A stretch of DNA of 44,326 nt from a virus, in the IMG/VR virus record IMGVR_UViG_3300043399_000365, positions 1 to 44,326 of that record; one strand, written 5' to 3'. How positions within the stretch are numbered: the stretch's first letter is position 1; each line of letters begins with the position of its first letter. A program made the translations under genes and the position numbers. Under the pieces are notes generated by a model. It saw only the letters and a list, made by a program, of their open reading frames with translations, was not told where the DNA came from and searched no databases. This document shows positions 1 through 44,326 of this stretch, piece after piece.

Positions 1-578
1 TTAGCTGAGCGTGGTATATTGGTATACACTAGTAGTAAGTTATCTTGAAGTCTGTTCATGGTCTCTTTACTAACGTTTAATATAGATTTAGAGACCATGT
101 CTTTTGAGAACTTGAATAGGTTTAAACCACCGATAGCTGCTGCATACTGATCTTGTTTTCCTACTGGATACTCACATCGATTCATCTCAATGTTACAAGC
201 TTGTTCAGCAAGCACAGTAGAATCAGAATAATTCTTTAAGCTATTTATCAATCCGACAGTAAAAGATGATGAGCTGCCGAGTCCTGATCCACGTCCCGGG
301 ATGTCTGATATAGACGCGACATGTAATTTATTCTTGATCTTATACTCTTTCAGAGTCTCACGTGTAATGTCATGTGTCATAGAGTCTAGAGTATCATAGT
401 CATTAATACCATCAAAAGCAGTCACGTAGTTACCCCGTGACTTACTATGAACCATGACGTAGATATACTTGTCGATAGTGACTGAGAGAGCGGCTCCTTC
501 TGCTTTTCTATAGAAAGCTGGTAGGTCACTACCACCCGAAAAGAAACTAATCCTCAGTGGTGTCTTTGAGATGATCAT
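1..578 (-). CDS. hddA: GHMP kinase, D-glycero-D-manno-heptose 7-phosphate kinase-like (HddA), C-terminus cut by window edge
   Basis: The frame opens at an ATG at 578 and stays open to the window edge, giving about 192 residues of a protein expected to exceed 300. The N-terminus MIISKTPLRISFFSGGSD and the glycine/serine loop PGRGSGLGSSSSF (about residues 94-106) are the substrate and ATP-binding signatures of GHMP kinases, in the form seen in HddA. HddA phosphorylates the anomeric position of heptose 7-phosphate to the 1,7-bisphosphate. The start codon overlaps the stop of the glycosyltransferase gene (ATGA), so it is translationally coupled to the sugar cassette. Other sugar kinases of the family (fucokinase-like, galactokinase-like) are possible, but the neighbouring GmhA- and GmhB-like genes favour heptose. 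Confidence 0.8.
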   Translation of the reverse strand, partial: MIISKTPLRISFFSGGSDLPAFYRKAEGAALSVTIDKYIYVMVHSKSRGNYVTAFDGINDYDTLDSMTHDITRETLKEYKIKNKLHVASISDIPGRGSGLGSSSSFTVGLINSLKNYSDSTVLAEQACNIEMNRCEYPVGKQDQYAAAIGGLNLFKFSKDMVSKSILNVSKETMNRLQDNLLLVYTNIPRSA

Positions 579-1567
579 GTGCGATACACGAACTGTTCAC
601 GAGGAAACTTACGACTCTCTTCGGTCGGGTACTTAGACAGCAAGTCCCTAAGCATAGTCTCCCATTGACGCTTGATCCTATCGATACCGAAGCGACTGTC
701 AACGTAAGTCTTGTTAAACTTGACCATGTTTAAGTGATCGTCATTCTTTACGAAGTTGATAGCGGCTTCGAGGTGAGCGTAAAAGATGTTAGCGTGTTCA
801 TTCTTATCCATAGAACCTTGGTACATAACGTTCAGTGAACCAGAAGTATCGGGTAAAGCACCAAGGTTGGGATGTACACAGACTAGACCGGCAGTCATTG
901 CTTCAAGCATTGCTCTACAACTAGTCTCTACCCAAGTGGATGGATAAGCAAAGATATGACATTCATTTAACGTGGATCGTAGAACATCGTTTGGTACAAA
1001 CCCATGATAAGTCATCTGTGGATGATTACGAATCTCGTCGTAAAGTGGCTCGAACTGCTTATCGGCGTTTTCCCACCCATAGATCTTGAAGCTAGAAAAC
1101 ACGTCTAGATGGATATCTGGATACTTTTCTGCCAAGTGTTTGAATACTGGGACTAATATATCCAGCCCACGCTGTGGCGTAGAAGTATACACTAGCCGAA
1201 TCTTGTCTTTACTCTTTACGGTCTCTGGTGCGATGTCGATACCGGACTCAAGCACGATGCTCTTTGAGTCGTACGGAATACCATGAACGAGTTGGTATTG
1301 ACTCATTTGCCAGTTAGAGATGAATACAAACTTATGAAACTTATCCCTGAAAGAAGAGTCACGGAACTTAGCGGACTCAGGATCAGTAGCCAAATCATGT
1401 GCCCAGAACAAACGGATTTTAGATTCATCAAGCTCTCTAGGCCTGGAGCAAATGACTTGAAAGTCATCCAGTAGACTGGGATCGAGAATAGCTGCTAGCT
1501 TTCTCTTAGCTAGCTCAGTACCACCAAACGCGTTCTTTGATACTTCGTTCTCTTCAAACATGCTCAT
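575..1567 (-). CDS. GT-B fold glycosyltransferase, family 4-like
   Basis: A 330-residue cytosolic protein. The GT4-like C-terminal half has VYTSTPQRGLDILVPVFKHL (about 127-146), a PNDVLRSTLNECHIFAYPS segment and the acidic donor-binding motif ETSCRAMLEAMTAGLVCV. The N-terminal FGGTELAKRKL fits the acceptor-side glycine-rich loop. Such enzymes move a nucleotide-activated sugar to a glycan, lipid, protein or modified base; the acceptor cannot be read here. The donor could be the heptose made by the flanking genes. Two in-frame starts exist (1567 and 1561). It overlaps its neighbours on both sides by a few bases, in one operon. Confidence 0.8.
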   Translation of the reverse strand: MSMFEENEVSKNAFGGTELAKRKLAAILDPSLLDDFQVICSRPRELDESKIRLFWAHDLATDPESAKFRDSSFRDKFHKFVFISNWQMSQYQLVHGIPYDSKSIVLESGIDIAPETVKSKDKIRLVYTSTPQRGLDILVPVFKHLAEKYPDIHLDVFSSFKIYGWENADKQFEPLYDEIRNHPQMTYHGFVPNDVLRSTLNECHIFAYPSTWVETSCRAMLEAMTAGLVCVHPNLGALPDTSGSLNVMYQGSMDKNEHANIFYAHLEAAINFVKNDDHLNMVKFNKTYVDSRFGIDRIKRQWETMLRDLLSKYPTEESRKFPREQFVYRT

Positions 1568-2310
1568 CAGATGGTGTATCCTGACTTGATGGCGTCGTCC
1601 CTAAACATCTTGACAGTCTCGAGCGAATAGTCAGTCAAGTTCTTATCTAGAGTTGATAGCTTTTTGATGATGTCTGGCGTCATCGTGATGATGTTACATC
1701 CAGAGAGTTGTGCCTCTACGTAGTTGTATACTTGCCTAGTAGACGCCCACAGGAACTTCACGTTTGGGTTACGTGACAGACCAGAAGCAAGTAACTTATT
1801 GAGTTTAACACACTCTGAAACGACCACACCAGCATTCTTACCGGCATCAGCGATTCGTCCGGCAAAGATCGAGATGATGCTTGGTACTTGACTAGAACCA
1901 ATGGCGTCTAGGACATGCATAGTCTGGTGAGGTGTGAATACAGCCGTGACGTTTACACTCACGCCCTTGGACAGCAGGGTCTTGATGACGTTACTAGTCA
2001 GTTCACCGTTAGTATACGTGACTGGAATCTTTACATACACCTGATACCCATGGTTGTCGCCGATGTCACTGAGCTTCAGTGCTTGCTTAATCATTTCATC
2101 TTCGTCGTCGGAGAATACTTCTAGACTGATGTTGGTGTCTGGTCGATACTCCTTTAAGTAAGCGATAGCGTTATCACAGAAACCCATGTAGTTGGTCACA
2201 CCGGCTGCTCGCATCAGGCTCGGGTTTGTCGTGAATCCCTTGATATTATTATTCTTAGCGGCTTCGACGATACCATTCATCGCCGCGCCATCAGCATAGA
2301 TATCAATCAT
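1567..2310 (-). CDS. talC: Transaldolase (TalC / fructose-6-phosphate aldolase-like)
   Basis: A 247-residue class I aldolase. The visible signatures are FTTNPSLMRAAG near the N-terminus, VYVKIPVT carrying the Schiff-base lysine, VNVTAVFTPHQ and SIFAGRIADAG. Transaldolase exchanges three-carbon units between fructose 6-phosphate and sedoheptulose 7-phosphate. Sedoheptulose 7-phosphate is the substrate of the GmhA-like isomerase encoded two genes downstream in the same operon. Phage transaldolases are known from T4-like cyanophages, where they are linked to the pentose-phosphate pathway; here the context suggests feeding heptose synthesis. ATG start overlapping the upstream gene's stop. Confidence 0.85.
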   Translation of the reverse strand: MIDIYADGAAMNGIVEAAKNNNIKGFTTNPSLMRAAGVTNYMGFCDNAIAYLKEYRPDTNISLEVFSDDEDEMIKQALKLSDIGDNHGYQVYVKIPVTYTNGELTSNVIKTLLSKGVSVNVTAVFTPHQTMHVLDAIGSSQVPSIISIFAGRIADAGKNAGVVVSECVKLNKLLASGLSRNPNVKFLWASTRQVYNYVEAQLSGCNIITMTPDIIKKLSTLDKNLTDYSLETVKMFRDDAIKSGYTI

Positions 2311-2834
2311 GATATATCCTCAATTAATTTGGTTGCTTGTATTAAGTCACTAGCATGATAAGTTGGACTCACATGTACCCACTCGTCTGGGCTCGTATAG
2401 TCATCGTGTGAACAATGTATCGTCTTTAAGTTACTTTTAAAGCCAGCGACTATGTCTTTCCATGTGTCACCCACTAATACACACTCGTCTCTATTTAAAT
2501 CATATTTTTTAATGAAATGCTCGATCATGCCATTATTTGGTTTATAATATTCTGTCCCACGTTCTTGGGCACAGTACACGTCATCGATACCCATATAATA
2601 TAATATGGTCTGAAATATGTCAAACGTTTCTTGAGACATCTTTCCGTCAAGGACGTCTGGTTGATTGGTTACTACTATGAGTCTTTTACCGAGCGTCTTG
2701 AGTGCCCTGATAGACTGAATAGCACCAGGCATAAAAGTAAATTCTTCTACTCTCCAGGGAGCAGTCATCTTTCCGTCGTGATTGACTAAGTGATTGATGA
2801 CTCCGTCCCTGTCTAGAAATACCGTCTTTACCAC
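2307..2834 (-). CDS. gmhB: HAD phosphatase, D,D-heptose 1,7-bisphosphate phosphatase-like (GmhB)
   Basis: A 175-residue HAD-family hydrolase. Motif I DRDGVIN (residues 8-14) gives the nucleophile aspartate, motif II is VVTNQPD, and CVLVGDTWKDIVAGFKSN is the Mg-binding motif IV. The order and DRDGVIN form match GmhB, which removes the C7 phosphate of heptose 1,7-bisphosphate. The Cys/His zinc-binding loop of many GmhB proteins is not seen: the corresponding region reads VYCAQERGTEYYKPNNG. Histidinol phosphatase-like activity is the main alternative. The start is GTG at 2834, inside the last codons of the upstream isomerase gene. Confidence 0.78.
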   Translation of the reverse strand: MVKTVFLDRDGVINHLVNHDGKMTAPWRVEEFTFMPGAIQSIRALKTLGKRLIVVTNQPDVLDGKMSQETFDIFQTILYYMGIDDVYCAQERGTEYYKPNNGMIEHFIKKYDLNRDECVLVGDTWKDIVAGFKSNLKTIHCSHDDYTSPDEWVHVSPTYHASDLIQATKLIEDIS

Positions 2835-3412
2835 GTCGTCTTTTTTACCTGAAGATCGGGGTGTGAGACGATGCAGTGCCAGACTACGGCTTGAAACGCT
2901 TCACTGATCGGCGTCAGTAGAGCTTGATCACATACTGGGATGACACAACACGCGTCTGAATGCATCGCGGCGTAACCATCTGGTTTACCGACTATACTTA
3001 TCACCGCGGCACCGACGTCATGTGCTAGATCAATAGCCCTGATGAGATTGACTGAGATGTTTCGTTCTTGGCTCCCACCGCCGACGGACAGTACGAACAC
3101 ACAGTCGAACTCGTTCAACTTAGAAGTAGAGAGCCATCGTTCAAAGAAGTACTCCCAACCCTCATCGTTGACTCGTGCAGTCAGTTCTGACACGTTATCT
3201 ACTGGGCTATAAGCTTCGACGTCACAAAGCTTGCGAAGGTCATTGACCATGTGTGAAGCGTTAGCAGCTGAGCCACCGACACCAAGGATGAAGACTCGAC
3301 CATCATTATCTCTTACTTGCTTCAAATACTGTACAATAGTTCTGACGTCAGTCCGTGAGACATTGCTAGTAGTAAAACTTACTTCATCGAAGTAATGTTC
3401 AACGAATGACAT
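2828..3412 (-). CDS. gmhA: SIS-domain sugar-phosphate isomerase, phosphoheptose isomerase-like (GmhA)
   Basis: A 194-residue SIS protein. FILGVGGSAANASHMVNDLRK is the first sugar-phosphate loop, FVLSVGGGSQERN the second, and EAFQAVVWHCIVSH near the C-terminus supplies the Gln and His expected in the GmhA active site. GmhA converts sedoheptulose 7-phosphate to D-glycero-D-manno-heptose 7-phosphate, the entry step of ADP- and GDP-heptose synthesis. It sits between the phosphatase and a methyltransferase in an overlapping operon with the HddA-like kinase. The full length agrees with the family (about 190 residues). Confidence 0.82.
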   Translation of the reverse strand: MSFVEHYFDEVSFTTSNVSRTDVRTIVQYLKQVRDNDGRVFILGVGGSAANASHMVNDLRKLCDVEAYSPVDNVSELTARVNDEGWEYFFERWLSTSKLNEFDCVFVLSVGGGSQERNISVNLIRAIDLAHDVGAAVISIVGKPDGYAAMHSDACCVIPVCDQALLTPISEAFQAVVWHCIVSHPDLQVKKTTW

Positions 3413-4107
3413 CAGGAAACCCTCACGTATGAAGCTTTTACGTTACCCTTTTCTAGCACCTTGAACCCCTGAGCGTAGATCATATCCTCGAATCGTTCAT
3501 GATCATACATCCAGATGTCATCAGCCACGAACACAGTGCCCACAGTCGAACGATCTAGAAAGAACTTAGTCTCAAGGTCTACTGCTTCGTTGTGGTGTGG
3601 GCCGTCAAAGAAAACGAAAGCGTACGTATTCTCATACTTCTTGAAATTATTATAAACTGGGACACCATCGGCGAAACGGTTAAAGAACTCTGAGTCTTCC
3701 ATGCAGAAAAACGAGAAGTTTAGTCCCTTGTTATAAGCGTAGTAATAGAGCGAAGGGATGACTCGGTTACGCATACCGTTGTCGTAGTCAAACCTGAGTG
3801 GCTTGGTGATTTCTTTCGAGAGGGGGTCACCCTCGGTAGCTACTCCTGGAACGTGGTGGGTGATGTTCATGTTGGTGCACTCGATCTCGATGTTACCATA
3901 AGGATCGATGCAGAACATCGAGCGATCGGTATCCTGGTTCATTGCTAGTGTATCAATAATAATTTTAGCTGAACCACCGCGACGAGTACCGATCTCGACT
4001 ACTGCGCCGGGGACTCCTTTACACTTTAGTACCGCTCGTTGCAGGATGTCGTACTCTTGACTATCAGTACTAAATACTTCTTCGTCACTGAATCTGATGA
4101 TTCCCAT
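3412..4107 (-). CDS. Class I SAM-dependent methyltransferase in the sugar cassette
   Basis: A 231-residue protein. VVEIGTRRGGSAKIII (about residues 37-52) is the SAM-binding motif I, MFCIDPYG motif II, and YAFVFFDGPHHNEAV with FVADDIWM resembles the metal-dependent small-molecule O-methyltransferases (TylF / Methyltransf_24 type). Position inside the heptose/glycosyltransferase operon suggests methylation of a sugar or glycan, but the substrate is not shown by the sequence. It overlaps the neighbouring genes by one to a few bases. FkbM-type methyltransferase is an alternative class. Confidence 0.7.
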   Translation of the reverse strand: MGIIRFSDEEVFSTDSQEYDILQRAVLKCKGVPGAVVEIGTRRGGSAKIIIDTLAMNQDTDRSMFCIDPYGNIEIECTNMNITHHVPGVATEGDPLSKEITKPLRFDYDNGMRNRVIPSLYYYAYNKGLNFSFFCMEDSEFFNRFADGVPVYNNFKKYENTYAFVFFDGPHHNEAVDLETKFFLDRSTVGTVFVADDIWMYDHERFEDMIYAQGFKVLEKGNVKASYVRVS

Positions 4108-4517
4108 TATGTATTATCCTTTAGTCTGTTTCTTAGTTCTGTCGAACTGTACTGATGATATCGAGGGATGTATACGATCTCGATGTTTAGTAAGTCACAT
4201 ATTTGATGCCCTGTGAGTTTTTGACCCTCGTATTCAGATCCCACGAAACGTCGGTTGATCGCTAGAGTACCCATCATGTTTTCTAAGTCTTGTTCAGTGT
4301 CATACGGCACTATGTAATCGGCATATACTTTAAGCTGAGTGTATCGTTCATACATACTTTGGATAGGCTTGTTCTTCCAATCACGATCAAGTTGTGGATT
4401 TGAATGTAAACCCACAACTAGTTCATCACATCGTTTACTACACTCAGTCAAGAAATGTATGTGTCCTGGGTGCAGTAAGTCAAATGCACCACAGGTAAAA
4501 CCAATCACTTTATTCAT
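4107..4517 (-). CDS. Cytidylyltransferase-like nucleotidyltransferase (TagD / HldE C-terminal type)
   Basis: A 136-residue single-domain nucleotidyltransferase. GFTCGAFDLLHPGHIHFL (residues 6-23) carries the HxGH nucleotide-binding motif as HPGH, and YSSTELRNRL near the C-terminus is the ISTTxxR-type motif. Relatives are TagD (glycerol-3-phosphate cytidylyltransferase) and the C-terminal domain of HldE, which adenylylates heptose 1-phosphate. In this operon the natural reading is the last activation step, giving ADP- or CDP-heptose; this is inference. It starts the run of overlapping sugar genes, with ATG at 4517. Confidence 0.75.
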   Translation of the reverse strand: MNKVIGFTCGAFDLLHPGHIHFLTECSKRCDELVVGLHSNPQLDRDWKNKPIQSMYERYTQLKVYADYIVPYDTEQDLENMMGTLAINRRFVGSEYEGQKLTGHQICDLLNIEIVYIPRYHQYSSTELRNRLKDNT

Positions 4518-4529
4518 AATATATTATCT

Positions 4530-4895
4530 TTAGATTGCTGGTGCTTGACGCTCGAAATAGTTTTGATTAATTGCTTTAGCACCAAAGTATTGCGTGACGA
4601 GCTTAATAACGACTGCAGTATCATATGGCTTGCATGAAAATACATCAAGATACATGGTGTCGTTTTCATCAACAAAATGAGCACAGATGTTGCTCGTCTC
4701 GATCAACTGCAAGAGTGTATATCCGGCTTTGTCACCGGAACCAAACTTGATGATTTGTGGTTCACCGTAAGCGACCATGTCGATGTCTTTAACGAGATGC
4801 TTTGCGAAAGCATGAATAATTGTTGAATCGGTGATCCTGTCATGATCACAACCTGAACAATCAAGAGCTAAATGATAACCCCAGTAAGATGACAT
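4530..4895 (-). CDS. speD: S-adenosylmethionine decarboxylase-like protein, first copy
   Basis: A 121-residue SpeD-type proenzyme. YHLALDCSGCD resembles the family's N-terminal strand, LIETSNICAHFVDEN contains the candidate self-cleavage serine (Ser68), and YLDVFSCKPYDT gives the conserved DxFxC segment. Decarboxylated SAM donates aminopropyl groups for spermidine synthesis. The residue before the serine is Thr rather than the usual Glu, so maturation may differ. A second, more canonical SpeD lies at 39885-40268. Polyamines can neutralise packaged DNA; no spermidine synthase is seen in the window. Confidence 0.75.
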   Translation of the reverse strand: MSSYWGYHLALDCSGCDHDRITDSTIIHAFAKHLVKDIDMVAYGEPQIIKFGSGDKAGYTLLQLIETSNICAHFVDENDTMYLDVFSCKPYDTAVVIKLVTQYFGAKAINQNYFERQAPAI

Positions 4896-4901
4896 ATTTA
4901 A

Positions 4902-5177
4902 TTATTTCCTTCTTTGAATGACTCGTTCGATATCATTGGTGAAGATTCCATTTTCTTGATTATCTTCACTGATCTTTTTTAGCTCTTCCATAGTCACTAC
5001 ACGATTTGAAAAATCTATTTCACCCAAGTGATGCTGGGATAGTTCTTCAAAGTCAGTAGTCTCATGGTTTATGATCCAATGATCAAGAGCGTGAGAGATC
5101 GGTTCATCATCATCAATCTCTACGATGTATTGGTGTTTAAACTGTGAGATAGTTTCGATCAGTACTAGTTTTGGCAT
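4902..5177 (-). CDS. Conserved phage hypothetical protein (91 aa)
   Basis: Starts MPKLVLIETISQFKHQYIVE and ends basic (VIQRRK). The chosen ATG at 5177 overlaps the stop of the next upstream gene; a longer frame to 5258 would run deep into that gene and is unlikely. The N-terminal strand-rich half followed by an acidic DDDEP segment resembles small proteins I associate with marine T4-like phages. No catalytic motif is visible and I assign no function. Confidence 0.7.
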   Translation of the reverse strand: MPKLVLIETISQFKHQYIVEIDDDEPISHALDHWIINHETTDFEELSQHHLGEIDFSNRVVTMEELKKISEDNQENGIFTNDIERVIQRRK

Positions 5178-5443
5178 CAGAGAGTCTCCACGCCCTGACA
5201 ATAAGTGACTGAATCGATTCGAAAAGAACGCCAACCACCAGCAGTCAAGTCCCAACAAGCGATGACTTCAGGATTCTTTTGATGAAAATCCTTTTCTTCA
5301 GCTTTTTCTGAGCGGTATGACTCTGGAAGAAACTTTTCCATGAGGGTAGCTCGCATCACTCGAGCGTCACCATTAACTTTAGTAAAATGAACTTCGATAA
5401 CGTTTGACCGAAGCTCACGAAGTAGAGTATCACGAGTATACAT
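5177..5443 (-). CDS. DUF2693-like small phage protein
   Basis: An 88-residue protein whose pattern (VIEVHFTKVNGDARVMRATL early, then EVIACWDLTAGGWRSFRIDS) matches the DUF2693 family, small beta-rich proteins common in T4-like and other phages. The function is unknown. It is coupled to the following gene by an ATGA-type overlap, and lies in the early small-gene run between SpeD and glutaredoxin. Confidence 0.72.
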   Translation of the reverse strand: MYTRDTLLRELRSNVIEVHFTKVNGDARVMRATLMEKFLPESYRSEKAEEKDFHQKNPEVIACWDLTAGGWRSFRIDSVTYCQGVETL

Positions 5444-5457
5444 GATATATAGATCCT

Positions 5458-5712
5458 TTACTCTGTCAGGAGGTTTTGTCGCAGGTCAGACTCAAGCAGC
5501 TTGGTAGTAAGCTCATTATAACCACCGATGAAGAATCCGTCAATCACTACTACGGGATAAGTACGTGCAGATGCGTACTTTTCGGTGAGCATCGTATTGG
5601 TAAAGTCTCTATCAAGGTGATACTCGTTGTAAGAGATCTTGCGTGACTCAAGTAACTTCTTAGCCATAGAACAATACGTGCAACCGTCTTTAGTGTAAAT
5701 TTCCACGAACAT
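5458..5712 (-). CDS. Glutaredoxin
   Basis: An 84-residue thioredoxin-fold protein: FVEIYTKDGCTYCSMAKKLL with the dithiol active site CTYC near residues 10-13, the cis-proline at TYPVVVIDG, and GGYNEL for glutathione contact. It would reduce disulfides, most likely those of the phage ribonucleotide reductase encoded at 9.8-12.1 kb. I choose ATG at 5712, preceded by GAGG, rather than an upstream TTG. The start overlaps the end of a 49-codon gene in another frame. Confidence 0.85.
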   Translation of the reverse strand: MFVEIYTKDGCTYCSMAKKLLESRKISYNEYHLDRDFTNTMLTEKYASARTYPVVVIDGFFIGGYNELTTKLLESDLRQNLLTE

Positions 5713-5839
5713 CTTCTTTTTCCTCAACTTCTGGTAACTTTGCTTCCCAGTACTTAATTACGTCTTCTTTGTTCTTTGGATCAAGCCCCATATTGATCAT
5801 CTCATCGATGATCATCTGCTCGAGGTCGCCGTAGATCAT
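5690..5839 (-). CDS. Small conserved-looking hypothetical protein (49 aa)
   Basis: Reads MIYGDLEQMIIDEMINMGLD, then an acidic KEDVIKYWEAKLPE segment, to a TAA at 5690. Its ATG overlaps the upstream stop by one base (TGATG) and its end overlaps the glutaredoxin start by about 23 bases, a typical compact phage arrangement. Two short amphipathic helices are likely. No family recognised. Confidence 0.6.
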   Translation of the reverse strand: MIYGDLEQMIIDEMINMGLDPKNKEDVIKYWEAKLPEVEEKEDVRGNLH

Positions 5840-6246
5840 CACGTGATTGCTTCTGAGGCTGCTGCACGAAGAACGACGTAGATCTCATGAGCGTTACTGA
5901 GACTGGCGAAGTACTGATTATACTTCTGGATAGCGTGATCCACGTTGATGGCATGCACGATACGATTCTGTTCAGCTTGTACCGGTTGACGCCCCGGCTG
6001 CAGGGGACGAAGTTGAACCAAACCCTCTACTAGAAAAAGTTTAGAAGAAGTGTCTTGAGTCGTATCGACGTTATCTTCAGTGAAGTACGTCGGTGTGATT
6101 GCCGCACTTTGTTCACTCACTTCTCTCCAAGCTGGAGTCATACCTTGATCTTGTAGTTCATCTTCATAGTTAAAGACTTTAGGTTCATTCATGTCATTAT
6201 GTTCCATGTTTTTAGGTTTATTTTTAGCACCAGGCGGTCTACCCAT
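5839..6246 (-). CDS. Hypothetical protein with AT-hook-like N-terminus (135 aa)
   Basis: Starts MGRPPGAKNKPKNMEHN: a GRP core flanked by basic residues, as in AT-hook minor-groove binders. The ATG at 6246 follows a GGAGATATATA ribosome site, so a longer frame to 6279 is rejected. The remainder is polar, with a C-terminal helix. It could bind DNA, but only the short hook is suggestive. Downstream of RlpA and coupled to the 49-aa gene. Confidence 0.6.
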   Translation of the reverse strand: MGRPPGAKNKPKNMEHNDMNEPKVFNYEDELQDQGMTPAWREVSEQSAAITPTYFTEDNVDTTQDTSSKLFLVEGLVQLRPLQPGRQPVQAEQNRIVHAINVDHAIQKYNQYFASLSNAHEIYVVLRAAASEAIT

Positions 6247-6275
6247 TATATATCTCCTCAACTCACTAAACAAGT

Positions 6276-6665
6276 TCATGTCTTGAACTTAATTATCTCT
6301 ACTCTCAGTCTCTTTACACCCTTGTCTTTTATACCAAGACGAACAGCACACCCTAGGCTCAAGTCAAAATCACGACCTCTAATAAAAGGTCCACGATCAT
6401 TTACTCTAGCCACCACTCTCTTGTTAGTCTCTGGGTCCGTGAATCTTACCCAAGTACCGAACGGTAGACTCTTGTGTGCTACTGTATATAGGTTAGGATT
6501 AAACTTCTCTCCGTTAGCTGTCTTTCGACCGTGTTTGTACCAAGATACTCGCGCGTCATATGTCTTTACGATCTTGATAGCGTCGGCCGTGCGTTCGTGT
6601 GACTTTGCCTCAGGACTGATTAGAGACAAGAGTAGCACGAGCGCACAATACAGGCGCTTCTTCAC
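6276..6665 (-). CDS. RlpA-like double-psi beta-barrel exported protein
   Basis: A 129-residue protein with an N-terminal signal peptide (MKKRLYCALVLLLSLISPEA) and a DPBB domain: SWYKHGRKTANGEKFNPN, TVAHKSLPFGTWVRFTDP, VVARVNDRGPFIRGRDFDL. RlpA-family proteins bind or cleave peptidoglycan strands lacking stem peptides. A phage copy could help envelope rearrangement or lysis in the periplasm. The conserved NDRGPF and the aspartate in GRDFDLS are present. The start is GTG at 6665 with GAGGAGT upstream. Confidence 0.82.
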   Translation of the reverse strand: MKKRLYCALVLLLSLISPEAKSHERTADAIKIVKTYDARVSWYKHGRKTANGEKFNPNLYTVAHKSLPFGTWVRFTDPETNKRVVARVNDRGPFIRGRDFDLSLGCAVRLGIKDKGVKRLRVEIIKFKT

Positions 6666-6692
6666 CGTTTTTACTCCTCTTTTGTTTTTACT

Positions 6693-7163
6693 CTAAGCGG
6701 CTATGATATCTTTTAATCTATCTGCACAGATAGAAGCCGCAAAAGCTCTGGGTTTAATCATTGGAGTCATGTTACACGCTCCCCTAATGTAACCTATAGC
6801 CTGATTGACTACACAAGATGATCCATGACGTTCTGAAGGATTAACATCTAAATGAAGTTCGCAATACCGATCAGCTATTGAAGTCTCAAGCTTAATATAC
6901 ATGTCATGTACTAAGTACACTTCATTCATCAACCTCATAGCTGGTTTACTTATCTTCGTGTCAAAGTCTTTTTTTCTAGTAACTTCGCCGAATACTTTAC
7001 AACCATGTTTACCATCCTTGTGAATTATCACAGCTACACAGTAATCAGCGTACCAGACTCCTTTATTCATGAATCGTTCGGAGTCTGAACCAATGTAGAT
7101 CTTCGATGAAGCTGAAGAAGCTTCAATGAATCTTTTTACTTCATCTAGATCAAACTTAGTCAT
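6693..7163 (-). CDS. RNase H-like DUF458 (YkuK-type) protein
   Basis: A 156-residue protein: KIYIGSDSERFMNKGVWYADY gives the first strand with an acidic residue, ELHLDVNPSERHGSSCVVN the central DxN region, and KPRAFAASICADRLK the C-terminal helix. This arrangement matches the DUF458/YkuK family, predicted RNase H-like nucleases of unknown biological role. It lies in the early gene run upstream of RlpA. Nuclease activity is inferred from fold only. Confidence 0.65.
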   Translation of the reverse strand: MTKFDLDEVKRFIEASSASSKIYIGSDSERFMNKGVWYADYCVAVIIHKDGKHGCKVFGEVTRKKDFDTKISKPAMRLMNEVYLVHDMYIKLETSIADRYCELHLDVNPSERHGSSCVVNQAIGYIRGACNMTPMIKPRAFAASICADRLKDIIAA

Positions 7164-7167
7164 GATA

Positions 7168-7260
7168 TTACTTCTTTCTATTCAGGCGTCTCTTTTTACG
7201 CTTGCTTGAACCAATCTTTCGTCGACCCTTGCCGCTGCTACTCTTGTGTGCCCATGGCAT
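7168..7260 (-). CDS. 30-residue highly basic micro-protein
   Basis: Begins MPWAHKSSSGKGRRKIG and ends with a Lys/Arg-rich tail (KRKKRRLNRKK); about half the residues are Lys or Arg. AAAGGAGATAAATT precedes the ATG, and a TTGACT/TATAGT promoter lies just upstream (7278-7306), so it is very likely expressed early. The charge suggests nucleic-acid or ribosome binding. No family recognised. Confidence 0.65.
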   Translation of the reverse strand: MPWAHKSSSGKGRRKIGSSKRKKRRLNRKK

Positions 7261-7277
7261 AATTTATCTCCTTTGTC

Positions 7278-7306
7278 ACTATAACCTACTTATTTAGAAA
7301 AGTCAA
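7278..7306 (-). promoter_or_regulatory. Sigma70-like promoter for the 30-aa gene
   Basis: TTGACT at 7306-7301 and TATAGT at 7283-7278 on the minus strand, with a 17-base spacer. It lies just after, and partly within the 3' end of, the GIY-YIG gene. Confidence 0.7.
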
Positions 7307-7700
7307 CCTTTTTTAGGTGATCTTTTCTCACACGAGCCATGATCCATGAGTTGTAGTACTCATCTGATTCTAGGACTCCAGCAAGGACTTGCTCTTTTAA
7401 CTCGAAGTATGATAACTCACCCCTGCTTTTGCAAAAGATCAATACTTCTCTCTTAAAATTAATCTCGCCAAGTCGCTTTACGTCTTCTTTGAGTTCATCA
7501 TTAGAACCCCAGTAAGTCCTCCAGTCTGACTCGACTAAGCTTTTCTTTTTCTTTCCCTTGATCGTCTTTGTCTTTTTAAACTTTAATAACTTTTTGCCGA
7601 TGTATTTCTTGTTAGAAATCAAGTTAGTTATCAAGTAAACAAATCCGATGTATTCACTCAAATCATTAGGTACATCTGTACCCTTGTAAGACCATATCAT
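7290..7700 (-). CDS. GIY-YIG-like nuclease
   Basis: A 136-residue protein. GFVYLITNLISNKKYIGKK (residues 19-37) has the VYL...YIG core spaced as in GIY-YIG nucleases, and DWRTYWGSNDELK follows as the conserved basic helix region. Such domains occur in phage homing endonucleases and repair enzymes. There is no second DNA-binding module, so it may be a free-standing endonuclease of the T4-like 'putative endonuclease' class. Its ribosome site sits in the loop of a hairpin (7701-7724). Confidence 0.68.
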   Translation of the reverse strand: MIWSYKGTDVPNDLSEYIGFVYLITNLISNKKYIGKKLLKFKKTKTIKGKKKKSLVESDWRTYWGSNDELKEDVKRLGEINFKREVLIFCKSRGELSYFELKEQVLAGVLESDEYYNSWIMARVRKDHLKKVDFSK

Positions 7701-7724
7701 ATAGGGGAATCTCCTTTCCCCTAT
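7701..7724 (-). promoter_or_regulatory. Hairpin presenting the ribosome-binding site of the GIY-YIG gene
   Basis: On the minus strand ATAGGGGAA and TTCCCCTAT form a perfect 9-bp stem whose 6-base loop is AGGAGA, the Shine-Dalgarno. The 3' arm ends directly at the ATG at 7700. It could gate translation. Compare T4 I-TevI, a GIY-YIG enzyme, whose late ribosome site is hairpin-controlled. Confidence 0.6.
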
Positions 7725-7738
7725 ACTTATACTTCATT

Positions 7739-8005
7739 TTATTTGAAGTTTTCTCTGCCACCGTCGTCCCAGAACTCTTCCTCCTCGTCATCGGGTAACT
7801 GATCTTCGATGTCATACACGTCAATCAATACTTTATCTAGTGTATCTGATACGCCCATTAGACTCTCTAAGTCATCTGCATCATAATCTTCAAACGTCGA
7901 AATAATCTCGTAATAGATATTAGTCTTAGTCTGCTCGTCGTGAACGTGACGCTCGATCGTAGCTACTAGTTCTTCAAATAGTTCTACTCCAGTACTCCAA
8001 GCCAT
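7739..8005 (-). CDS. Acidic conserved hypothetical protein next to nrdB (88 aa)
   Basis: MAWSTGVELFEELVATIERH opens a helical N-terminal half; the C-terminus is very acidic (DDEEEEFWDDGG). I associate similar small proteins with the nrd region of T4-like marine phages. It could be an interaction partner of the reductase, but that is only positional. It ends just upstream of the GIY-YIG leader hairpin. Confidence 0.65.
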   Translation of the reverse strand: MAWSTGVELFEELVATIERHVHDEQTKTNIYYEIISTFEDYDADDLESLMGVSDTLDKVLIDVYDIEDQLPDDEEEEFWDDGGRENFK

Positions 8006-8016
8006 AAATTATTCTC

Positions 8017-9117
8017 CTATAGTGATAGACTCTTGAGTGAGTCTGTTGATACGTCATTTTTTACGCCACCAATGATGTAACTACTTATTTGTGTTTCTTG
8101 GGGTGCTACTTGCACTTCACTACCAGAGATCCATTTTGTGGTCCAAGGTAAAGGATTAGATCCTGTCTTATATTGAGTTGGTAATCCGACTGAAGTCATG
8201 CGACGATTTGTTATCCAATCGACATACTCATTAAGTAAAGCTCCATTAAGGCCAATCATAGAACCATCTTTAAAAAGATATTCAGCCCACTTTTTTTCTT
8301 GATTTGCCGCATCAACAAACATTTTGATACATTCATCTCTAGTCTCTTCCTTAATTTTTACAAAATCCGGATCATCCTGGGGTAAAACTTTGAGTAGTTG
8401 TTGTGTGCCAGCTAAGTGTAGGTTTTCATCGCGACAAATCAGTTTGATGATCTTAGCATTACCCTCCATTTTCTTTAGTTCTGCAAACGCCCATGAGCAA
8501 GCAAAACTAACATAAAAACGAACACCCTCAAGGATATTTACAGACATGAGAGTAAGCCATAGAGCTTTCTTGTGTTCATATGGATCAATAGAGATTGCAG
8601 ATACTGCACTGAGAGTATTATTACATTCAATCAATTCATCATAATTTTTACTGATATCTTTAGCACAATCTACAATTTCCTGTAAATCAAGGATTTCGTC
8701 AAGTACTTTTGATGGATCTGAGTATACATTACGGATGATGTGAGTGTATGAACGTGAATGAACGGACTCACTAAAAGTCCAAGCCACGATCCAGTTCTCT
8801 AGTTCGGGTAAAGAACAGATAGGACCAAACGCAACGGTGGGTGCTCGACCCTGTACAGAATCAAGCAAAATCTGACGCTTTAGATTACTAGTAAAGATAT
8901 GTTGTTCATGGGAGTTTAAGTCACGAAAGTCTTTAGAGTCTTTTAGTAAATCAACTTCTTCCGGTACCCAAAAGAATCCCATTTGCTGACGAGTAAGCTT
9001 TTCCAAAAATGGATACTTTTGTTTATCAAACCGAGCAATAGTTGGTGCATCATCAAAAAAAAGTTTAGCTTTTAAATGATCTTTTTTATTAGCAGAATCA
9101 AAAACACTGTAAGTCAT
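8017..9117 (-). CDS. nrdB: Ribonucleoside-diphosphate reductase, class Ia small subunit
   Basis: A 366-residue NrdB. The iron ligands are visible: Asp86 in LLDSVQGR, Glu117 and His120 in WTFSESVHSRSYTH, the later Glu in EGVRFYVSF, and Glu/His in RDENLHLAG. The radical tyrosine is Tyr124 in SRSYTHI. It makes the tyrosyl radical used by NrdA to reduce ribonucleotides to deoxyribonucleotides for phage DNA. The start overlaps the stop of the intervening 217-aa gene, which separates it from nrdA. Confidence 0.97.
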   Translation of the reverse strand: MTYSVFDSANKKDHLKAKLFFDDAPTIARFDKQKYPFLEKLTRQQMGFFWVPEEVDLLKDSKDFRDLNSHEQHIFTSNLKRQILLDSVQGRAPTVAFGPICSLPELENWIVAWTFSESVHSRSYTHIIRNVYSDPSKVLDEILDLQEIVDCAKDISKNYDELIECNNTLSAVSAISIDPYEHKKALWLTLMSVNILEGVRFYVSFACSWAFAELKKMEGNAKIIKLICRDENLHLAGTQQLLKVLPQDDPDFVKIKEETRDECIKMFVDAANQEKKWAEYLFKDGSMIGLNGALLNEYVDWITNRRMTSVGLPTQYKTGSNPLPWTTKWISGSEVQVAPQETQISSYIIGGVKNDVSTDSLKSLSL

Positions 9118-9770
9118 TACTTATTATCTTCTCCATCTTTGAGATACATTACTGTGTCAGTGTCTCCTAAAGACCATTTAGATTCTGACTCGACTGACCA
9201 TTTTTTAGTTGAAACTTTAAAGTCTGGAAACTTTAATTCTGATGGATTATTTGATGGTTCATGAATAATTGTCCTATTGTTTGGCTGCGCAGCAAATTGT
9301 CCATTATCACACTTAATAAAATTGAATGACTTATGTTCTTCTGCATCTTCACTAAAGCTTGTATTTAATAAGTTAACATCAGGAGAGCAACTGTCAATAG
9401 TAAACATATAAGTTCCCCATACCCATTCTTTTTTCTTATTAAGAAACTTACAACGGAGTCCACTTATCAGTTTTTTTTCTAATACTGTAATATCATATGA
9501 CATACAATCCCAGATTTGTAAGTAATCAAGTGACATAAATGTAGATTCATCGACATCTGTTTTCCAAACATAAGCATGCAGCGGTAGCTTATCATATAAA
9601 GCACCATAATTATACAAATATGATTCTATTCTAAAAGCTTCACCGCGTATAGATTTTATAGTCACCCAAAAACATGGCTCATACTCACCATGACCTCTTT
9701 CATGATCATACAAAAATTCTTTTCTGATGAAACATCTGATTGGTGGAAGGTTTGCTATGAGATGAGCCAT
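9117..9770 (-). CDS. Conserved phage protein between nrdA and nrdB (217 aa)
   Basis: Begins MAHLIANLPPIRCFIRKEFL and continues with aromatic-rich, strand-like sequence (EPCFWVTIKSIRGEAFRIES, WVWGTYMFTID). It has no catalytic motif I can name. A similar-sized hypothetical gene is a familiar insertion between nrdA and nrdB in marine T4-like phages. It is coupled to nrdB by an overlapping stop/start. Confidence 0.75.
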   Translation of the reverse strand: MAHLIANLPPIRCFIRKEFLYDHERGHGEYEPCFWVTIKSIRGEAFRIESYLYNYGALYDKLPLHAYVWKTDVDESTFMSLDYLQIWDCMSYDITVLEKKLISGLRCKFLNKKKEWVWGTYMFTIDSCSPDVNLLNTSFSEDAEEHKSFNFIKCDNGQFAAQPNNRTIIHEPSNNPSELKFPDFKVSTKKWSVESESKWSLGDTDTVMYLKDGEDNK

Positions 9771-9780
9771 GTTTGTATCC

Positions 9781-12072
9781 TTATATCTTACAACTATCGC
9801 AATCTGCTTCTTCTACTTCATCCTTGCTTAATTCAGGAAGCACTTCCAACTCACCGGCACCATCCATAGTATTGAAATAATACAGTTGCTTTCCACCCAT
9901 TTGATAAAACTGAACAATATCTCTAATTAATACAGACATTGGTATCTGTTCACCATCATAATGCTTAGGATTATAACTTGTATTTACCGATATACCTTGA
10001 TCAATAAACTTTTGCAAAACAGCACAGATTTTTAAGTATCCTTCTGGTGATGTTTGTTCCCATAGTAAGTCATACTTATTCTTAAGTTTACGAATTTCAG
10101 GAACAACTTGTTTTAATACACCATCTTTGCTTTGTTTAACTGTGATCAAAGCTCTTACGGGCTCAATACCATTAGTAGAATTAGACACTTGTGCTGAAGT
10201 CTCAGCAGGCATTAGAGCCATCAGTGTGGAATTACGGATGCCAGTCTCAGTGAGTTGAATACGTAAAGAGTTCCAATCCATCTTATAAACTGGTTCTGAC
10301 AGATTGTCAACGTTTTTCTTATACGTATCAATTGGTAACATACCCAACGAGTACTTAGTCTCATTTGATTTTGGACATGCACCCTTTTCTATAGCTAAAT
10401 CTGCTGAAGCTTTAATCAAATAATAGGACCAAGCTTCAGCATATTCATGGACTTTATTCAATCCATTTATATCAATATTTGAATAAGTGAGATCATTTTT
10501 AGCGAGCCAGTAAGCAAAATTAATGATGCCGACGCCAAGAGGACGACGAGTCATAGTTGAGTTTTTTGCTGCCATGACAGGATAATCTTGATAATCAAGA
10601 AGCTCATCAAGAGCCCGAACAATAAGTCGAGCAGGACGCTCAAAGTCAGAAGTAGCACGAATTTTCCCCCAGTTGATTGCTGCAAGAGTACAGAGACTTA
10701 TTTCACCACTGAAATCAAATATATTATCTAATGGTTTAGTTGGCAAATCTATTTCACAACAAAGATTGCTTTGATAAACAGTTGCTACTTCTTTAATAAA
10801 TGAACCATGATCATTAGCATGATCTACATTCATTAAGTATATGCGGCCTGTATCTTTGCGTTCCTGAATGAAAGATGTAAAAAGTGTTAGTGCGGAGATA
10901 GTTTTCTTACGAATATTTTTATTCTTTTCAGCGGCTTCATAAAGAGACTTAAACTTATTGTAATCTACAAAGAATGCTTCATACAATCCAGGAACATCAG
11001 ATGGTGAGAATAAAGTAATATCTCCTCCACCACTCAGTAGTCTCTCATACATCAACTTATTGAATTGAACCGCGTAATCTATGTGACGAATACGATTATC
11101 TTCAGTACCTTTGTTGTTTTTTAATACTAATAGATCTTCTATTTCGTAATGCCAAATAGGATAATAAAGAGTAGCAGCACCGTTTCTCACACCACCTTGA
11201 CTACATGATCTAACAGCCGCTTGAAACATTTTGTAGAAAGGAATGACTCCAGTATGAGTCGCGTCACCATTACGAATGGCTGAACCAATGGCACGAATAC
11301 GTCCACCATTGATACCGATACCAGCTTTTTGTGATACGTACTTGACTACAGCAGAAGTAGTCGCGTTAATAGAATCTAGCGAATCATCGGAGTCAACCAA
11401 CACACAACTACTAAATTGCTTTTGTGGACTGCGTAGACCAGCCATGATAGGAGTCGGCAGAGAGATTTCGAATGTAGAAGTTGCATCATAAAAATCCTTG
11501 ATCCACTTTAGTCGTTCATTTTTTGAGTAATTACGAAATAACACCATTGGAATGAGCATAAAGATCATCTGTGGAGTCTCGTAATATTTGTTGCTAACAC
11601 GATTCCTAATTAAATACTTGCCACGAAGTTGTTCCATTCCAACATATGGTATAGTAAAGTCACGATCGTGTACTAAGTAAGTGTTTAGTTCTTTATATTC
11701 TTCATCGGTGTACCAATTGAGAAGCTCGCGGTCATAGTAACCATCTGACACTACGTTTACTACGTGGGTGAACAGATCATATGGGTTTGGTCCACCGTAT
11801 ACTTGCTTACGCAAGTGATAGTTTATGAGTCGGGATGCTACGTATTGATAATTAGGTGTTTCTTCTGTGATAAGTTCAGACGCAGCCTTGATGAGTGTCT
11901 CTTGAATATCACGTGTCTTGATGCCGTTATAAAATTGAATCTGTGACTTTAGTTCTACGGCACTCTCAGAGACGTTAGAGAGACCCTCACATGCCCAAGC
12001 CACGACGCGGTGAAATTTTTCTAGGTTCAGTGGCTCAGTGGATCCGTCTCTCTTAGTTACGTTAATACTCAT
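9781..12072 (-). CDS. nrdA: Ribonucleoside-diphosphate reductase, class Ia large subunit
   Basis: A 763-residue NrdA, close to the usual family length. It has an N-terminal ATP-cone region (VTKRDGSTEPLNLEKFHRVV), the active-site cysteines in FSSCVLVDS and EISLCTLAAIN, and the NLCCEI segment carrying the thiyl-radical Cys and the neighbouring Glu. The C-terminal CDSCKI is the swinging redox pair that takes electrons from glutaredoxin or thioredoxin. It would act with NrdB in the cytosol. It precedes the 217-aa gene and nrdB in one transcription unit. Confidence 0.97.
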   Translation of the reverse strand: MSINVTKRDGSTEPLNLEKFHRVVAWACEGLSNVSESAVELKSQIQFYNGIKTRDIQETLIKAASELITEETPNYQYVASRLINYHLRKQVYGGPNPYDLFTHVVNVVSDGYYDRELLNWYTDEEYKELNTYLVHDRDFTIPYVGMEQLRGKYLIRNRVSNKYYETPQMIFMLIPMVLFRNYSKNERLKWIKDFYDATSTFEISLPTPIMAGLRSPQKQFSSCVLVDSDDSLDSINATTSAVVKYVSQKAGIGINGGRIRAIGSAIRNGDATHTGVIPFYKMFQAAVRSCSQGGVRNGAATLYYPIWHYEIEDLLVLKNNKGTEDNRIRHIDYAVQFNKLMYERLLSGGGDITLFSPSDVPGLYEAFFVDYNKFKSLYEAAEKNKNIRKKTISALTLFTSFIQERKDTGRIYLMNVDHANDHGSFIKEVATVYQSNLCCEIDLPTKPLDNIFDFSGEISLCTLAAINWGKIRATSDFERPARLIVRALDELLDYQDYPVMAAKNSTMTRRPLGVGIINFAYWLAKNDLTYSNIDINGLNKVHEYAEAWSYYLIKASADLAIEKGACPKSNETKYSLGMLPIDTYKKNVDNLSEPVYKMDWNSLRIQLTETGIRNSTLMALMPAETSAQVSNSTNGIEPVRALITVKQSKDGVLKQVVPEIRKLKNKYDLLWEQTSPEGYLKICAVLQKFIDQGISVNTSYNPKHYDGEQIPMSVLIRDIVQFYQMGGKQLYYFNTMDGAGELEVLPELSKDEVEEADCDSCKI

Positions 12073-12083
12073 AGGCTACCTCT

Positions 12084-12734
12084 TTATTGATTAGTTAAAA
12101 ACTTGAAATATTTCGTGATCTCGTTCCACGCTGAAGTCGCCACTTCACGATGTTCTTTTTGTGTACCGTTACCCATACGAAGCTCGCAGAAATGGATCCA
12201 GGAACGAAGCGTACCATTCATATACATACGTGATACAGTTAGACCTTCCGGAAGTACTGCACGAGCCTGTTCCTTTGCAATACCATTCTCGATAGCCCAC
12301 TGATATTGTTCTTTAACAATTGAGATAAGATACTGTTGACGTGCTTCCCACTCCATGATGAGCTTTGGATCATCGATCTCCACGCTGTTCTGACGATTTT
12401 TATCATCTTGAAGTCTAGCTTCTCGAGTGACAAACCCAAGGTCTTGAGTAGGATCGGCATAACGTTGAGAAAATTCTTGCCACCGAAATGAAGCATGTCT
12501 AAGGATTTGTCGGCCGATGTCCCTAGTAGTATCAATCTGCATGACCACATTAACCATTTCAAAAATAGACCAATGCTTGTTACGAATACAGTATTTAAGT
12601 AGTCGTTCTGAAGTTTCAGTATTCATTTGATTAGATGGATTACTTACACGTGCTGTATAAGAAATAAAATCCTCTGCTGTATTGATACCTACAAGCAGAG
12701 GGTTGGTAATTGCAATAATTTTAGCTGTATTCAT
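12084..12734 (-). CDS. thyX: Flavin-dependent thymidylate synthase ThyX
   Basis: A 216-residue ThyX converting dUMP to dTMP with FAD, NADPH and methylene-folate. The signature region reads RHASFRWQEFSQRYAD (residues about 80-95), aligning with RHRxxSxNExSxRY; the third residue is Ala in place of Arg and the Asn is Gln. C-terminal SRMYMNGTLRSWIHFCELR with an R-x-HFxxLR-like helix is typical. It is upstream of nrdA in the same operon, completing a dNTP supply module. Confidence 0.92.
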   Translation of the reverse strand: MNTAKIIAITNPLLVGINTAEDFISYTARVSNPSNQMNTETSERLLKYCIRNKHWSIFEMVNVVMQIDTTRDIGRQILRHASFRWQEFSQRYADPTQDLGFVTREARLQDDKNRQNSVEIDDPKLIMEWEARQQYLISIVKEQYQWAIENGIAKEQARAVLPEGLTVSRMYMNGTLRSWIHFCELRMGNGTQKEHREVATSAWNEITKYFKFLTNQ

Positions 12735-12764
12735 TTAGTTATATCCCATAACTATTATATCTTA

Positions 12765-13109
12765 TTAAGAATAATGAATTAGACTAATAAGCTTGAATGG
12801 TTTATCTTCAAGTAAGTGAATGAATTTTGGAAACTTTTTAGCAAATTCTTTTCTATAATCTATTTCTTTAAAATCTAATTCTGGTAGATTATCAATCTCT
12901 TTATAATAATCACCATCTTCAAACCCCCAACGTAAATTGCCAGACGTAAATAGAGGAAAACCAAAAATCATGTATTCACCGCCCATACCATCAAGTAATA
13001 CCCATGGTGTATCAGCATTATCATATACAGCATCATATGCTTCATTAAAGTCATCATCCCAATCTACTTTAACACCATAGATGGTATAAAAATAAGTATC
13101 AATGCCCAT
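12765..13109 (-). CDS. Hypothetical acidic protein (114 aa)
   Basis: Begins MGIDTYFYTIYGVKVDWDDDFNEAYDAVY; the GIDTYFYTIYG start is often seen in small phage proteins that open with a beta-strand. It is rich in Asp, Tyr and Phe, with no transmembrane segment or catalytic motif. It lies between thyX and a small gene below primase. No function assigned. Confidence 0.65.
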   Translation of the reverse strand: MGIDTYFYTIYGVKVDWDDDFNEAYDAVYDNADTPWVLLDGMGGEYMIFGFPLFTSGNLRWGFEDGDYYKEIDNLPELDFKEIDYRKEFAKKFPKFIHLLEDKPFKLISLIHYS

Positions 13110-13119
13110 TTTGTTATCC

Positions 13120-13389
13120 TCAAGAAAAATTCATATAAGATTTGGCGGAATATTCTACAAAACTTTCAGCATTTAGTATCTTTAATTTATTCTCACTGAC
13201 TAAGAACCTAGCTACGTCACTCTCGGTATCATACCCTTCAGTGACTTCTGCGCCACGAACCATGAATGAGCTAAACTCTTCGTGAAAACGTTTTAATGCA
13301 GCAGTGGAATCCTTTGCATGATAATATGCAATGATTGTAGTAACACCCTCACCTGTAGCAAAATAATTAGCTTTTACTGTAAACTTCAT
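13120..13389 (-). CDS. Hypothetical protein (89 aa)
   Basis: MKFTVKANYFATGEGVTTIIAYYHAKDSTAALKRFHEEF suggests an alpha/beta mini-fold. ATG at 13389 with AAGAGAGG just upstream is preferred to the GTG at 13401, which has no ribosome site. No recognisable family; co-directional with primase and thyX. Confidence 0.6.
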   Translation of the reverse strand: MKFTVKANYFATGEGVTTIIAYYHAKDSTAALKRFHEEFSSFMVRGAEVTEGYDTESDVARFLVSENKLKILNAESFVEYSAKSYMNFS

Positions 13390-13419
13390 GCCTCTCTTCA
13401 CCAGTGGATGTTCTATATA

Positions 13420-14445
13420 TTAGACTCTAGACCAAGAGTTCAGAGCCATCTTAGCCCTGAGGTCACGATGTGTGTTAGTATCGATGATGTACTTGACAAA
13501 TTCTGGACTCAATCCAGCTAACACCATGTCATTGACGTCTTTATGCTCGAGGTTACTCGGCCATATACAGACATTATAACCATTGACGATGGCTTTGTCA
13601 ATCTTTTTCTTGGTGTCGGGATTCCTCGGCTCATTATCATAGACGATGACTAGCTTGTCTCGCGGGAAGCTAGTGACTGTCGCGGTCAAGTCACCACCGG
13701 CAGTGGCGATGGAGTTTGGTACAAACATAGAGTCGATCGGACCCTCGAACACGTAGATCTTTTTAGTCTCGTCCAGTTGATCTAGGCCATACACCTTGGG
13801 TACTGTCTCATCGACCACGATTGTGATATACTTAGTCCTTGACTTTGATTCAAGAGACCTACCCTGAAAAGCATGCATCTTCTTATCTTTAGTCAAGAAC
13901 GGGATGAGTAGCCGCGTCTCATCATATAGCAGAGCCTCATCGTCAAATTTACCGGGCACTATGCTATTTGCCCAAGTAAAGAACTTAGGGCACTTGAATA
14001 GTTTAGCATGATATGGGTTAGGGATTTTTCTATCTATTACCAGTTTTTTTACCGGGTCATCTGGGTCTAACTGACTTACTTTCTTTAAACCCTTGAATGG
14101 CTCAGTAAGCATGAATACTGGCTTTTTCATTTTGCTTACAAACTGTTCTAAATCCACTTGTTGTGGAGTCTTTGAATCTCTCAACTTATCAATTGAGTAT
14201 TCTTTATACAGACTCTCGTCAATAGTTTTCAGAAACTTCTCGAAACCAGAAGTGACATTACAGTTGTGGCAATGATACAGGGTTTTACCCTGCTTAACAT
14301 ACACGTAACCCCTAGCCTTACCCTTGTCTGTCTCTGAGTCACCACAGATGGGACAAGAAAAGTTATACAGGCTAGCAGACTTACGCTTGAAGTTCCTTAG
14401 TCGATTAGACAGGAGACCGATATATTTTTGTTCCAACCAAAGCAT
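13420..14445 (-). CDS. DNA primase, T4 gp61-like
   Basis: A 341-residue primase. The N-terminal zinc-binding domain has CPICGDSETDKGKARGYVY then YHCHNCN (four Cys plus His, residues about 32-62). The TOPRIM catalytic core shows IYVFEGPIDSMF with the metal-binding Glu and VIVYDNEPRNPD with the acidic pair. It makes RNA primers on the lagging strand with the gp41-like helicase at 23.8-25.2 kb. A promoter lies just upstream (14484-14511). Confidence 0.9.
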   Translation of the reverse strand: MLWLEQKYIGLLSNRLRNFKRKSASLYNFSCPICGDSETDKGKARGYVYVKQGKTLYHCHNCNVTSGFEKFLKTIDESLYKEYSIDKLRDSKTPQQVDLEQFVSKMKKPVFMLTEPFKGLKKVSQLDPDDPVKKLVIDRKIPNPYHAKLFKCPKFFTWANSIVPGKFDDEALLYDETRLLIPFLTKDKKMHAFQGRSLESKSRTKYITIVVDETVPKVYGLDQLDETKKIYVFEGPIDSMFVPNSIATAGGDLTATVTSFPRDKLVIVYDNEPRNPDTKKKIDKAIVNGYNVCIWPSNLEHKDVNDMVLAGLSPEFVKYIIDTNTHRDLRAKMALNSWSRV

Positions 14446-14483
14446 AATATAACCATCACAAATTGTTTTTTCCTCAATTCCTG

Positions 14484-14511
14484 ATTATATACACCTTTGA
14501 GCGCTTGTAAA
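14484..14511 (-). promoter_or_regulatory. Sigma70-like promoter upstream of primase
   Basis: TTTACA at 14511-14506 and TATAAT at 14489-14484 on the minus strand, with a 16-base spacer, 39 bases before the primase ATG. Confidence 0.65.
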
Positions 14512-14526
14512 TGGCTAAATTACAAT

Positions 14527-14928
14527 TCAGTGAATAAATTTCAACAGATTAAAAAATAATGATAACCCGTATCCGGCAGCCATGGCTCCACCGACGACCA
14601 TCCATCTCCATTTTTCTAATTTAGATATTTTTTCATTTAATTCAAACAATTGACCAGCACGAATTTCTGCTATCTTTTTCATCTCAGTGATGATAGCATC
14701 ATCACCAGCTTTAATAGCATCATAGACTTGATCAAATTTCTTGTCTACTTCGTCATTTCTTTTTTCCAATTTAGATCCAATAGAATCAGAAAGTTTTTCT
14801 TGTTGATTCAATCTTTGTTCGTGGACAGCTAACATTTTTGACATGTCAGAAGCAACATCTGACATTTTTGTTATAGCTTCTTCTAATTTATTGAAGCGTG
14901 CTTCGTCTTGATTGTTAGGAGGCGCCAT
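14527..14928 (-). CDS. Coiled-coil protein with C-terminal membrane anchor (XhlA-like)
   Basis: A 133-residue protein: a long heptad-rich region (residues about 10-100), then KLEKWRWMVVGGAMAAGYGLSLFF, one hydrophobic segment after a Trp/Arg boundary. This resembles XhlA/haemolysin-type phage membrane proteins that assist holins. It could also be a tail-tape or injection accessory. It is the first gene of the late block, after the primase promoter gap. Confidence 0.55.
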   Translation of the reverse strand: MAPPNNQDEARFNKLEEAITKMSDVASDMSKMLAVHEQRLNQQEKLSDSIGSKLEKRNDEVDKKFDQVYDAIKAGDDAIITEMKKIAEIRAGQLFELNEKISKLEKWRWMVVGGAMAAGYGLSLFFNLLKFIH

Positions 14929-14939
14929 GGTTAGTTACC

Positions 14940-15095
14940 TTACTTTGGGGTTAGTCTCTTGAGTGGCACTTTACTCATGACAATCTGACGGAGTTTCTTT
15001 TTCTTTAGATACACACCCGGCTCACCCTTTGGTCCGACACCAATGCCCTCAACACCACCGGAACCGGCAGCGTTAGCGGGAATAGCAGACGTCAT
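14940..15095 (-). CDS. Small basic phage protein with collagen-like GPKGEPG motif (51 aa)
   Basis: MTSAIPANAAGSGGVEGIGV, then GPKGEPGVYLKKKKLRQIV, ending basic at a TAA at 14940. The ATG at 15095 lies five bases after the stop of the preceding gene, with GATGAAG as ribosome site. It is probably a structural or assembly peptide because it sits among virion genes; this is inferred from position. Confidence 0.6.
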   Translation of the reverse strand: MTSAIPANAAGSGGVEGIGVGPKGEPGVYLKKKKLRQIVMSKVPLKRLTPK

Positions 15096-15099
15096 GTCT

Positions 15100-15504
15100 T
15101 CATCTAGTTTCAAGACCTATCTTCCTTAAAGCTCTGATGACTCCGTCGTCCATCAGTATGGTGTCTGTGTATATCTTGTCATATTTACCAACATTATAAA
15201 GAACATCCGGCAAAGCATTTATCATTATTAAAAAAGGTTTTACATACCTGAATTGTTTTTCCATCTTTAAAAATAAGATTCTTGAAAGATGTAAGTTGAA
15301 ACAGTTATGTAATGTAATTATATGATTCAGTATTAGTCGTTCTTTTAATTCACCAGTATCTTCATAACGAGTCAATAATTTTTTGATATATTTAATGCGA
15401 TCCAGATCCTCTAAAAACTCGTCAGACTTAGTCATCTGAGGGTTGTCATAGACTTTAGCACAGTATACCAAAAAATTATCATCAGTTATCTTTTCATGAA
15501 ACAT
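15100..15504 (-). CDS. Conserved T4-like phage protein (134 aa)
   Basis: MFHEKITDDNFLVYCAKVYD followed by helical sequence (DEFLEDLDRIKYIKKLLTRY, GELKERLILNHIITLHN). The pattern is one I associate with a protein widely shared by marine T4-like phages, function unknown. The ATG at 15504 overlaps the upstream stop (TAATG), so the longer frame to 15537 is rejected. Confidence 0.75.
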   Translation of the reverse strand: MFHEKITDDNFLVYCAKVYDNPQMTKSDEFLEDLDRIKYIKKLLTRYEDTGELKERLILNHIITLHNCFNLHLSRILFLKMEKQFRYVKPFLIMINALPDVLYNVGKYDKIYTDTILMDDGVIRALRKIGLETR

Positions 15505-15788
15505 TACCAAGAGAGTGTGAGAGTTGCCCTTCCCCAAGTATTATTAGCAACACAAACATAAATATGTGTATTGCTATATGCTATTTGACCTGGAGACCCG
15601 TTAGATGTATTACTAGCTGGGACTGTATTGCTGATAAACTTAGCAGCCACACTGTTAGCAAAATTACTAGTGGTGATAGTCTTTACGTTAGCTGTAGATG
15701 ATGGGTTTACTAACACGACTACCCTGTCATTCGCAGACAGGGTAGTTGCTACGGATAGCTCAGATACTTTCTTAGCTTCGTTTGCCAT
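15504..15788 (-). CDS. Small virion-associated protein (94 aa)
   Basis: MANEAKKVSELSVATTLSANDRVVVLVNP, then a Ser/Thr/Asn-rich C-terminal half ending in TWGRATLTLSW. 'Selpvastl...nDrvvv' starts like this occur in tail-fibre or head-decoration proteins of T4-like phages. It is coupled to the 134-aa gene. A structural role is inferred. Confidence 0.65.
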   Translation of the reverse strand: MANEAKKVSELSVATTLSANDRVVVLVNPSSTANVKTITTSNFANSVAAKFISNTVPASNTSNGSPGQIAYSNTHIYVCVANNTWGRATLTLSW

Positions 15789-15804
15789 TACAATAAATCA
15801 ACTA

Positions 15805-16536
15805 TTAGGAATCAGGCAAGATAGCGTCGTCAGATGCGTCAGCGACAAGTGCTGGTGTGCCATATGGAGCAGTTTGAGCACCGAGGCTACCCATTGCTAC
15901 CAATGTTTCAAAGTGAACACGACCAGCTCTACCACCAGCGGTGGCGATGAATGCACTCACGGTCGTGTTACCAGCAGCGGTGCCACCAGTCGCGTTAGTC
16001 ACTGAGATGTTTGATGTAGGAATAGTTACAACATCAAATCCAGCACCTGCAGTAGCTATCGTGAATACTAGGTTACCACCAGTTGAATTGGTTGTAAATG
16101 TAATTGTTGCATTACCACCAGCTTGTTGTGACTTTACAGTAATAATATCTGTATTATCATATCCTGTAGCAGTAGCAGTTGAATTAATTGCAAATGAAAC
16201 TAGCGGACCAGTACCTGCAGTACGTAGCAACCAACCAGCATGAGAGATACCTTTGGCATTATTATTTACACCAGTCTCAGTAGCGTCAGCACCAAATACA
16301 CCCACTGCTTGATTCGGAATAAAGACACCCGGTGTCACGTTATTAAACATACGCACATCGACGTTAGCGCGTGACATCGGTGAAGTGTTACCGAAGTGAG
16401 CGTTAGCGCCTGAGGTACGACCGACTTGGTCACCCTTTACTAAGGCCCAGGTACCAATGGGAGCTCCGTTTGAGGACTCCCTGGTAGTAGTAGAGTTAGC
16501 TGTGACCGCCTGGTCATTCCTACCCCATAATGGCAT
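15805..16536 (-). CDS. Virion structural protein (243 aa)
   Basis: Starts MPLWGRNDQAVTANSTTTRE and contains alternating Thr/Asn/Gly beta-structure with a repeated 'ATITFTTNSTGGNLVFTIA' type motif, ending LVADASDDAILPDS. The MPLWG start and composition are typical of structural proteins in marine T4-like phages. A late-type TATAAATA box lies 35 bases upstream (16571-16578), consistent with late expression. Confidence 0.75.
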   Translation of the reverse strand: MPLWGRNDQAVTANSTTTRESSNGAPIGTWALVKGDQVGRTSGANAHFGNTSPMSRANVDVRMFNNVTPGVFIPNQAVGVFGADATETGVNNNAKGISHAGWLLRTAGTGPLVSFAINSTATATGYDNTDIITVKSQQAGGNATITFTTNSTGGNLVFTIATAGAGFDVVTIPTSNISVTNATGGTAAGNTTVSAFIATAGGRAGRVHFETLVAMGSLGAQTAPYGTPALVADASDDAILPDS

Positions 16537-16570
16537 TTTATTTCTCCTTAAAAGATAACTTGAGTTGTTC

Positions 16571-16578
16571 TATTTATA
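16571..16578 (-). promoter_or_regulatory. T4-type late promoter box
   Basis: TATAAATA on the minus strand (plus strand tatttata), 35 bases before the 243-aa virion gene start at 16536. Confidence 0.7.
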
Positions 16579-16581
16579 ATA

Positions 16582-18273
16582 TCAACCACCCAAAGCAGAT
16601 CTCATGGAGTCATGACTCTTATGTAGTTTTTGTTCAAAGTCTTGCTTTTCAGCGGCAGTCTTCATCGCGTTATGCTTATTCAAAGCGTGCTGAGCTAGTT
16701 GTGGTGTTAGTTTGGTTGACTTACCATCGAGATGCTTTACCGGTAAAGCACCATGTGTAGAGACTACCTTACGAAGCTGCATGATGATGTGTTCGTGTTC
16801 TTCATCTTCGCCTGGCTTTTGGTCTGGCACTGGATTCTTACGTGGACGACCACGCTTTGCTTCATCTAGTTCAACTTCTTCTGAAAGTAGAGATATAGTC
16901 ATATTATTAGCTAATGCTGAATGCCCTTTAGGCTTTACAGATGCTTTTTTGTGCTGTTGGGCAGCTTTTTTATGCATTTCTTTCTGAGAATCAGAGATAT
17001 CGCTAGCAGAAGACATACGCTCATGATACAGAGCCATTGATTGATGATGTGTTTTTGTTGATTCATTTACAGTTGTTGATTTTGCTTCAGAATCATTTGT
17101 TTTCTTTGAAGCTGCTTTAGCTTTTAATTGAGCCCTTAATTCTGATGGTGTAATTTTTTCATCTAGTTGAGCAGCAATTTCATTCAGACGTTCTAGTTCT
17201 TCGTCGGATAGTTCCATATCTGTTTCCTCATTTCTGTTCCAAGTAGTTGTCCAACCTGATGGCAAGTGTGATGTATCTTGGTGTCTGGCTTGTTTAGCGG
17301 CTTTTCTAGCATCTCTAACTTGTTTTACTTTTTCAAAGTCGATCTTTTTTGTGACTACTGGTACTGATCCAGGTTTCTTAGCAGCTTCTTTAATCTCTAC
17401 TTCTTCATTGCGTTGCTTGGCGTAATAAGCAGCTAGAGCCATTTGCATACGCTTCTTCTTTGATTTACCAGCGAACTTTGGGTCATCAGAATGAACAAAG
17501 TCTTTGATCCAATCACCAGCGGGTTGTGATTTCTTCAATACTTCTTCTAATTCTTCCTCGGTGAGAGACTCTAGATCAAGTTCTTCTTTAGCCAATACTC
17601 CACGACCGACTAGTACATCCTTATGAGTAATTTTGTCTTTAGGATGGGCCAGTGCAGCTAACTTCTTTTCTTTGTCAGTCTTTGGGTGAGTGGCTTCTTT
17701 TACAGTCTTTTTCTTGGGACTCTTTTCATCATCAGCACGAACGTCGTCATCTGTCTCTGGTTCAAGATCAACTTTTGTCTTACCACCCTTCATCTTTCGT
17801 GCGTCGTCATCGTCAGAGTCATGTTTCTTTTCCATGACGGTGCGCGCGGCGGCGATCAAACCGCTCGGTAACCCTAGTGTCTTGTCGCTCATGAGCGGTT
17901 TCTCCTCGTCTATGATTTTGTTCTTGATTTGTCCGGTCTTACTTAACTTTGAGTCAGCAGAAGTTGGTTCGGGATCATCTGGTCTCGAAACGTTCTTGAT
18001 CTTTACGCGAGCTTCAGTACCCTTAGAATCCATCTCTTCTCTCATAGTATCTTTCATTCTACGTTCTGCTTCCTGATTTCTTTGTTTAATGAGATCTTCA
18101 CGCTTCTTTTTATCGTCTTCTGCTTTCTTTACGGCAGCATGTTCATGATCATAATTACGTCTAGCACCAACGTCAATACCACCGGTGTCTCTCCAACTAT
18201 CTGGTTTGGACGTTGCTTGTGCTCTAAAAGAAGGACCCTTTGAACCAATAATTCTGCCGACTCTGTATGACAT
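16582..18273 (-). CDS. Large charged low-complexity phage protein with AT-hook-like motif (563 aa)
   Basis: Starts MSYRVGRIIGSKGPSFRAQA and is dominated by Lys/Glu/Asp and Ala-rich helices. Recognisable short motifs: EELDLESLTEEELEEVLKK, DPKFAGKSKKKRMQMALAAY, LSDEELERLNEIAAQLDEK, and a KRGRPRKNP AT-hook-like element near residue 475. The composition resembles internal-head or scaffold-type proteins that are processed during maturation, but I cannot show this. It overlaps the Dps-like gene's stop by one base. Confidence 0.6.
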   Translation of the reverse strand: MSYRVGRIIGSKGPSFRAQATSKPDSWRDTGGIDVGARRNYDHEHAAVKKAEDDKKKREDLIKQRNQEAERRMKDTMREEMDSKGTEARVKIKNVSRPDDPEPTSADSKLSKTGQIKNKIIDEEKPLMSDKTLGLPSGLIAAARTVMEKKHDSDDDDARKMKGGKTKVDLEPETDDDVRADDEKSPKKKTVKEATHPKTDKEKKLAALAHPKDKITHKDVLVGRGVLAKEELDLESLTEEELEEVLKKSQPAGDWIKDFVHSDDPKFAGKSKKKRMQMALAAYYAKQRNEEVEIKEAAKKPGSVPVVTKKIDFEKVKQVRDARKAAKQARHQDTSHLPSGWTTTWNRNEETDMELSDEELERLNEIAAQLDEKITPSELRAQLKAKAASKKTNDSEAKSTTVNESTKTHHQSMALYHERMSSASDISDSQKEMHKKAAQQHKKASVKPKGHSALANNMTISLLSEEVELDEAKRGRPRKNPVPDQKPGEDEEHEHIIMQLRKVVSTHGALPVKHLDGKSTKLTPQLAQHALNKHNAMKTAAEKQDFEQKLHKSHDSMRSALGG

Positions 18274-18710
18274 CAGGATTTACCAATTGATCTAAGCATC
18301 CAACCATGCTTAGAGTGAATATCAATTCGGTCTTGTAAAAAGTTAGCTAGACCAATCTCACCAGCAGACTCTGCTAGTTTATAAGCTTTGTTTAACTCTA
18401 ATTTAAGCTTTGTATTATCTAATTCTAGTTCTTTTATCATCTTTAAAGCTGTTGGTATATTGATTTGATCATCAATGACTGATAGTTGAGAAAATCTAGA
18501 TAAGCTACCAGGCGCATATGAATTCAATGCTCTTATTTTTTCGGCTATAATGTCGACTGCGCCAAATGCTTCTTCATACAAATCCCCAAGAAAACCATGA
18601 TATTGAGCAAAATCAGGACCCTCGATATTCCAATGAAAGTTGTGCGCTTTCAAGTAAAAAGCAAAAGTGCTTGCTAGCACTACCTTCATCTGTTGTATTA
18701 AATCATCCAT
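18273..18710 (-). CDS. dps: Dps/ferritin-like protein
   Basis: A 145-residue four-helix protein. The ferroxidase residues are spaced as in Dps: His26 (NFHWNIEGP), His38 (QYHGFL), Asp53 and Glu57 (VDIIAEKIRAL), i.e. intervals 12, 15 and 4. Dps dodecamers oxidise Fe(II) with peroxide, store iron and often bind DNA. A phage copy could protect replicating or packaged DNA from oxidative damage. It lies in the late block, upstream of the 563-aa gene and downstream of a virion-type gene. ATG at 18710. Confidence 0.85.
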   Translation of the reverse strand: MDDLIQQMKVVLASTFAFYLKAHNFHWNIEGPDFAQYHGFLGDLYEEAFGAVDIIAEKIRALNSYAPGSLSRFSQLSVIDDQINIPTALKMIKELELDNTKLKLELNKAYKLAESAGEIGLANFLQDRIDIHSKHGWMLRSIGKS

Positions 18711-18727
18711 TTTTTATTTCCAATCTA

Positions 18728-19204
18728 TTACCAAGCGCGGCACGACCAATAACGTGCTTTTGTTCTAGGACCAGGATTATCACAACGGTGTCTAGCTCTA
18801 AAAGATTTACGTCTAGCCGGAATATTCTTTTTTATTTTCATGTTTGGATCACCAAACTCAACTTTTTTTACATTACCTGTGCTAGGATCTTTTACATAAA
18901 CTTTGGACTTCTTTACATCACCTTTCATTGGTTTACCAAGAGGTACACTTCGACCTTGATACTCAGCTTCTGATACCGGTGGTTTCTTGCCACAAGTGCA
19001 GTTACCATTACATTCATATAGAGATTCATTTACGATACGTTTGATGACAGATAAAACATTTACTTCTTCACTTGCAGCTTTAAAATCTGCAGCTGTCGGT
19101 GCACCCTTTGAACCTGGCTTACGCATGCGTTCACCAGAACCAGCCTTGATTCTTTTTCTCTTAGCGTGGATGTTATCCCACAATCCTCTTTTTTCATCAA
19201 TCAT
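18728..19204 (-). CDS. Conserved T4-like phage protein, MIDEKRGLWDN family (158 aa)
   Basis: The N-terminus MIDEKRGLWDNIHAKRKRI and the C-terminus ARRKSFRARHRCDNPGP then YWSCRAW are strongly patterned and recur in marine T4-like phages. A cysteine pair group (CNGNCTCGKK) in the middle could bind zinc. The protein is very basic and may contact nucleic acid. A late TATAAATA box is 25 bases upstream. Function unknown. Confidence 0.75.
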   Translation of the reverse strand: MIDEKRGLWDNIHAKRKRIKAGSGERMRKPGSKGAPTAADFKAASEEVNVLSVIKRIVNESLYECNGNCTCGKKPPVSEAEYQGRSVPLGKPMKGDVKKSKVYVKDPSTGNVKKVEFGDPNMKIKKNIPARRKSFRARHRCDNPGPRTKARYWSCRAW

Positions 19205-19228
19205 GTGTTAGGTTCCTAATTTTTTCTT

Positions 19229-19236
19229 TATTTATA
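19229..19236 (-). promoter_or_regulatory. T4-type late promoter box
   Basis: TATAAATA on the minus strand, 25 bases before the 158-aa gene's ATG at 19204. Confidence 0.72.
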
Positions 19237-19238
19237 AA

Positions 19239-20546
19239 TTAAGTTATCTCTTCCCAAGTCATAGCACCGACTGCGTCATTACCGTTGGCGGCGCCGGTGC
19301 CGGACAAAGTGATTATTATACCATTGTTACTTGCTGCAAATCCGTCTCTCTCAAGTTGATAGGCAAATAACATTTCTCTAGATAAATTTACTGCTGCACC
19401 ACCAGCTCCGGCTGACACGTTAACATATCCTATCTGTGCGTCTCTACCACCAGTTATAGCAGTAGCAACCGTGTCATACTCTATGGCAGAATCATTTCCA
19501 ACTGATGTCCATGATGCACCGGTGAGTGCTCCTCCTATCGTGATCTTGTAACGATAGCTTGTGTTGTTGGTGACACCAAAGAATTCTACGTCTTTCAGCA
19601 CGGCTAACGCGTCTTTGAACGAGTCTTTTAACCGTATAGACAATACCGGAGTAAAAGTACCAGCTGTCGGTAAGTCTTTGGGTGAAGTTATCGGTATGCT
19701 TATGCTTCTCGCTCGACCCTCGAGCTGGTAACCACCCTCTGATATGACCGATGAACATATCTGTTTCATCTTAGACGCAGTGGCAGTAGTACCGGTATTT
19801 TCTATCTCGTAACGAACCGGTAGTATGCTCGTAGTCATATATGTAGTCACGTTTTGATTGTCATTATGAAATATGTGAGCCGGTATCATTTGTCCATCGA
19901 TGACGAAACCACACCTTACGTCACCGACTCCGAGCCATTCTATGTCTATCCAGAATATATTTGCTTTTGATACGTCTAAGTTACCATGATCCGAGTGTTG
20001 AGCCTGTGACGAAAGACCAGACCCATCAAACTTATCGAAGTTCCAGTCAGCTTGAGCGACTCTCCTCTCTACTACTGACCCAGTCACGTAGCTACGTAAC
20101 ACGAGGTAGTTACCGGTACCATCGTTCTCAAAGAACACACCGTTATTTGTGTTAAAGTAACCGACTCTCTGTCTGAGGTTAGTCTTTTGGGTGTTGAAAA
20201 CAAAAGTATTCAAGATCAACAGTGACTTACCGGGCTGATACGCGAATACTCTCTTGGATTCACGGTAACATTTATCACCGGACGTAGTACCGACGTTCAT
20301 GTCTATCACTGACTCATTCACTTGGTACTGAGTATTGGCGGTCCCACTCGTACTCGTGGTAAACTTATCGTTTTCTTGATACCTATGAAATGAGTCAAAC
20401 AGAGTGAGCGGGTTTGATACTCTTAATCTTCCAAAAGCATCTGTAGCAGTACCAGAAGCAGTCAGTCTACTCCCTAGCATGACTACTTCATGAATAGTCT
20501 TGCCGTCTGGTAAAAATTTTGATTGATCGGTCCTGAACTGCGCCAT
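19239..20546 (-). CDS. Virion structural protein (435 aa)
   Basis: MAQFRTDQSKFLPDGKTIHE, then GTATDAFGRLRVSNPLTLFD and long beta-rich stretches (FDGSGLSSQAQHSDHGNLD, FVIDGQMIPAHIFHND). The 'AFGRLRVSNPxTLFD' segment is a marker I associate with structural proteins of marine T4-like phages. Likely tail or capsid surface; not assigned to a T4 gene. It follows the ligase/NMNAT fusion gene by six bases. Confidence 0.75.
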   Translation of the reverse strand: MAQFRTDQSKFLPDGKTIHEVVMLGSRLTASGTATDAFGRLRVSNPLTLFDSFHRYQENDKFTTSTSGTANTQYQVNESVIDMNVGTTSGDKCYRESKRVFAYQPGKSLLILNTFVFNTQKTNLRQRVGYFNTNNGVFFENDGTGNYLVLRSYVTGSVVERRVAQADWNFDKFDGSGLSSQAQHSDHGNLDVSKANIFWIDIEWLGVGDVRCGFVIDGQMIPAHIFHNDNQNVTTYMTTSILPVRYEIENTGTTATASKMKQICSSVISEGGYQLEGRARSISIPITSPKDLPTAGTFTPVLSIRLKDSFKDALAVLKDVEFFGVTNNTSYRYKITIGGALTGASWTSVGNDSAIEYDTVATAITGGRDAQIGYVNVSAGAGGAAVNLSREMLFAYQLERDGFAASNNGIIITLSGTGAANGNDAVGAMTWEEIT

Positions 20547-20552
20547 ATTTGT

Positions 20553-22526
20553 TTACCCGTTAAATGCCCTGAATGACAAGACGTCTTCTTTCATGGGCTT
20601 TGATTGTTTTGGTTTTACTCTGAGCGTCGTTTTTTCTTGCGCTCTTCTTTCGGCTTCTTTTCTAGCTTTAACACCTATCTCATCGTCTCTCTTAGCGTGT
20701 TTAGATAGAGCGGCTGAACTGGTATCCGGACCTATAGGGATATCCATGTGTTTACGAACGTCGTTGTATAATTCTTTAGCGTGTTCCGGATGTACGGTCG
20801 ATGGTATACCCTTCTTGAACTCACCAAAGTTTCTAGACATCGCGTGTTTACGCATCTTTGATGCAGACATACCAGTAACACCTTCGGCGTCTGGATCACG
20901 TTCACCGGCTGACACTACGTCTATTCGCTTGAAGTTAAAGTCTTTACCAGGACCGTTATACTTATCAAGTATCTTTTTATACTCATCGACACGATCGGAG
21001 CCACCGACCATGATAAGATGGTCTACACCTTGTTTGTGTAGCTTCTTTGCTTGGTGAATGAACGTCGGTGCCTCATCCGTAGCCGCTTCGATGTTTGCGC
21101 TTGGAAACATCCTTTTTGCATGCTTGACTTTGACGTCCGCAGGTAACGGGTTCTTTTCTGGATCTTGCGAGTGTGACAGCACGATAGAATGTTTAGCTTT
21201 ATTAGCATCAGCTAATTCTTTTACTTTATCAACAAGAGCCCCGTGACCGACAGTTGGCGGATTCATGCGACCAAAAGCTAGTACGTGTGGATTCTTCGTG
21301 TCACGTTCTTCTGGCTTAGTGGTCGTATCCAAATCAGTTGGAGCACCCTCACCGCGCCCACGATTATTAGCAAAGTTTAGTCGACTAAACTCAGCTCTAT
21401 CCACTAGCTTAGTCGGTTTACCACCTCGGATAGACACGAATCCTTCGGGCTTTACTTCTTTACCACCGACTGTGTGTTTGAATTCAGTCGGGTTACCTAG
21501 GGCGTTGACTAGTACGTCTTTAGCTTTTTGTAGATGCTTATGTATACCAAAAGTATTCTCAAAATGTTTATGATTATCTTTGATGTCATTGATCAGGTTA
21601 TCGTAAGTAGATGCTTTTTTGTCTTTAGCCGCGGGTGTCTTTACTTTATCTACTTCTTTGTTTCTTTTTTGTTCCAAATGTGACACGTAGTCTTTGACGT
21701 TGGGTTCTGTACCGTCTCTCACCGTCTGGTTGATGTATGGTTTCAGGTGCTCGTCGTGTGTAGCGAGTTTTTCTAGAGCTTCTGGCGGCGTGTTCTTGTA
21801 ATGTTCGGCTGCTTGTATCATATGATCTTGATACTTTCTCTGCATGGCTGTGCTATACCTTGCTGTAGAAGCATCTTTTATTTCTGGATTCACGTGATTA
21901 ACGTCTGGATCTTGTTGAAACTTAGAATGATCCACATCAAACCCGGCTTTCATGTTAGTCAAGTCCTTGCCGGTGTACTTCGTGTGAGTGACAAAACCAA
22001 TTTTAGACGCAGCTATTTTTCTACCCTGGGATGAGTCTTTGTGGGCTGAGTAAGTGATAGTATTTGGTGCAAATTTATAGTGATCACCAGAATCATCTAC
22101 ATCATTTTTGTCATACAAGAAATCACCCTGATAGACGCCACCTTCCTTTGGCATGACTTTTGGGAGATGCTCCAATGCATGCTTTAGTTTCTCAGCTAGT
22201 CCTGGTGCATGCCCATGATTCTTGTCTATGTCTTGTGGTGTATAGTTAATCTTTGGGTTAACATTAAAGACTGATTTGGAACCAACAAAGAACTTTTTGG
22301 TCTCAGGATGAATACCGTAAACTACACTTGGGCTTCCATCATATTTTGTGGTTACTTTTGATTTAGACTTGCCACCAGTAAGAAAAGAATGAAGATCATG
22401 GAGATTGTCAGAAGCATGATTAAGTCCATTAACACCGCCATGAATGATGTGATCTTCCGCATGTTCTAAATGTTTTAATTTGTCAACATCTAGAGATTCT
22501 GTAATGAATGATGAGAATAGTAACAT
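20553..22526 (-). CDS. Fusion of ligase-like nucleotidyltransferase and NMNAT/cytidylyltransferase-like domain
   Basis: A 657-residue protein. The N-terminal part has covalent-nucleotidyltransferase marks: KYDGSP (motif I KxDG, Lys61), GGVYQGDFLYD (motif III, about 129), EGFVSIRGG (motif IV, about 361) and KPTKLVDRAEF (motif V, about 370). The C-terminal part has FGRMNPPTVGH (HxGH-type, 418-428), LIMVGGSDRVDEY and GVTGMSASKMRKH (ISTTxxR-type). This suggests self-adenylylation joined to an NMNAT-like enzyme, perhaps in RNA repair or NAD chemistry. It sits among virion genes. Activities are inferred. Confidence 0.72.
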   Translation of the reverse strand: MLLFSSFITESLDVDKLKHLEHAEDHIIHGGVNGLNHASDNLHDLHSFLTGGKSKSKVTTKYDGSPSVVYGIHPETKKFFVGSKSVFNVNPKINYTPQDIDKNHGHAPGLAEKLKHALEHLPKVMPKEGGVYQGDFLYDKNDVDDSGDHYKFAPNTITYSAHKDSSQGRKIAASKIGFVTHTKYTGKDLTNMKAGFDVDHSKFQQDPDVNHVNPEIKDASTARYSTAMQRKYQDHMIQAAEHYKNTPPEALEKLATHDEHLKPYINQTVRDGTEPNVKDYVSHLEQKRNKEVDKVKTPAAKDKKASTYDNLINDIKDNHKHFENTFGIHKHLQKAKDVLVNALGNPTEFKHTVGGKEVKPEGFVSIRGGKPTKLVDRAEFSRLNFANNRGRGEGAPTDLDTTTKPEERDTKNPHVLAFGRMNPPTVGHGALVDKVKELADANKAKHSIVLSHSQDPEKNPLPADVKVKHAKRMFPSANIEAATDEAPTFIHQAKKLHKQGVDHLIMVGGSDRVDEYKKILDKYNGPGKDFNFKRIDVVSAGERDPDAEGVTGMSASKMRKHAMSRNFGEFKKGIPSTVHPEHAKELYNDVRKHMDIPIGPDTSSAALSKHAKRDDEIGVKARKEAERRAQEKTTLRVKPKQSKPMKEDVLSFRAFNG

Positions 22527-22527
22527 G

Positions 22528-23268
22528 TTATTTTTTTTCTTGATTAAATGGATTTGATTTTTTAGTTCCTGGCGCTACTGAATATTTGCTATTTGGCATA
22601 TTTGTGATTTTTATTTCAGCCTGTACTTCATAAAATTGTGATCTAGTAGATATTCTAACTTTAAAGTCGCCATGTCCGCTTAATAATGGTATACCCCTGT
22701 TTAGCTTTAATGGATTTGTCGATGAAATCAGATAGAAATCATCACCAGCTTGCATATAATAAGCCGGTTCTTTCTTACCTTTTGTATAATGCTCTGTTAC
22801 TAACTTACCGATATTATAATTTTCTAAATTAGTGATGTATCTGTTTACACCCGGTTGTGAAAAATAATTTTTCATGACAAATAAAGGAACAGCACCTTCT
22901 TCTTTAAGACCAGATTGTGTAGTTGGAATTTTTATTGACTTTAACGGTATACCACTAAATTTTGAAATTTTTTCTAAAAAATCATTTGCTTGGTTAGACT
23001 CATTCAATATTCTTACGGCTTCTTTAGCCGCGGGTGTTTGATAAGTGGTCTGCCACTTATTATCTTTATAAAAAACTCTTGGGTTAGATAAATTATCACT
23101 ATGACCCATTTTAACTTCTACCCAAGCTCTAGTATTCTTATCCATATACTTAGTTATCAAAACATCAGATAATGAAGTGTCGCCAGGAGGTCTTTCGGCT
23201 TTCATTCCCTTTATAGCATTGATAGAATCTGCTATAGATTTTTCATAGGCGTCTGATTTAGCTGACAT
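22528..23268 (-). CDS. Hypothetical protein with PD-(D/E)XK-like core (246 aa)
   Basis: SLSDVLITKYMDKNTRAWVEVKMGHSD (about residues 31-57) has the Asp then ExK pattern of PD-(D/E)XK nucleases, preceded by an ER-rich helix and followed by a long alpha/beta body. The rest (YYMQAGDDFYLISSTNPLKLN) is not recognised. It lies immediately upstream of the ligase/NMNAT fusion gene, two bases apart, which fits a nucleic-acid processing pair. Nuclease function is tentative. Confidence 0.5.
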   Translation of the reverse strand: MSAKSDAYEKSIADSINAIKGMKAERPPGDTSLSDVLITKYMDKNTRAWVEVKMGHSDNLSNPRVFYKDNKWQTTYQTPAAKEAVRILNESNQANDFLEKISKFSGIPLKSIKIPTTQSGLKEEGAVPLFVMKNYFSQPGVNRYITNLENYNIGKLVTEHYTKGKKEPAYYMQAGDDFYLISSTNPLKLNRGIPLLSGHGDFKVRISTRSQFYEVQAEIKITNMPNSKYSVAPGTKKSNPFNQEKK

Positions 23269-23295
23269 TTTATTTTTCCTAATTATATTTTAGTG

Positions 23296-23455
23296 TTAAT
23301 GTCTCACTGTTTTAACGTTAGTCTTGTTGGTCTTTTCATTATGTTTAATGATATGAGACACTAAACGAACTCCCGGATGATCTTGTTTTAATTTAGCAAA
23401 ATGTCTGTGATTACCAATATCATCATCATATAAATGTACTTCATTTTTTGTTCTA
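23296..23455 (-). pseudogene. Start-less reading frame, probable remnant of a small gene
   Basis: The minus-strand frame reads EVHLYDDDIGNHRHFAKLKQ and continues about 28 codons to a TAA at 23296-23298, with convincing protein character but no usable in-frame start. An ATG preceded by AACAAAA lies one base out of frame just before it. One missing base after that ATG would explain the break. It follows a late TATAAATA box. The LYDDD pattern resembles the C-terminal strand of HAD-type proteins. Confidence 0.45.
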
Positions 23456-23461
23456 TTTATA
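23454..23461 (-). promoter_or_regulatory. T4-type late promoter box
   Basis: TATAAATA on the minus strand just downstream of a strong terminator. It could serve the remnant frame and the whole structural block from 23.27 kb leftwards. Confidence 0.65.
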
Positions 23462-23465
23462 ACAA

Positions 23466-23494
23466 AAAAGAGTCAGACCTTTCGATCTGACTCT
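23466..23494 (-). terminator. Intrinsic terminator at the end of the replication module
   Basis: On the minus strand an 11-bp stem (AGAGTCAGATC / GGTCTGACTCT) with a GAAA tetraloop is followed by six T. It ends transcription coming from the helicase side. The late box at 23454-23461 restarts it for the virion block. Confidence 0.85.
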
Positions 23495-23604
23495 TTCATG
23501 AGTCGGCAGCATTGCTGAGCGGAACCACCACCGTTAAAGCCTCAGCTATTCCTTTTTCTTATTACTTCTTGCCACGTTACGTTCTTTGACGTATAATGCT
23601 GCAT
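23473..23604 (-). other. UGA-interrupted small reading frame
   Basis: ATG at 23604 opens MQHYTSKNVTWQEVIRKRNS, meets TGA at 23542-23544, and the same frame continues GFNGGGSAQQCCRLMKESDR to a second TGA. It is preceded by a late TATAAATA box (23610-23617). The second part looks protein-like. Either a decayed gene or chance; the 3' end overlaps the terminator. Confidence 0.3.
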
Positions 23605-23609
23605 TGTTC

Positions 23610-23617
23610 TATTTATA
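23610..23617 (-). promoter_or_regulatory. T4-type late promoter box
   Basis: TATAAATA on the minus strand, six bases before the ATG of the UGA-interrupted frame and directly after a 10-bp perfect inverted repeat (23618-23641). Confidence 0.55.
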
Positions 23618-23641
23618 CTTAGTAATAATTGTATTACTAAG
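23618..23641. repeat. Perfect 10-bp inverted repeat, possible hairpin
   Basis: CTTAGTAATA and TATTACTAAG flank a 4-base loop. It spans the stop codon of the 57-aa gene and abuts a late promoter box. On the plus strand it is followed by TTTTAATAA. It may be a weak terminator or a protein site. Confidence 0.6.
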
Positions 23642-23810
23642 TTTTAATAATAAATGCTGGAGTCCAACCATCGAAGCCAACTCCTGAGTTTAATAAGTCA
23701 CATTGTTTCTTTGCTTTACAGTAGTTGTTGTATGACTTAATATTTTGATCAGTATCACGCTCAATCACATGAAACTTACCATCTTCACTTTTGATAAAGT
23801 AATTACCCAT
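23637..23810 (-). CDS. Small hypothetical protein downstream of helicase (57 aa)
   Basis: MGNYFIKSEDGKFHVIERDT, ending GFDGWTPAFIIKT. The ATG at 23810 overlaps the helicase stop (ATGA-type), so it is translationally coupled. Two beta-strands and a Lys/Cys helix are likely. It is the last gene before the terminator at 23466-23494. No family named. Confidence 0.7.
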   Translation of the reverse strand: MGNYFIKSEDGKFHVIERDTDQNIKSYNNYCKAKKQCDLLNSGVGFDGWTPAFIIKT

Positions 23811-25201
23811 CACTTGAATCCTTCAAAATCATTCAGACCAAACTTTTTCTTCTTGACATTATCTCGTTGACCAAATTCTGACTTATCCATGACCGGTCGA
23901 TCATCGACTAAGTCTTGAGCATCTTCCTCGACGTCATATAGCTTCATTTTTACTCGGTCAATTCCTAAGACAAATCGACGGCACTTGCCCAGGTCGGTAT
24001 AACGATTCTTTAACTGTTTAGCCATGATTTGACCAAGTGATTCTAGTTCTTCAGAAGTTACTAGAGCAAGCATGAAGTCAGCAGTTGCAGGTAGAGCAAA
24101 TGACTCAGAAGTATCAGTCACGTCGACGTCACTGTTACTATAGCCAGACCGAGTAGTCTGAGTAGCTGAGACGATAGGCACATTAAACTCAACAGCTAGA
24201 CCACGTAACTCTTCAGCGACAGCCTTGATATACGTGTAGCTGTTGATATTTGAGTTCATCTTCAATCGTGATGAAGCACAAATATTTAAGTAATCGATGT
24301 ATATGATATCTGGAATAAAGTTTTTCTTTAACTTTAGCTCCTGGAGCAAGTGACGAAAATTAGCGGAGCCAGCAGATGAAGTCGGATATTCCTTAATGAT
24401 GATTTTTCCAGCAGTCTTACTTTTTACTCGTGTAACTCGTTTATCAAAACTATCTTTATCGATAACGTCAAGTTCACCAATCGGAATGTCCAAGATGTTA
24501 GCGTCGATACGTCGAGCAATTTCTTCTTCTGCCATCTCCATTGTGATGTATAGAACGTTCTTTCCATCAAGCAAGTTACTAGCAGCAGTAGAACACATGA
24601 ATAGACTCTTACCGACGTGTGTGCCAGCAAGAATCACGTTGAGTGTCTTTTTTGGTAAACCACCTTTCGTGATCCTATTCAGATACTCAAGACGAAAAGG
24701 TACACGATCTTCTACTCGGTGATAGTATTCATATCGATCATCAGCATCGTCAGACCAATCATGCCCGATGTTTGTATCGAAGCTGACTGCTAGAGCTTCA
24801 GACAAGATCTGTGGGATCGATCCCTTAGTGCGTAACTTGTCTTTGTTATCAAGGATTTGGATACTATCCATGATAGCGTTATAGACTGCACGTTCTTGAC
24901 AAAACTTTTCAGTCTTATCTAGTAACCATTCCTGATCCACGTCACCGACTTGCTGAGACTCTGCGATTATGGTCTCACATTCGTCATACACCCGTTGTTC
25001 TAGAGAGGAGTTCTCGAGATCGATCTTGAGTGCTTGATGTGTAGGGAACTTATTATACTTAGTTACGTAAGTGTTGATTAGTTTGTATACTGTCTTTTCT
25101 GGTAGAGACTCAAAGTATTCTTCTTTGACGTATGGTACTACTTTCCTGCTGTATTCTTCATTTTGAATCAGGTTGGCGAAGATTACGTTTGAGAACTTCA
25201 T
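23810..25201 (-). CDS. Replicative DNA helicase, T4 gp41 / DnaB-like
   Basis: A 463-residue helicase. The N-terminal helical domain starts MKFSNVIFANLIQNEEYSRK; the RecA-like motor has the Walker A AGTHVGKS (192-199), then YITMEMAEEEIARRID, the Walker B IIYIDYLNI, and SATQTTRSGYSN. It unwinds duplex DNA ahead of the gp43-like polymerase and couples to the primase. It follows uvsX and one small gene, an order shared with marine T4-like phages. Confidence 0.93.
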   Translation of the reverse strand: MKFSNVIFANLIQNEEYSRKVVPYVKEEYFESLPEKTVYKLINTYVTKYNKFPTHQALKIDLENSSLEQRVYDECETIIAESQQVGDVDQEWLLDKTEKFCQERAVYNAIMDSIQILDNKDKLRTKGSIPQILSEALAVSFDTNIGHDWSDDADDRYEYYHRVEDRVPFRLEYLNRITKGGLPKKTLNVILAGTHVGKSLFMCSTAASNLLDGKNVLYITMEMAEEEIARRIDANILDIPIGELDVIDKDSFDKRVTRVKSKTAGKIIIKEYPTSSAGSANFRHLLQELKLKKNFIPDIIYIDYLNICASSRLKMNSNINSYTYIKAVAEELRGLAVEFNVPIVSATQTTRSGYSNSDVDVTDTSESFALPATADFMLALVTSEELESLGQIMAKQLKNRYTDLGKCRRFVLGIDRVKMKLYDVEEDAQDLVDDRPVMDKSEFGQRDNVKKKKFGLNDFEGFK

Positions 25202-25415
25202 TAGACCCCCATGGCTTTACTTGAATGATACCACTACAAAAATTTTCAGCTATTGACTGAGCATAATAAATGCTTTTTTTTGATACTTCAATACCACCCA
25301 CTATGACGTCATCAGTATAAAACTCAACATAGATAAAAGAAGACGTGGCATTTATAACCGCATGCTTCCTTCCATCTTTACTGTAGTATGTGTTTAGCCA
25401 CTTAGCATCATTCAT
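25158..25415 (-). CDS. Small protein between uvsX and helicase (85 aa)
   Basis: MNDAKWLNTYYSKDGRKHAVI begins at ATG 25415, with AGGAAGAAG directly before it. Its tail overlaps the helicase gene start by 44 bases in another frame. Alternating strands (SSFIYVEFYTDDVIVGGIEV) suggest a small beta fold. A positional counterpart is common between these genes in T4-like phages. Function unknown. Confidence 0.65.
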   Translation of the reverse strand: MNDAKWLNTYYSKDGRKHAVINATSSFIYVEFYTDDVIVGGIEVSKKSIYYAQSIAENFCSGIIQVKPWGSNEVLKRNLRQPDSK

Positions 25416-26448
25416 CTTCTTCCTCATGTATGAGTTCACCGTTTGCTAGTGTATACTTATTCTTGATCCACTCAGCAAAGTCAGTGTTCTCTAGTAAGTG
25501 ACTCCAGACGTCACGATTGTCTACGATGTCCGCGGCTCTCATGTTCTTGCCGATCTCACCAGTCTCTTTATCGACCACTGCGTACCAGCCGACTTTTGGC
25601 TTGATGACGTGACCAGACTCGATAGCTAGATCTAGTAGTCCTGACCACTTGTTGATACCAGAGTCATAGTTGACTGTGATTGGGATTTTAGACTTTTCTT
25701 TTACGTATCGTGATTTCTCAATGTTGATGATGAAGTGATAACCCTTTAGTTCTTTGTCATCTTTATCTTGTTGCCTACCAATGATCCAGATATTGTCGGC
25801 TGAATAATATATCCCAGTTCCACCGCTAACAACTGGCTTAGAATACATTTCTTGTGTCATATAGATATGGTTCACAACTACCATGGGAATGTCTTTGATA
25901 GTCAAGTGTGGTGTGACCATACGGAACAGTGACTTGAGCTGTTTAGCTCGACTCATGTCTGCAGCTGAGTTTTGCTTCAGAGCGTCTTCTACTTCTTTCT
26001 TTGAAGCTAAGTTTCCGACTGAGTCAATGATGATCATGACTTTATCACCACGCTTGATCTCTTGCAGCTGTTGCATGACATCAAACTTAAGTTGTTCGAT
26101 GTCAGTGATTGGTGTATGAACGACTGATTCTAGAGGTACACCGAAGGAGCTGAAGTAAGACTCTGGTGTACCAAACTCAGAGTCATAAAACAAGATAACA
26201 CCATCTGGATGTCTCTTTAAGTAAGCAGCAGCCATGAGTAGAGAGAATGCTGTCTTGAAGTGTTTTGATGGTGCTGCCAGTACAGTCAGCCCCGGTGTTA
26301 GTCCACCATCAATTTTACCTGACAGCGCTACATTAATCATAGGAATGATTGTCGGGATCATGTCCTTGCGACCATACACCTTAGATTCGGTCAGGATAGC
26401 GGTGTGATCGATAGTACTATTTTTAATTAGTCGTTCTTTTAAACTCAT
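25408..26448 (-). CDS. uvsX: UvsX-like RecA family recombinase
   Basis: A 346-residue RecA-type ATPase. Its Walker A is APSKHFKT (59-66), the phage UvsX form, with GVILFYDSEFGTP following and the Walker B VMIIIDSVGNL. The SGGTGIYYSADNIWII region corresponds to the DNA-binding loop area. It catalyses strand exchange for recombination-dependent replication and repair. Its own promoter (26474-26502) lies at the end of the preceding small gene. Confidence 0.93.
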   Translation of the reverse strand: MSLKERLIKNSTIDHTAILTESKVYGRKDMIPTIIPMINVALSGKIDGGLTPGLTVLAAPSKHFKTAFSLLMAAAYLKRHPDGVILFYDSEFGTPESYFSSFGVPLESVVHTPITDIEQLKFDVMQQLQEIKRGDKVMIIIDSVGNLASKKEVEDALKQNSAADMSRAKQLKSLFRMVTPHLTIKDIPMVVVNHIYMTQEMYSKPVVSGGTGIYYSADNIWIIGRQQDKDDKELKGYHFIINIEKSRYVKEKSKIPITVNYDSGINKWSGLLDLAIESGHVIKPKVGWYAVVDKETGEIGKNMRAADIVDNRDVWSHLLENTDFAEWIKNKYTLANGELIHEEEDE

Positions 26449-26473
26449 GTATAATCCTCGTATTGTATATTGT

Positions 26474-26502
26474 ATAGTATACTAATATGTATCAATTGTC
26501 AA
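26474..26502 (-). promoter_or_regulatory. Sigma70-like promoter for uvsX
   Basis: TTGACA at 26502-26497 and TACTAT at 26479-26474 (17-base spacer; TATACT at 15 bases is an alternative), upstream of uvsX at 26448 and overlapping the 3' end of the previous gene. Confidence 0.6.
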
Positions 26503-26815
26503 CTAAATCGTTAATTTTCTTTATGAATTCATCAATCTTCTTTACGCGATCAGCGCCATTCCACTTGATCATATCTTTTTCTGGATTCTTTTTAAGATTA
26601 TTCAAAAATGGTAGAATCATAGCCCTGAGCTTTTCTAGCTTCTCTGTAGCAGTATCTACTTCTGCTGAAAGCTCACTTGAGTCTGCAAATGAGAATCCAA
26701 AATCATCTTCTTGTTTCATAACTTTATTATCCCATACGTAATAATGTTCACAATCAGGGTCACACTCTTTTTGTAACCCGCACGGGCATCCACCGCCTTG
26801 ATCATACTTGGCCAA
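26492..26815 (-). CDS. Cys-rich small protein between polymerase and uvsX (107 aa)
   Basis: MAKYDQGGGCPCGLQKECDP has a five-cysteine N-terminus (CPCG, C, CEHYY) that may bind a metal; the rest is a charged helical region (ATEKLEKLRAMILPFL). Proteins with the MAKYD-GGGCPCGL start are familiar next to uvsX in marine T4-like phages. Overlaps the polymerase gene end by 14 bases. Function unknown. Confidence 0.75.
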   Translation of the reverse strand: MAKYDQGGGCPCGLQKECDPDCEHYYVWDNKVMKQEDDFGFSFADSSELSAEVDTATEKLEKLRAMILPFLNNLKKNPEKDMIKWNGADRVKKIDEFIKKINDLVDN

Positions 26816-29318
26816 AAAAACTCTCCAATGTTGAACGTTTTTCTACTTCCCATCCGATGACTTCAAGTATAGACTTAATAGGATTGAGAAAAGATTTTTC
26901 AAATTGTGTTTCTCTATCAATATACTTATCGATGTTTAGCTCCGGCGGCAGTCTGTCAGCTACCGAAATAACTGTGTCTCTGAGTGGATTTGGTACTTTT
27001 AAGTATGCAAACTTAATTTTGTCACCATCACCAATCATTTCATATTTAGATTCTAGACCAAGTTTCTTTATCATATCATTATAAAGTAATGCGCCTTTTA
27101 CATGAATGGGTGTACCCTTGATGTAAACACTATGACGATCATGATACTTATCCATACCTTTCACCCCACGAGGGAAAGCTACTTCTTCAAACGGAAGTTT
27201 GATGAACTCATTATGGAAATTAGCAATAAATTGTTGCAGAGTCTTTTCGTCGCTATTCATAATGATAGACAAAGCTTTTTTAATGTTCGACCTACACGCC
27301 TTGGGTGTAGACGACCTCACTGCTTCGATACCCTGTATCTTTAATTGTGGTTCTTTGTACTGCACACCCTCGATGTTCCAAGCATTGAGGATGTACATCT
27401 TTTTACCACGCCAGATGCCTTTCTCAGCGATTGTCTCACGCTTCATAAACATCTTTTGTGCATAAGCGTTCATATATAAAGCTAAATTATTATATGATTC
27501 ATTAATAACTTTTTGTATTTTAGTTTCACAAAACTGATCTAGTGCATTGACTATTTTAGTTATATCTTTAGTATCAAGTAGCTTAACTATGTCAGACATA
27601 TCCACGTATAATGAGTCAGTGTCACTAGCAATGATTCTGTCGACGTCTTTTGTCTTTAACACTCGATTCAAGTATGAATTCATCTCACGCTCAATCCAAC
27701 GAATAGACAACTGACCAGATAGTGTGATAGCTTCAGCCATATCAAAGTCGAACCACCTGAAGTATTCGTTTGCGAGGGCACCGTAAGCACTGTTCAACTG
27801 AATCTTTTTTGCTAACTGTAAGTTATGATACCTAGCGACTTCATTAGTGAGTGACCTATACTCCGGTGACGCCTTATCAGTTTCTTGAAGCTTCTTTTTA
27901 GCTTCTATCATCTTTTTCTTGAAGATGTTTCGATCGTCATACATTTTTTCCATAAGAGCCGGTAGAAACCCTTGCTTATCTTTGCTAAACTTGACTCCGT
28001 TTGCCGCGTATGAGCAACCATCATTGGGAATCACAGCATACCCATCGACAATCGAGTCTAGCATTGGCCAGTACTGTTCACGACCAACTTTAGTCTCAGG
28101 TGAGATGTTATACTGCATGATTAAGTGTGGGTAGAGACTGTTGAGATCAAATGACACCACCCAGTGGTTCATACCGATCTTTGGGTCCTTAACATGACCA
28201 CCAGCTAGACCACCATTGAATGTACCCCTTTTAAACTGTGGAATGACGATGCAACGATCGAGCAAGTAATTATGAATGATGATGTCCCAGGGCTTTACCG
28301 TGGTCATTGTATCGATGTAGTTTACTTTAGCATCATAAGCAAAAGCCATGACTAGAGCGATAAAACCTAGTTTTTCCTCAAACCTATCGATCAGTGCTAC
28401 GTCTTGGATATTGTAATCGTAGAAAAGTTCTGAGTTTCTCTGATATAAGTCGTCTAGAGATGTATATCCCTGCGAGTGATAGTCTACTTTCTTTTCACCC
28501 AAGACAACTTCTGCGATATGATCAAGCTTGTAACTCTCTTCATTACTGAATGAGAACTTCTTATATAGGTGTAAGTAATCTAGGACCGTGATGCCGGCAG
28601 GAACATACACCTTGTTTTCTCGACCATGTAGCTCTATGGTCCTCTCGTCAAGCATACCCCATGGTGAAAGCTTCTTAGCTTGTTCACGACCGAGTACGTT
28701 TGTGATTCGATTCACGATGTATGGAAGATCGAAGAACTCAATGTTCCAACCGGTGATCACGTCTGGAAGATACCTACCGGACTGCCAGATACGTAGAAAC
28801 TTTTCTAGTAAGTCATACTCATCTTTGCAATGAATATAAGTGATGTTACTCTCTTTCGGAGTGTATGGCTTCAGGCCTAACACTACTTTCTCACCACGAC
28901 GTGACACGGTGATAGCGGTGATCTCTTTATCAGCCTTTTCAATATCTGGAAACCCGCCACTAGAATCTGTCTCGATATCGAGAGAGATGACATTTACACG
29001 GTTGGGATCATACTTGATCTCACCACGGTAGTTATCATAGATATACAAGTAAGCAAAGTTATTGAGGCCAAAGATCTCCATGTTATCGACACCTTCGTAG
29101 CGTCGCACAAAGTCTTTAGCGTCTCTGATGGAGTCAAAGTACAGTTTTTCAACCGGCTTACTACCCAGAGTCCTGAACTCTGTCCTGGACTCACGACGAG
29201 CAGGAATAAACATATAAGGTTTATAGTCAATTACGTCCGCGAATCGCTTATCATCACGATAACCGCGGACGTATACTTTGTCACCACGAACAAAAACATT
29301 CGTGTAAAATGAAGACAT
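26802..29318 (-). CDS. Family B DNA polymerase, T4 gp43-like
   Basis: An 838-residue polymerase. 3'-5' exonuclease motifs: VISLDIETDS (Exo I, about 110-119), NIEFFDLPYI (Exo II), YNIQDVALID (Exo III). Polymerase motifs: FDLNSLYPHLIMQYN (A), KKIQLNSAYGALAN (B) and IASDTDSLYVD (C) with the catalytic aspartates. It replicates the phage genome with the helicase, primase and UvsX encoded nearby. The C-terminal LESFFGQV resembles a clamp-binding tail. A promoter lies at 29347-29375. Confidence 0.97.
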   Translation of the reverse strand: MSSFYTNVFVRGDKVYVRGYRDDKRFADVIDYKPYMFIPARRESRTEFRTLGSKPVEKLYFDSIRDAKDFVRRYEGVDNMEIFGLNNFAYLYIYDNYRGEIKYDPNRVNVISLDIETDSSGGFPDIEKADKEITAITVSRRGEKVVLGLKPYTPKESNITYIHCKDEYDLLEKFLRIWQSGRYLPDVITGWNIEFFDLPYIVNRITNVLGREQAKKLSPWGMLDERTIELHGRENKVYVPAGITVLDYLHLYKKFSFSNEESYKLDHIAEVVLGEKKVDYHSQGYTSLDDLYQRNSELFYDYNIQDVALIDRFEEKLGFIALVMAFAYDAKVNYIDTMTTVKPWDIIIHNYLLDRCIVIPQFKRGTFNGGLAGGHVKDPKIGMNHWVVSFDLNSLYPHLIMQYNISPETKVGREQYWPMLDSIVDGYAVIPNDGCSYAANGVKFSKDKQGFLPALMEKMYDDRNIFKKKMIEAKKKLQETDKASPEYRSLTNEVARYHNLQLAKKIQLNSAYGALANEYFRWFDFDMAEAITLSGQLSIRWIEREMNSYLNRVLKTKDVDRIIASDTDSLYVDMSDIVKLLDTKDITKIVNALDQFCETKIQKVINESYNNLALYMNAYAQKMFMKRETIAEKGIWRGKKMYILNAWNIEGVQYKEPQLKIQGIEAVRSSTPKACRSNIKKALSIIMNSDEKTLQQFIANFHNEFIKLPFEEVAFPRGVKGMDKYHDRHSVYIKGTPIHVKGALLYNDMIKKLGLESKYEMIGDGDKIKFAYLKVPNPLRDTVISVADRLPPELNIDKYIDRETQFEKSFLNPIKSILEVIGWEVEKRSTLESFFGQV

Positions 29319-29346
29319 TTATACTCTCCTGACTCAACTTATTCAT

Positions 29347-29375
29347 ACCATAATACAGGAAAGTACTTTTGTCAA
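29347..29375 (-). promoter_or_regulatory. Sigma70-like promoter for the polymerase gene
   Basis: TTGACA at 29375-29370 and TATGGT at 29352-29347, with a 17-base spacer. The -35 overlaps the stop end of the endolysin gene. Confidence 0.6.
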
Positions 29376-29983
29376 CCTAGTAAGTTCATTCCCTGGTGGA
29401 ATAGATGCTCACGCTCTTGTAAACCGTGTGTACCACCATTAATTTTTTTAGTAACAGTGATTACATCTGAACTATCAGCCCAGTTATTGAGATGATTTTT
29501 GTCCCAAAACCACCCAGCAGACATAGCAGCACCTTCTACTGTTTCTAAGTAATCAACAGCTTCATCAATACTCATACCCATGTCATTTGCAAATGATGAG
29601 TAGTTATTATAACCCGTTAGCTGAATGAATCCGCGACCACGATAACGATAGCCATCACCAGAAGCTTCATCACCATTACCCATACGATTAGCATATACAC
29701 GATTAGCTATAGCTTCTTGGTTATGAGCATAATCTGCTGGATTAACATTGCGAAAGTATTTTGGAAATACAACAGCTAGTCTATCTGCACGATAGTTTAG
29801 ATTTTCTTTCATAACACTAAGACCTGCCGATTCATGACCAATTTGAGCTAAAAACATAGCTACTCTCTCAGGTGTATTAATCTCGTATTTTTCACATGTA
29901 GTGATCAAAGCATCTACACAATTTTCTAACACACTTACTTTTGTGCGTGGAAAAATAGATTGTAGTAATTCTAATGTAATCAT
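29372..29983 (-). CDS. Endolysin, GH19 chitinase-like
   Basis: A 203-residue GH19-type lysozyme domain: RVAMFLAQIGHESAGLSVMK carries the catalytic Glu (HESAG), then RYRGRGFIQLTGYNNYSSF and SAGWFWDKN, the usual conserved blocks. It cuts the glycan backbone of peptidoglycan at lysis. No signal peptide or membrane anchor is seen, so it needs a holin; none is clear nearby. GGAGA precedes the ATG at 29983. The spanin pair at 31.15-31.8 kb would finish outer-membrane disruption. Confidence 0.9.
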   Translation of the reverse strand: MITLELLQSIFPRTKVSVLENCVDALITTCEKYEINTPERVAMFLAQIGHESAGLSVMKENLNYRADRLAVVFPKYFRNVNPADYAHNQEAIANRVYANRMGNGDEASGDGYRYRGRGFIQLTGYNNYSSFANDMGMSIDEAVDYLETVEGAAMSAGWFWDKNHLNNWADSSDVITVTKKINGGTHGLQEREHLFHQGMNLLG

Positions 29984-30002
29984 TGCATTCTCCTGTTAAA
30001 AT

Positions 30003-30026
30003 AAAAAAGAGAGCTTTCGCTCTCTC
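30003..30026 (-). terminator. Intrinsic terminator before the endolysin gene
   Basis: On the minus strand AGAGAGC-GAAA-GCTCTCT followed by TTTTTT. It ends the Hsp20/DUF1127 transcript. The GAAA loop matches the terminator at 23466-23494. Confidence 0.82.
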
Positions 30027-30029
30027 TAT

Positions 30030-30167
30030 TTAAACCAAGTGCGGTGTCTGTTTACTATCGATCTCTCGACGAATCTTTTTTGATTCCATATATGAAATGT
30101 GATCAAAATATTTTAGGTTTGTTGTTGATAGGATATAAATATTTAGTAATTCAAAAATGCGATGCAT
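30030..30167 (-). CDS. Small basic hypothetical protein after DUF1127 (45 aa)
   Basis: ATG at 30167 lies one base after the DUF1127 stop, reading MHRIFELLNIYILSTTNLKY and ending KIRREIDSKQTPHLV at the TAA at 30030. The tandem, coupled layout and basic C-terminal helix suggest a partner of the DUF1127 protein. It has no visible Shine-Dalgarno of its own and no known family. Confidence 0.45.
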   Translation of the reverse strand: MHRIFELLNIYILSTTNLKYFDHISYMESKKIRREIDSKQTPHLV

Positions 30168-30168
30168 G

Positions 30169-30345
30169 TCAGCCTTCTTTTGCTTTTATATAAGCTCTTG
30201 TTGCGTAAAACTCGATATCACTTCTTGATATACCGATATCTGCTAGTTGTCTGTCTGATAGTCTTCCTAAGTCTTGATGTACTGTGAAGTATGCATCAAT
30301 AGAAAGGAGCCACTTTTTAGGGCGGCTCCAGAGTTTATTAATCAT
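30169..30345 (-). CDS. DUF1127 (YjiS-like) small protein
   Basis: A 58-residue protein. LGRLSDRQLADIGISRSDIE (residues 26-45) is the DUF1127 signature (LSDRxLxDIGxxRxDI). The family is abundant in alphaproteobacteria; the Rhodobacter member CcaF1 is reported to bind RNA and affect RNA turnover. A phage copy might redirect host RNA metabolism; this is inference. It is 11 bases downstream of hsp20 on the minus strand. ATG at 30345, with only an AAGAAG ribosome site. Confidence 0.82.
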   Translation of the reverse strand: MINKLWSRPKKWLLSIDAYFTVHQDLGRLSDRQLADIGISRSDIEFYATRAYIKAKEG

Positions 30346-30356
30346 TTTTTTCTTCT

Positions 30357-30833
30357 TTATTCTTTTACTGTCTTATTTGTTTCTTTATCTACTACTTCGA
30401 TCTTTTTCACTGTCTTTTCTGGGACCATGTGATCAAGCCACACTCTCAACATTCCGTTAATGAGTTCAGCATCTTTAATCTCAACGTTGTCAGCAAGTGT
30501 AAAAGCACGGGTGAAGTTTCGAGCAGCGATTCCCTGATAGAGATATTGAGACTTAGCTGTCTCATCGGAATCTACTTTAGTGTTACCTTTGATAAGTAGC
30601 TTGTTTTCTTCTAGGGTGATCTCAATGTCTTGACGCCCGAAGCCAGCCACAGCCATCTCGATAACATACTTGTTATCTTCTACTTTCTTGATGTTGTATG
30701 GCGGGAAATTTGACATGGCGGTATTAGCGATAAAAGCTGCACCCTCGGCCATTTGCTTCATGATCTTATCTGCACCGACAAAGTAGCGGTCCATGTTTGA
30801 AGTATCAAAGTTATATGTTTTCCATAGAGTCAT
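30357..30833 (-). CDS. Hsp20 small heat-shock chaperone
   Basis: A 158-residue alpha-crystallin protein: NFPPYNIKKVEDNKYVIEMA, then GFGRQDIEITLEENKLLIKG and FTRAFTLADNVEIKDAELIN with GMLRVWL. The last element is the family's conserved G-x-L strand. Hsp20 holds unfolding proteins; Hsp20 genes are a hallmark of marine T4-like phages and are thought to aid scaffold or virion folding. ATG at 30833 has an excellent AGGAGG, so the longer frame to 30887 is rejected. Overlapping early and late promoters lie at 30891-30920. Confidence 0.92.
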   Translation of the reverse strand: MTLWKTYNFDTSNMDRYFVGADKIMKQMAEGAAFIANTAMSNFPPYNIKKVEDNKYVIEMAVAGFGRQDIEITLEENKLLIKGNTKVDSDETAKSQYLYQGIAARNFTRAFTLADNVEIKDAELINGMLRVWLDHMVPEKTVKKIEVVDKETNKTVKE

Positions 30834-30890
30834 AGGTTTCCTCCTGTTAAAGCAAGGTTCATAATTGAGTCCCATTAGGCGACTCAATTA

Positions 30891-30920
30891 TATTTATATC
30901 ATACACTCATGACTTGTCAA
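30891..30920 (-). promoter_or_regulatory. Overlapping sigma70-like and late promoters for hsp20
   Basis: TTGACA at 30920-30915 and TATAAA at 30898-30893 (16-base spacer). The -10 is part of a full TATAAATA late box (30898-30891), so hsp20 could be read both early and late. Confidence 0.68.
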
Positions 30921-30934
30921 TCACTATCGTCAAC

Positions 30935-31126
30935 TCAGTGATACTTATTATTCATTTTTTCTTCTGTAGTTACATACACGCTGTTTTCTTCTGGATCATA
31001 AATGTAAATTGGTGTTAATCCAGATTCTTTATACTTATCACCAATTGTTAATAAATAAGCATATGAATTACCATACTCAAATTTTTCAGAAGCCATCCTG
31101 ACAAATTCTTCTTCTAGAACGTACAT
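30935..31126 (-). CDS. Hypothetical protein (63 aa)
   Basis: MYVLEEEFVRMASEKFEYGN, ending in a charged tail (TTEEKMNNKYH). Mostly Tyr/Glu-rich strand-helix sequence without membrane segments. It stands alone, divergent from the spanin pair, about 28 bases apart. No family recognised. Confidence 0.55.
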   Translation of the reverse strand: MYVLEEEFVRMASEKFEYGNSYAYLLTIGDKYKESGLTPIYIYDPEENSVYVTTEEKMNNKYH

Positions 31127-31153
31127 CTCTTTAATCCTTGAGGTATAAGATAA

Positions 31154-31519
31154 ATGCTTGGTTTACTAGGCGGAAGTAAAATTCTCGTGTATTTATTTAT
31201 TGGTATGTTTTTATTTGGATCTGTTACTACTACATACTATGTGTGGCGTAGAGCTATCAAACGCGAAGCATTGATGGAGTATAATCAACGTCAACTTGAA
31301 CAGACTATAAAAGATAAAGAAGAGTTGCTTAAAGCTCAAGAAGATGTTAACAGAGCTAGAGAACAAGCACTTAAAGATTTAGAGACAGAGAATCAAAAAT
31401 TAAACGAGCAACTTGGCTCGATAACTGAATATTTAGACTCTGCTGACGCAAAGAAGTCAGATAGACCAAGCTCTTTAGTAATAAGAAAAACTATCGAACA
31501 GCTCAAGGAACGTAAATGA
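31154..31519 (+). CDS. Rz-like i-spanin
   Basis: A 121-residue protein: an N-terminal membrane helix (ILVYLFIGMFLFGSVTTTYY, about 10-29) followed by a long coiled coil (YNQRQLEQTIKDKEELLKAQ onwards). This is the inner-membrane spanin plan. It overlaps the next gene by four bases (ATGA), the usual Rz/Rz1-type pairing. It would bridge to the lipoprotein partner and fuse the two membranes at lysis. It runs opposite to all its neighbours. Confidence 0.75.
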   Translation: MLGLLGGSKILVYLFIGMFLFGSVTTTYYVWRRAIKREALMEYNQRQLEQTIKDKEELLKAQEDVNRAREQALKDLETENQKLNEQLGSITEYLDSADAKKSDRPSSLVIRKTIEQLKERK

Positions 31520-31800
31520 AAAAAATAATATTGAGCTTACCGTTCTTACTAGTAGCTTGTGGGGATCCAGATGTTCAATTAGTAACTAAGGAAAAATTAG
31601 TTCCTATAGTGCCTGATGATTCAATGTATATATGTCCTACTGTCAGAAGCTTTCCAGAAACTAAAACTCTAACAGATATACAAGTTGCTAGGTTAATAGC
31701 ACAGCTTCATAGCAATAACATGACTTGCAAAAATAGCATGGAAGCCATAAAAAAATACGTCTCTCAAGCCAAAGAGAGACTTGAGAGACGTAAAGATTAA
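31516..31800 (+). CDS. Rz1-like o-spanin lipoprotein
   Basis: A 94-residue protein with a lipoprotein signal: MKKIILSLPFLLVACGDP, where LVAC is the lipobox and the Cys is residue 15. The mature part is short, with two further cysteines. With the preceding coiled-coil membrane protein it forms an i-/o-spanin pair. It ends just before the converging tRNA-Gln gene. Confidence 0.75.
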   Translation: MKKIILSLPFLLVACGDPDVQLVTKEKLVPIVPDDSMYICPTVRSFPETKTLTDIQVARLIAQLHSNNMTCKNSMEAIKKYVSQAKERLERRKD

Positions 31801-31874
31801 TGGAAGGGAGTATAGGAATCGAACCTATATGACCAGATTCAAAGTCTAGTGTCCTACCGTTGAACGAACTCCCT
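31801..31874 (-). tRNA. tRNA-Gln (TTG)
   Basis: Acceptor AGGGAGT pairs with ACTCCCT, discriminator T, CCA encoded; anticodon loop CTTTGAA; T-arm stem ATAGG/CCTAT with loop TTCGATT. 74 nt. Reads CAA codons. Confidence 0.93.
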
Positions 31875-31877
31875 TCA

Positions 31878-31953
31878 TGGAATCCTTGGTGGGACTCGAA
31901 CCCACATTCATCTGGTTTTGCAGACCAGTGCCTAGCCATTCGACCACAAGGAT
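31878..31953 (-). tRNA. tRNA-Cys (GCA)
   Basis: Acceptor ATCCTTG pairs with CAAGGAT, discriminator T, CCA encoded; anticodon stem CTGGT/ACCAG with loop CTGCAAA; T-arm GTGGG/CCCAC. 76 nt, three bases from tRNA-Gln. Confidence 0.94.
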
Positions 31954-31960
31954 TTAACTT

Positions 31961-32074
31961 TTAAGCAGCTGCACTCCATGTAGCTACCGTTACAAACTTC
32001 CAGTTCAGGTAGTAACCCATGACCCAACGATTAGAAGCTGCGTCATACTTGGTGATCATCTTATGGTCAGTCAT
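31961..32074 (-). CDS. 37-residue hypothetical protein
   Basis: MTDHKMITKYDAASNRWVMG, then YYLNWKFVTVATWSAAA. A strong GAGGAGGTG ribosome site precedes the ATG at 32074, which supports expression. Compact and aromatic-rich, with no membrane segment. It lies between the tRNA pair and a 58-codon gene whose stop it nearly touches. Confidence 0.6.
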   Translation of the reverse strand: MTDHKMITKYDAASNRWVMGYYLNWKFVTVATWSAAA

Positions 32075-32075
32075 G

Positions 32076-32252
32076 TCAATTCACCTCCTCAATGATGGGC
32101 TTGCCGATTAGGTTAGCGCGATTCGTGATGGAGCGTGAGAACTCCACTGCGTCCTTAAAGCTGGAAAAGTCTTTCTTTTTCTCTACGAGTCTACCACTCG
32201 CTGATCCGTAGTCAGCGCGCTGAAGCTCATTATACGTGCATGTGTACTTCAT
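32076..32252 (-). CDS. 58-residue hypothetical protein
   Basis: MKYTCTYNELQRADYGSASG, with a basic helix (VEKKKDFSSFKDAVEFSRSI). Its end encodes the ribosome site of the 37-aa gene, so the two are coupled. A sigma70-like promoter lies 28 bases upstream at 32280-32308. Function unknown; probably early. Confidence 0.6.
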   Translation of the reverse strand: MKYTCTYNELQRADYGSASGRLVEKKKDFSSFKDAVEFSRSITNRANLIGKPIIEEVN

Positions 32253-32279
32253 GACACCCTCTCTAGTCAGTACTCAATG

Positions 32280-32308
32280 ATGGTAACACATATTTAGGCG
32301 AAAGTCAA
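32280..32308 (-). promoter_or_regulatory. Sigma70-like promoter for the small-gene/tRNA unit
   Basis: TTGACT at 32308-32303 and TACCAT at 32285-32280, with a 17-base spacer, driving the 58- and 37-aa genes and probably the Cys and Gln tRNAs. Confidence 0.6.
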
Positions 32309-32314
32309 CAGTTT

Positions 32315-32692
32315 TTATAGTCGACGAGACCTAGAACCGAGGATGTTTCCGTCTGACGGGACAGCCACGCCGTAGCCACCCTTGTTATAGAGCTGAGTCG
32401 TCTTAGCGACGTTGTTAAGAACACCACGCTTAGTCGCGTCGGACTCCTTGTACAGGTTACCCATGATAGATCGATCCCTGCCACCATCGACGATCGTGTT
32501 TGACAGCTGAGTGTCGTCACGCTTGAACTTAGGCAGAGCGATCTTACTCTTAGGCTTGTTCTTGAGCTGGTCTGGGTGCACACCGTTCTTCTTAAGCCAA
32601 GCCTCGTGTTCAGCCTTAGCCTGCAGCTGTCTAGCAGTCGGCTTAGACTTATGCGAGCCGATGTTGTTGATGTGAGGCTTAAGAAGCTGCAT
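32315..32692 (-). CDS. Basic hypothetical protein (125 aa)
   Basis: MQLLKPHINNIGSHKSKPTA, then ARQLQAKAEHEAWLKKNGVH, DGGRDRSIMGNLYKES and a final GSRSRRL. It is lysine-rich and could bind nucleic acid. The ATG at 32692 is 14 bases inside the end of the upstream gene. An overlapping 139-codon frame on the same strand has an implausible Arg/Ser/Leu composition and is treated as a shadow. Confidence 0.65.
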   Translation of the reverse strand: MQLLKPHINNIGSHKSKPTARQLQAKAEHEAWLKKNGVHPDQLKNKPKSKIALPKFKRDDTQLSNTIVDGGRDRSIMGNLYKESDATKRGVLNNVAKTTQLYNKGGYGVAVPSDGNILGSRSRRL

Positions 32693-33005
32693 CTGTGTAG
32701 ATCCTCTTGACAGTCGAAGCACAATCGGGTATGATGAACGCAAAGAATTCACGACCTTTAGTGACTATTTCATGACCATAATCCATCTTGACTAAACCAT
32801 CGCCATATTTGAATTGATCACGAATAGCATCAACAAGTGAACCATTAGCAAAACCAAGAACTACAAACTTATTCTTTTGACCAGTAACTACAGCGTCTAG
32901 ATGATTGACGTATTCACCACTAGTCTTCCCACAAGAACAAGTCTTGATTCCTTTAGTACTGAGACTAAACACATCTGAACATGATACACAGAGCAACAGT
33001 TTCAC
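32679..33005 (-). CDS. Zinc-ribbon-like hypothetical protein (108 aa)
   Basis: KLLLCVSCSDVFSLSTKGIKTCSCG has a CxxC...CxC arrangement (residues 6-26) likely to bind zinc, followed by a beta-rich domain (KNKFVVLGFANGSLVDAIRD). GTG start at 33005 with GAGG upstream. A promoter lies at 33043-33070. It may be an early regulatory or inhibitory protein, but nothing in the sequence proves it. Confidence 0.65.
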   Translation of the reverse strand: MKLLLCVSCSDVFSLSTKGIKTCSCGKTSGEYVNHLDAVVTGQKNKFVVLGFANGSLVDAIRDQFKYGDGLVKMDYGHEIVTKGREFFAFIIPDCASTVKRIYTDAAS

Positions 33006-33042
33006 TGAAACCTCATTACTATTACCTTTGCCTCAGTACCTG

Positions 33043-33070
33043 ATTATACACACATCAGGATAAATGTCAA
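33043..33070 (-). promoter_or_regulatory. Sigma70-like promoter for the zinc-ribbon gene
   Basis: TTGACA at 33070-33065 and TATAAT at 33048-33043, with a 16-base spacer, 38 bases before the GTG start. Confidence 0.72.
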
Positions 33071-33073
33071 TAG

Positions 33074-33274
33074 TTAATAGCGAGGATAATGCCTATAGTA
33101 GTGGGGCCGATAAACCGGACGCGGTACGTAATATACCGGGGGTGGGACGTAGACCGGGCGAGGAACATAAACCGGGGCTGGAGCGACATAGGTCGAGCCA
33201 TAGACACCGGGCTGAACCTCGACGGCACACGCAGACACCATCAGACCGGCTGCAAATACGAGAATCTTCTTCAT
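33074..33274 (-). CDS. Pro/Tyr-rich small lipoprotein (66 aa)
   Basis: MKKILVFAAGLMVSACAVEV shows a lipoprotein signal with lipobox VSAC (Cys16). The mature part is a string of PVY/P-R-P units (VPRPVYVPPPVYYVPRPVYR) ending with HYYRHYPRY. It is likely anchored in the outer membrane with an extended, basic, aromatic chain. A role in superinfection blocking or envelope association is possible but not shown. AAGGAAAA precedes the ATG at 33274. Confidence 0.7.
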   Translation of the reverse strand: MKKILVFAAGLMVSACAVEVQPGVYGSTYVAPAPVYVPRPVYVPPPVYYVPRPVYRPHYYRHYPRY

Positions 33275-33293
33275 AGTGTTTTCCTTTATGTTT

Positions 33294-33497
33294 TTAAGCT
33301 GGGAGCAGCACATTAGAGTCAACAACAGAATCTACCATGTAGACCCGCTTAAACCATGACCCGTCATGCTTATCTTCTAAGCGATCAAGTTCAAGCAGGG
33401 CCGCTCTGCGGCTGTCAAACCGCTTGATCTTGAACGTCGGCTTTTTAGCAATGTGAATGGTCTCGACCACGACTGCGTAGCGCTTAGTCATGAGCAT
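33294..33497 (-). CDS. Small hypothetical protein (67 aa)
   Basis: MLMTKRYAVVVETIHIAKKP, followed by a charged helix (DSRRAALLELDRLEDKHDGS). Starts at ATG 33497 (AGGA six bases upstream) or 33491. It overlaps the upstream gene end by 14 bases. No recognised family. Confidence 0.6.
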   Translation of the reverse strand: MLMTKRYAVVVETIHIAKKPTFKIKRFDSRRAALLELDRLEDKHDGSWFKRVYMVDSVVDSNVLLPA

Positions 33498-33738
33498 CTA
33501 ACTTCCTCTGAAGAGTGGCAAACTTGCGCTCGAGCAACTTTTTGCAAGAGGCCAGAGAACCGATCCAGTTCACCTTGCTTCCGTGAGAGACGCCGTACAT
33601 GTTAACGGTGTTACGGCCAGAGAGGCCAAGACTGCCGTTCACGATCGTGTAAGGCATCTTGACACCGTTCCAGTACGTATCAAAGTGTCCGTTTGATACC
33701 CTGACCGTCTTGAACATATCAGTCATTCCCTTATTCAT
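33484..33738 (-). CDS. Hypothetical protein at the left edge of hub 1 (up to 84 aa)
   Basis: MFKTVRVSNGHFDTYWNGVK and ASCKKLLERKFATLQRKLDA are the readable parts. Start codons at 33738, 33726 and 33717 are in frame. The promoter's predicted transcription start is close to 33738, so 33717 (MFKTV) or a leaderless start are both possible. First gene of the leftward unit leaving repeat hub 1. Confidence 0.58.
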   Translation of the reverse strand: MNKGMTDMFKTVRVSNGHFDTYWNGVKMPYTIVNGSLGLSGRNTVNMYGVSHGSKVNWIGSLASCKKLLERKFATLQRKLDAHD

Positions 33739-33744
33739 AGTCAG

Positions 33745-33773
33745 ATCCTAACCCATCCGGATAAAAAAGTCAA
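33745..33773 (-). promoter_or_regulatory. Leftward early promoter of repeat hub 1
   Basis: TTGACT at 33773-33768 and TAGGAT at 33750-33745, with a 17-base spacer. Its downstream sequence (CCGGATGGGTTAGGATCTGA) is nearly identical to that of the rightward promoter at 34078-34106, so the two form an inverted duplicate. Confidence 0.72.
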
Positions 33774-33780
33774 CCCAACG

Positions 33781-34030
33781 ATATCAATGGGTTAGCGCTA
33801 AGTGCTTGATCTAATTAGGTTTTTTTCCAGAATTTTTTTGAAAAAAAATTTATGTAAATCATATCAATGGGTTAGGTCTCCAGAGGGATTCTGGTCCACC
33901 TAAGCCCCACTCATGGATGGGATACCCATCTTAGGTCTCTTAGGTCGACGAGAACCCTCGTCTTTAGCTAACCCATTGATATGATTAGGAATGCTTTGGG
34001 TCCTAACCCATTGATATGATTAGGTTTGCG
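33781..34030. repeat. Repeat hub 1: four copies of the ATATCAATGGGTTAG element
   Basis: Plus-oriented copies at 33781-33795 and 33859-33875; minus-oriented copies at 33968-33989 and 34002-34023. The fullest copies share AATCATATCAATGGGTTAGG. Between them are hairpins such as GATGGG-ATA-CCCATC and GACGAG-AACC-CTCGTC. The stretch 33751-34147 has no credible gene and lies between two divergent promoters. Confidence 0.88.
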
Positions 34031-34077
34031 TCTTAAAGCTCCTCTTAAAATTTTTTGGTCGCTCACAAAATGGGTGG

Positions 34078-34106
34078 TTGACATATTTTTCCGGATGGTA
34101 TAGGAT
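34078..34106 (+). promoter_or_regulatory. Rightward early promoter of repeat hub 1
   Basis: TTGACA at 34078-34083 and TAGGAT at 34101-34106 (17-base spacer; TATAGG at 15 is an alternative). Drives the 34.1-35.2 kb early genes. Confidence 0.75.
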
Positions 34107-34147
34107 CTGACTATGAATGAGGCATGGGGCCTCTGCAGGAGACTGTC

Positions 34148-34411
34148 ATGGGTCGCAAGACCTTCAGCGTCAGTGAGCTCACTGAGCTCGTAAACAATAC
34201 CCTGTCCGTCAGCTGGGACAAGCCTGAGTATCGTGAAGGTATGATCGCAACTCTGGAGTATGTGCTTCATGCTACTGGCAACTATCGTGGGTATAGGTAT
34301 CTGACTTCGAACGAAGTTCCAACGGGCCATCAGCCCGGTATTCGTTACGATGATGCAGGTGATAAACATTCGTTCAACGATACCGACTCCACTCGTCGCC
34401 AGTATAGTTAA
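34148..34411 (+). CDS. Conserved phage hypothetical protein (87 aa)
   Basis: MGRKTFSVSELTELVNNTLS, then WDKPEYREGMIATLEYVLHA and YRYLTSNEVPTGHQPGIRYD. The pattern is one I have seen in many unrelated phages, generally first in an early operon, function unknown. GGAG lies eight bases before the ATG at 34148, which is preferred to 34124. First gene of the rightward unit from hub 1. Confidence 0.75.
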   Translation: MGRKTFSVSELTELVNNTLSVSWDKPEYREGMIATLEYVLHATGNYRGYRYLTSNEVPTGHQPGIRYDDAGDKHSFNDTDSTRRQYS

Positions 34412-34422
34412 AGGAGACTAAG

Positions 34423-34521
34423 ATGCTTGCTATCGGACACAAGCGTGCCGCGGCTCTCTTCACTGACCTTTTCATCGTCGGTGTGTTCGTTATTGTTCTG
34501 GTATTTACGGTGGGTATCTAA
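34423..34521 (+). CDS. 32-residue single-pass membrane peptide
   Basis: A short basic head (MLAIGHKRAAAL) followed by one hydrophobic helix (FIVGVFVIVLVFTVGI). AAAGGAGACTAAG precedes the ATG, and its stop overlaps the next ATG (TAATG). A second 32-residue peptide of the same plan occupies the matching position after hub 2 (42961-43059). Function unknown; candidate membrane toxin, holin-like or signalling peptide. Confidence 0.6.
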   Translation: MLAIGHKRAAALFTDLFIVGVFVIVLVFTVGI

Positions 34522-34973
34522 TGGACTTCATTTTTGACATCGATGGAACGGTAGCTGACATCAACCATCGACTCCATCATCTCGAACAGAAACCGGTTGA
34601 CTGGGATGCTTTCTTTTCTAAGATGGATCGCGATAAGCCGATCCTTCCAAGCATCTTCATCATTAGGTCTCTGATCGAGGCTGGGCACACGGTGATCTTT
34701 TGTACTGGTCGCAGTGATAAATATCGTAGGATGACGATCGACTGGATCTACGAATTTGTCTATCCTTACTTCAAGGATAACATGCATCTATACATGCGTA
34801 GAGAAGGTGACCGACGACCAGATACTGATGTTAAGCTAGAACTTCTGCACGAGATGCGTAAAGATGGTCTCAACCCAGAAGCAGTGTTTGAAGATCGCAA
34901 GCGTCTCTGCGAGATGTGGATCGATAATGGTATGTGGGTCTATGATTGTGGAATGGGGAATGGTAACTTTTAG
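34521..34973 (+). CDS. HAD-family phosphatase, polynucleotide 3'-phosphatase-like
   Basis: A 150-residue HAD hydrolase: FIFDIDGTVADIN (nucleophile Asp6, Asp8), VIFCTGRSD (motif II), RPDTDVKLELL (motif III Lys) and EAVFEDRKRLCEMW (motif IV). The layout resembles the phosphatase domain of T4 PseT and other phage HADs that remove 3' phosphates from nucleic acids. A kinase domain is absent. It is coupled to the 32-aa membrane peptide. Confidence 0.8.
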   Translation: MDFIFDIDGTVADINHRLHHLEQKPVDWDAFFSKMDRDKPILPSIFIIRSLIEAGHTVIFCTGRSDKYRRMTIDWIYEFVYPYFKDNMHLYMRREGDRRPDTDVKLELLHEMRKDGLNPEAVFEDRKRLCEMWIDNGMWVYDCGMGNGNF

Positions 34974-34985
34974 CTAGGAAACCAG

Positions 34986-35231
34986 ATGGAACTAGATAGA
35001 GCTAAGTTTGAAGACAACAATCCGGAAGAGTGGATGTTGATAGAACCGGGTGTCTTAAACTTGGTGACTACTGACGTCTGTATAGTGTATCGACCGGATC
35101 ACTCTATCTATTACATCAGATGGAACAATAAACCTGTAGTAGCTAAGGGTATGTACTACTCACTCGAGGGTGCTAAGATCGCAGCACTCTCTTACGTTCA
35201 AGAACTTTTAAACATGGGACTAGAACCTTAA
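34986..35231 (+). CDS. Hypothetical protein (81 aa)
   Basis: MELDRAKFEDNNPEEWMLIE, then VLNLVTTDVCIVYRPDHSIY and a C-terminal helix (LEGAKIAALSYVQELL). No catalytic motif. It follows the HAD gene by 12 bases on the same early transcript. Unassigned. Confidence 0.65.
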   Translation: MELDRAKFEDNNPEEWMLIEPGVLNLVTTDVCIVYRPDHSIYYIRWNNKPVVAKGMYYSLEGAKIAALSYVQELLNMGLEP

Positions 35232-35239
35232 AATTTTGG

Positions 35240-35268
35240 TTGACATATTACCAAAATTGTGGTATAAG
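35240..35268 (+). promoter_or_regulatory. Sigma70-like promoter before the tRNA cluster
   Basis: TTGACA at 35240-35245 and TATAAG at 35263-35268, with a 17-base spacer. It would transcribe the 64-aa gene and the first tRNAs. Confidence 0.75.
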
Positions 35269-35298
35269 TAACTTACAAACTAAATGATGGAGATAAAC

Positions 35299-35493
35299 GT
35301 GAGCGATAATATCGTAGAGAACGCGGCAATTCAGTACCAGGACTACAACGGCGAGTGGAACACGTGTGAGCTACTTGGTCGTTCTAGTATGTTTGAGGTT
35401 TTGAACGCCATGAAGTCAGTACACAGTCGCTTTAATGGTAAGCGTGTTCGTTGTGTCGAACATGATACCGGTCGTCTCGTAGATATTCTTTAA
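35299..35493 (+). CDS. Small hypothetical protein (64 aa)
   Basis: MSDNIVENAAIQYQDYNGEW, then FEVLNAMKSVHSRFNGKRVR. I use GTG at 35299 because GGAG lies seven bases before it; the ATGs at 35284/35287 would sit almost at the predicted transcript start with no ribosome site. No family recognised. It leads directly into the tRNA cluster. Confidence 0.6.
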   Translation: MSDNIVENAAIQYQDYNGEWNTCELLGRSSMFEVLNAMKSVHSRFNGKRVRCVEHDTGRLVDIL

Positions 35494-35502
35494 CTAATTT
35501 AT

Positions 35503-35582
35503 GGATCACATGCACTCACTGGTGTGTGCGGCGGGCTTTTAATCCGTGTCTTTGCAGAGTTCGATTCTCTGGTGATCCTCCA
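35503..35582 (+). tRNA. tRNA-Lys (TTT)
   Basis: Acceptor GGATCAC/GTGATCC, discriminator T, CCA encoded; D-stem GCAC/GTGC; anticodon loop CTTTTAA; T-arm CAGAG/CTCTG with TTCGATT. 80 nt. Confidence 0.9.
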
Positions 35583-35604
35583 CTAAAGACGAGCGTAGAA
35601 TGCG

Positions 35605-35776
35605 AACTCTTAGTATACTAAGAGTTATTGCCGTGCGATACGGCTAGTCTTGCAATCTATGGCGAGAGCAAAGACAGTCGACGGGCTGTCTCAAGGAAGT
35701 CGTTCCTTGGGCTGATGGATGAAGCCTTCCGCTCAATGGGCGGAGACAGAGGGTTCAAATCCCTCCTCTAACGCCA
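35605..35776 (+). ncRNA. Structured RNA A with a canonical T-arm but no matching 5' acceptor
   Basis: Closely packed hairpins: a 22-nt perfect palindrome (35605-35626), GCCGT/ACGGC (35630-35644), GTCTTGC/GCAAAGAC (35647-35675), CAAGGAA-GTCG-TTCCTTG (35692-35709), CCGCTC-AAT-GGGCGG (35729-35743), then a textbook T-arm GAGGG-TTCAAAT-CCCTC (35749-35765) followed by CTCTAAC, G and CCA. No GTTAGAG-like 5' strand exists upstream to close a tRNA. TCGACGGG near 35678 recalls the tmRNA 5' domain, but there is no tag frame. Confidence 0.5.
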
Positions 35777-35790
35777 CACAATTATAATAA

Positions 35791-35867
35791 TCCTGGTCGG
35801 ACACAAGGTGTGTCAGCAGACTGTTAATCTGTTCATCAGGTTGGTTCGATTCCAACACCAGGAGCCA
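35791..35867 (+). tRNA. tRNA-Asn (GTT)
   Basis: Acceptor TCCTGGT/ACCAGGA, discriminator G, CCA encoded; D-stem GACAC/GTGTC; anticodon loop CTGTTAA; T-arm GTTGG/CCAAC. 77 nt. Confidence 0.94.
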
Positions 35868-35871
35868 CTCT

Positions 35872-35946
35872 GCTCCTAAAGCATAAAAGGTGATGCGCCG
35901 GATTTGTACTCCGGATAATTTGGTTCGATTCCGAATGGGAGCACCA
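35872..35946 (+). tRNA. tRNA-Thr (TGT)
   Basis: Acceptor GCTCCTA/TGGGAGC, discriminator A, CCA encoded; D-stem GCAT/ATGC; anticodon stem CCGGA/TCCGG with loop TTTGTAC; T-loop TTCGATT. 75 nt. Confidence 0.92.
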
Positions 35947-35954
35947 AAATGTTA

Positions 35955-35983
35955 TTGACTATCTTATAGATCTATGATATATA
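35955..35983 (+). promoter_or_regulatory. Sigma70-like promoter for the phosphatase gene
   Basis: TTGACT at 35955-35960 and TATATA at 35978-35983, with a 17-base spacer, 26 bases before the ATG at 36009. Confidence 0.68.
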
Positions 35984-36008
35984 AGATCATACATAATAAG
36001 GAAATAAC

Positions 36009-36398
36009 ATGGGTACAATGAATAGAATTGGAAACGCAGCAAGTCCTTTTCAAGGACAAATCAAAAGGGTACTGTGTGTTTGTTCTGCTGGTCTACTGCG
36101 ATCTCCAACTGCAGCTGTAGTTCTATCTCAAGAACCATATAACTTCAATACGCGAGCGGTTGGTATTTCACGAGAATATGCACTGATTCCACTAGATATT
36201 GTACATCTTCACTGGGCAGATGAAATTGTTACAATGGAACAAGATCATACAGATATTGTTCTTCAACGTCTATCTGATTGCGGTTTGAGTCCTGATTCTG
36301 TAACGATTATTCAACTCAATCTTCCTGACGATTTTGTGTATCGTGATCCTGAATTGATTAGGCTCATCAAAGAAAGATACGATGAAAATAATAAGTAA
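36009..36398 (+). CDS. Low-molecular-weight protein tyrosine phosphatase-like
   Basis: A 129-residue protein. RVLCVCSAGLLRSPTAA has the CX5R(S) P-loop (Cys25 to Arg31) of LMW-PTP/arsenate-reductase folds; NLPDDFVYRDPEL near the C-terminus supplies candidate general-acid aspartates. It would remove phosphate from tyrosine or a small molecule in the cytosol. Such proteins recur in phages with unknown targets. AAGGAAA ribosome site before the ATG; flanked by tRNA genes and served by its own promoter. Confidence 0.8.
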   Translation: MGTMNRIGNAASPFQGQIKRVLCVCSAGLLRSPTAAVVLSQEPYNFNTRAVGISREYALIPLDIVHLHWADEIVTMEQDHTDIVLQRLSDCGLSPDSVTIIQLNLPDDFVYRDPELIRLIKERYDENNK

Positions 36399-36405
36399 GA
36401 CTATT

Positions 36406-36479
36406 AGTCCTGTAGCTCAATTGGATTGAGCACCAGATTACGAATCTGAGGGTTGGCGGTTCGAGTTTGTCCAGGACTA
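36406..36479 (+). tRNA. tRNA-Arg (ACG)
   Basis: Acceptor AGTCCTG/CAGGACT, discriminator A, CCA not encoded; D-stem GCTC/GAGC; anticodon loop TTACGAA; T-arm GGCGG/TTGTC with three G-U pairs. 74 nt. Confidence 0.88.
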
Positions 36480-36489
36480 TCAATATCTT

Positions 36490-36566
36490 GTCACGGTCTT
36501 CTAATTGGCTAGGAAACCAGACTTTCATTCTGGATAATGCGAGTTCGACTCTCGTCCGTGATACCA
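36490..36566 (+). tRNA. tRNA-Glu (TTC)
   Basis: Acceptor GTCACGG/CCGTGAT, discriminator A, CCA encoded; anticodon stem CCAGA/TCTGG with loop CTTTCAT; T-arm GCGAG/CTCGT. 77 nt. Confidence 0.9.
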
Positions 36567-36569
36567 AGT

Positions 36570-36699
36570 TTGTGGTAAGTAAAGTCTACCTAGCTCGGTC
36601 TGCAGGCGATACATGGTAGAGTAGATCTGATCAGTCTATAAAAGGAGAATGGGCACTTCAGCTCTTGCGAGTCAAGAAGAGATACCTCACCTGCCACAA
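36570..36699 (+). ncRNA. Structured RNA B between tRNA-Glu and tRNA-Trp
   Basis: A 130-nt segment closed by TTGTGG (36570-36575) and CCACAA (36694-36699). Inside are CTACC/GGTAG, TAGA/TCTA and CTCTT/AAGAG helices. There is no T-arm, anticodon arm or reading frame of note. It lies exactly between two tRNAs and is probably released by tRNA processing. Confidence 0.42.
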
Positions 36700-36709
36700 T
36701 ACTGATCTT

Positions 36710-36783
36710 ATGGGTGTGATGTAACGGTAGCATAACGGCCTCCAAATCCGTTTGTCTGGGTTCAAATCCTAGCACCCATGCCA
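36710..36783 (+). tRNA. tRNA-Trp (CCA)
   Basis: Acceptor ATGGGTG/CACCCAT, discriminator G, CCA encoded; anticodon loop CTCCAAA with one C-T mismatch at the base of the loop; T-arm CTGGG/CCTAG. 74 nt. Confidence 0.88.
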
Positions 36784-36788
36784 ATCTT

Positions 36789-36874
36789 GGGAGAGTATTC
36801 GGCTAAGGACGCCGACTGGTCTGTAAAACCATGGCCTTTGTGTTGACAGGGTTCGATACCCTGATCTCCCACCA
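36789..36874 (+). tRNA. tRNA-Tyr (GTA)
   Basis: Acceptor GGGAGAG/ATCTCCC (last pair G-A), discriminator A, CCA encoded; anticodon loop CTGTAAA; long variable arm; T-arm CAGGG/CCCTG. 86 nt. Confidence 0.88.
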
Positions 36875-36876
36875 AT

Positions 36877-36992
36877 ATCATCTTAAATAGTTCCGGTTCT
36901 ATTAAGATGATTAGTAAATCGGATGCTGTTATATTATATGGGGATATAGCATAAGACAATACTTTCTGTTATTCGGTGAGTATATCCCATAT
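36877..36992 (+). ncRNA. Structured leader/RNA C: two strong hairpins after tRNA-Tyr
   Basis: Hairpin 1 (36877-36911): 13 bp with one bulge, loop TTCCGGTT. Hairpin 2 (36936-36992): 12 bp with a bulged G, closing a 32-nt loop, ending 15 bases before the SpoU methylase ATG. No T-run follows either, so terminators are unlikely. This may be a 5' leader regulating the methylase or a separate RNA. Confidence 0.45.
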
Positions 36993-37006
36993 CCTTAACT
37001 TGTAAG

Positions 37007-37582
37007 ATGGATAACATGTGTTACAACGTACATGATGAATACAAGCATTTAGAAGTCTCAGAGCTAAAAGCTGTCTCTAGAGAATCTCGACTTCGTTATG
37101 ATGTGTGTCTGATGAACCTAGAGCATGATCTAAATATCGGTAACTGCATTCGATCAGCTCACATTTTTGGTGCTAACCGAGTATTTATTTTTGGTCGGCG
37201 CCGATATGATCTAAGGTCGACTGTTGGAGCCCATCACTACATCGATATTGTTAAGCATGACTTTGACGACATTACAGATTCAAACGCCATTTGTCAAGCG
37301 TTTGATGACATGGTGTTGAAACATGATATCACACCAGTCGTTATTGAAAAGACTGATGATTCTTTCGATATCAAAGAAATGAATCAGTGGCTCTCTGATA
37401 CTGATCCATTTGCTACACCTTGCTTGGTACTGGGTAACGAACAGAACGGCGTTCCGTCTTGTATCGCAGATAAATATCAATGCTTCCATATCCCACAACG
37501 TGGTGTCATTCGTTCACTAAATGTTTCGTCTGCCGCCGCAGTTGCTATGTATGAACTACAGCGATATATCACTTATTCTTGA
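37007..37582 (+). CDS. SpoU/TrmH-family RNA 2'-O-ribose methyltransferase
   Basis: A 191-residue SPOUT enzyme. Motif 1 is LEHDLNIGNCIRSAHIFGAN (Asn and Arg present), motif 2 LVLGNEQNGVP and motif 3 IPQRGVIRSLNVSSAAAVA. These form the trefoil-knot SAM site. Members methylate the ribose 2'-OH of tRNA (TrmH, TrmL) or 23S rRNA (RlmB). Its place immediately after a tRNA array suggests phage tRNAs or host tRNAs as targets; this is inferred from context. Confidence 0.88.
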   Translation: MDNMCYNVHDEYKHLEVSELKAVSRESRLRYDVCLMNLEHDLNIGNCIRSAHIFGANRVFIFGRRRYDLRSTVGAHHYIDIVKHDFDDITDSNAICQAFDDMVLKHDITPVVIEKTDDSFDIKEMNQWLSDTDPFATPCLVLGNEQNGVPSCIADKYQCFHIPQRGVIRSLNVSSAAAVAMYELQRYITYS

Positions 37583-37593
37583 GGATTTATACT

Positions 37594-38223
37594 ATGCTAG
37601 AAACTTGCTGTGACTTAATGGTAGAAGCTTATGAGCGTGGACTGATGACGTCACGTGACGGTAACGTTTCACTGCGTTACCGTGAACAGCCATTCTTCTA
37701 CATTTCTCCTACCGATGTGCGTAAACACACGCTTAACCCTGATCAGTTCAAGAAGCTGTCTGTCAATCTCGGTGAGAATCGTACACCGGTAGAACTACCT
37801 TACACGAACATCTCTTCTAATCTTCGACCAAGTGGTGAGTTCCCGCTACACTTTCTTCTTCAACAGACTCTACCTGAAGACTGGGATACTCGAGTAGTCA
37901 TGCATGTGCATTCAACTTACACTGTTGCTGCTATGCGAGCTACAGTATTTCTTCATGAACTAAGGGAAGAATTTCCAGAAATTTCACGATACACGATGGT
38001 GGCACCAACTATTAGGAATACACCACCTGTATCATGGGATCTAGGTGAAGCAGTTGCTAAACATCTAGAGCTACAACCAGACGGTACTACTAAGTATAAT
38101 ATTGTTGGTATTGAAGGGCATGGAGTTGTATCAGTTGATAAAACACCGTGGCGTGCCTACGAACACATTGAACGTCTTGAACATATTGCTAAGATCGTTC
38201 TAGAGTCTGGTATCTATGATTAA
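37594..38223 (+). CDS. Class II aldolase / adducin family protein
   Basis: A 209-residue zinc aldolase-type enzyme. GNVSLRY and ISPTDVRKHTL bind phosphate, SGEFPLHFL carries the catalytic Glu, MHVHSTYTVAAM gives two zinc His, and IEGHGVVS the third. Relatives are L-fuculose-1-phosphate aldolase, L-ribulose-5-phosphate 4-epimerase and MtnB of methionine salvage. The last would fit the SAM use by SpeD, but the substrate cannot be chosen. I use ATG 37594 with GAGG upstream rather than TTG 37579. Confidence 0.82.
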   Translation: MLETCCDLMVEAYERGLMTSRDGNVSLRYREQPFFYISPTDVRKHTLNPDQFKKLSVNLGENRTPVELPYTNISSNLRPSGEFPLHFLLQQTLPEDWDTRVVMHVHSTYTVAAMRATVFLHELREEFPEISRYTMVAPTIRNTPPVSWDLGEAVAKHLELQPDGTTKYNIVGIEGHGVVSVDKTPWRAYEHIERLEHIAKIVLESGIYD

Positions 38224-38227
38224 ACAT

Positions 38228-38302
38228 GCTGGGTTAGTATAAAGGCTATTATGCTAGGTTTCCACCCTATAGATACGAGTTCGAGTCTCGTACCCAGCTC
38301 CA
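38228..38302 (+). tRNA. tRNA-Gly (TCC)
   Basis: Acceptor GCTGGGT/ACCCAGC, discriminator T, CCA encoded; anticodon loop TTTCCAC; T-arm ACGAG/CTCGT. 75 nt. Confidence 0.9.
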
Positions 38303-38327
38303 ATATTTGCAAATAAGGAATGAATAT

Positions 38328-38852
38328 ATGAATAAGTTTCTACTTACTATGGCTGCACTACTTAGCATGACTACTGCTGCAATGGCTCAGACAAAGCCAG
38401 TAATTTCTACAAATGTAGATCAACCTGGTCTATACCTCGGTGGTTATATCGGTTCTAGTACTCTAGATCGCGATCGAGTCACTGTTGGCGTCAATGGTGG
38501 TTATCAGGTGAACCGTTTCCTACGCGGTGAAGTCACTCTAGACCAGGCTTGGAAGACCGGTGTCGGTGGTGGCACTCGACTGATGGGTAACGCTATCGGT
38601 CAGTATCGTATTCCGAATACAACACTCACACCATATGTACTAGTTGGTATGGGTTATGGTTTTGATTCTCTAGGCTCAGTACGTAAGGGTATTGGTGTTC
38701 CTCAATGGAATGTTGGTGCTGGTATGCGAGTCGCAGTCTCAGAACGAGTTGATCTAGATGCTCGTTACCGATACATTGAAGCTTTCAACTCTCGTACACC
38801 ACATAATCGTAGTACTAATCTATTCACCGTGGGTGCTGCTTATAAGTTCTAA
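38328..38852 (+). CDS. Outer-membrane beta-barrel protein (OMP_b-brl/opacity type)
   Basis: A 174-residue precursor: signal peptide MNKFLLTMAALLSMTTAAMA cut before QTKP, then alternating strands (GLYLGGYIGSST, VTVGVNGGYQV, LTPYVLVGMGYGF, RVDLDARYRYIEAF) and the C-terminal FTVGAAYKF with terminal Phe, the BAM recognition signal. It probably inserts in the host outer membrane as an eight-strand barrel. Phage OMPs such as lambda Lom are precedents. Role could be receptor masking. AAGGAA precedes ATG 38328. Confidence 0.82.
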   Translation: MNKFLLTMAALLSMTTAAMAQTKPVISTNVDQPGLYLGGYIGSSTLDRDRVTVGVNGGYQVNRFLRGEVTLDQAWKTGVGGGTRLMGNAIGQYRIPNTTLTPYVLVGMGYGFDSLGSVRKGIGVPQWNVGAGMRVAVSERVDLDARYRYIEAFNSRTPHNRSTNLFTVGAAYKF

Positions 38853-38872
38853 TAATAGAGCTTTATATTGAG

Positions 38873-38899
38873 AAACCCACCCTAACCGGTGGGTTTTTT
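38873..38899 (+). terminator. Intrinsic terminator after the outer-membrane gene
   Basis: AAACCCACC and GGTGGGTTT form a 9-bp stem with a 6-base loop, followed by a T-run. A new promoter starts within two bases of its end. Confidence 0.88.
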
Positions 38900-38900
38900 A

Positions 38901-38931
38901 TTGACAGAATCCAAGTATTATGGTATAAATA
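38901..38931 (+). promoter_or_regulatory. Overlapping sigma70-like and late promoters for tRNA-Ser and nuclease
   Basis: TTGACA at 38901-38906 and TATAAA at 38924-38929 (17-base spacer). The -10 is inside a full TATAAATA late box (38924-38931), five bases before tRNA-Ser. Confidence 0.75.
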
Positions 38932-38936
38932 TTTTT

Positions 38937-39029
38937 GGAGGGTAAAACGGACAGGCGTGCCGTCACCGCCTTGAAAGCGGCTGGAACCTAGAGATAGGTT
39001 TGGATTTCGAGTATACCTGCCCTCCGCCA
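38937..39029 (+). tRNA. tRNA-Ser (TGA)
   Basis: Acceptor GGAGGG/CCCTCC, discriminator G, CCA encoded; anticodon stem CCGC/GCGG with loop CTTGAAA; long variable arm (AACCTA/TAGGTT). The T-stem is imperfect. 93 nt. Confidence 0.85.
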
Positions 39030-39047
39030 CATCATTAAGGGTATATT

Positions 39048-39470
39048 ATGCATAAACTATTACTAGCATTTTTACTACTTTTTCCAGTAGTATCTCAAGC
39101 ACAATCTCTCTATGATTATAGAGTCATTCGAGTCTTAGATGGAGACACGGTAGAAATAGATGCACCATTTCTACCAATTGAACTAAAACAAGTCTTAAAG
39201 CTTAGAATCATTGAAGTTGATACACCCGAAAAAGGTAGTTTAGCTAAGTGTCAAAAAGAAGCTGAACTGGCTTTAGCAGCTACTAGGTTTACACAAAGAG
39301 TAGTAGCTTCTGCTACTAGACATCAGGTGAAGTTAGTTGGTTGGGATAAATATGGTGGGCGTGTACTGGGTGACTTATACCTAGATGGTAAGAGTCTAAA
39401 AGATATGCTACTAAAAACCGGTCATGCTAGACCATATGACGGCGGTAAAAAAGCTAGTTGGTGTAGTTAA
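39048..39470 (+). CDS. Exported thermonuclease-like nuclease (SNase fold)
   Basis: A 140-residue protein with signal peptide MHKLLLAFLLLFPVVSQA. The SNase domain shows RVLDGDTVEIDAPF, LRIIEVDTPEKG (catalytic Arg and calcium-site acid, then Glu), KYGGRVLGDLYLDG (second catalytic Arg) and KTGHARPYDGGK. It should degrade nucleic acids in the periplasm or outside. A role in destroying competing phage DNA or scavenging nucleotides is inference. Preceded by tRNA-Ser on the same transcript. Confidence 0.87.
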   Translation: MHKLLLAFLLLFPVVSQAQSLYDYRVIRVLDGDTVEIDAPFLPIELKQVLKLRIIEVDTPEKGSLAKCQKEAELALAATRFTQRVVASATRHQVKLVGWDKYGGRVLGDLYLDGKSLKDMLLKTGHARPYDGGKKASWCS

Positions 39471-39635
39471 ATGAGTGAGAGTTATTCTATTCGTATGCTC
39501 AAAAAGTCTGCATTTGAGCATGAAATCTTAAATGTTATTGATATGCTACCGCTCGATCAATATGACGAAGAGATAGTAAATGTAAAGAACTACTTGACTA
39601 AAAGAATAGAAGAGCTTAAATCTAACAGGGTGTAG
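39471..39635 (+). CDS. Small helical hypothetical protein (54 aa)
   Basis: MSESYSIRMLKKSAFEHEIL, then NVIDMLPLDQYDEEIVNVKN to KRIEELKSNRV. The ATG follows the nuclease stop directly, implying coupling. It is an amphipathic helical peptide. Its TAG stop forms the first bases of the following tRNA-Pro gene. Confidence 0.6.
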   Translation: MSESYSIRMLKKSAFEHEILNVIDMLPLDQYDEEIVNVKNYLTKRIEELKSNRV

Positions 39636-39700
39636 GATAATCTGGCTATTCCGCCAGTTTTGGGAACTGGAAATTGTTGGTTCGAATCCAACCATCCTGA
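39633..39700 (+). tRNA. tRNA-Pro (TGG)
   Basis: Acceptor TAGGATA/CATCCTG (A-C mismatch at the last pair), discriminator A, no CCA; anticodon stem CCAGT/ACTGG with loop TTTGGGA; T-arm GTTGG/CCAAC. The D-arm is short. 68 nt, overlapping the preceding stop codon. Confidence 0.7.
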
Positions 39701-39705
39701 TATTT

Positions 39706-39811
39706 TTTGGAATCATAAACTACACTAGAGCACAATACACTCTTTAGTTCCGGACAATAAGAGAATTGCTAGGAAGAATGGTTTACCACAGAACAGGCGC
39801 TGGATTCCAAA
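39706..39811 (+). ncRNA. Structured RNA D closed by a 9-bp helix
   Basis: TTTGGAATC (39706-39714) pairs perfectly with GATTCCAAA (39803-39811), enclosing about 88 nt with smaller helices (CTCTT/AAGAG). It starts five bases after tRNA-Pro and ends at a late promoter box. No ORF or tRNA arm inside. It shares TAGTTCCGG with hairpin 1 of RNA C. Confidence 0.42.
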
Positions 39812-39813
39812 TA

Positions 39814-39821
39814 TATAAATA
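39814..39821 (+). promoter_or_regulatory. T4-type late promoter box upstream of the second speD
   Basis: TATAAATA on the plus strand, about 60 bases before the SpeD start and directly after RNA D. Confidence 0.65.
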
Positions 39822-39829
39822 ACACCAAT

Positions 39830-39845
39830 AGGCGCTTCGGCGCCT
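39830..39845 (+). other. UUCG-loop hairpin in the second speD leader
   Basis: AGGCGC-TTCG-GCGCCT, a very stable 6-bp hairpin followed by TTACTT. It is a leader hairpin or weak terminator between the late box and speD. Confidence 0.6.
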
Positions 39846-39884
39846 TTACTTATAAGTGAGTGTTATTAGGGGAAGTTAAATGTG

Positions 39885-40268
39885 ATGGTTGGATTCATTC
39901 AAGAAAATGATATGACTTATGCCGGTAGACATCTATTAATTGACTTATATGGATGCCTAAATGTGCACACTACAGAGTCTATAAGAACTAGACTGGAGCA
40001 AGTCTGTACTGATATAGGAGCTACAGTATTATTTTCTCATGCTCATGAATTTAATAATGGTGGTTCTAGTGGCGCAGTTATTTTGGCTGAATCTCATTGT
40101 ACATGGCATCATTGGGTAGAAGAAGGTTTCATCGCACTTGATATTTTTGTATGTGGGACGTGTAACCCTGAAGATGCTATACTTTCTTTGAATAAATTTT
40201 TTAATCCGACACACGTTAAAACAGATTTAAGACTCAGAGGTGTTATTCATACACTAGAAATGACATAA
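39885..40268 (+). CDS. speD: S-adenosylmethionine decarboxylase proenzyme, second copy
   Basis: A 127-residue canonical SpeD. GRHLLIDLYGC near the N-terminus, ILAESHCTWHHWVEEG with the self-cleaving Glu-Ser pair (Ser70 makes the pyruvoyl group) and the catalytic His, and LDIFVCGTCNPEDA with the active-site Cys. It produces decarboxylated SAM for spermidine. GGGGAAG lies upstream of ATG 39885; GTG 39882 is an alternative. It is followed by a bidirectional terminator. The first copy is at 4530-4895. Confidence 0.88.
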   Translation: MVGFIQENDMTYAGRHLLIDLYGCLNVHTTESIRTRLEQVCTDIGATVLFSHAHEFNNGGSSGAVILAESHCTWHHWVEEGFIALDIFVCGTCNPEDAILSLNKFFNPTHVKTDLRLRGVIHTLEMT

Positions 40269-40269
40269 A

Positions 40270-40293
40270 AAAAGGAGCCGTTTGGCTCCTTTT
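40270..40293. terminator. Bidirectional terminator between convergent units
   Basis: AAAAGGAGCC-GTTT-GGCTCCTTTT, a 10-bp stem with A and T flanks, serving the rightward speD and the leftward 99-aa gene. Confidence 0.85.
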
Positions 40294-40297
40294 AGTA

Positions 40298-40597
40298 TTA
40301 TGAATGTCTCTCTCGAATCATCTTAGCAGCTTGTTTACCTATACACACACCAGTAGACATAGACCAACCCTCTTGAGTCTGGATGATGATCTGTGGATCG
40401 ACTAGTGACTTGATATAGAAAGATAGCTCATCCCAACGAGCTAGTTGAATATCATTGAACCACTCATCAGTCGAGTCTAGGATATTATCTAGACCGATGC
40501 GACGCTCGACGAGAGCTAGGATTGAGTCAGTCACAAACTGAGAATAGTACTGATCATGATCACACCTCTTATAGAGATAATCTCGTCGAGTGTACAT
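40298..40597 (-). CDS. Hypothetical protein (99 aa)
   Basis: MYTRRDYLYKRCDHDQYYSQ, then helical acidic sequence (LALVERRIGLDNILDSTDEW) and a C-terminal MSTGVCIGKQAAKMIRE. Last gene of the leftward 40.3-40.9 kb pair. No family recognised. Confidence 0.6.
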   Translation of the reverse strand: MYTRRDYLYKRCDHDQYYSQFVTDSILALVERRIGLDNILDSTDEWFNDIQLARWDELSFYIKSLVDPQIIIQTQEGWSMSTGVCIGKQAAKMIRERHS

Positions 40598-40607
40598 TTA
40601 GCTTCTC

Positions 40608-40892
40608 CTAGTACATGTAACGCCGATGAATGTAAATGTCAAAGTGAGCCGCATGCTCAAGACGAATATCGATAGAAGAAGGACGCCAATGCTTACCACA
40701 ACGCTTGTAGTGACGCGCGTATGGGTTATGTTCCCCGAGTCGACCACGAACATTAACTCGAAAACGCTTGCTACTACCCTCTAGCTTGAGCCGTTTGTTG
40801 ACTCGTGAGACCGTGTTACGAATGATACGAAGTTCGTTATCACCGTCGGTGTCAGGATAGATAGTGGTAACGTATGCATCAGTGCGAGTCAT
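40608..40892 (-). CDS. Basic hypothetical protein (94 aa)
   Basis: MTRTDAYVTTIYPDTDGDNE, followed by an Arg/Lys/His-rich domain (SKRFRVNVRGRLGEHNPYAR, HWRPSSIDIRLEHAAHFDIY). Its positive charge suggests nucleic-acid or ribosome contact. Driven by the promoter at 40924-40951. Unassigned. Confidence 0.6.
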   Translation of the reverse strand: MTRTDAYVTTIYPDTDGDNELRIIRNTVSRVNKRLKLEGSSKRFRVNVRGRLGEHNPYARHYKRCGKHWRPSSIDIRLEHAAHFDIYIHRRYMY

Positions 40893-40923
40893 GTAACCTC
40901 TTTGTATGGTTGTCGATAGTCAT

Positions 40924-40951
40924 ATTATATACTAATCTAGATAGATGTCAA
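40924..40951 (-). promoter_or_regulatory. Sigma70-like promoter
   Basis: TTGACA at 40951-40946 and TATAAT at 40929-40924, with a 16-base spacer, for the 94- and 99-aa genes. Confidence 0.75.
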
Positions 40952-40955
40952 CCGT

Positions 40956-41357
40956 TTATAGTGACTTCAATCCATCATCATCCGTGTAGATGACGTTTCG
41001 TATGTTGAAGGTCGCTATGGCCCTGGTACAACCCTCGCACGGCTTGGCGAGACCCCAACAAAACTTTTTATTGATCTTCTTGACTCTACAGACGTACATC
41101 GTGGACTTCTTAAGGTCTTCGACGTCTACACACTTTAATGCATTACGAATAGCGTCAGTCTCGGCGTGAAGAAAAATAGAGTCAGCATTACGCCCAAACT
41201 TCTTTTGAAATGGATGTGACTTGAGTCTATTGAAACCAAAACTTACTACTTGGTTCTTAGCAACGATACACGCAGCCAACTTAGCGTTAGCCGCACCCTC
41301 GGAAGCAATGGCTAGCTTCTCGAGGGTGTTCATGTAATACGAGTGGTCTCGACTCAT
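40956..41357 (-). CDS. Cytidine/deoxycytidylate deaminase-family protein
   Basis: A 133-residue zinc deaminase: FLHAETDAIRNAL contains HAE (64-66, zinc His and proton-shuttle Glu), and KPCEGCTRAI contains PCEGC (106-110, the two zinc Cys). The fold fits dCMP deaminase or related nucleoside and base deaminases. If it acts on dCMP it would feed dUMP to ThyX. Downstream of a Lys-rich gene on the minus strand. Confidence 0.82.
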   Translation of the reverse strand: MSRDHSYYMNTLEKLAIASEGAANAKLAACIVAKNQVVSFGFNRLKSHPFQKKFGRNADSIFLHAETDAIRNALKCVDVEDLKKSTMYVCRVKKINKKFCWGLAKPCEGCTRAIATFNIRNVIYTDDDGLKSL

Positions 41358-41358
41358 C

Positions 41359-41790
41359 TCACTTCTTTCGATTAAAACGACCAGCCAACATGGGCTCTTC
41401 GTAAAAGAAGTAGTACTTGCTGTTCTTAAACGTGGCCTGAGTAAATTTCTTGATGCCGTAATTCTTATACATCATACGCGCAAACTGAGCAACTCCGTCT
41501 TCATGGAAGACGGAGACCTCGGCACGCAGCTCTGGGTCAATGTCGCTGACAGATACGATCTCGATCTCCTTAGGGAGCGGCAACGGCTGTAGCCAGCTAC
41601 GCTTTGCCGGCTCGATGGTGACTACTTCAGGCTTGATCTTCGGAAGCTTTTCCTTCTTGACTCTGGGCTCCTTAATCTTCTTCACCTTCTCAGGCTTAGT
41701 CACCTTATCCTTTTTAACTTTAACGGTCTTAGTCACTTCCTTAGTCGCCTTGGGCTGACGCGGCTTGCGCTCGTAAACTCCACGCGGCAT
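41359..41790 (-). CDS. Lysine-rich hypothetical protein (143 aa)
   Basis: MPRGVYERKPRQPKATKEVT opens a Lys/Pro/Glu repeat-like tail (KVKK-KEPRVKKEKLPK units, about residues 14-55), followed by a compact domain (DIDPELRAEVSVFHEDGVAQ to FFYEEPML). Histone-tail-like basic N-terminus suggests DNA or RNA binding. ATG 41790 has GGAG six bases upstream; ATG 41802 is less likely. Confidence 0.62.
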   Translation of the reverse strand: MPRGVYERKPRQPKATKEVTKTVKVKKDKVTKPEKVKKIKEPRVKKEKLPKIKPEVVTIEPAKRSWLQPLPLPKEIEIVSVSDIDPELRAEVSVFHEDGVAQFARMMYKNYGIKKFTQATFKNSKYYFFYEEPMLAGRFNRKK

Positions 41791-41816
41791 CTCAGTCTCC
41801 ATACGTTATGAAAGCC

Positions 41817-41844
41817 ATTATATCATACCCAGAAAAAAAGTCAA
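41817..41844 (-). promoter_or_regulatory. Sigma70-like promoter inside the end of the ArfA-like gene
   Basis: TTGACT at 41844-41839 and TATAAT at 41822-41817, with a 16-base spacer. It overlaps the last codons and stop of the 50-aa gene and drives the Lys-rich and deaminase genes. Confidence 0.75.
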
Positions 41845-41970
41845 GGGTTCTTTCGTCACCTTGACTCCTTTTCGTGTGTAGAGCTTCTTGCTCTTAACAG
41901 TCTTCTTACGAAACTGTCCCTGAGCGAGAGCCCTGGCCACGGGGTTACGTCTTACGGGCTTTCTTTTCAT
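41818..41970 (-). CDS. ArfA-like / DUF7230-like small basic protein (50 aa)
   Basis: The core RRNPVARALAQGQFRKKTVK (residues 7-26) followed by SKKLYTRKG recalls the ALxxxxFRxxxVxxKKxYxRK pattern of ArfA and related small basic proteins; ArfA rescues stalled ribosomes with RF2. The C-terminal KEPLTFFLGMI is encoded by promoter sequence and is probably not functional. GGAGAGCACAC precedes the ATG at 41970, which lies within the end of the SprT-like gene. Confidence 0.55.
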   Translation of the reverse strand: MKRKPVRRNPVARALAQGQFRKKTVKSKKLYTRKGVKVTKEPLTFFLGMI

Positions 41971-42400
41971 GTGTGCTCTCCTTGAACCTGGCGTAGAGAC
42001 CGAACTCGCGTCCGAACGCCTCGACCTCCCAGGGTCGATCCCAGTAACTGATCTTCTCCTCGTCGATCATCTCGCCACGCCAACGGTTCAGTGACGTCGA
42101 GCGTACGTAGTCACGGAGCTCGCCCGTGGCGTACTGCTTGACGTGAACCATCTCGTGAGCGAGAGAGATGAGTGTCTTACGCGTCTTATGTTTCACGTTC
42201 AGATAGATCGTGAACTCACGTGGTCTATCGAACTCTTCCGCAGCACACGAACCGTCCAGGCTCGTTTTCTCGAAACAGATCTTGACCTCGATGTTTTTAG
42301 CCAACCGCGACGATATAAGCACCGAAGCGTAGAACTTCGCCGCTGCCACGAGCTCAGCTCGGTCTAGCCACGGGGGTGGTTTGTGTACGCTGACTCGCAT
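41945..42400 (-). CDS. SprT-like zinc metallopeptidase-fold protein
   Basis: A 151-residue protein with TLISLAHEMVHVKQYATGEL: the HExxH motif at 82-86, and a downstream acidic WEVEAFGREFG as the possible third-ligand helix. This matches the small SprT/Spartan-type peptidase core (WSS1-like proteases act on DNA-protein crosslinks). No zinc-ribbon tail is seen. First gene of the leftward unit from hub 2. Confidence 0.72.
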   Translation of the reverse strand: MRVSVHKPPPWLDRAELVAAAKFYASVLISSRLAKNIEVKICFEKTSLDGSCAAEEFDRPREFTIYLNVKHKTRKTLISLAHEMVHVKQYATGELRDYVRSTSLNRWRGEMIDEEKISYWDRPWEVEAFGREFGLYARFKESTHEKKARKT

Positions 42401-42429
42401 CAGACTCCTCAGTCATTCATCGTAAGATA

Positions 42430-42458
42430 TATATATCTCACTATCATAAAAATGTCAA
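42430..42458 (-). promoter_or_regulatory. Leftward promoter of repeat hub 2
   Basis: TTGACA at 42458-42453 and TATATA at 42435-42430, with a 17-base spacer, just left of the first repeat copy. Confidence 0.72.
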
Positions 42459-42460
42459 CT

Positions 42461-42733
42461 CAATCATATCAATGGGTTAGGGTATTAGTCGGCCTAACCC
42501 ATTGATTCCAAACACAAAATTTTTTTGATGGTGGTCAAACTTTTTTCGTCCCGTGGCTGATTTAACGTACAAACTGAATCATATCAATGGGTTGGGCTTC
42601 TGACCAGACTCAATCATATCAATGGGTTAGGCCGAGACGGGGCTTCTGGGCAGCCTAAGCCACGATCGCTGGGTTTCCCTATGACCAGCAAAGCCTAGGG
42701 TGGTTTCTGGCCACTTCTGACGTAACCCATTGA
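42461..42733. repeat. Repeat hub 2: five full or partial copies of the ATATCAATGGGTTAG element
   Basis: Plus-oriented copies at 42461-42480, 42577-42596 (GTTGGG variant) and 42611-42631; minus-oriented partial copies at 42493-42506 and 42723-42733. The stretch 42401-42803 has no credible gene. It repeats the arrangement of hub 1: divergent promoters at both edges and A/T tracts between copies. Confidence 0.88.
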
Positions 42734-42745
42734 CGCATAAGGTGG

Positions 42746-42774
42746 TTGACATATTTTTCGAGATGGGGTATAAG
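42746..42774 (+). promoter_or_regulatory. Rightward promoter of repeat hub 2
   Basis: TTGACA at 42746-42751 and TATAAG at 42769-42774, with a 17-base spacer. The GGTTGACATATTTTTC stretch around its -35 is shared with the rightward promoter of hub 1. Confidence 0.78.
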
Positions 42775-42803
42775 ATAGATATAACCAATCGTGAGGACAA
42801 CCC

Positions 42804-42977
42804 ATGGGTACCTACCAAATCTCTAACCTGGAACGCCGTTGGGCCGAGACCGTTGCTGGTCGCCGTCTGACCAACGCCGAAGTCGCTGAGATCGTGACGG
42901 AGTACAACGACTACCTGGATCGGCAGGACCGACAGCTGGCTGAGATGGAGTGCATCAAGCATGCCTACGACTTCTAG
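42804..42977 (+). CDS. Small hypothetical protein (57 aa)
   Basis: MGTYQISNLERRWAETVAGR, then TNAEVAEIVTEYNDYLDRQD, an all-helical acidic peptide. GAGGACAACCC precedes the ATG. It occupies the first-gene slot after hub 2, like the 87-aa gene after hub 1, with a faint shared pattern (MG...T...E). Confidence 0.65.
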   Translation: MGTYQISNLERRWAETVAGRRLTNAEVAEIVTEYNDYLDRQDRQLAEMECIKHAYDF

Positions 42978-43059
42978 CAAGAAAGTCGTTAAGATCATAG
43001 TCGACGCTGTGATCTTAGCTATCATTTTCATGACGATATACTTGTTGTTGGTGTTATGA
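42961..43059 (+). CDS. 32-residue single-pass membrane peptide, counterpart of 34423-34521
   Basis: Polar basic head (MPTTSSKKVVKIIVDA) then hydrophobic helix (VILAIIFMTIYLLLVL). The ATG overlaps the end of the 57-aa gene and its TGA overlaps the next ATG, so it is translationally linked on both sides. Same length and topology as the peptide after hub 1. Confidence 0.58.
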   Translation: MPTTSSKKVVKIIVDAVILAIIFMTIYLLLVL

Positions 43060-43421
43060 TGCGTTACGTAGTGCGTAACCCGATGTACGACAAGCGACAC
43101 ATCTATCAGTTTCACATAGATGAGTTCGACGTGTTCTATGGTGACCCTCTCCCACTACCCTCCTGGGTAGAACGGGACTCAGTCTGCATCTCGGCGCCCG
43201 AACTGCCAGCAAAGATGCGTATATTCCCCAAGCATCACGTCGTGAAGATTGACGATAAGAGCGTAGAGTTTAAGCAGAAGTTAGCTGACTCTCCTCGAGT
43301 CATTCGAGTCCCAGGCTCGAAGGGTGCTTCATACACCGTGACTATTGACGGTGCTAAGAAGACGTGTACCTGTGCGGGCTTCTCTTTTCGTCGTAGCTGT
43401 AAACACGTCATTAATGTATAA
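43056..43421 (+). CDS. SWIM zinc-finger-like protein (121 aa)
   Basis: The C-terminus SYTVTIDGAKKTCTCAGFSF then RRSCKHV has the CxC...CxH metal pattern of SWIM fingers (residues about 108-118). The N-terminal part (MYDKRHIYQFHIDEFDVFYG) is not recognised. SWIM domains mediate DNA or protein contacts; similar short phage proteins have no known role. Starts at 43056 or 43059. Confidence 0.72.
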   Translation: MMRYVVRNPMYDKRHIYQFHIDEFDVFYGDPLPLPSWVERDSVCISAPELPAKMRIFPKHHVVKIDDKSVEFKQKLADSPRVIRVPGSKGASYTVTIDGAKKTCTCAGFSFRRSCKHVINV

Positions 43422-43432
43422 GGAAAACTTAC

Positions 43433-43714
43433 ATGCTCAAACTATCTAGAGAAGAACTAGAAGACATCTGGAACAATAAGCCATACGGTTACTTCACGCA
43501 GCTTCGTAAGAACTCAAAGAATCTTAAAAAGTTTGAAGTCACAGCTATCCCTTATAAAAAGACTACTTACCCACAGTTAAAGACAAGTGTGTATGCATCA
43601 AAGTCTACTAGTCGTGAAGTAGAACAAGCTAAGAGTGACTTGCGTAAAGAAATTCTAGCTAAGTATCCAAATGATACTAACATTATGATTAATTATCATA
43701 TTTCTGAGTACTAA
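43433..43714 (+). CDS. Hypothetical protein (93 aa)
   Basis: MLKLSREELEDIWNNKPYGY, a Lys-rich middle (FTQLRKNSKNLKKFEVTAIP) and a C-terminal helix (STSREVEQAKSDLRKEILAK). It ends four bases before the A-tract of the large hairpin at 43713-43784. Unassigned. Confidence 0.62.
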   Translation: MLKLSREELEDIWNNKPYGYFTQLRKNSKNLKKFEVTAIPYKKTTYPQLKTSVYASKSTSREVEQAKSDLRKEILAKYPNDTNIMINYHISEY

Positions 43715-43784
43715 AAAACTTTCATCTCTCTGTTAATAAATACCCTAAACAACAAGGGTATACAGAGAGATGAAAGCTTTTTTG
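43713..43784 (+). promoter_or_regulatory. Long hairpin containing the start codon of the binding-protein gene
   Basis: CTTTCATCTCTCTGT (43719-43733) pairs perfectly with ACAGAGAGATGAAAG (43762-43776); ATACCC (43740-43745) pairs with GGGTAT (43756-43761) above a one-sided TAATAA bulge. A-tract and T-tract flanks could extend it. The ATG at 43770-43772 is inside the 3' arm, and CTTTTTTG follows. It may act as terminator, translational switch or both. Confidence 0.75.
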
Positions 43785-44326
43785 TTTCTTATACTCTTTT
43801 TATTCTGCTTTAAAGCGCATGCACAAACTGTGTATCCACCAGATATAGCAGAAATAAAACAGAGAGATAAGCTTATAGTAGCCATGACTGCTTTTGATAC
43901 ACCACCATTTTATGGCGGGACTATCAATAATATGACTGGCTTAGATGTTGATATTGCTAAAAAAGTAGCTAAGATTCTTGGCGTCCCTGTTGTGTTTAAC
44001 AGGGACGCTACTTCGTTTGCAGGTGTTATAGATCAAATAGTATCTGGCAAAGCTGACATGGCTATTAGCAAATTGTCAATAACTGGTCCAAGAATGAATG
44101 TAGTCAAGTTTTCTACACCATACGTAAGACTACATCAGGCAATGATAGTTAATCGTCTATGGTTAAGCCAAAACACCAAGAATGGTGATCAAGAAACTAC
44201 TATAAAAACTTTTAATGGATCAATATCTTTTATAGCTAATTCTAGTTATGATACGTTTGCTCGTACTTCTTTTCCTAGAGCAATATACAGTCCAGAGACT
44301 AGTTGGGATAACATAGTTAATGGTGT
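43770..44326 (+). CDS. Periplasmic amino-acid ABC transporter-type substrate-binding protein, cut by window edge
   Basis: Reads 185 codons to the edge without a stop. The signal peptide is MKAFLFLILFLFCFKAHAQ. The mature part is a type II periplasmic binding domain (SBP_bac_3): DKLIVAMTAFDTPPFYGG, MTGLDVDIAKKVAKILG, FAGVIDQIVSGKADMAISKL and RMNVVKFSTPYVRLHQAMIV. Such proteins deliver amino acids to ABC permeases or to sensor domains. No permease is in view, so a phage copy would use host partners or a different role. The start codon lies in a long hairpin. Confidence 0.85.
   Translation, partial: MKAFLFLILFLFCFKAHAQTVYPPDIAEIKQRDKLIVAMTAFDTPPFYGGTINNMTGLDVDIAKKVAKILGVPVVFNRDATSFAGVIDQIVSGKADMAISKLSITGPRMNVVKFSTPYVRLHQAMIVNRLWLSQNTKNGDQETTIKTFNGSISFIANSSYDTFARTSFPRAIYSPETSWDNIVNG

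Follow-up and report, generated by a model that had tools for sequence, protein, structure and literature searches.

Can a phage supply its own nucleotide-activated heptose, and which type of enzyme would activate the sugar? Both questions are raised by one end of the window, the 44,326-nucleotide stretch of viral DNA analyzed here (IMG/VR record IMGVR_UViG_3300043399_000365). An initial annotation read seven open reading frames (ORFs) at this end as a heptose-activation and transfer cassette, and all seven are present where it had placed them. They lie on the (-) strand, overlap by 1-7 nt, and the last of them ends at the window edge. In the order of the operon, preceded by an upstream neighbor, the features are:

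4530..4895, (-) strand: S-adenosylmethionine decarboxylase, 121 aa, 12 nt upstream of the operon (AdoMet_dc, E 3e-20)
4107..4517, (-) strand: HxGH nucleotidyltransferase, 136 aa, with a TagD-like predicted fold (CTP_transf_like, E 2e-13)
3412..4107, (-) strand: Methyltransf_24/TylF-like methyltransferase, 231 aa (PF13578, E 1.4e-7)
2828..3412, (-) strand: GmhA-like isomerase of the SIS family, 194 aa (SIS_2 match)
2307..2834, (-) strand: GmhB-like HAD-IIIA phosphatase, 175 aa, GTG start (PRK06769, histidinol-ppas and GmhB matches)
1567..2310, (-) strand: TIGR02134-like transaldolase, 247 aa (TAL_FSA, E 9e-42)
575..1567, (-) strand: GT4-type glycosyltransferase, 330 aa (Glycos_transf_1, E 1e-11)
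3..578, (-) strand: HddA-like GHMP kinase, first 192 of 327 aa (best PDB match 4n3o)

Conservation of the Operon

The start and stop positions of successive genes overlap by 1, 1, 7, 4, 1, and 4 nt, and the Pfam matches to GHMP_kinases_N, Glycos_transf_1, TAL_FSA, HAD hydrolase, SIS_2, Methyltransf_24, and CTP_transf_like are above curated cut-offs. About 50 distinct phage loci show synteny for the set nucleotidyltransferase-isomerase-phosphatase-transaldolase-GT4-kinase, and the carriers are a group of uncultivated T4-like phages in which the gene set is compact and conserved. Across 62 distinct isomerase relatives, the most frequent adjacency is isomerase-phosphatase (54/62), followed by phosphatase-transaldolase (50/62), nucleotidyltransferase-isomerase (46/62), GT4-kinase (44/62), and transaldolase-GT4 (43/62). 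Every operon gene is under strong purifying selection, with dN/dS of 0.02-0.12 between the window and one close relative, and all catalytic residues tested are invariant (58-69 sequences per family). Since the same neighbors recur in order in the 62 distinct relatives and dN/dS is low, the grouping is not due to chance.

The methyltransferase, which the initial annotation included in the operon, does sit there in the window, but it lies between the nucleotidyltransferase and the isomerase in only 4 of the 62 loci, the window's closest kin; elsewhere it is found at other places or is absent. It is thus a mobile neighbor, which perhaps O-methylates the sugar. The S-adenosylmethionine decarboxylase is a common neighbor (39/62 loci) that probably has a separate function.

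Enzymes of the Predicted Pathway

Profile searches, proposed as a check in the initial annotation, gave a kinase that is clearly HddA-like by sequence, whereas the likeness of the other proteins to GmhA, GmhB, transaldolase, and TagD/HldE proved more distant. The kinase gene runs off the window at base 3; a contig (L093) that is 100% identical across window positions 1-2087 (2,087 nt) completes it to 327 aa (L093:1510-2493). The full-length protein best matches the HddA-type kinase 4n3o (E 6e-39) and also matches 3k85 and 4usk, while the window fragment alone scores 68 bits against the HddA profile NF049969. Residues S103, D143, and G276 are invariant in 69 sequences, and the phage kinases form one clade. 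A PfkB-type heptose kinase, as in HldE, was not found, the cassette kinase being of the GHMP type, and the HLDE profile (PfkB plus nucleotidyltransferase) matched only nucleotidyltransferase genes among the phage ORFs.

The isomerase scores 45.8 bits against the gmhA profile (cut-off 209) and matches the GmhA structure 5i01 (E 1.6e-7). Its H54, D58, E171, and H179 are invariant in 65 sequences; compared with GmhA, the predicted metal ligands keep their positions, with E65 changed to D58 and Q172 to E171. It belongs to a distinct SIS subfamily with altered predicted metal ligands, and it is predicted to be a sedoheptulose-7-phosphate isomerase. A tblastn search of annotated phages with the isomerase gave no match; a relative in Caulobacter phage Cr30 (24% identity) was found by profile. 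The phosphatase falls under the cut-off of the GmhB models, and its best PDB matches are GmhB structures (3l8e, E 9e-9). D8, D10, K98, D123, and D127 are invariant in 58 sequences and the HAD-IIIA motifs are intact; the protein is a predicted heptose-1,7-bisphosphate 7-phosphatase. The isomerase, phosphatase, and nucleotidyltransferase all lie far under the NCBIfam equivalog cut-offs, so their substrates could differ from those named here.

The transaldolase reaches 236 bits against TIGR02134 (cut-off 282), and D7, E64, K94, F149, and R152 are invariant in 62 sequences. The Schiff-base lysine K94, together with E64 and F149, gives an E/K/F active site also seen in transaldolase 1wx0; as these residues are of the transaldolase type, identity as a fructose-6-phosphate aldolase was rejected. 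The enzyme is predicted to make sedoheptulose 7-phosphate.

The sequence itself establishes which genes are present, their order and conservation, the active-site residues, and the change in nucleotidyltransferase type. We infer the reactions, the stereochemistry of the sugar, its nucleotide, and its acceptor from these genes, and the operon probably encodes the phage's own route to a nucleotide-activated heptose, in which an HxGH nucleotidyltransferase takes the place of HddC and the GT4 enzyme carries out transfer. The transaldolase would convert host fructose 6-phosphate and erythrose 4-phosphate to sedoheptulose 7-phosphate; after the isomerase, the HddA-like kinase would phosphorylate position 1 (in the alpha configuration, if it behaves like HddA), and the HAD enzyme would remove the 7-phosphate. 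The stand-alone HxGH enzyme would then attach the heptose to a nucleotide (CMP, derived from CTP, is the most likely), and the GT4 enzyme would transfer the sugar to an acceptor that is most probably a glycan of the host envelope.

An HxGH Enzyme in Place of HddC

The initial annotation had remarked on the pairing of an HddA-type kinase with an HxGH rather than an HddC-type transferase. This oddity is borne out and turns out to matter most, as bacteria pair the same kinase and isomerase types with HddC. The loci of isomerase relatives include, in bacteria of many phyla, operons of GHMP kinase, HddC, isomerase, phosphatase, and transaldolase; HddC (GT-A fold) is the type in 43 of 48 kinase-bearing bacterial modules. 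In these operons (L149, L153, L155, L185, and others) the isomerase is 48-57% identical to that of the phage and the phosphatase, transaldolase, and kinase families are the same, but HddC is kept, a phage-type GT4 is lacking, and the gene order differs. A profile search with positive controls found no HddC (PF00483 fold) among the phage ORFs, in 14 long phage contigs of up to 168 kb, or in the complete Cr30 genome. Nor does it lie to the left of the window, where the initial annotation suggested looking: L093 shows none beyond the completed kinase. The phages, lacking HddC and carrying an HxGH enzyme instead, thus appear to have an alpha-heptose module in which the activating step has been exchanged. 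A transaldolase is present in 71 of 80 bacterial loci of isomerase relatives, so it is not a phage invention, and the idea of a phage-made extension was rejected; the gene predicted for the substrate route suggested earlier is in the cassette, but it is part of the bacterial module. A limited literature search found no paper on bacterial heptose operons with a transaldolase.

Structure prediction of the nucleotidyltransferase, also proposed earlier, gave a model (AlphaFold, pLDDT 93.6) whose nearest fold is that of the CTP-using TagD (1COZ, Z 17.5, rmsd 1.8 over 123 residues), followed by Fom1 CyTase (Z 15.8) and HldC (Z 14.8). The protein matches TIGR02199 and TIGR01518, both under cut-off. 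H16, H19, R58, and R119 are invariant in 61 sequences; fold and HxGH motif are both of the TagD type. The TagD motif RTEGISTT corresponds to RYHQYSST in the phage, where the R is kept and the remainder differs; the phage consensus is R119-x-H121-x-(Y/F/W)-S124-(S/T)-(S/T), and the (F/L)xxGxSTT motif of HENase (Tang et al.) is absent. The enzyme is predicted to activate heptose-1-phosphate, with CDP-heptose as the best guess for its product. We know of no HxGH enzyme that acts on alpha-heptose 1-phosphate.

The GDP-alpha-heptose pathway (HddA/HddC; e.g., Campylobacter jejuni Cj1423-1425, PMC10680097) shares its four-step logic and kinase type with the phage, which differs in the HxGH enzyme replacing HddC, in the SIS subfamily of its isomerase, and in having its own transaldolase and GT4. 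As described in PMC11461863 and PMC11573728, the cross-kingdom survey of NDP-beta-manno-heptose enzymes by Tang et al. (2024) reports a viral isomerase, kinase, and nucleotidyltransferase but no viral phosphatase; its transferases are of the HxGH type, as in the phage, although the phage enzyme lacks their (F/L)xxGxSTT motif and the phage kinase is GHMP rather than the PfkB type of HldE. Cr30 (gp006, gp008, gp009, gp178) resembles the cassette in having an isomerase, HddA-like kinase, GT4, and HxGH enzyme without HddC. It differs in having an extra nucleotide-sugar epimerase and a nucleotidyltransferase that, assuming a circularly permuted genome, lies at a distance of about 5.5 kb; the complete genome yielded no transaldolase, and neither phosphatase nor transaldolase lies beside the kinase. 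Cyanophages SynMITS9220M01, for which heptose genes have been published (PMC7378029), and Bellamy also have HddA-like kinases in sugar clusters, but paired with an HddC-like PF00483 enzyme and with the transaldolase far away.

The Glycosyltransferase and Its Acceptor

The EX7E motif of the GT4 enzyme (E214/E222) is invariant in 66 sequences. Its homologues occupy the same slot, among replication genes (RNase H, PhoH, polymerase), in phiM12 and RHph_I1_18, and phiM12-type phages have it there without heptose genes. The GT4 gene is therefore part of the lineage's older core, and the heptose genes seem to have been built around it to supply a donor; GT4 is the predicted user of that heptose donor. 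The acceptor is most likely a host envelope glycan, with virion or DNA possible. Heptose activation, as read earlier, is the best interpretation of the GmhA/GmhB/HddA-like set, the E/K/F transaldolase, and the invariant catalytic residues, with corrections as to the transaldolase, methyltransferase, GT4, and HddC.

Alternative Explanations

The phage route might instead stop at heptose 1-phosphate, with a host HddC or HldE finishing the donor and the phage nucleotidyltransferase making another compound such as CDP-glycerol. Close relatives of this enzyme in Acinetobacter and Vibrio phages have no heptose genes nearby, so the family is not heptose-specific; one in a cyanophage adjoins GDP-mannose genes, TagD acts on glycerol-3-phosphate, and some loci (L012-L024, one with none in 95 kb) keep other cassette genes without it. 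We nonetheless consider host completion unlikely, given that the nucleotidyltransferase immediately precedes the isomerase in 46 distinct loci, that two loci (L122 and L127) keep it together with GT4 and kinase with no isomerase nearby, and that Cr30 has kinase and nucleotidyltransferase without HddC. It is similarly doubtful that the product is a different seven-carbon or related sugar, of other stereochemistry or modified. The divergent isomerase, the SDR and GFO/IDH/MocA oxidoreductases inserted between transaldolase and kinase in some relatives, and the Cr30 epimerase would fit such a sugar, against which stand the close match of the kinase to HddA-type structures and a transaldolase that suggests sedoheptulose 7-phosphate as the starting compound.

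Other readings concern the acceptor. Decoration of virion proteins such as tail fibers has a precedent in bacterial protein heptosylation (PMC11461863), but appears quite improbable, as the loci read show no structural gene next to the cassette and the GT4 gene sits among replication genes. That same conserved slot in phiM12-type phages would suit a DNA glycosyltransferase supplied with heptose for a hypermodified base, and modified DNA that resists restriction has been reported in rhizophages, myoviruses among them (PMC6992544). One 168-kb cassette contig even encodes a T4 gp42-type dCMP hydroxymethylase. This enzyme is absent from 13 other clade contigs, the window, Cr30, DLP6, RHph_I1_18, and Ochrobactrum OC, and ThyA-family proteins of Cr30, phiM12, and RHph_I1_18 have the thymidylate-synthase Asn, making a DNA role very unlikely. 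DNA glucosylation via hydroxymethylcytosine was rejected as a general role, the hydroxymethylase occurring in one contig only. Combining several of these departures, an undescribed alpha-nucleotide heptose (CDP-alpha-heptose or similar), made by the HxGH replacement for HddC and used by the lineage-specific GT4 on the phage's own virion or DNA rather than host LPS, is an unlikely reading.

Implications

If correct, the preferred reading, a phage-encoded route to activated heptose, would give viruses a path from central sugar phosphates to the donor, with a transaldolase dedicated to it and with the phosphatase that viruses have been reported to lack. Because the activating enzyme differs in type from that of the matching bacterial operon, these phages could be making a sugar donor that has yet to be charted; with an HxGH enzyme in place of HddC, an unusual donor is predicted, perhaps CDP-alpha-heptose. 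Finally, with GT4 fixed and the donor genes around it variable, the lineage may be adapting the sugar that one transferase uses.

Organization and conservation of the cassette

The left end of this 44,326-base fragment of the virus carries seven head-to-tail minus-strand ORFs, with successive overlaps of 1, 1, 7, 4, 1 and 4 nt.

Gene features at the left end of the window
3-4517, minus strand: cassette in the order HxGH nucleotidyltransferase (NT), methyltransferase (MT), SIS isomerase (SIS), HAD phosphatase (HAD), transaldolase (TAL), glycosyltransferase (GT4), GHMP kinase (GHMP)
4530-4895, 12 nt upstream of the cassette: SpeH-like AdoMet decarboxylase

The phage contig L093 is identical across window 1-2087 and contains the complete kinase (327 aa); the genes after it are a small one of unknown function, an RNase H of T4 type and a member of cluster c11 on the PhoH side. 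The initial annotation had suggested checking the genes left of the window for HddC, the PF00483 guanylyltransferase of the alpha-heptose pathway, or for more transferases; neither occurs in the L093 stretch beyond the kinase. In the relative L096, an LpxH-like phosphoesterase gene and then another GT4-like gene lie further downstream (L096:14594-16374; both named by eye from the sequence). Elsewhere in L093 (7600-9900), ORFs read as repeated IPDLIPDL and NQVMNQV peptides resemble tandem DNA repeats, and window 31801-39700 holds 11 tRNA genes, 2 on the minus and 9 on the plus strand.

IMG/VR scans returned 153 isomerase relatives, from which 80 loci were kept, as well as 13 NT and 55 kinase relatives. 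The order NT-SIS-HAD-TAL-GT4-GHMP recurs across annotated phage loci at identities down to ~45-55%, and among 62 distinct isomerases the direct neighbours were SIS-HAD in 54, HAD-TAL in 50, NT-SIS in 46, GT4-GHMP in 44 and TAL-GT4 in 43. Between the window and its close relative L002, dN/dS is 0.02-0.12. No variation was seen at the expected catalytic residues of TAL (D7, E64, K94, F149), the isomerase (H54, D58, E171, H179), HAD (D8, D10, K98, D123, D127), NT (H16, H19, R58, R119), the kinase (S103, D143) and GT4 (E214, E222). The GmhA, FsaA, HldE and TagD positions were placed using E. coli and B. subtilis sequences; PDB-based alignments show the residues of the transaldolase and the arginine of TagD as well.

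In just 4 of the 62 loci is MT placed between NT and SIS; other loci with an MT gene have it at a different position. MT could possibly O-methylate the sugar. The AdoMet decarboxylase gene is near the cassette in 39/62 loci, and speH has been reported for freshwater SAR11 phages (PMC7029224).

Family and structural assignments

Every cassette gene passes its Pfam superfamily cut-off. Profile searches with more specific models gave weaker matches, all below equivalog cut-offs: the kinase fragment scored 68 bits against HddA and the isomerase 45.8 bits against gmhA, while HAD matched GmhB/HisB-type models, TAL matched TIGR02134, and NT matched HldE-C and TagD. Among solved structures, the full kinase strongly matches HddA-type enzymes (4n3o, E 6e-39). 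The isomerase has a match in GmhA (E 2e-7) and the phosphatase in GmhB (E 9e-9), while TAL aligns with other transaldolases (E 2e-11) and NT with cytidylyltransferases and TagD; a PDB search gave no match for GT4 or MT.

The predicted NT structure is of good quality (pLDDT 93.6) and most resembles TagD (Z 17.5); next come the Fom1 domain, which uses CTP (15.8), TagD of S. aureus (15.1) and HldC (14.8). Its motif, RxHxxSS(T/S) with R119 invariant, differs from the (F/L)xxGxSTT of heptose nucleotidyltransferases (PMC11461863, PMC11573728) and retains the Arg of TagD RTEGISTT. CTP is the favoured nucleotide, with about an even chance of being the one used. The predicted substrate of NT in the cassette is based on gene linkage, because Acinetobacter and Vibrio phages also carry family members, there without heptose genes in the vicinity. 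A 657-aa protein at window 20553-22526 combines phrog_455 with a cytidyltransferase domain, and phiM12 gp296, labelled NMNAT/Nudix, may be its relative.

A bacterial counterpart and an exchanged nucleotidyltransferase

The isomerase subfamily is widespread across many bacterial phyla (at least 574 confirmed candidates, of which 80 loci, L137-L216, were kept for neighbourhood counts). Within 8 kb of the isomerase gene lie a transaldolase (71/80), HAD phosphatase (60/80) and GHMP kinase (48/80). Between kinase and isomerase sits an HddC-like PF00483 enzyme; a profile built from this gene found HddC in 43 of the 48 kinase-bearing loci, and 25 of the 48 have the exact order GHMP-HddC-SIS-HAD-TAL. 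The transaldolase thus belongs to the bacterial module, and a literature search found no paper on bacterial GHMP-HddC-SIS-HAD operons with their own transaldolase. Ten other loci carry an HldE-like PfkB/NT fusion without a GHMP kinase; kinase type and nucleotidyltransferase type therefore travel together in bacteria. Three UNVERIFIED faecal 'Bacteriophage sp.' scaffolds (L226, L227, L228) with canonical GHMP-HddC modules could be bacterial DNA deposited under a phage name.

The HddC profile had no match among the phage ORFs. PF00483 was absent from 14/14 clade contigs, mostly incomplete, and present in all 14 control genomes; nor was it found in the complete genome of Caulobacter phage Cr30, which has the kinase, isomerase, GT4 and HxGH enzyme. 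These absences bear out the suggested pairing of an HddA-type kinase with a non-HddC-type transferase, and indicate that the phage clade has a predicted combination of HxGH nucleotidyltransferase and alpha-type heptose kinase. Because most contigs are incomplete, a distant HddC is possible in some of them. Unlike this clade, cyanophages Bellamy and SynMITS9220M01 pair the kinase with a PF00483 enzyme. The phage kinases form one clade separate from bacterial kinases (SH-aLRT 98), which fits a single old acquisition.

The GT4 slot and donor supply

GT4 homologues are few in annotated phages: Cr30, phiM12, phiN3, phiM7, phiM19, DLP6, RHph_I1_18 and Ochrobactrum OC of the T4 superfamily, two pelagiphages, and distant metagenomic matches. 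The phiM12 order is glutaredoxin, WYL_2/DUF2693, GT4, unknown, c10-like, RNase H, PhoH; that of the window clade is glutaredoxin, WYL_2, heptose genes with GT4, c10, RNase H, PhoH; and RHph_I1_18 has a similar GT4 slot. Judged from this gene order, GT4 is older at the site, with the heptose genes placed around it.

Natural partial cassettes lack phosphatase, transaldolase and kinase (L008-L011) or NT (L012-L024), a pattern suggesting that the donor may come from either the host or the phage. Three phage loci (L037, L059, L061) carry an insertion of SDR and GFO/IDH/MocA oxidoreductase genes between those for transaldolase and kinase, which suggests that these phages alter the sugar further.

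The acceptor

T4-style DNA glycosylation requires a hydroxymethylase, and just one cassette contig had this enzyme: L222, the 168-kb contig of phage relative L101, encodes a T4 gp42-like dCMP hydroxymethylase (~61% to Citrobacter phages), and none was found in the other phages of the cassette clade. Judged by its Asn, ThyA in three of the GT4 phages is an ordinary thymidylate synthase. Although modified DNA is frequent in rhizophages (PMC6992544), DNA is not the first choice of acceptor; a host envelope glycan is, and for T4-like pelagimyophages published views favour O-chain modification of the host (PMC7029224).

Relation to known viral heptose genes

Heptose genes of cyanophages are already known (PMC7378029), as are viral heptose enzymes, with the phosphatase reported absent in viruses, in the account of Tang et al. 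(2024) given in PMC11461863. What is new here is a complete, conserved phage module that includes both a phosphatase and a transaldolase, together with the counterpart of this module in bacteria, the nucleotidyltransferase exchange and the fixed GT4 slot.
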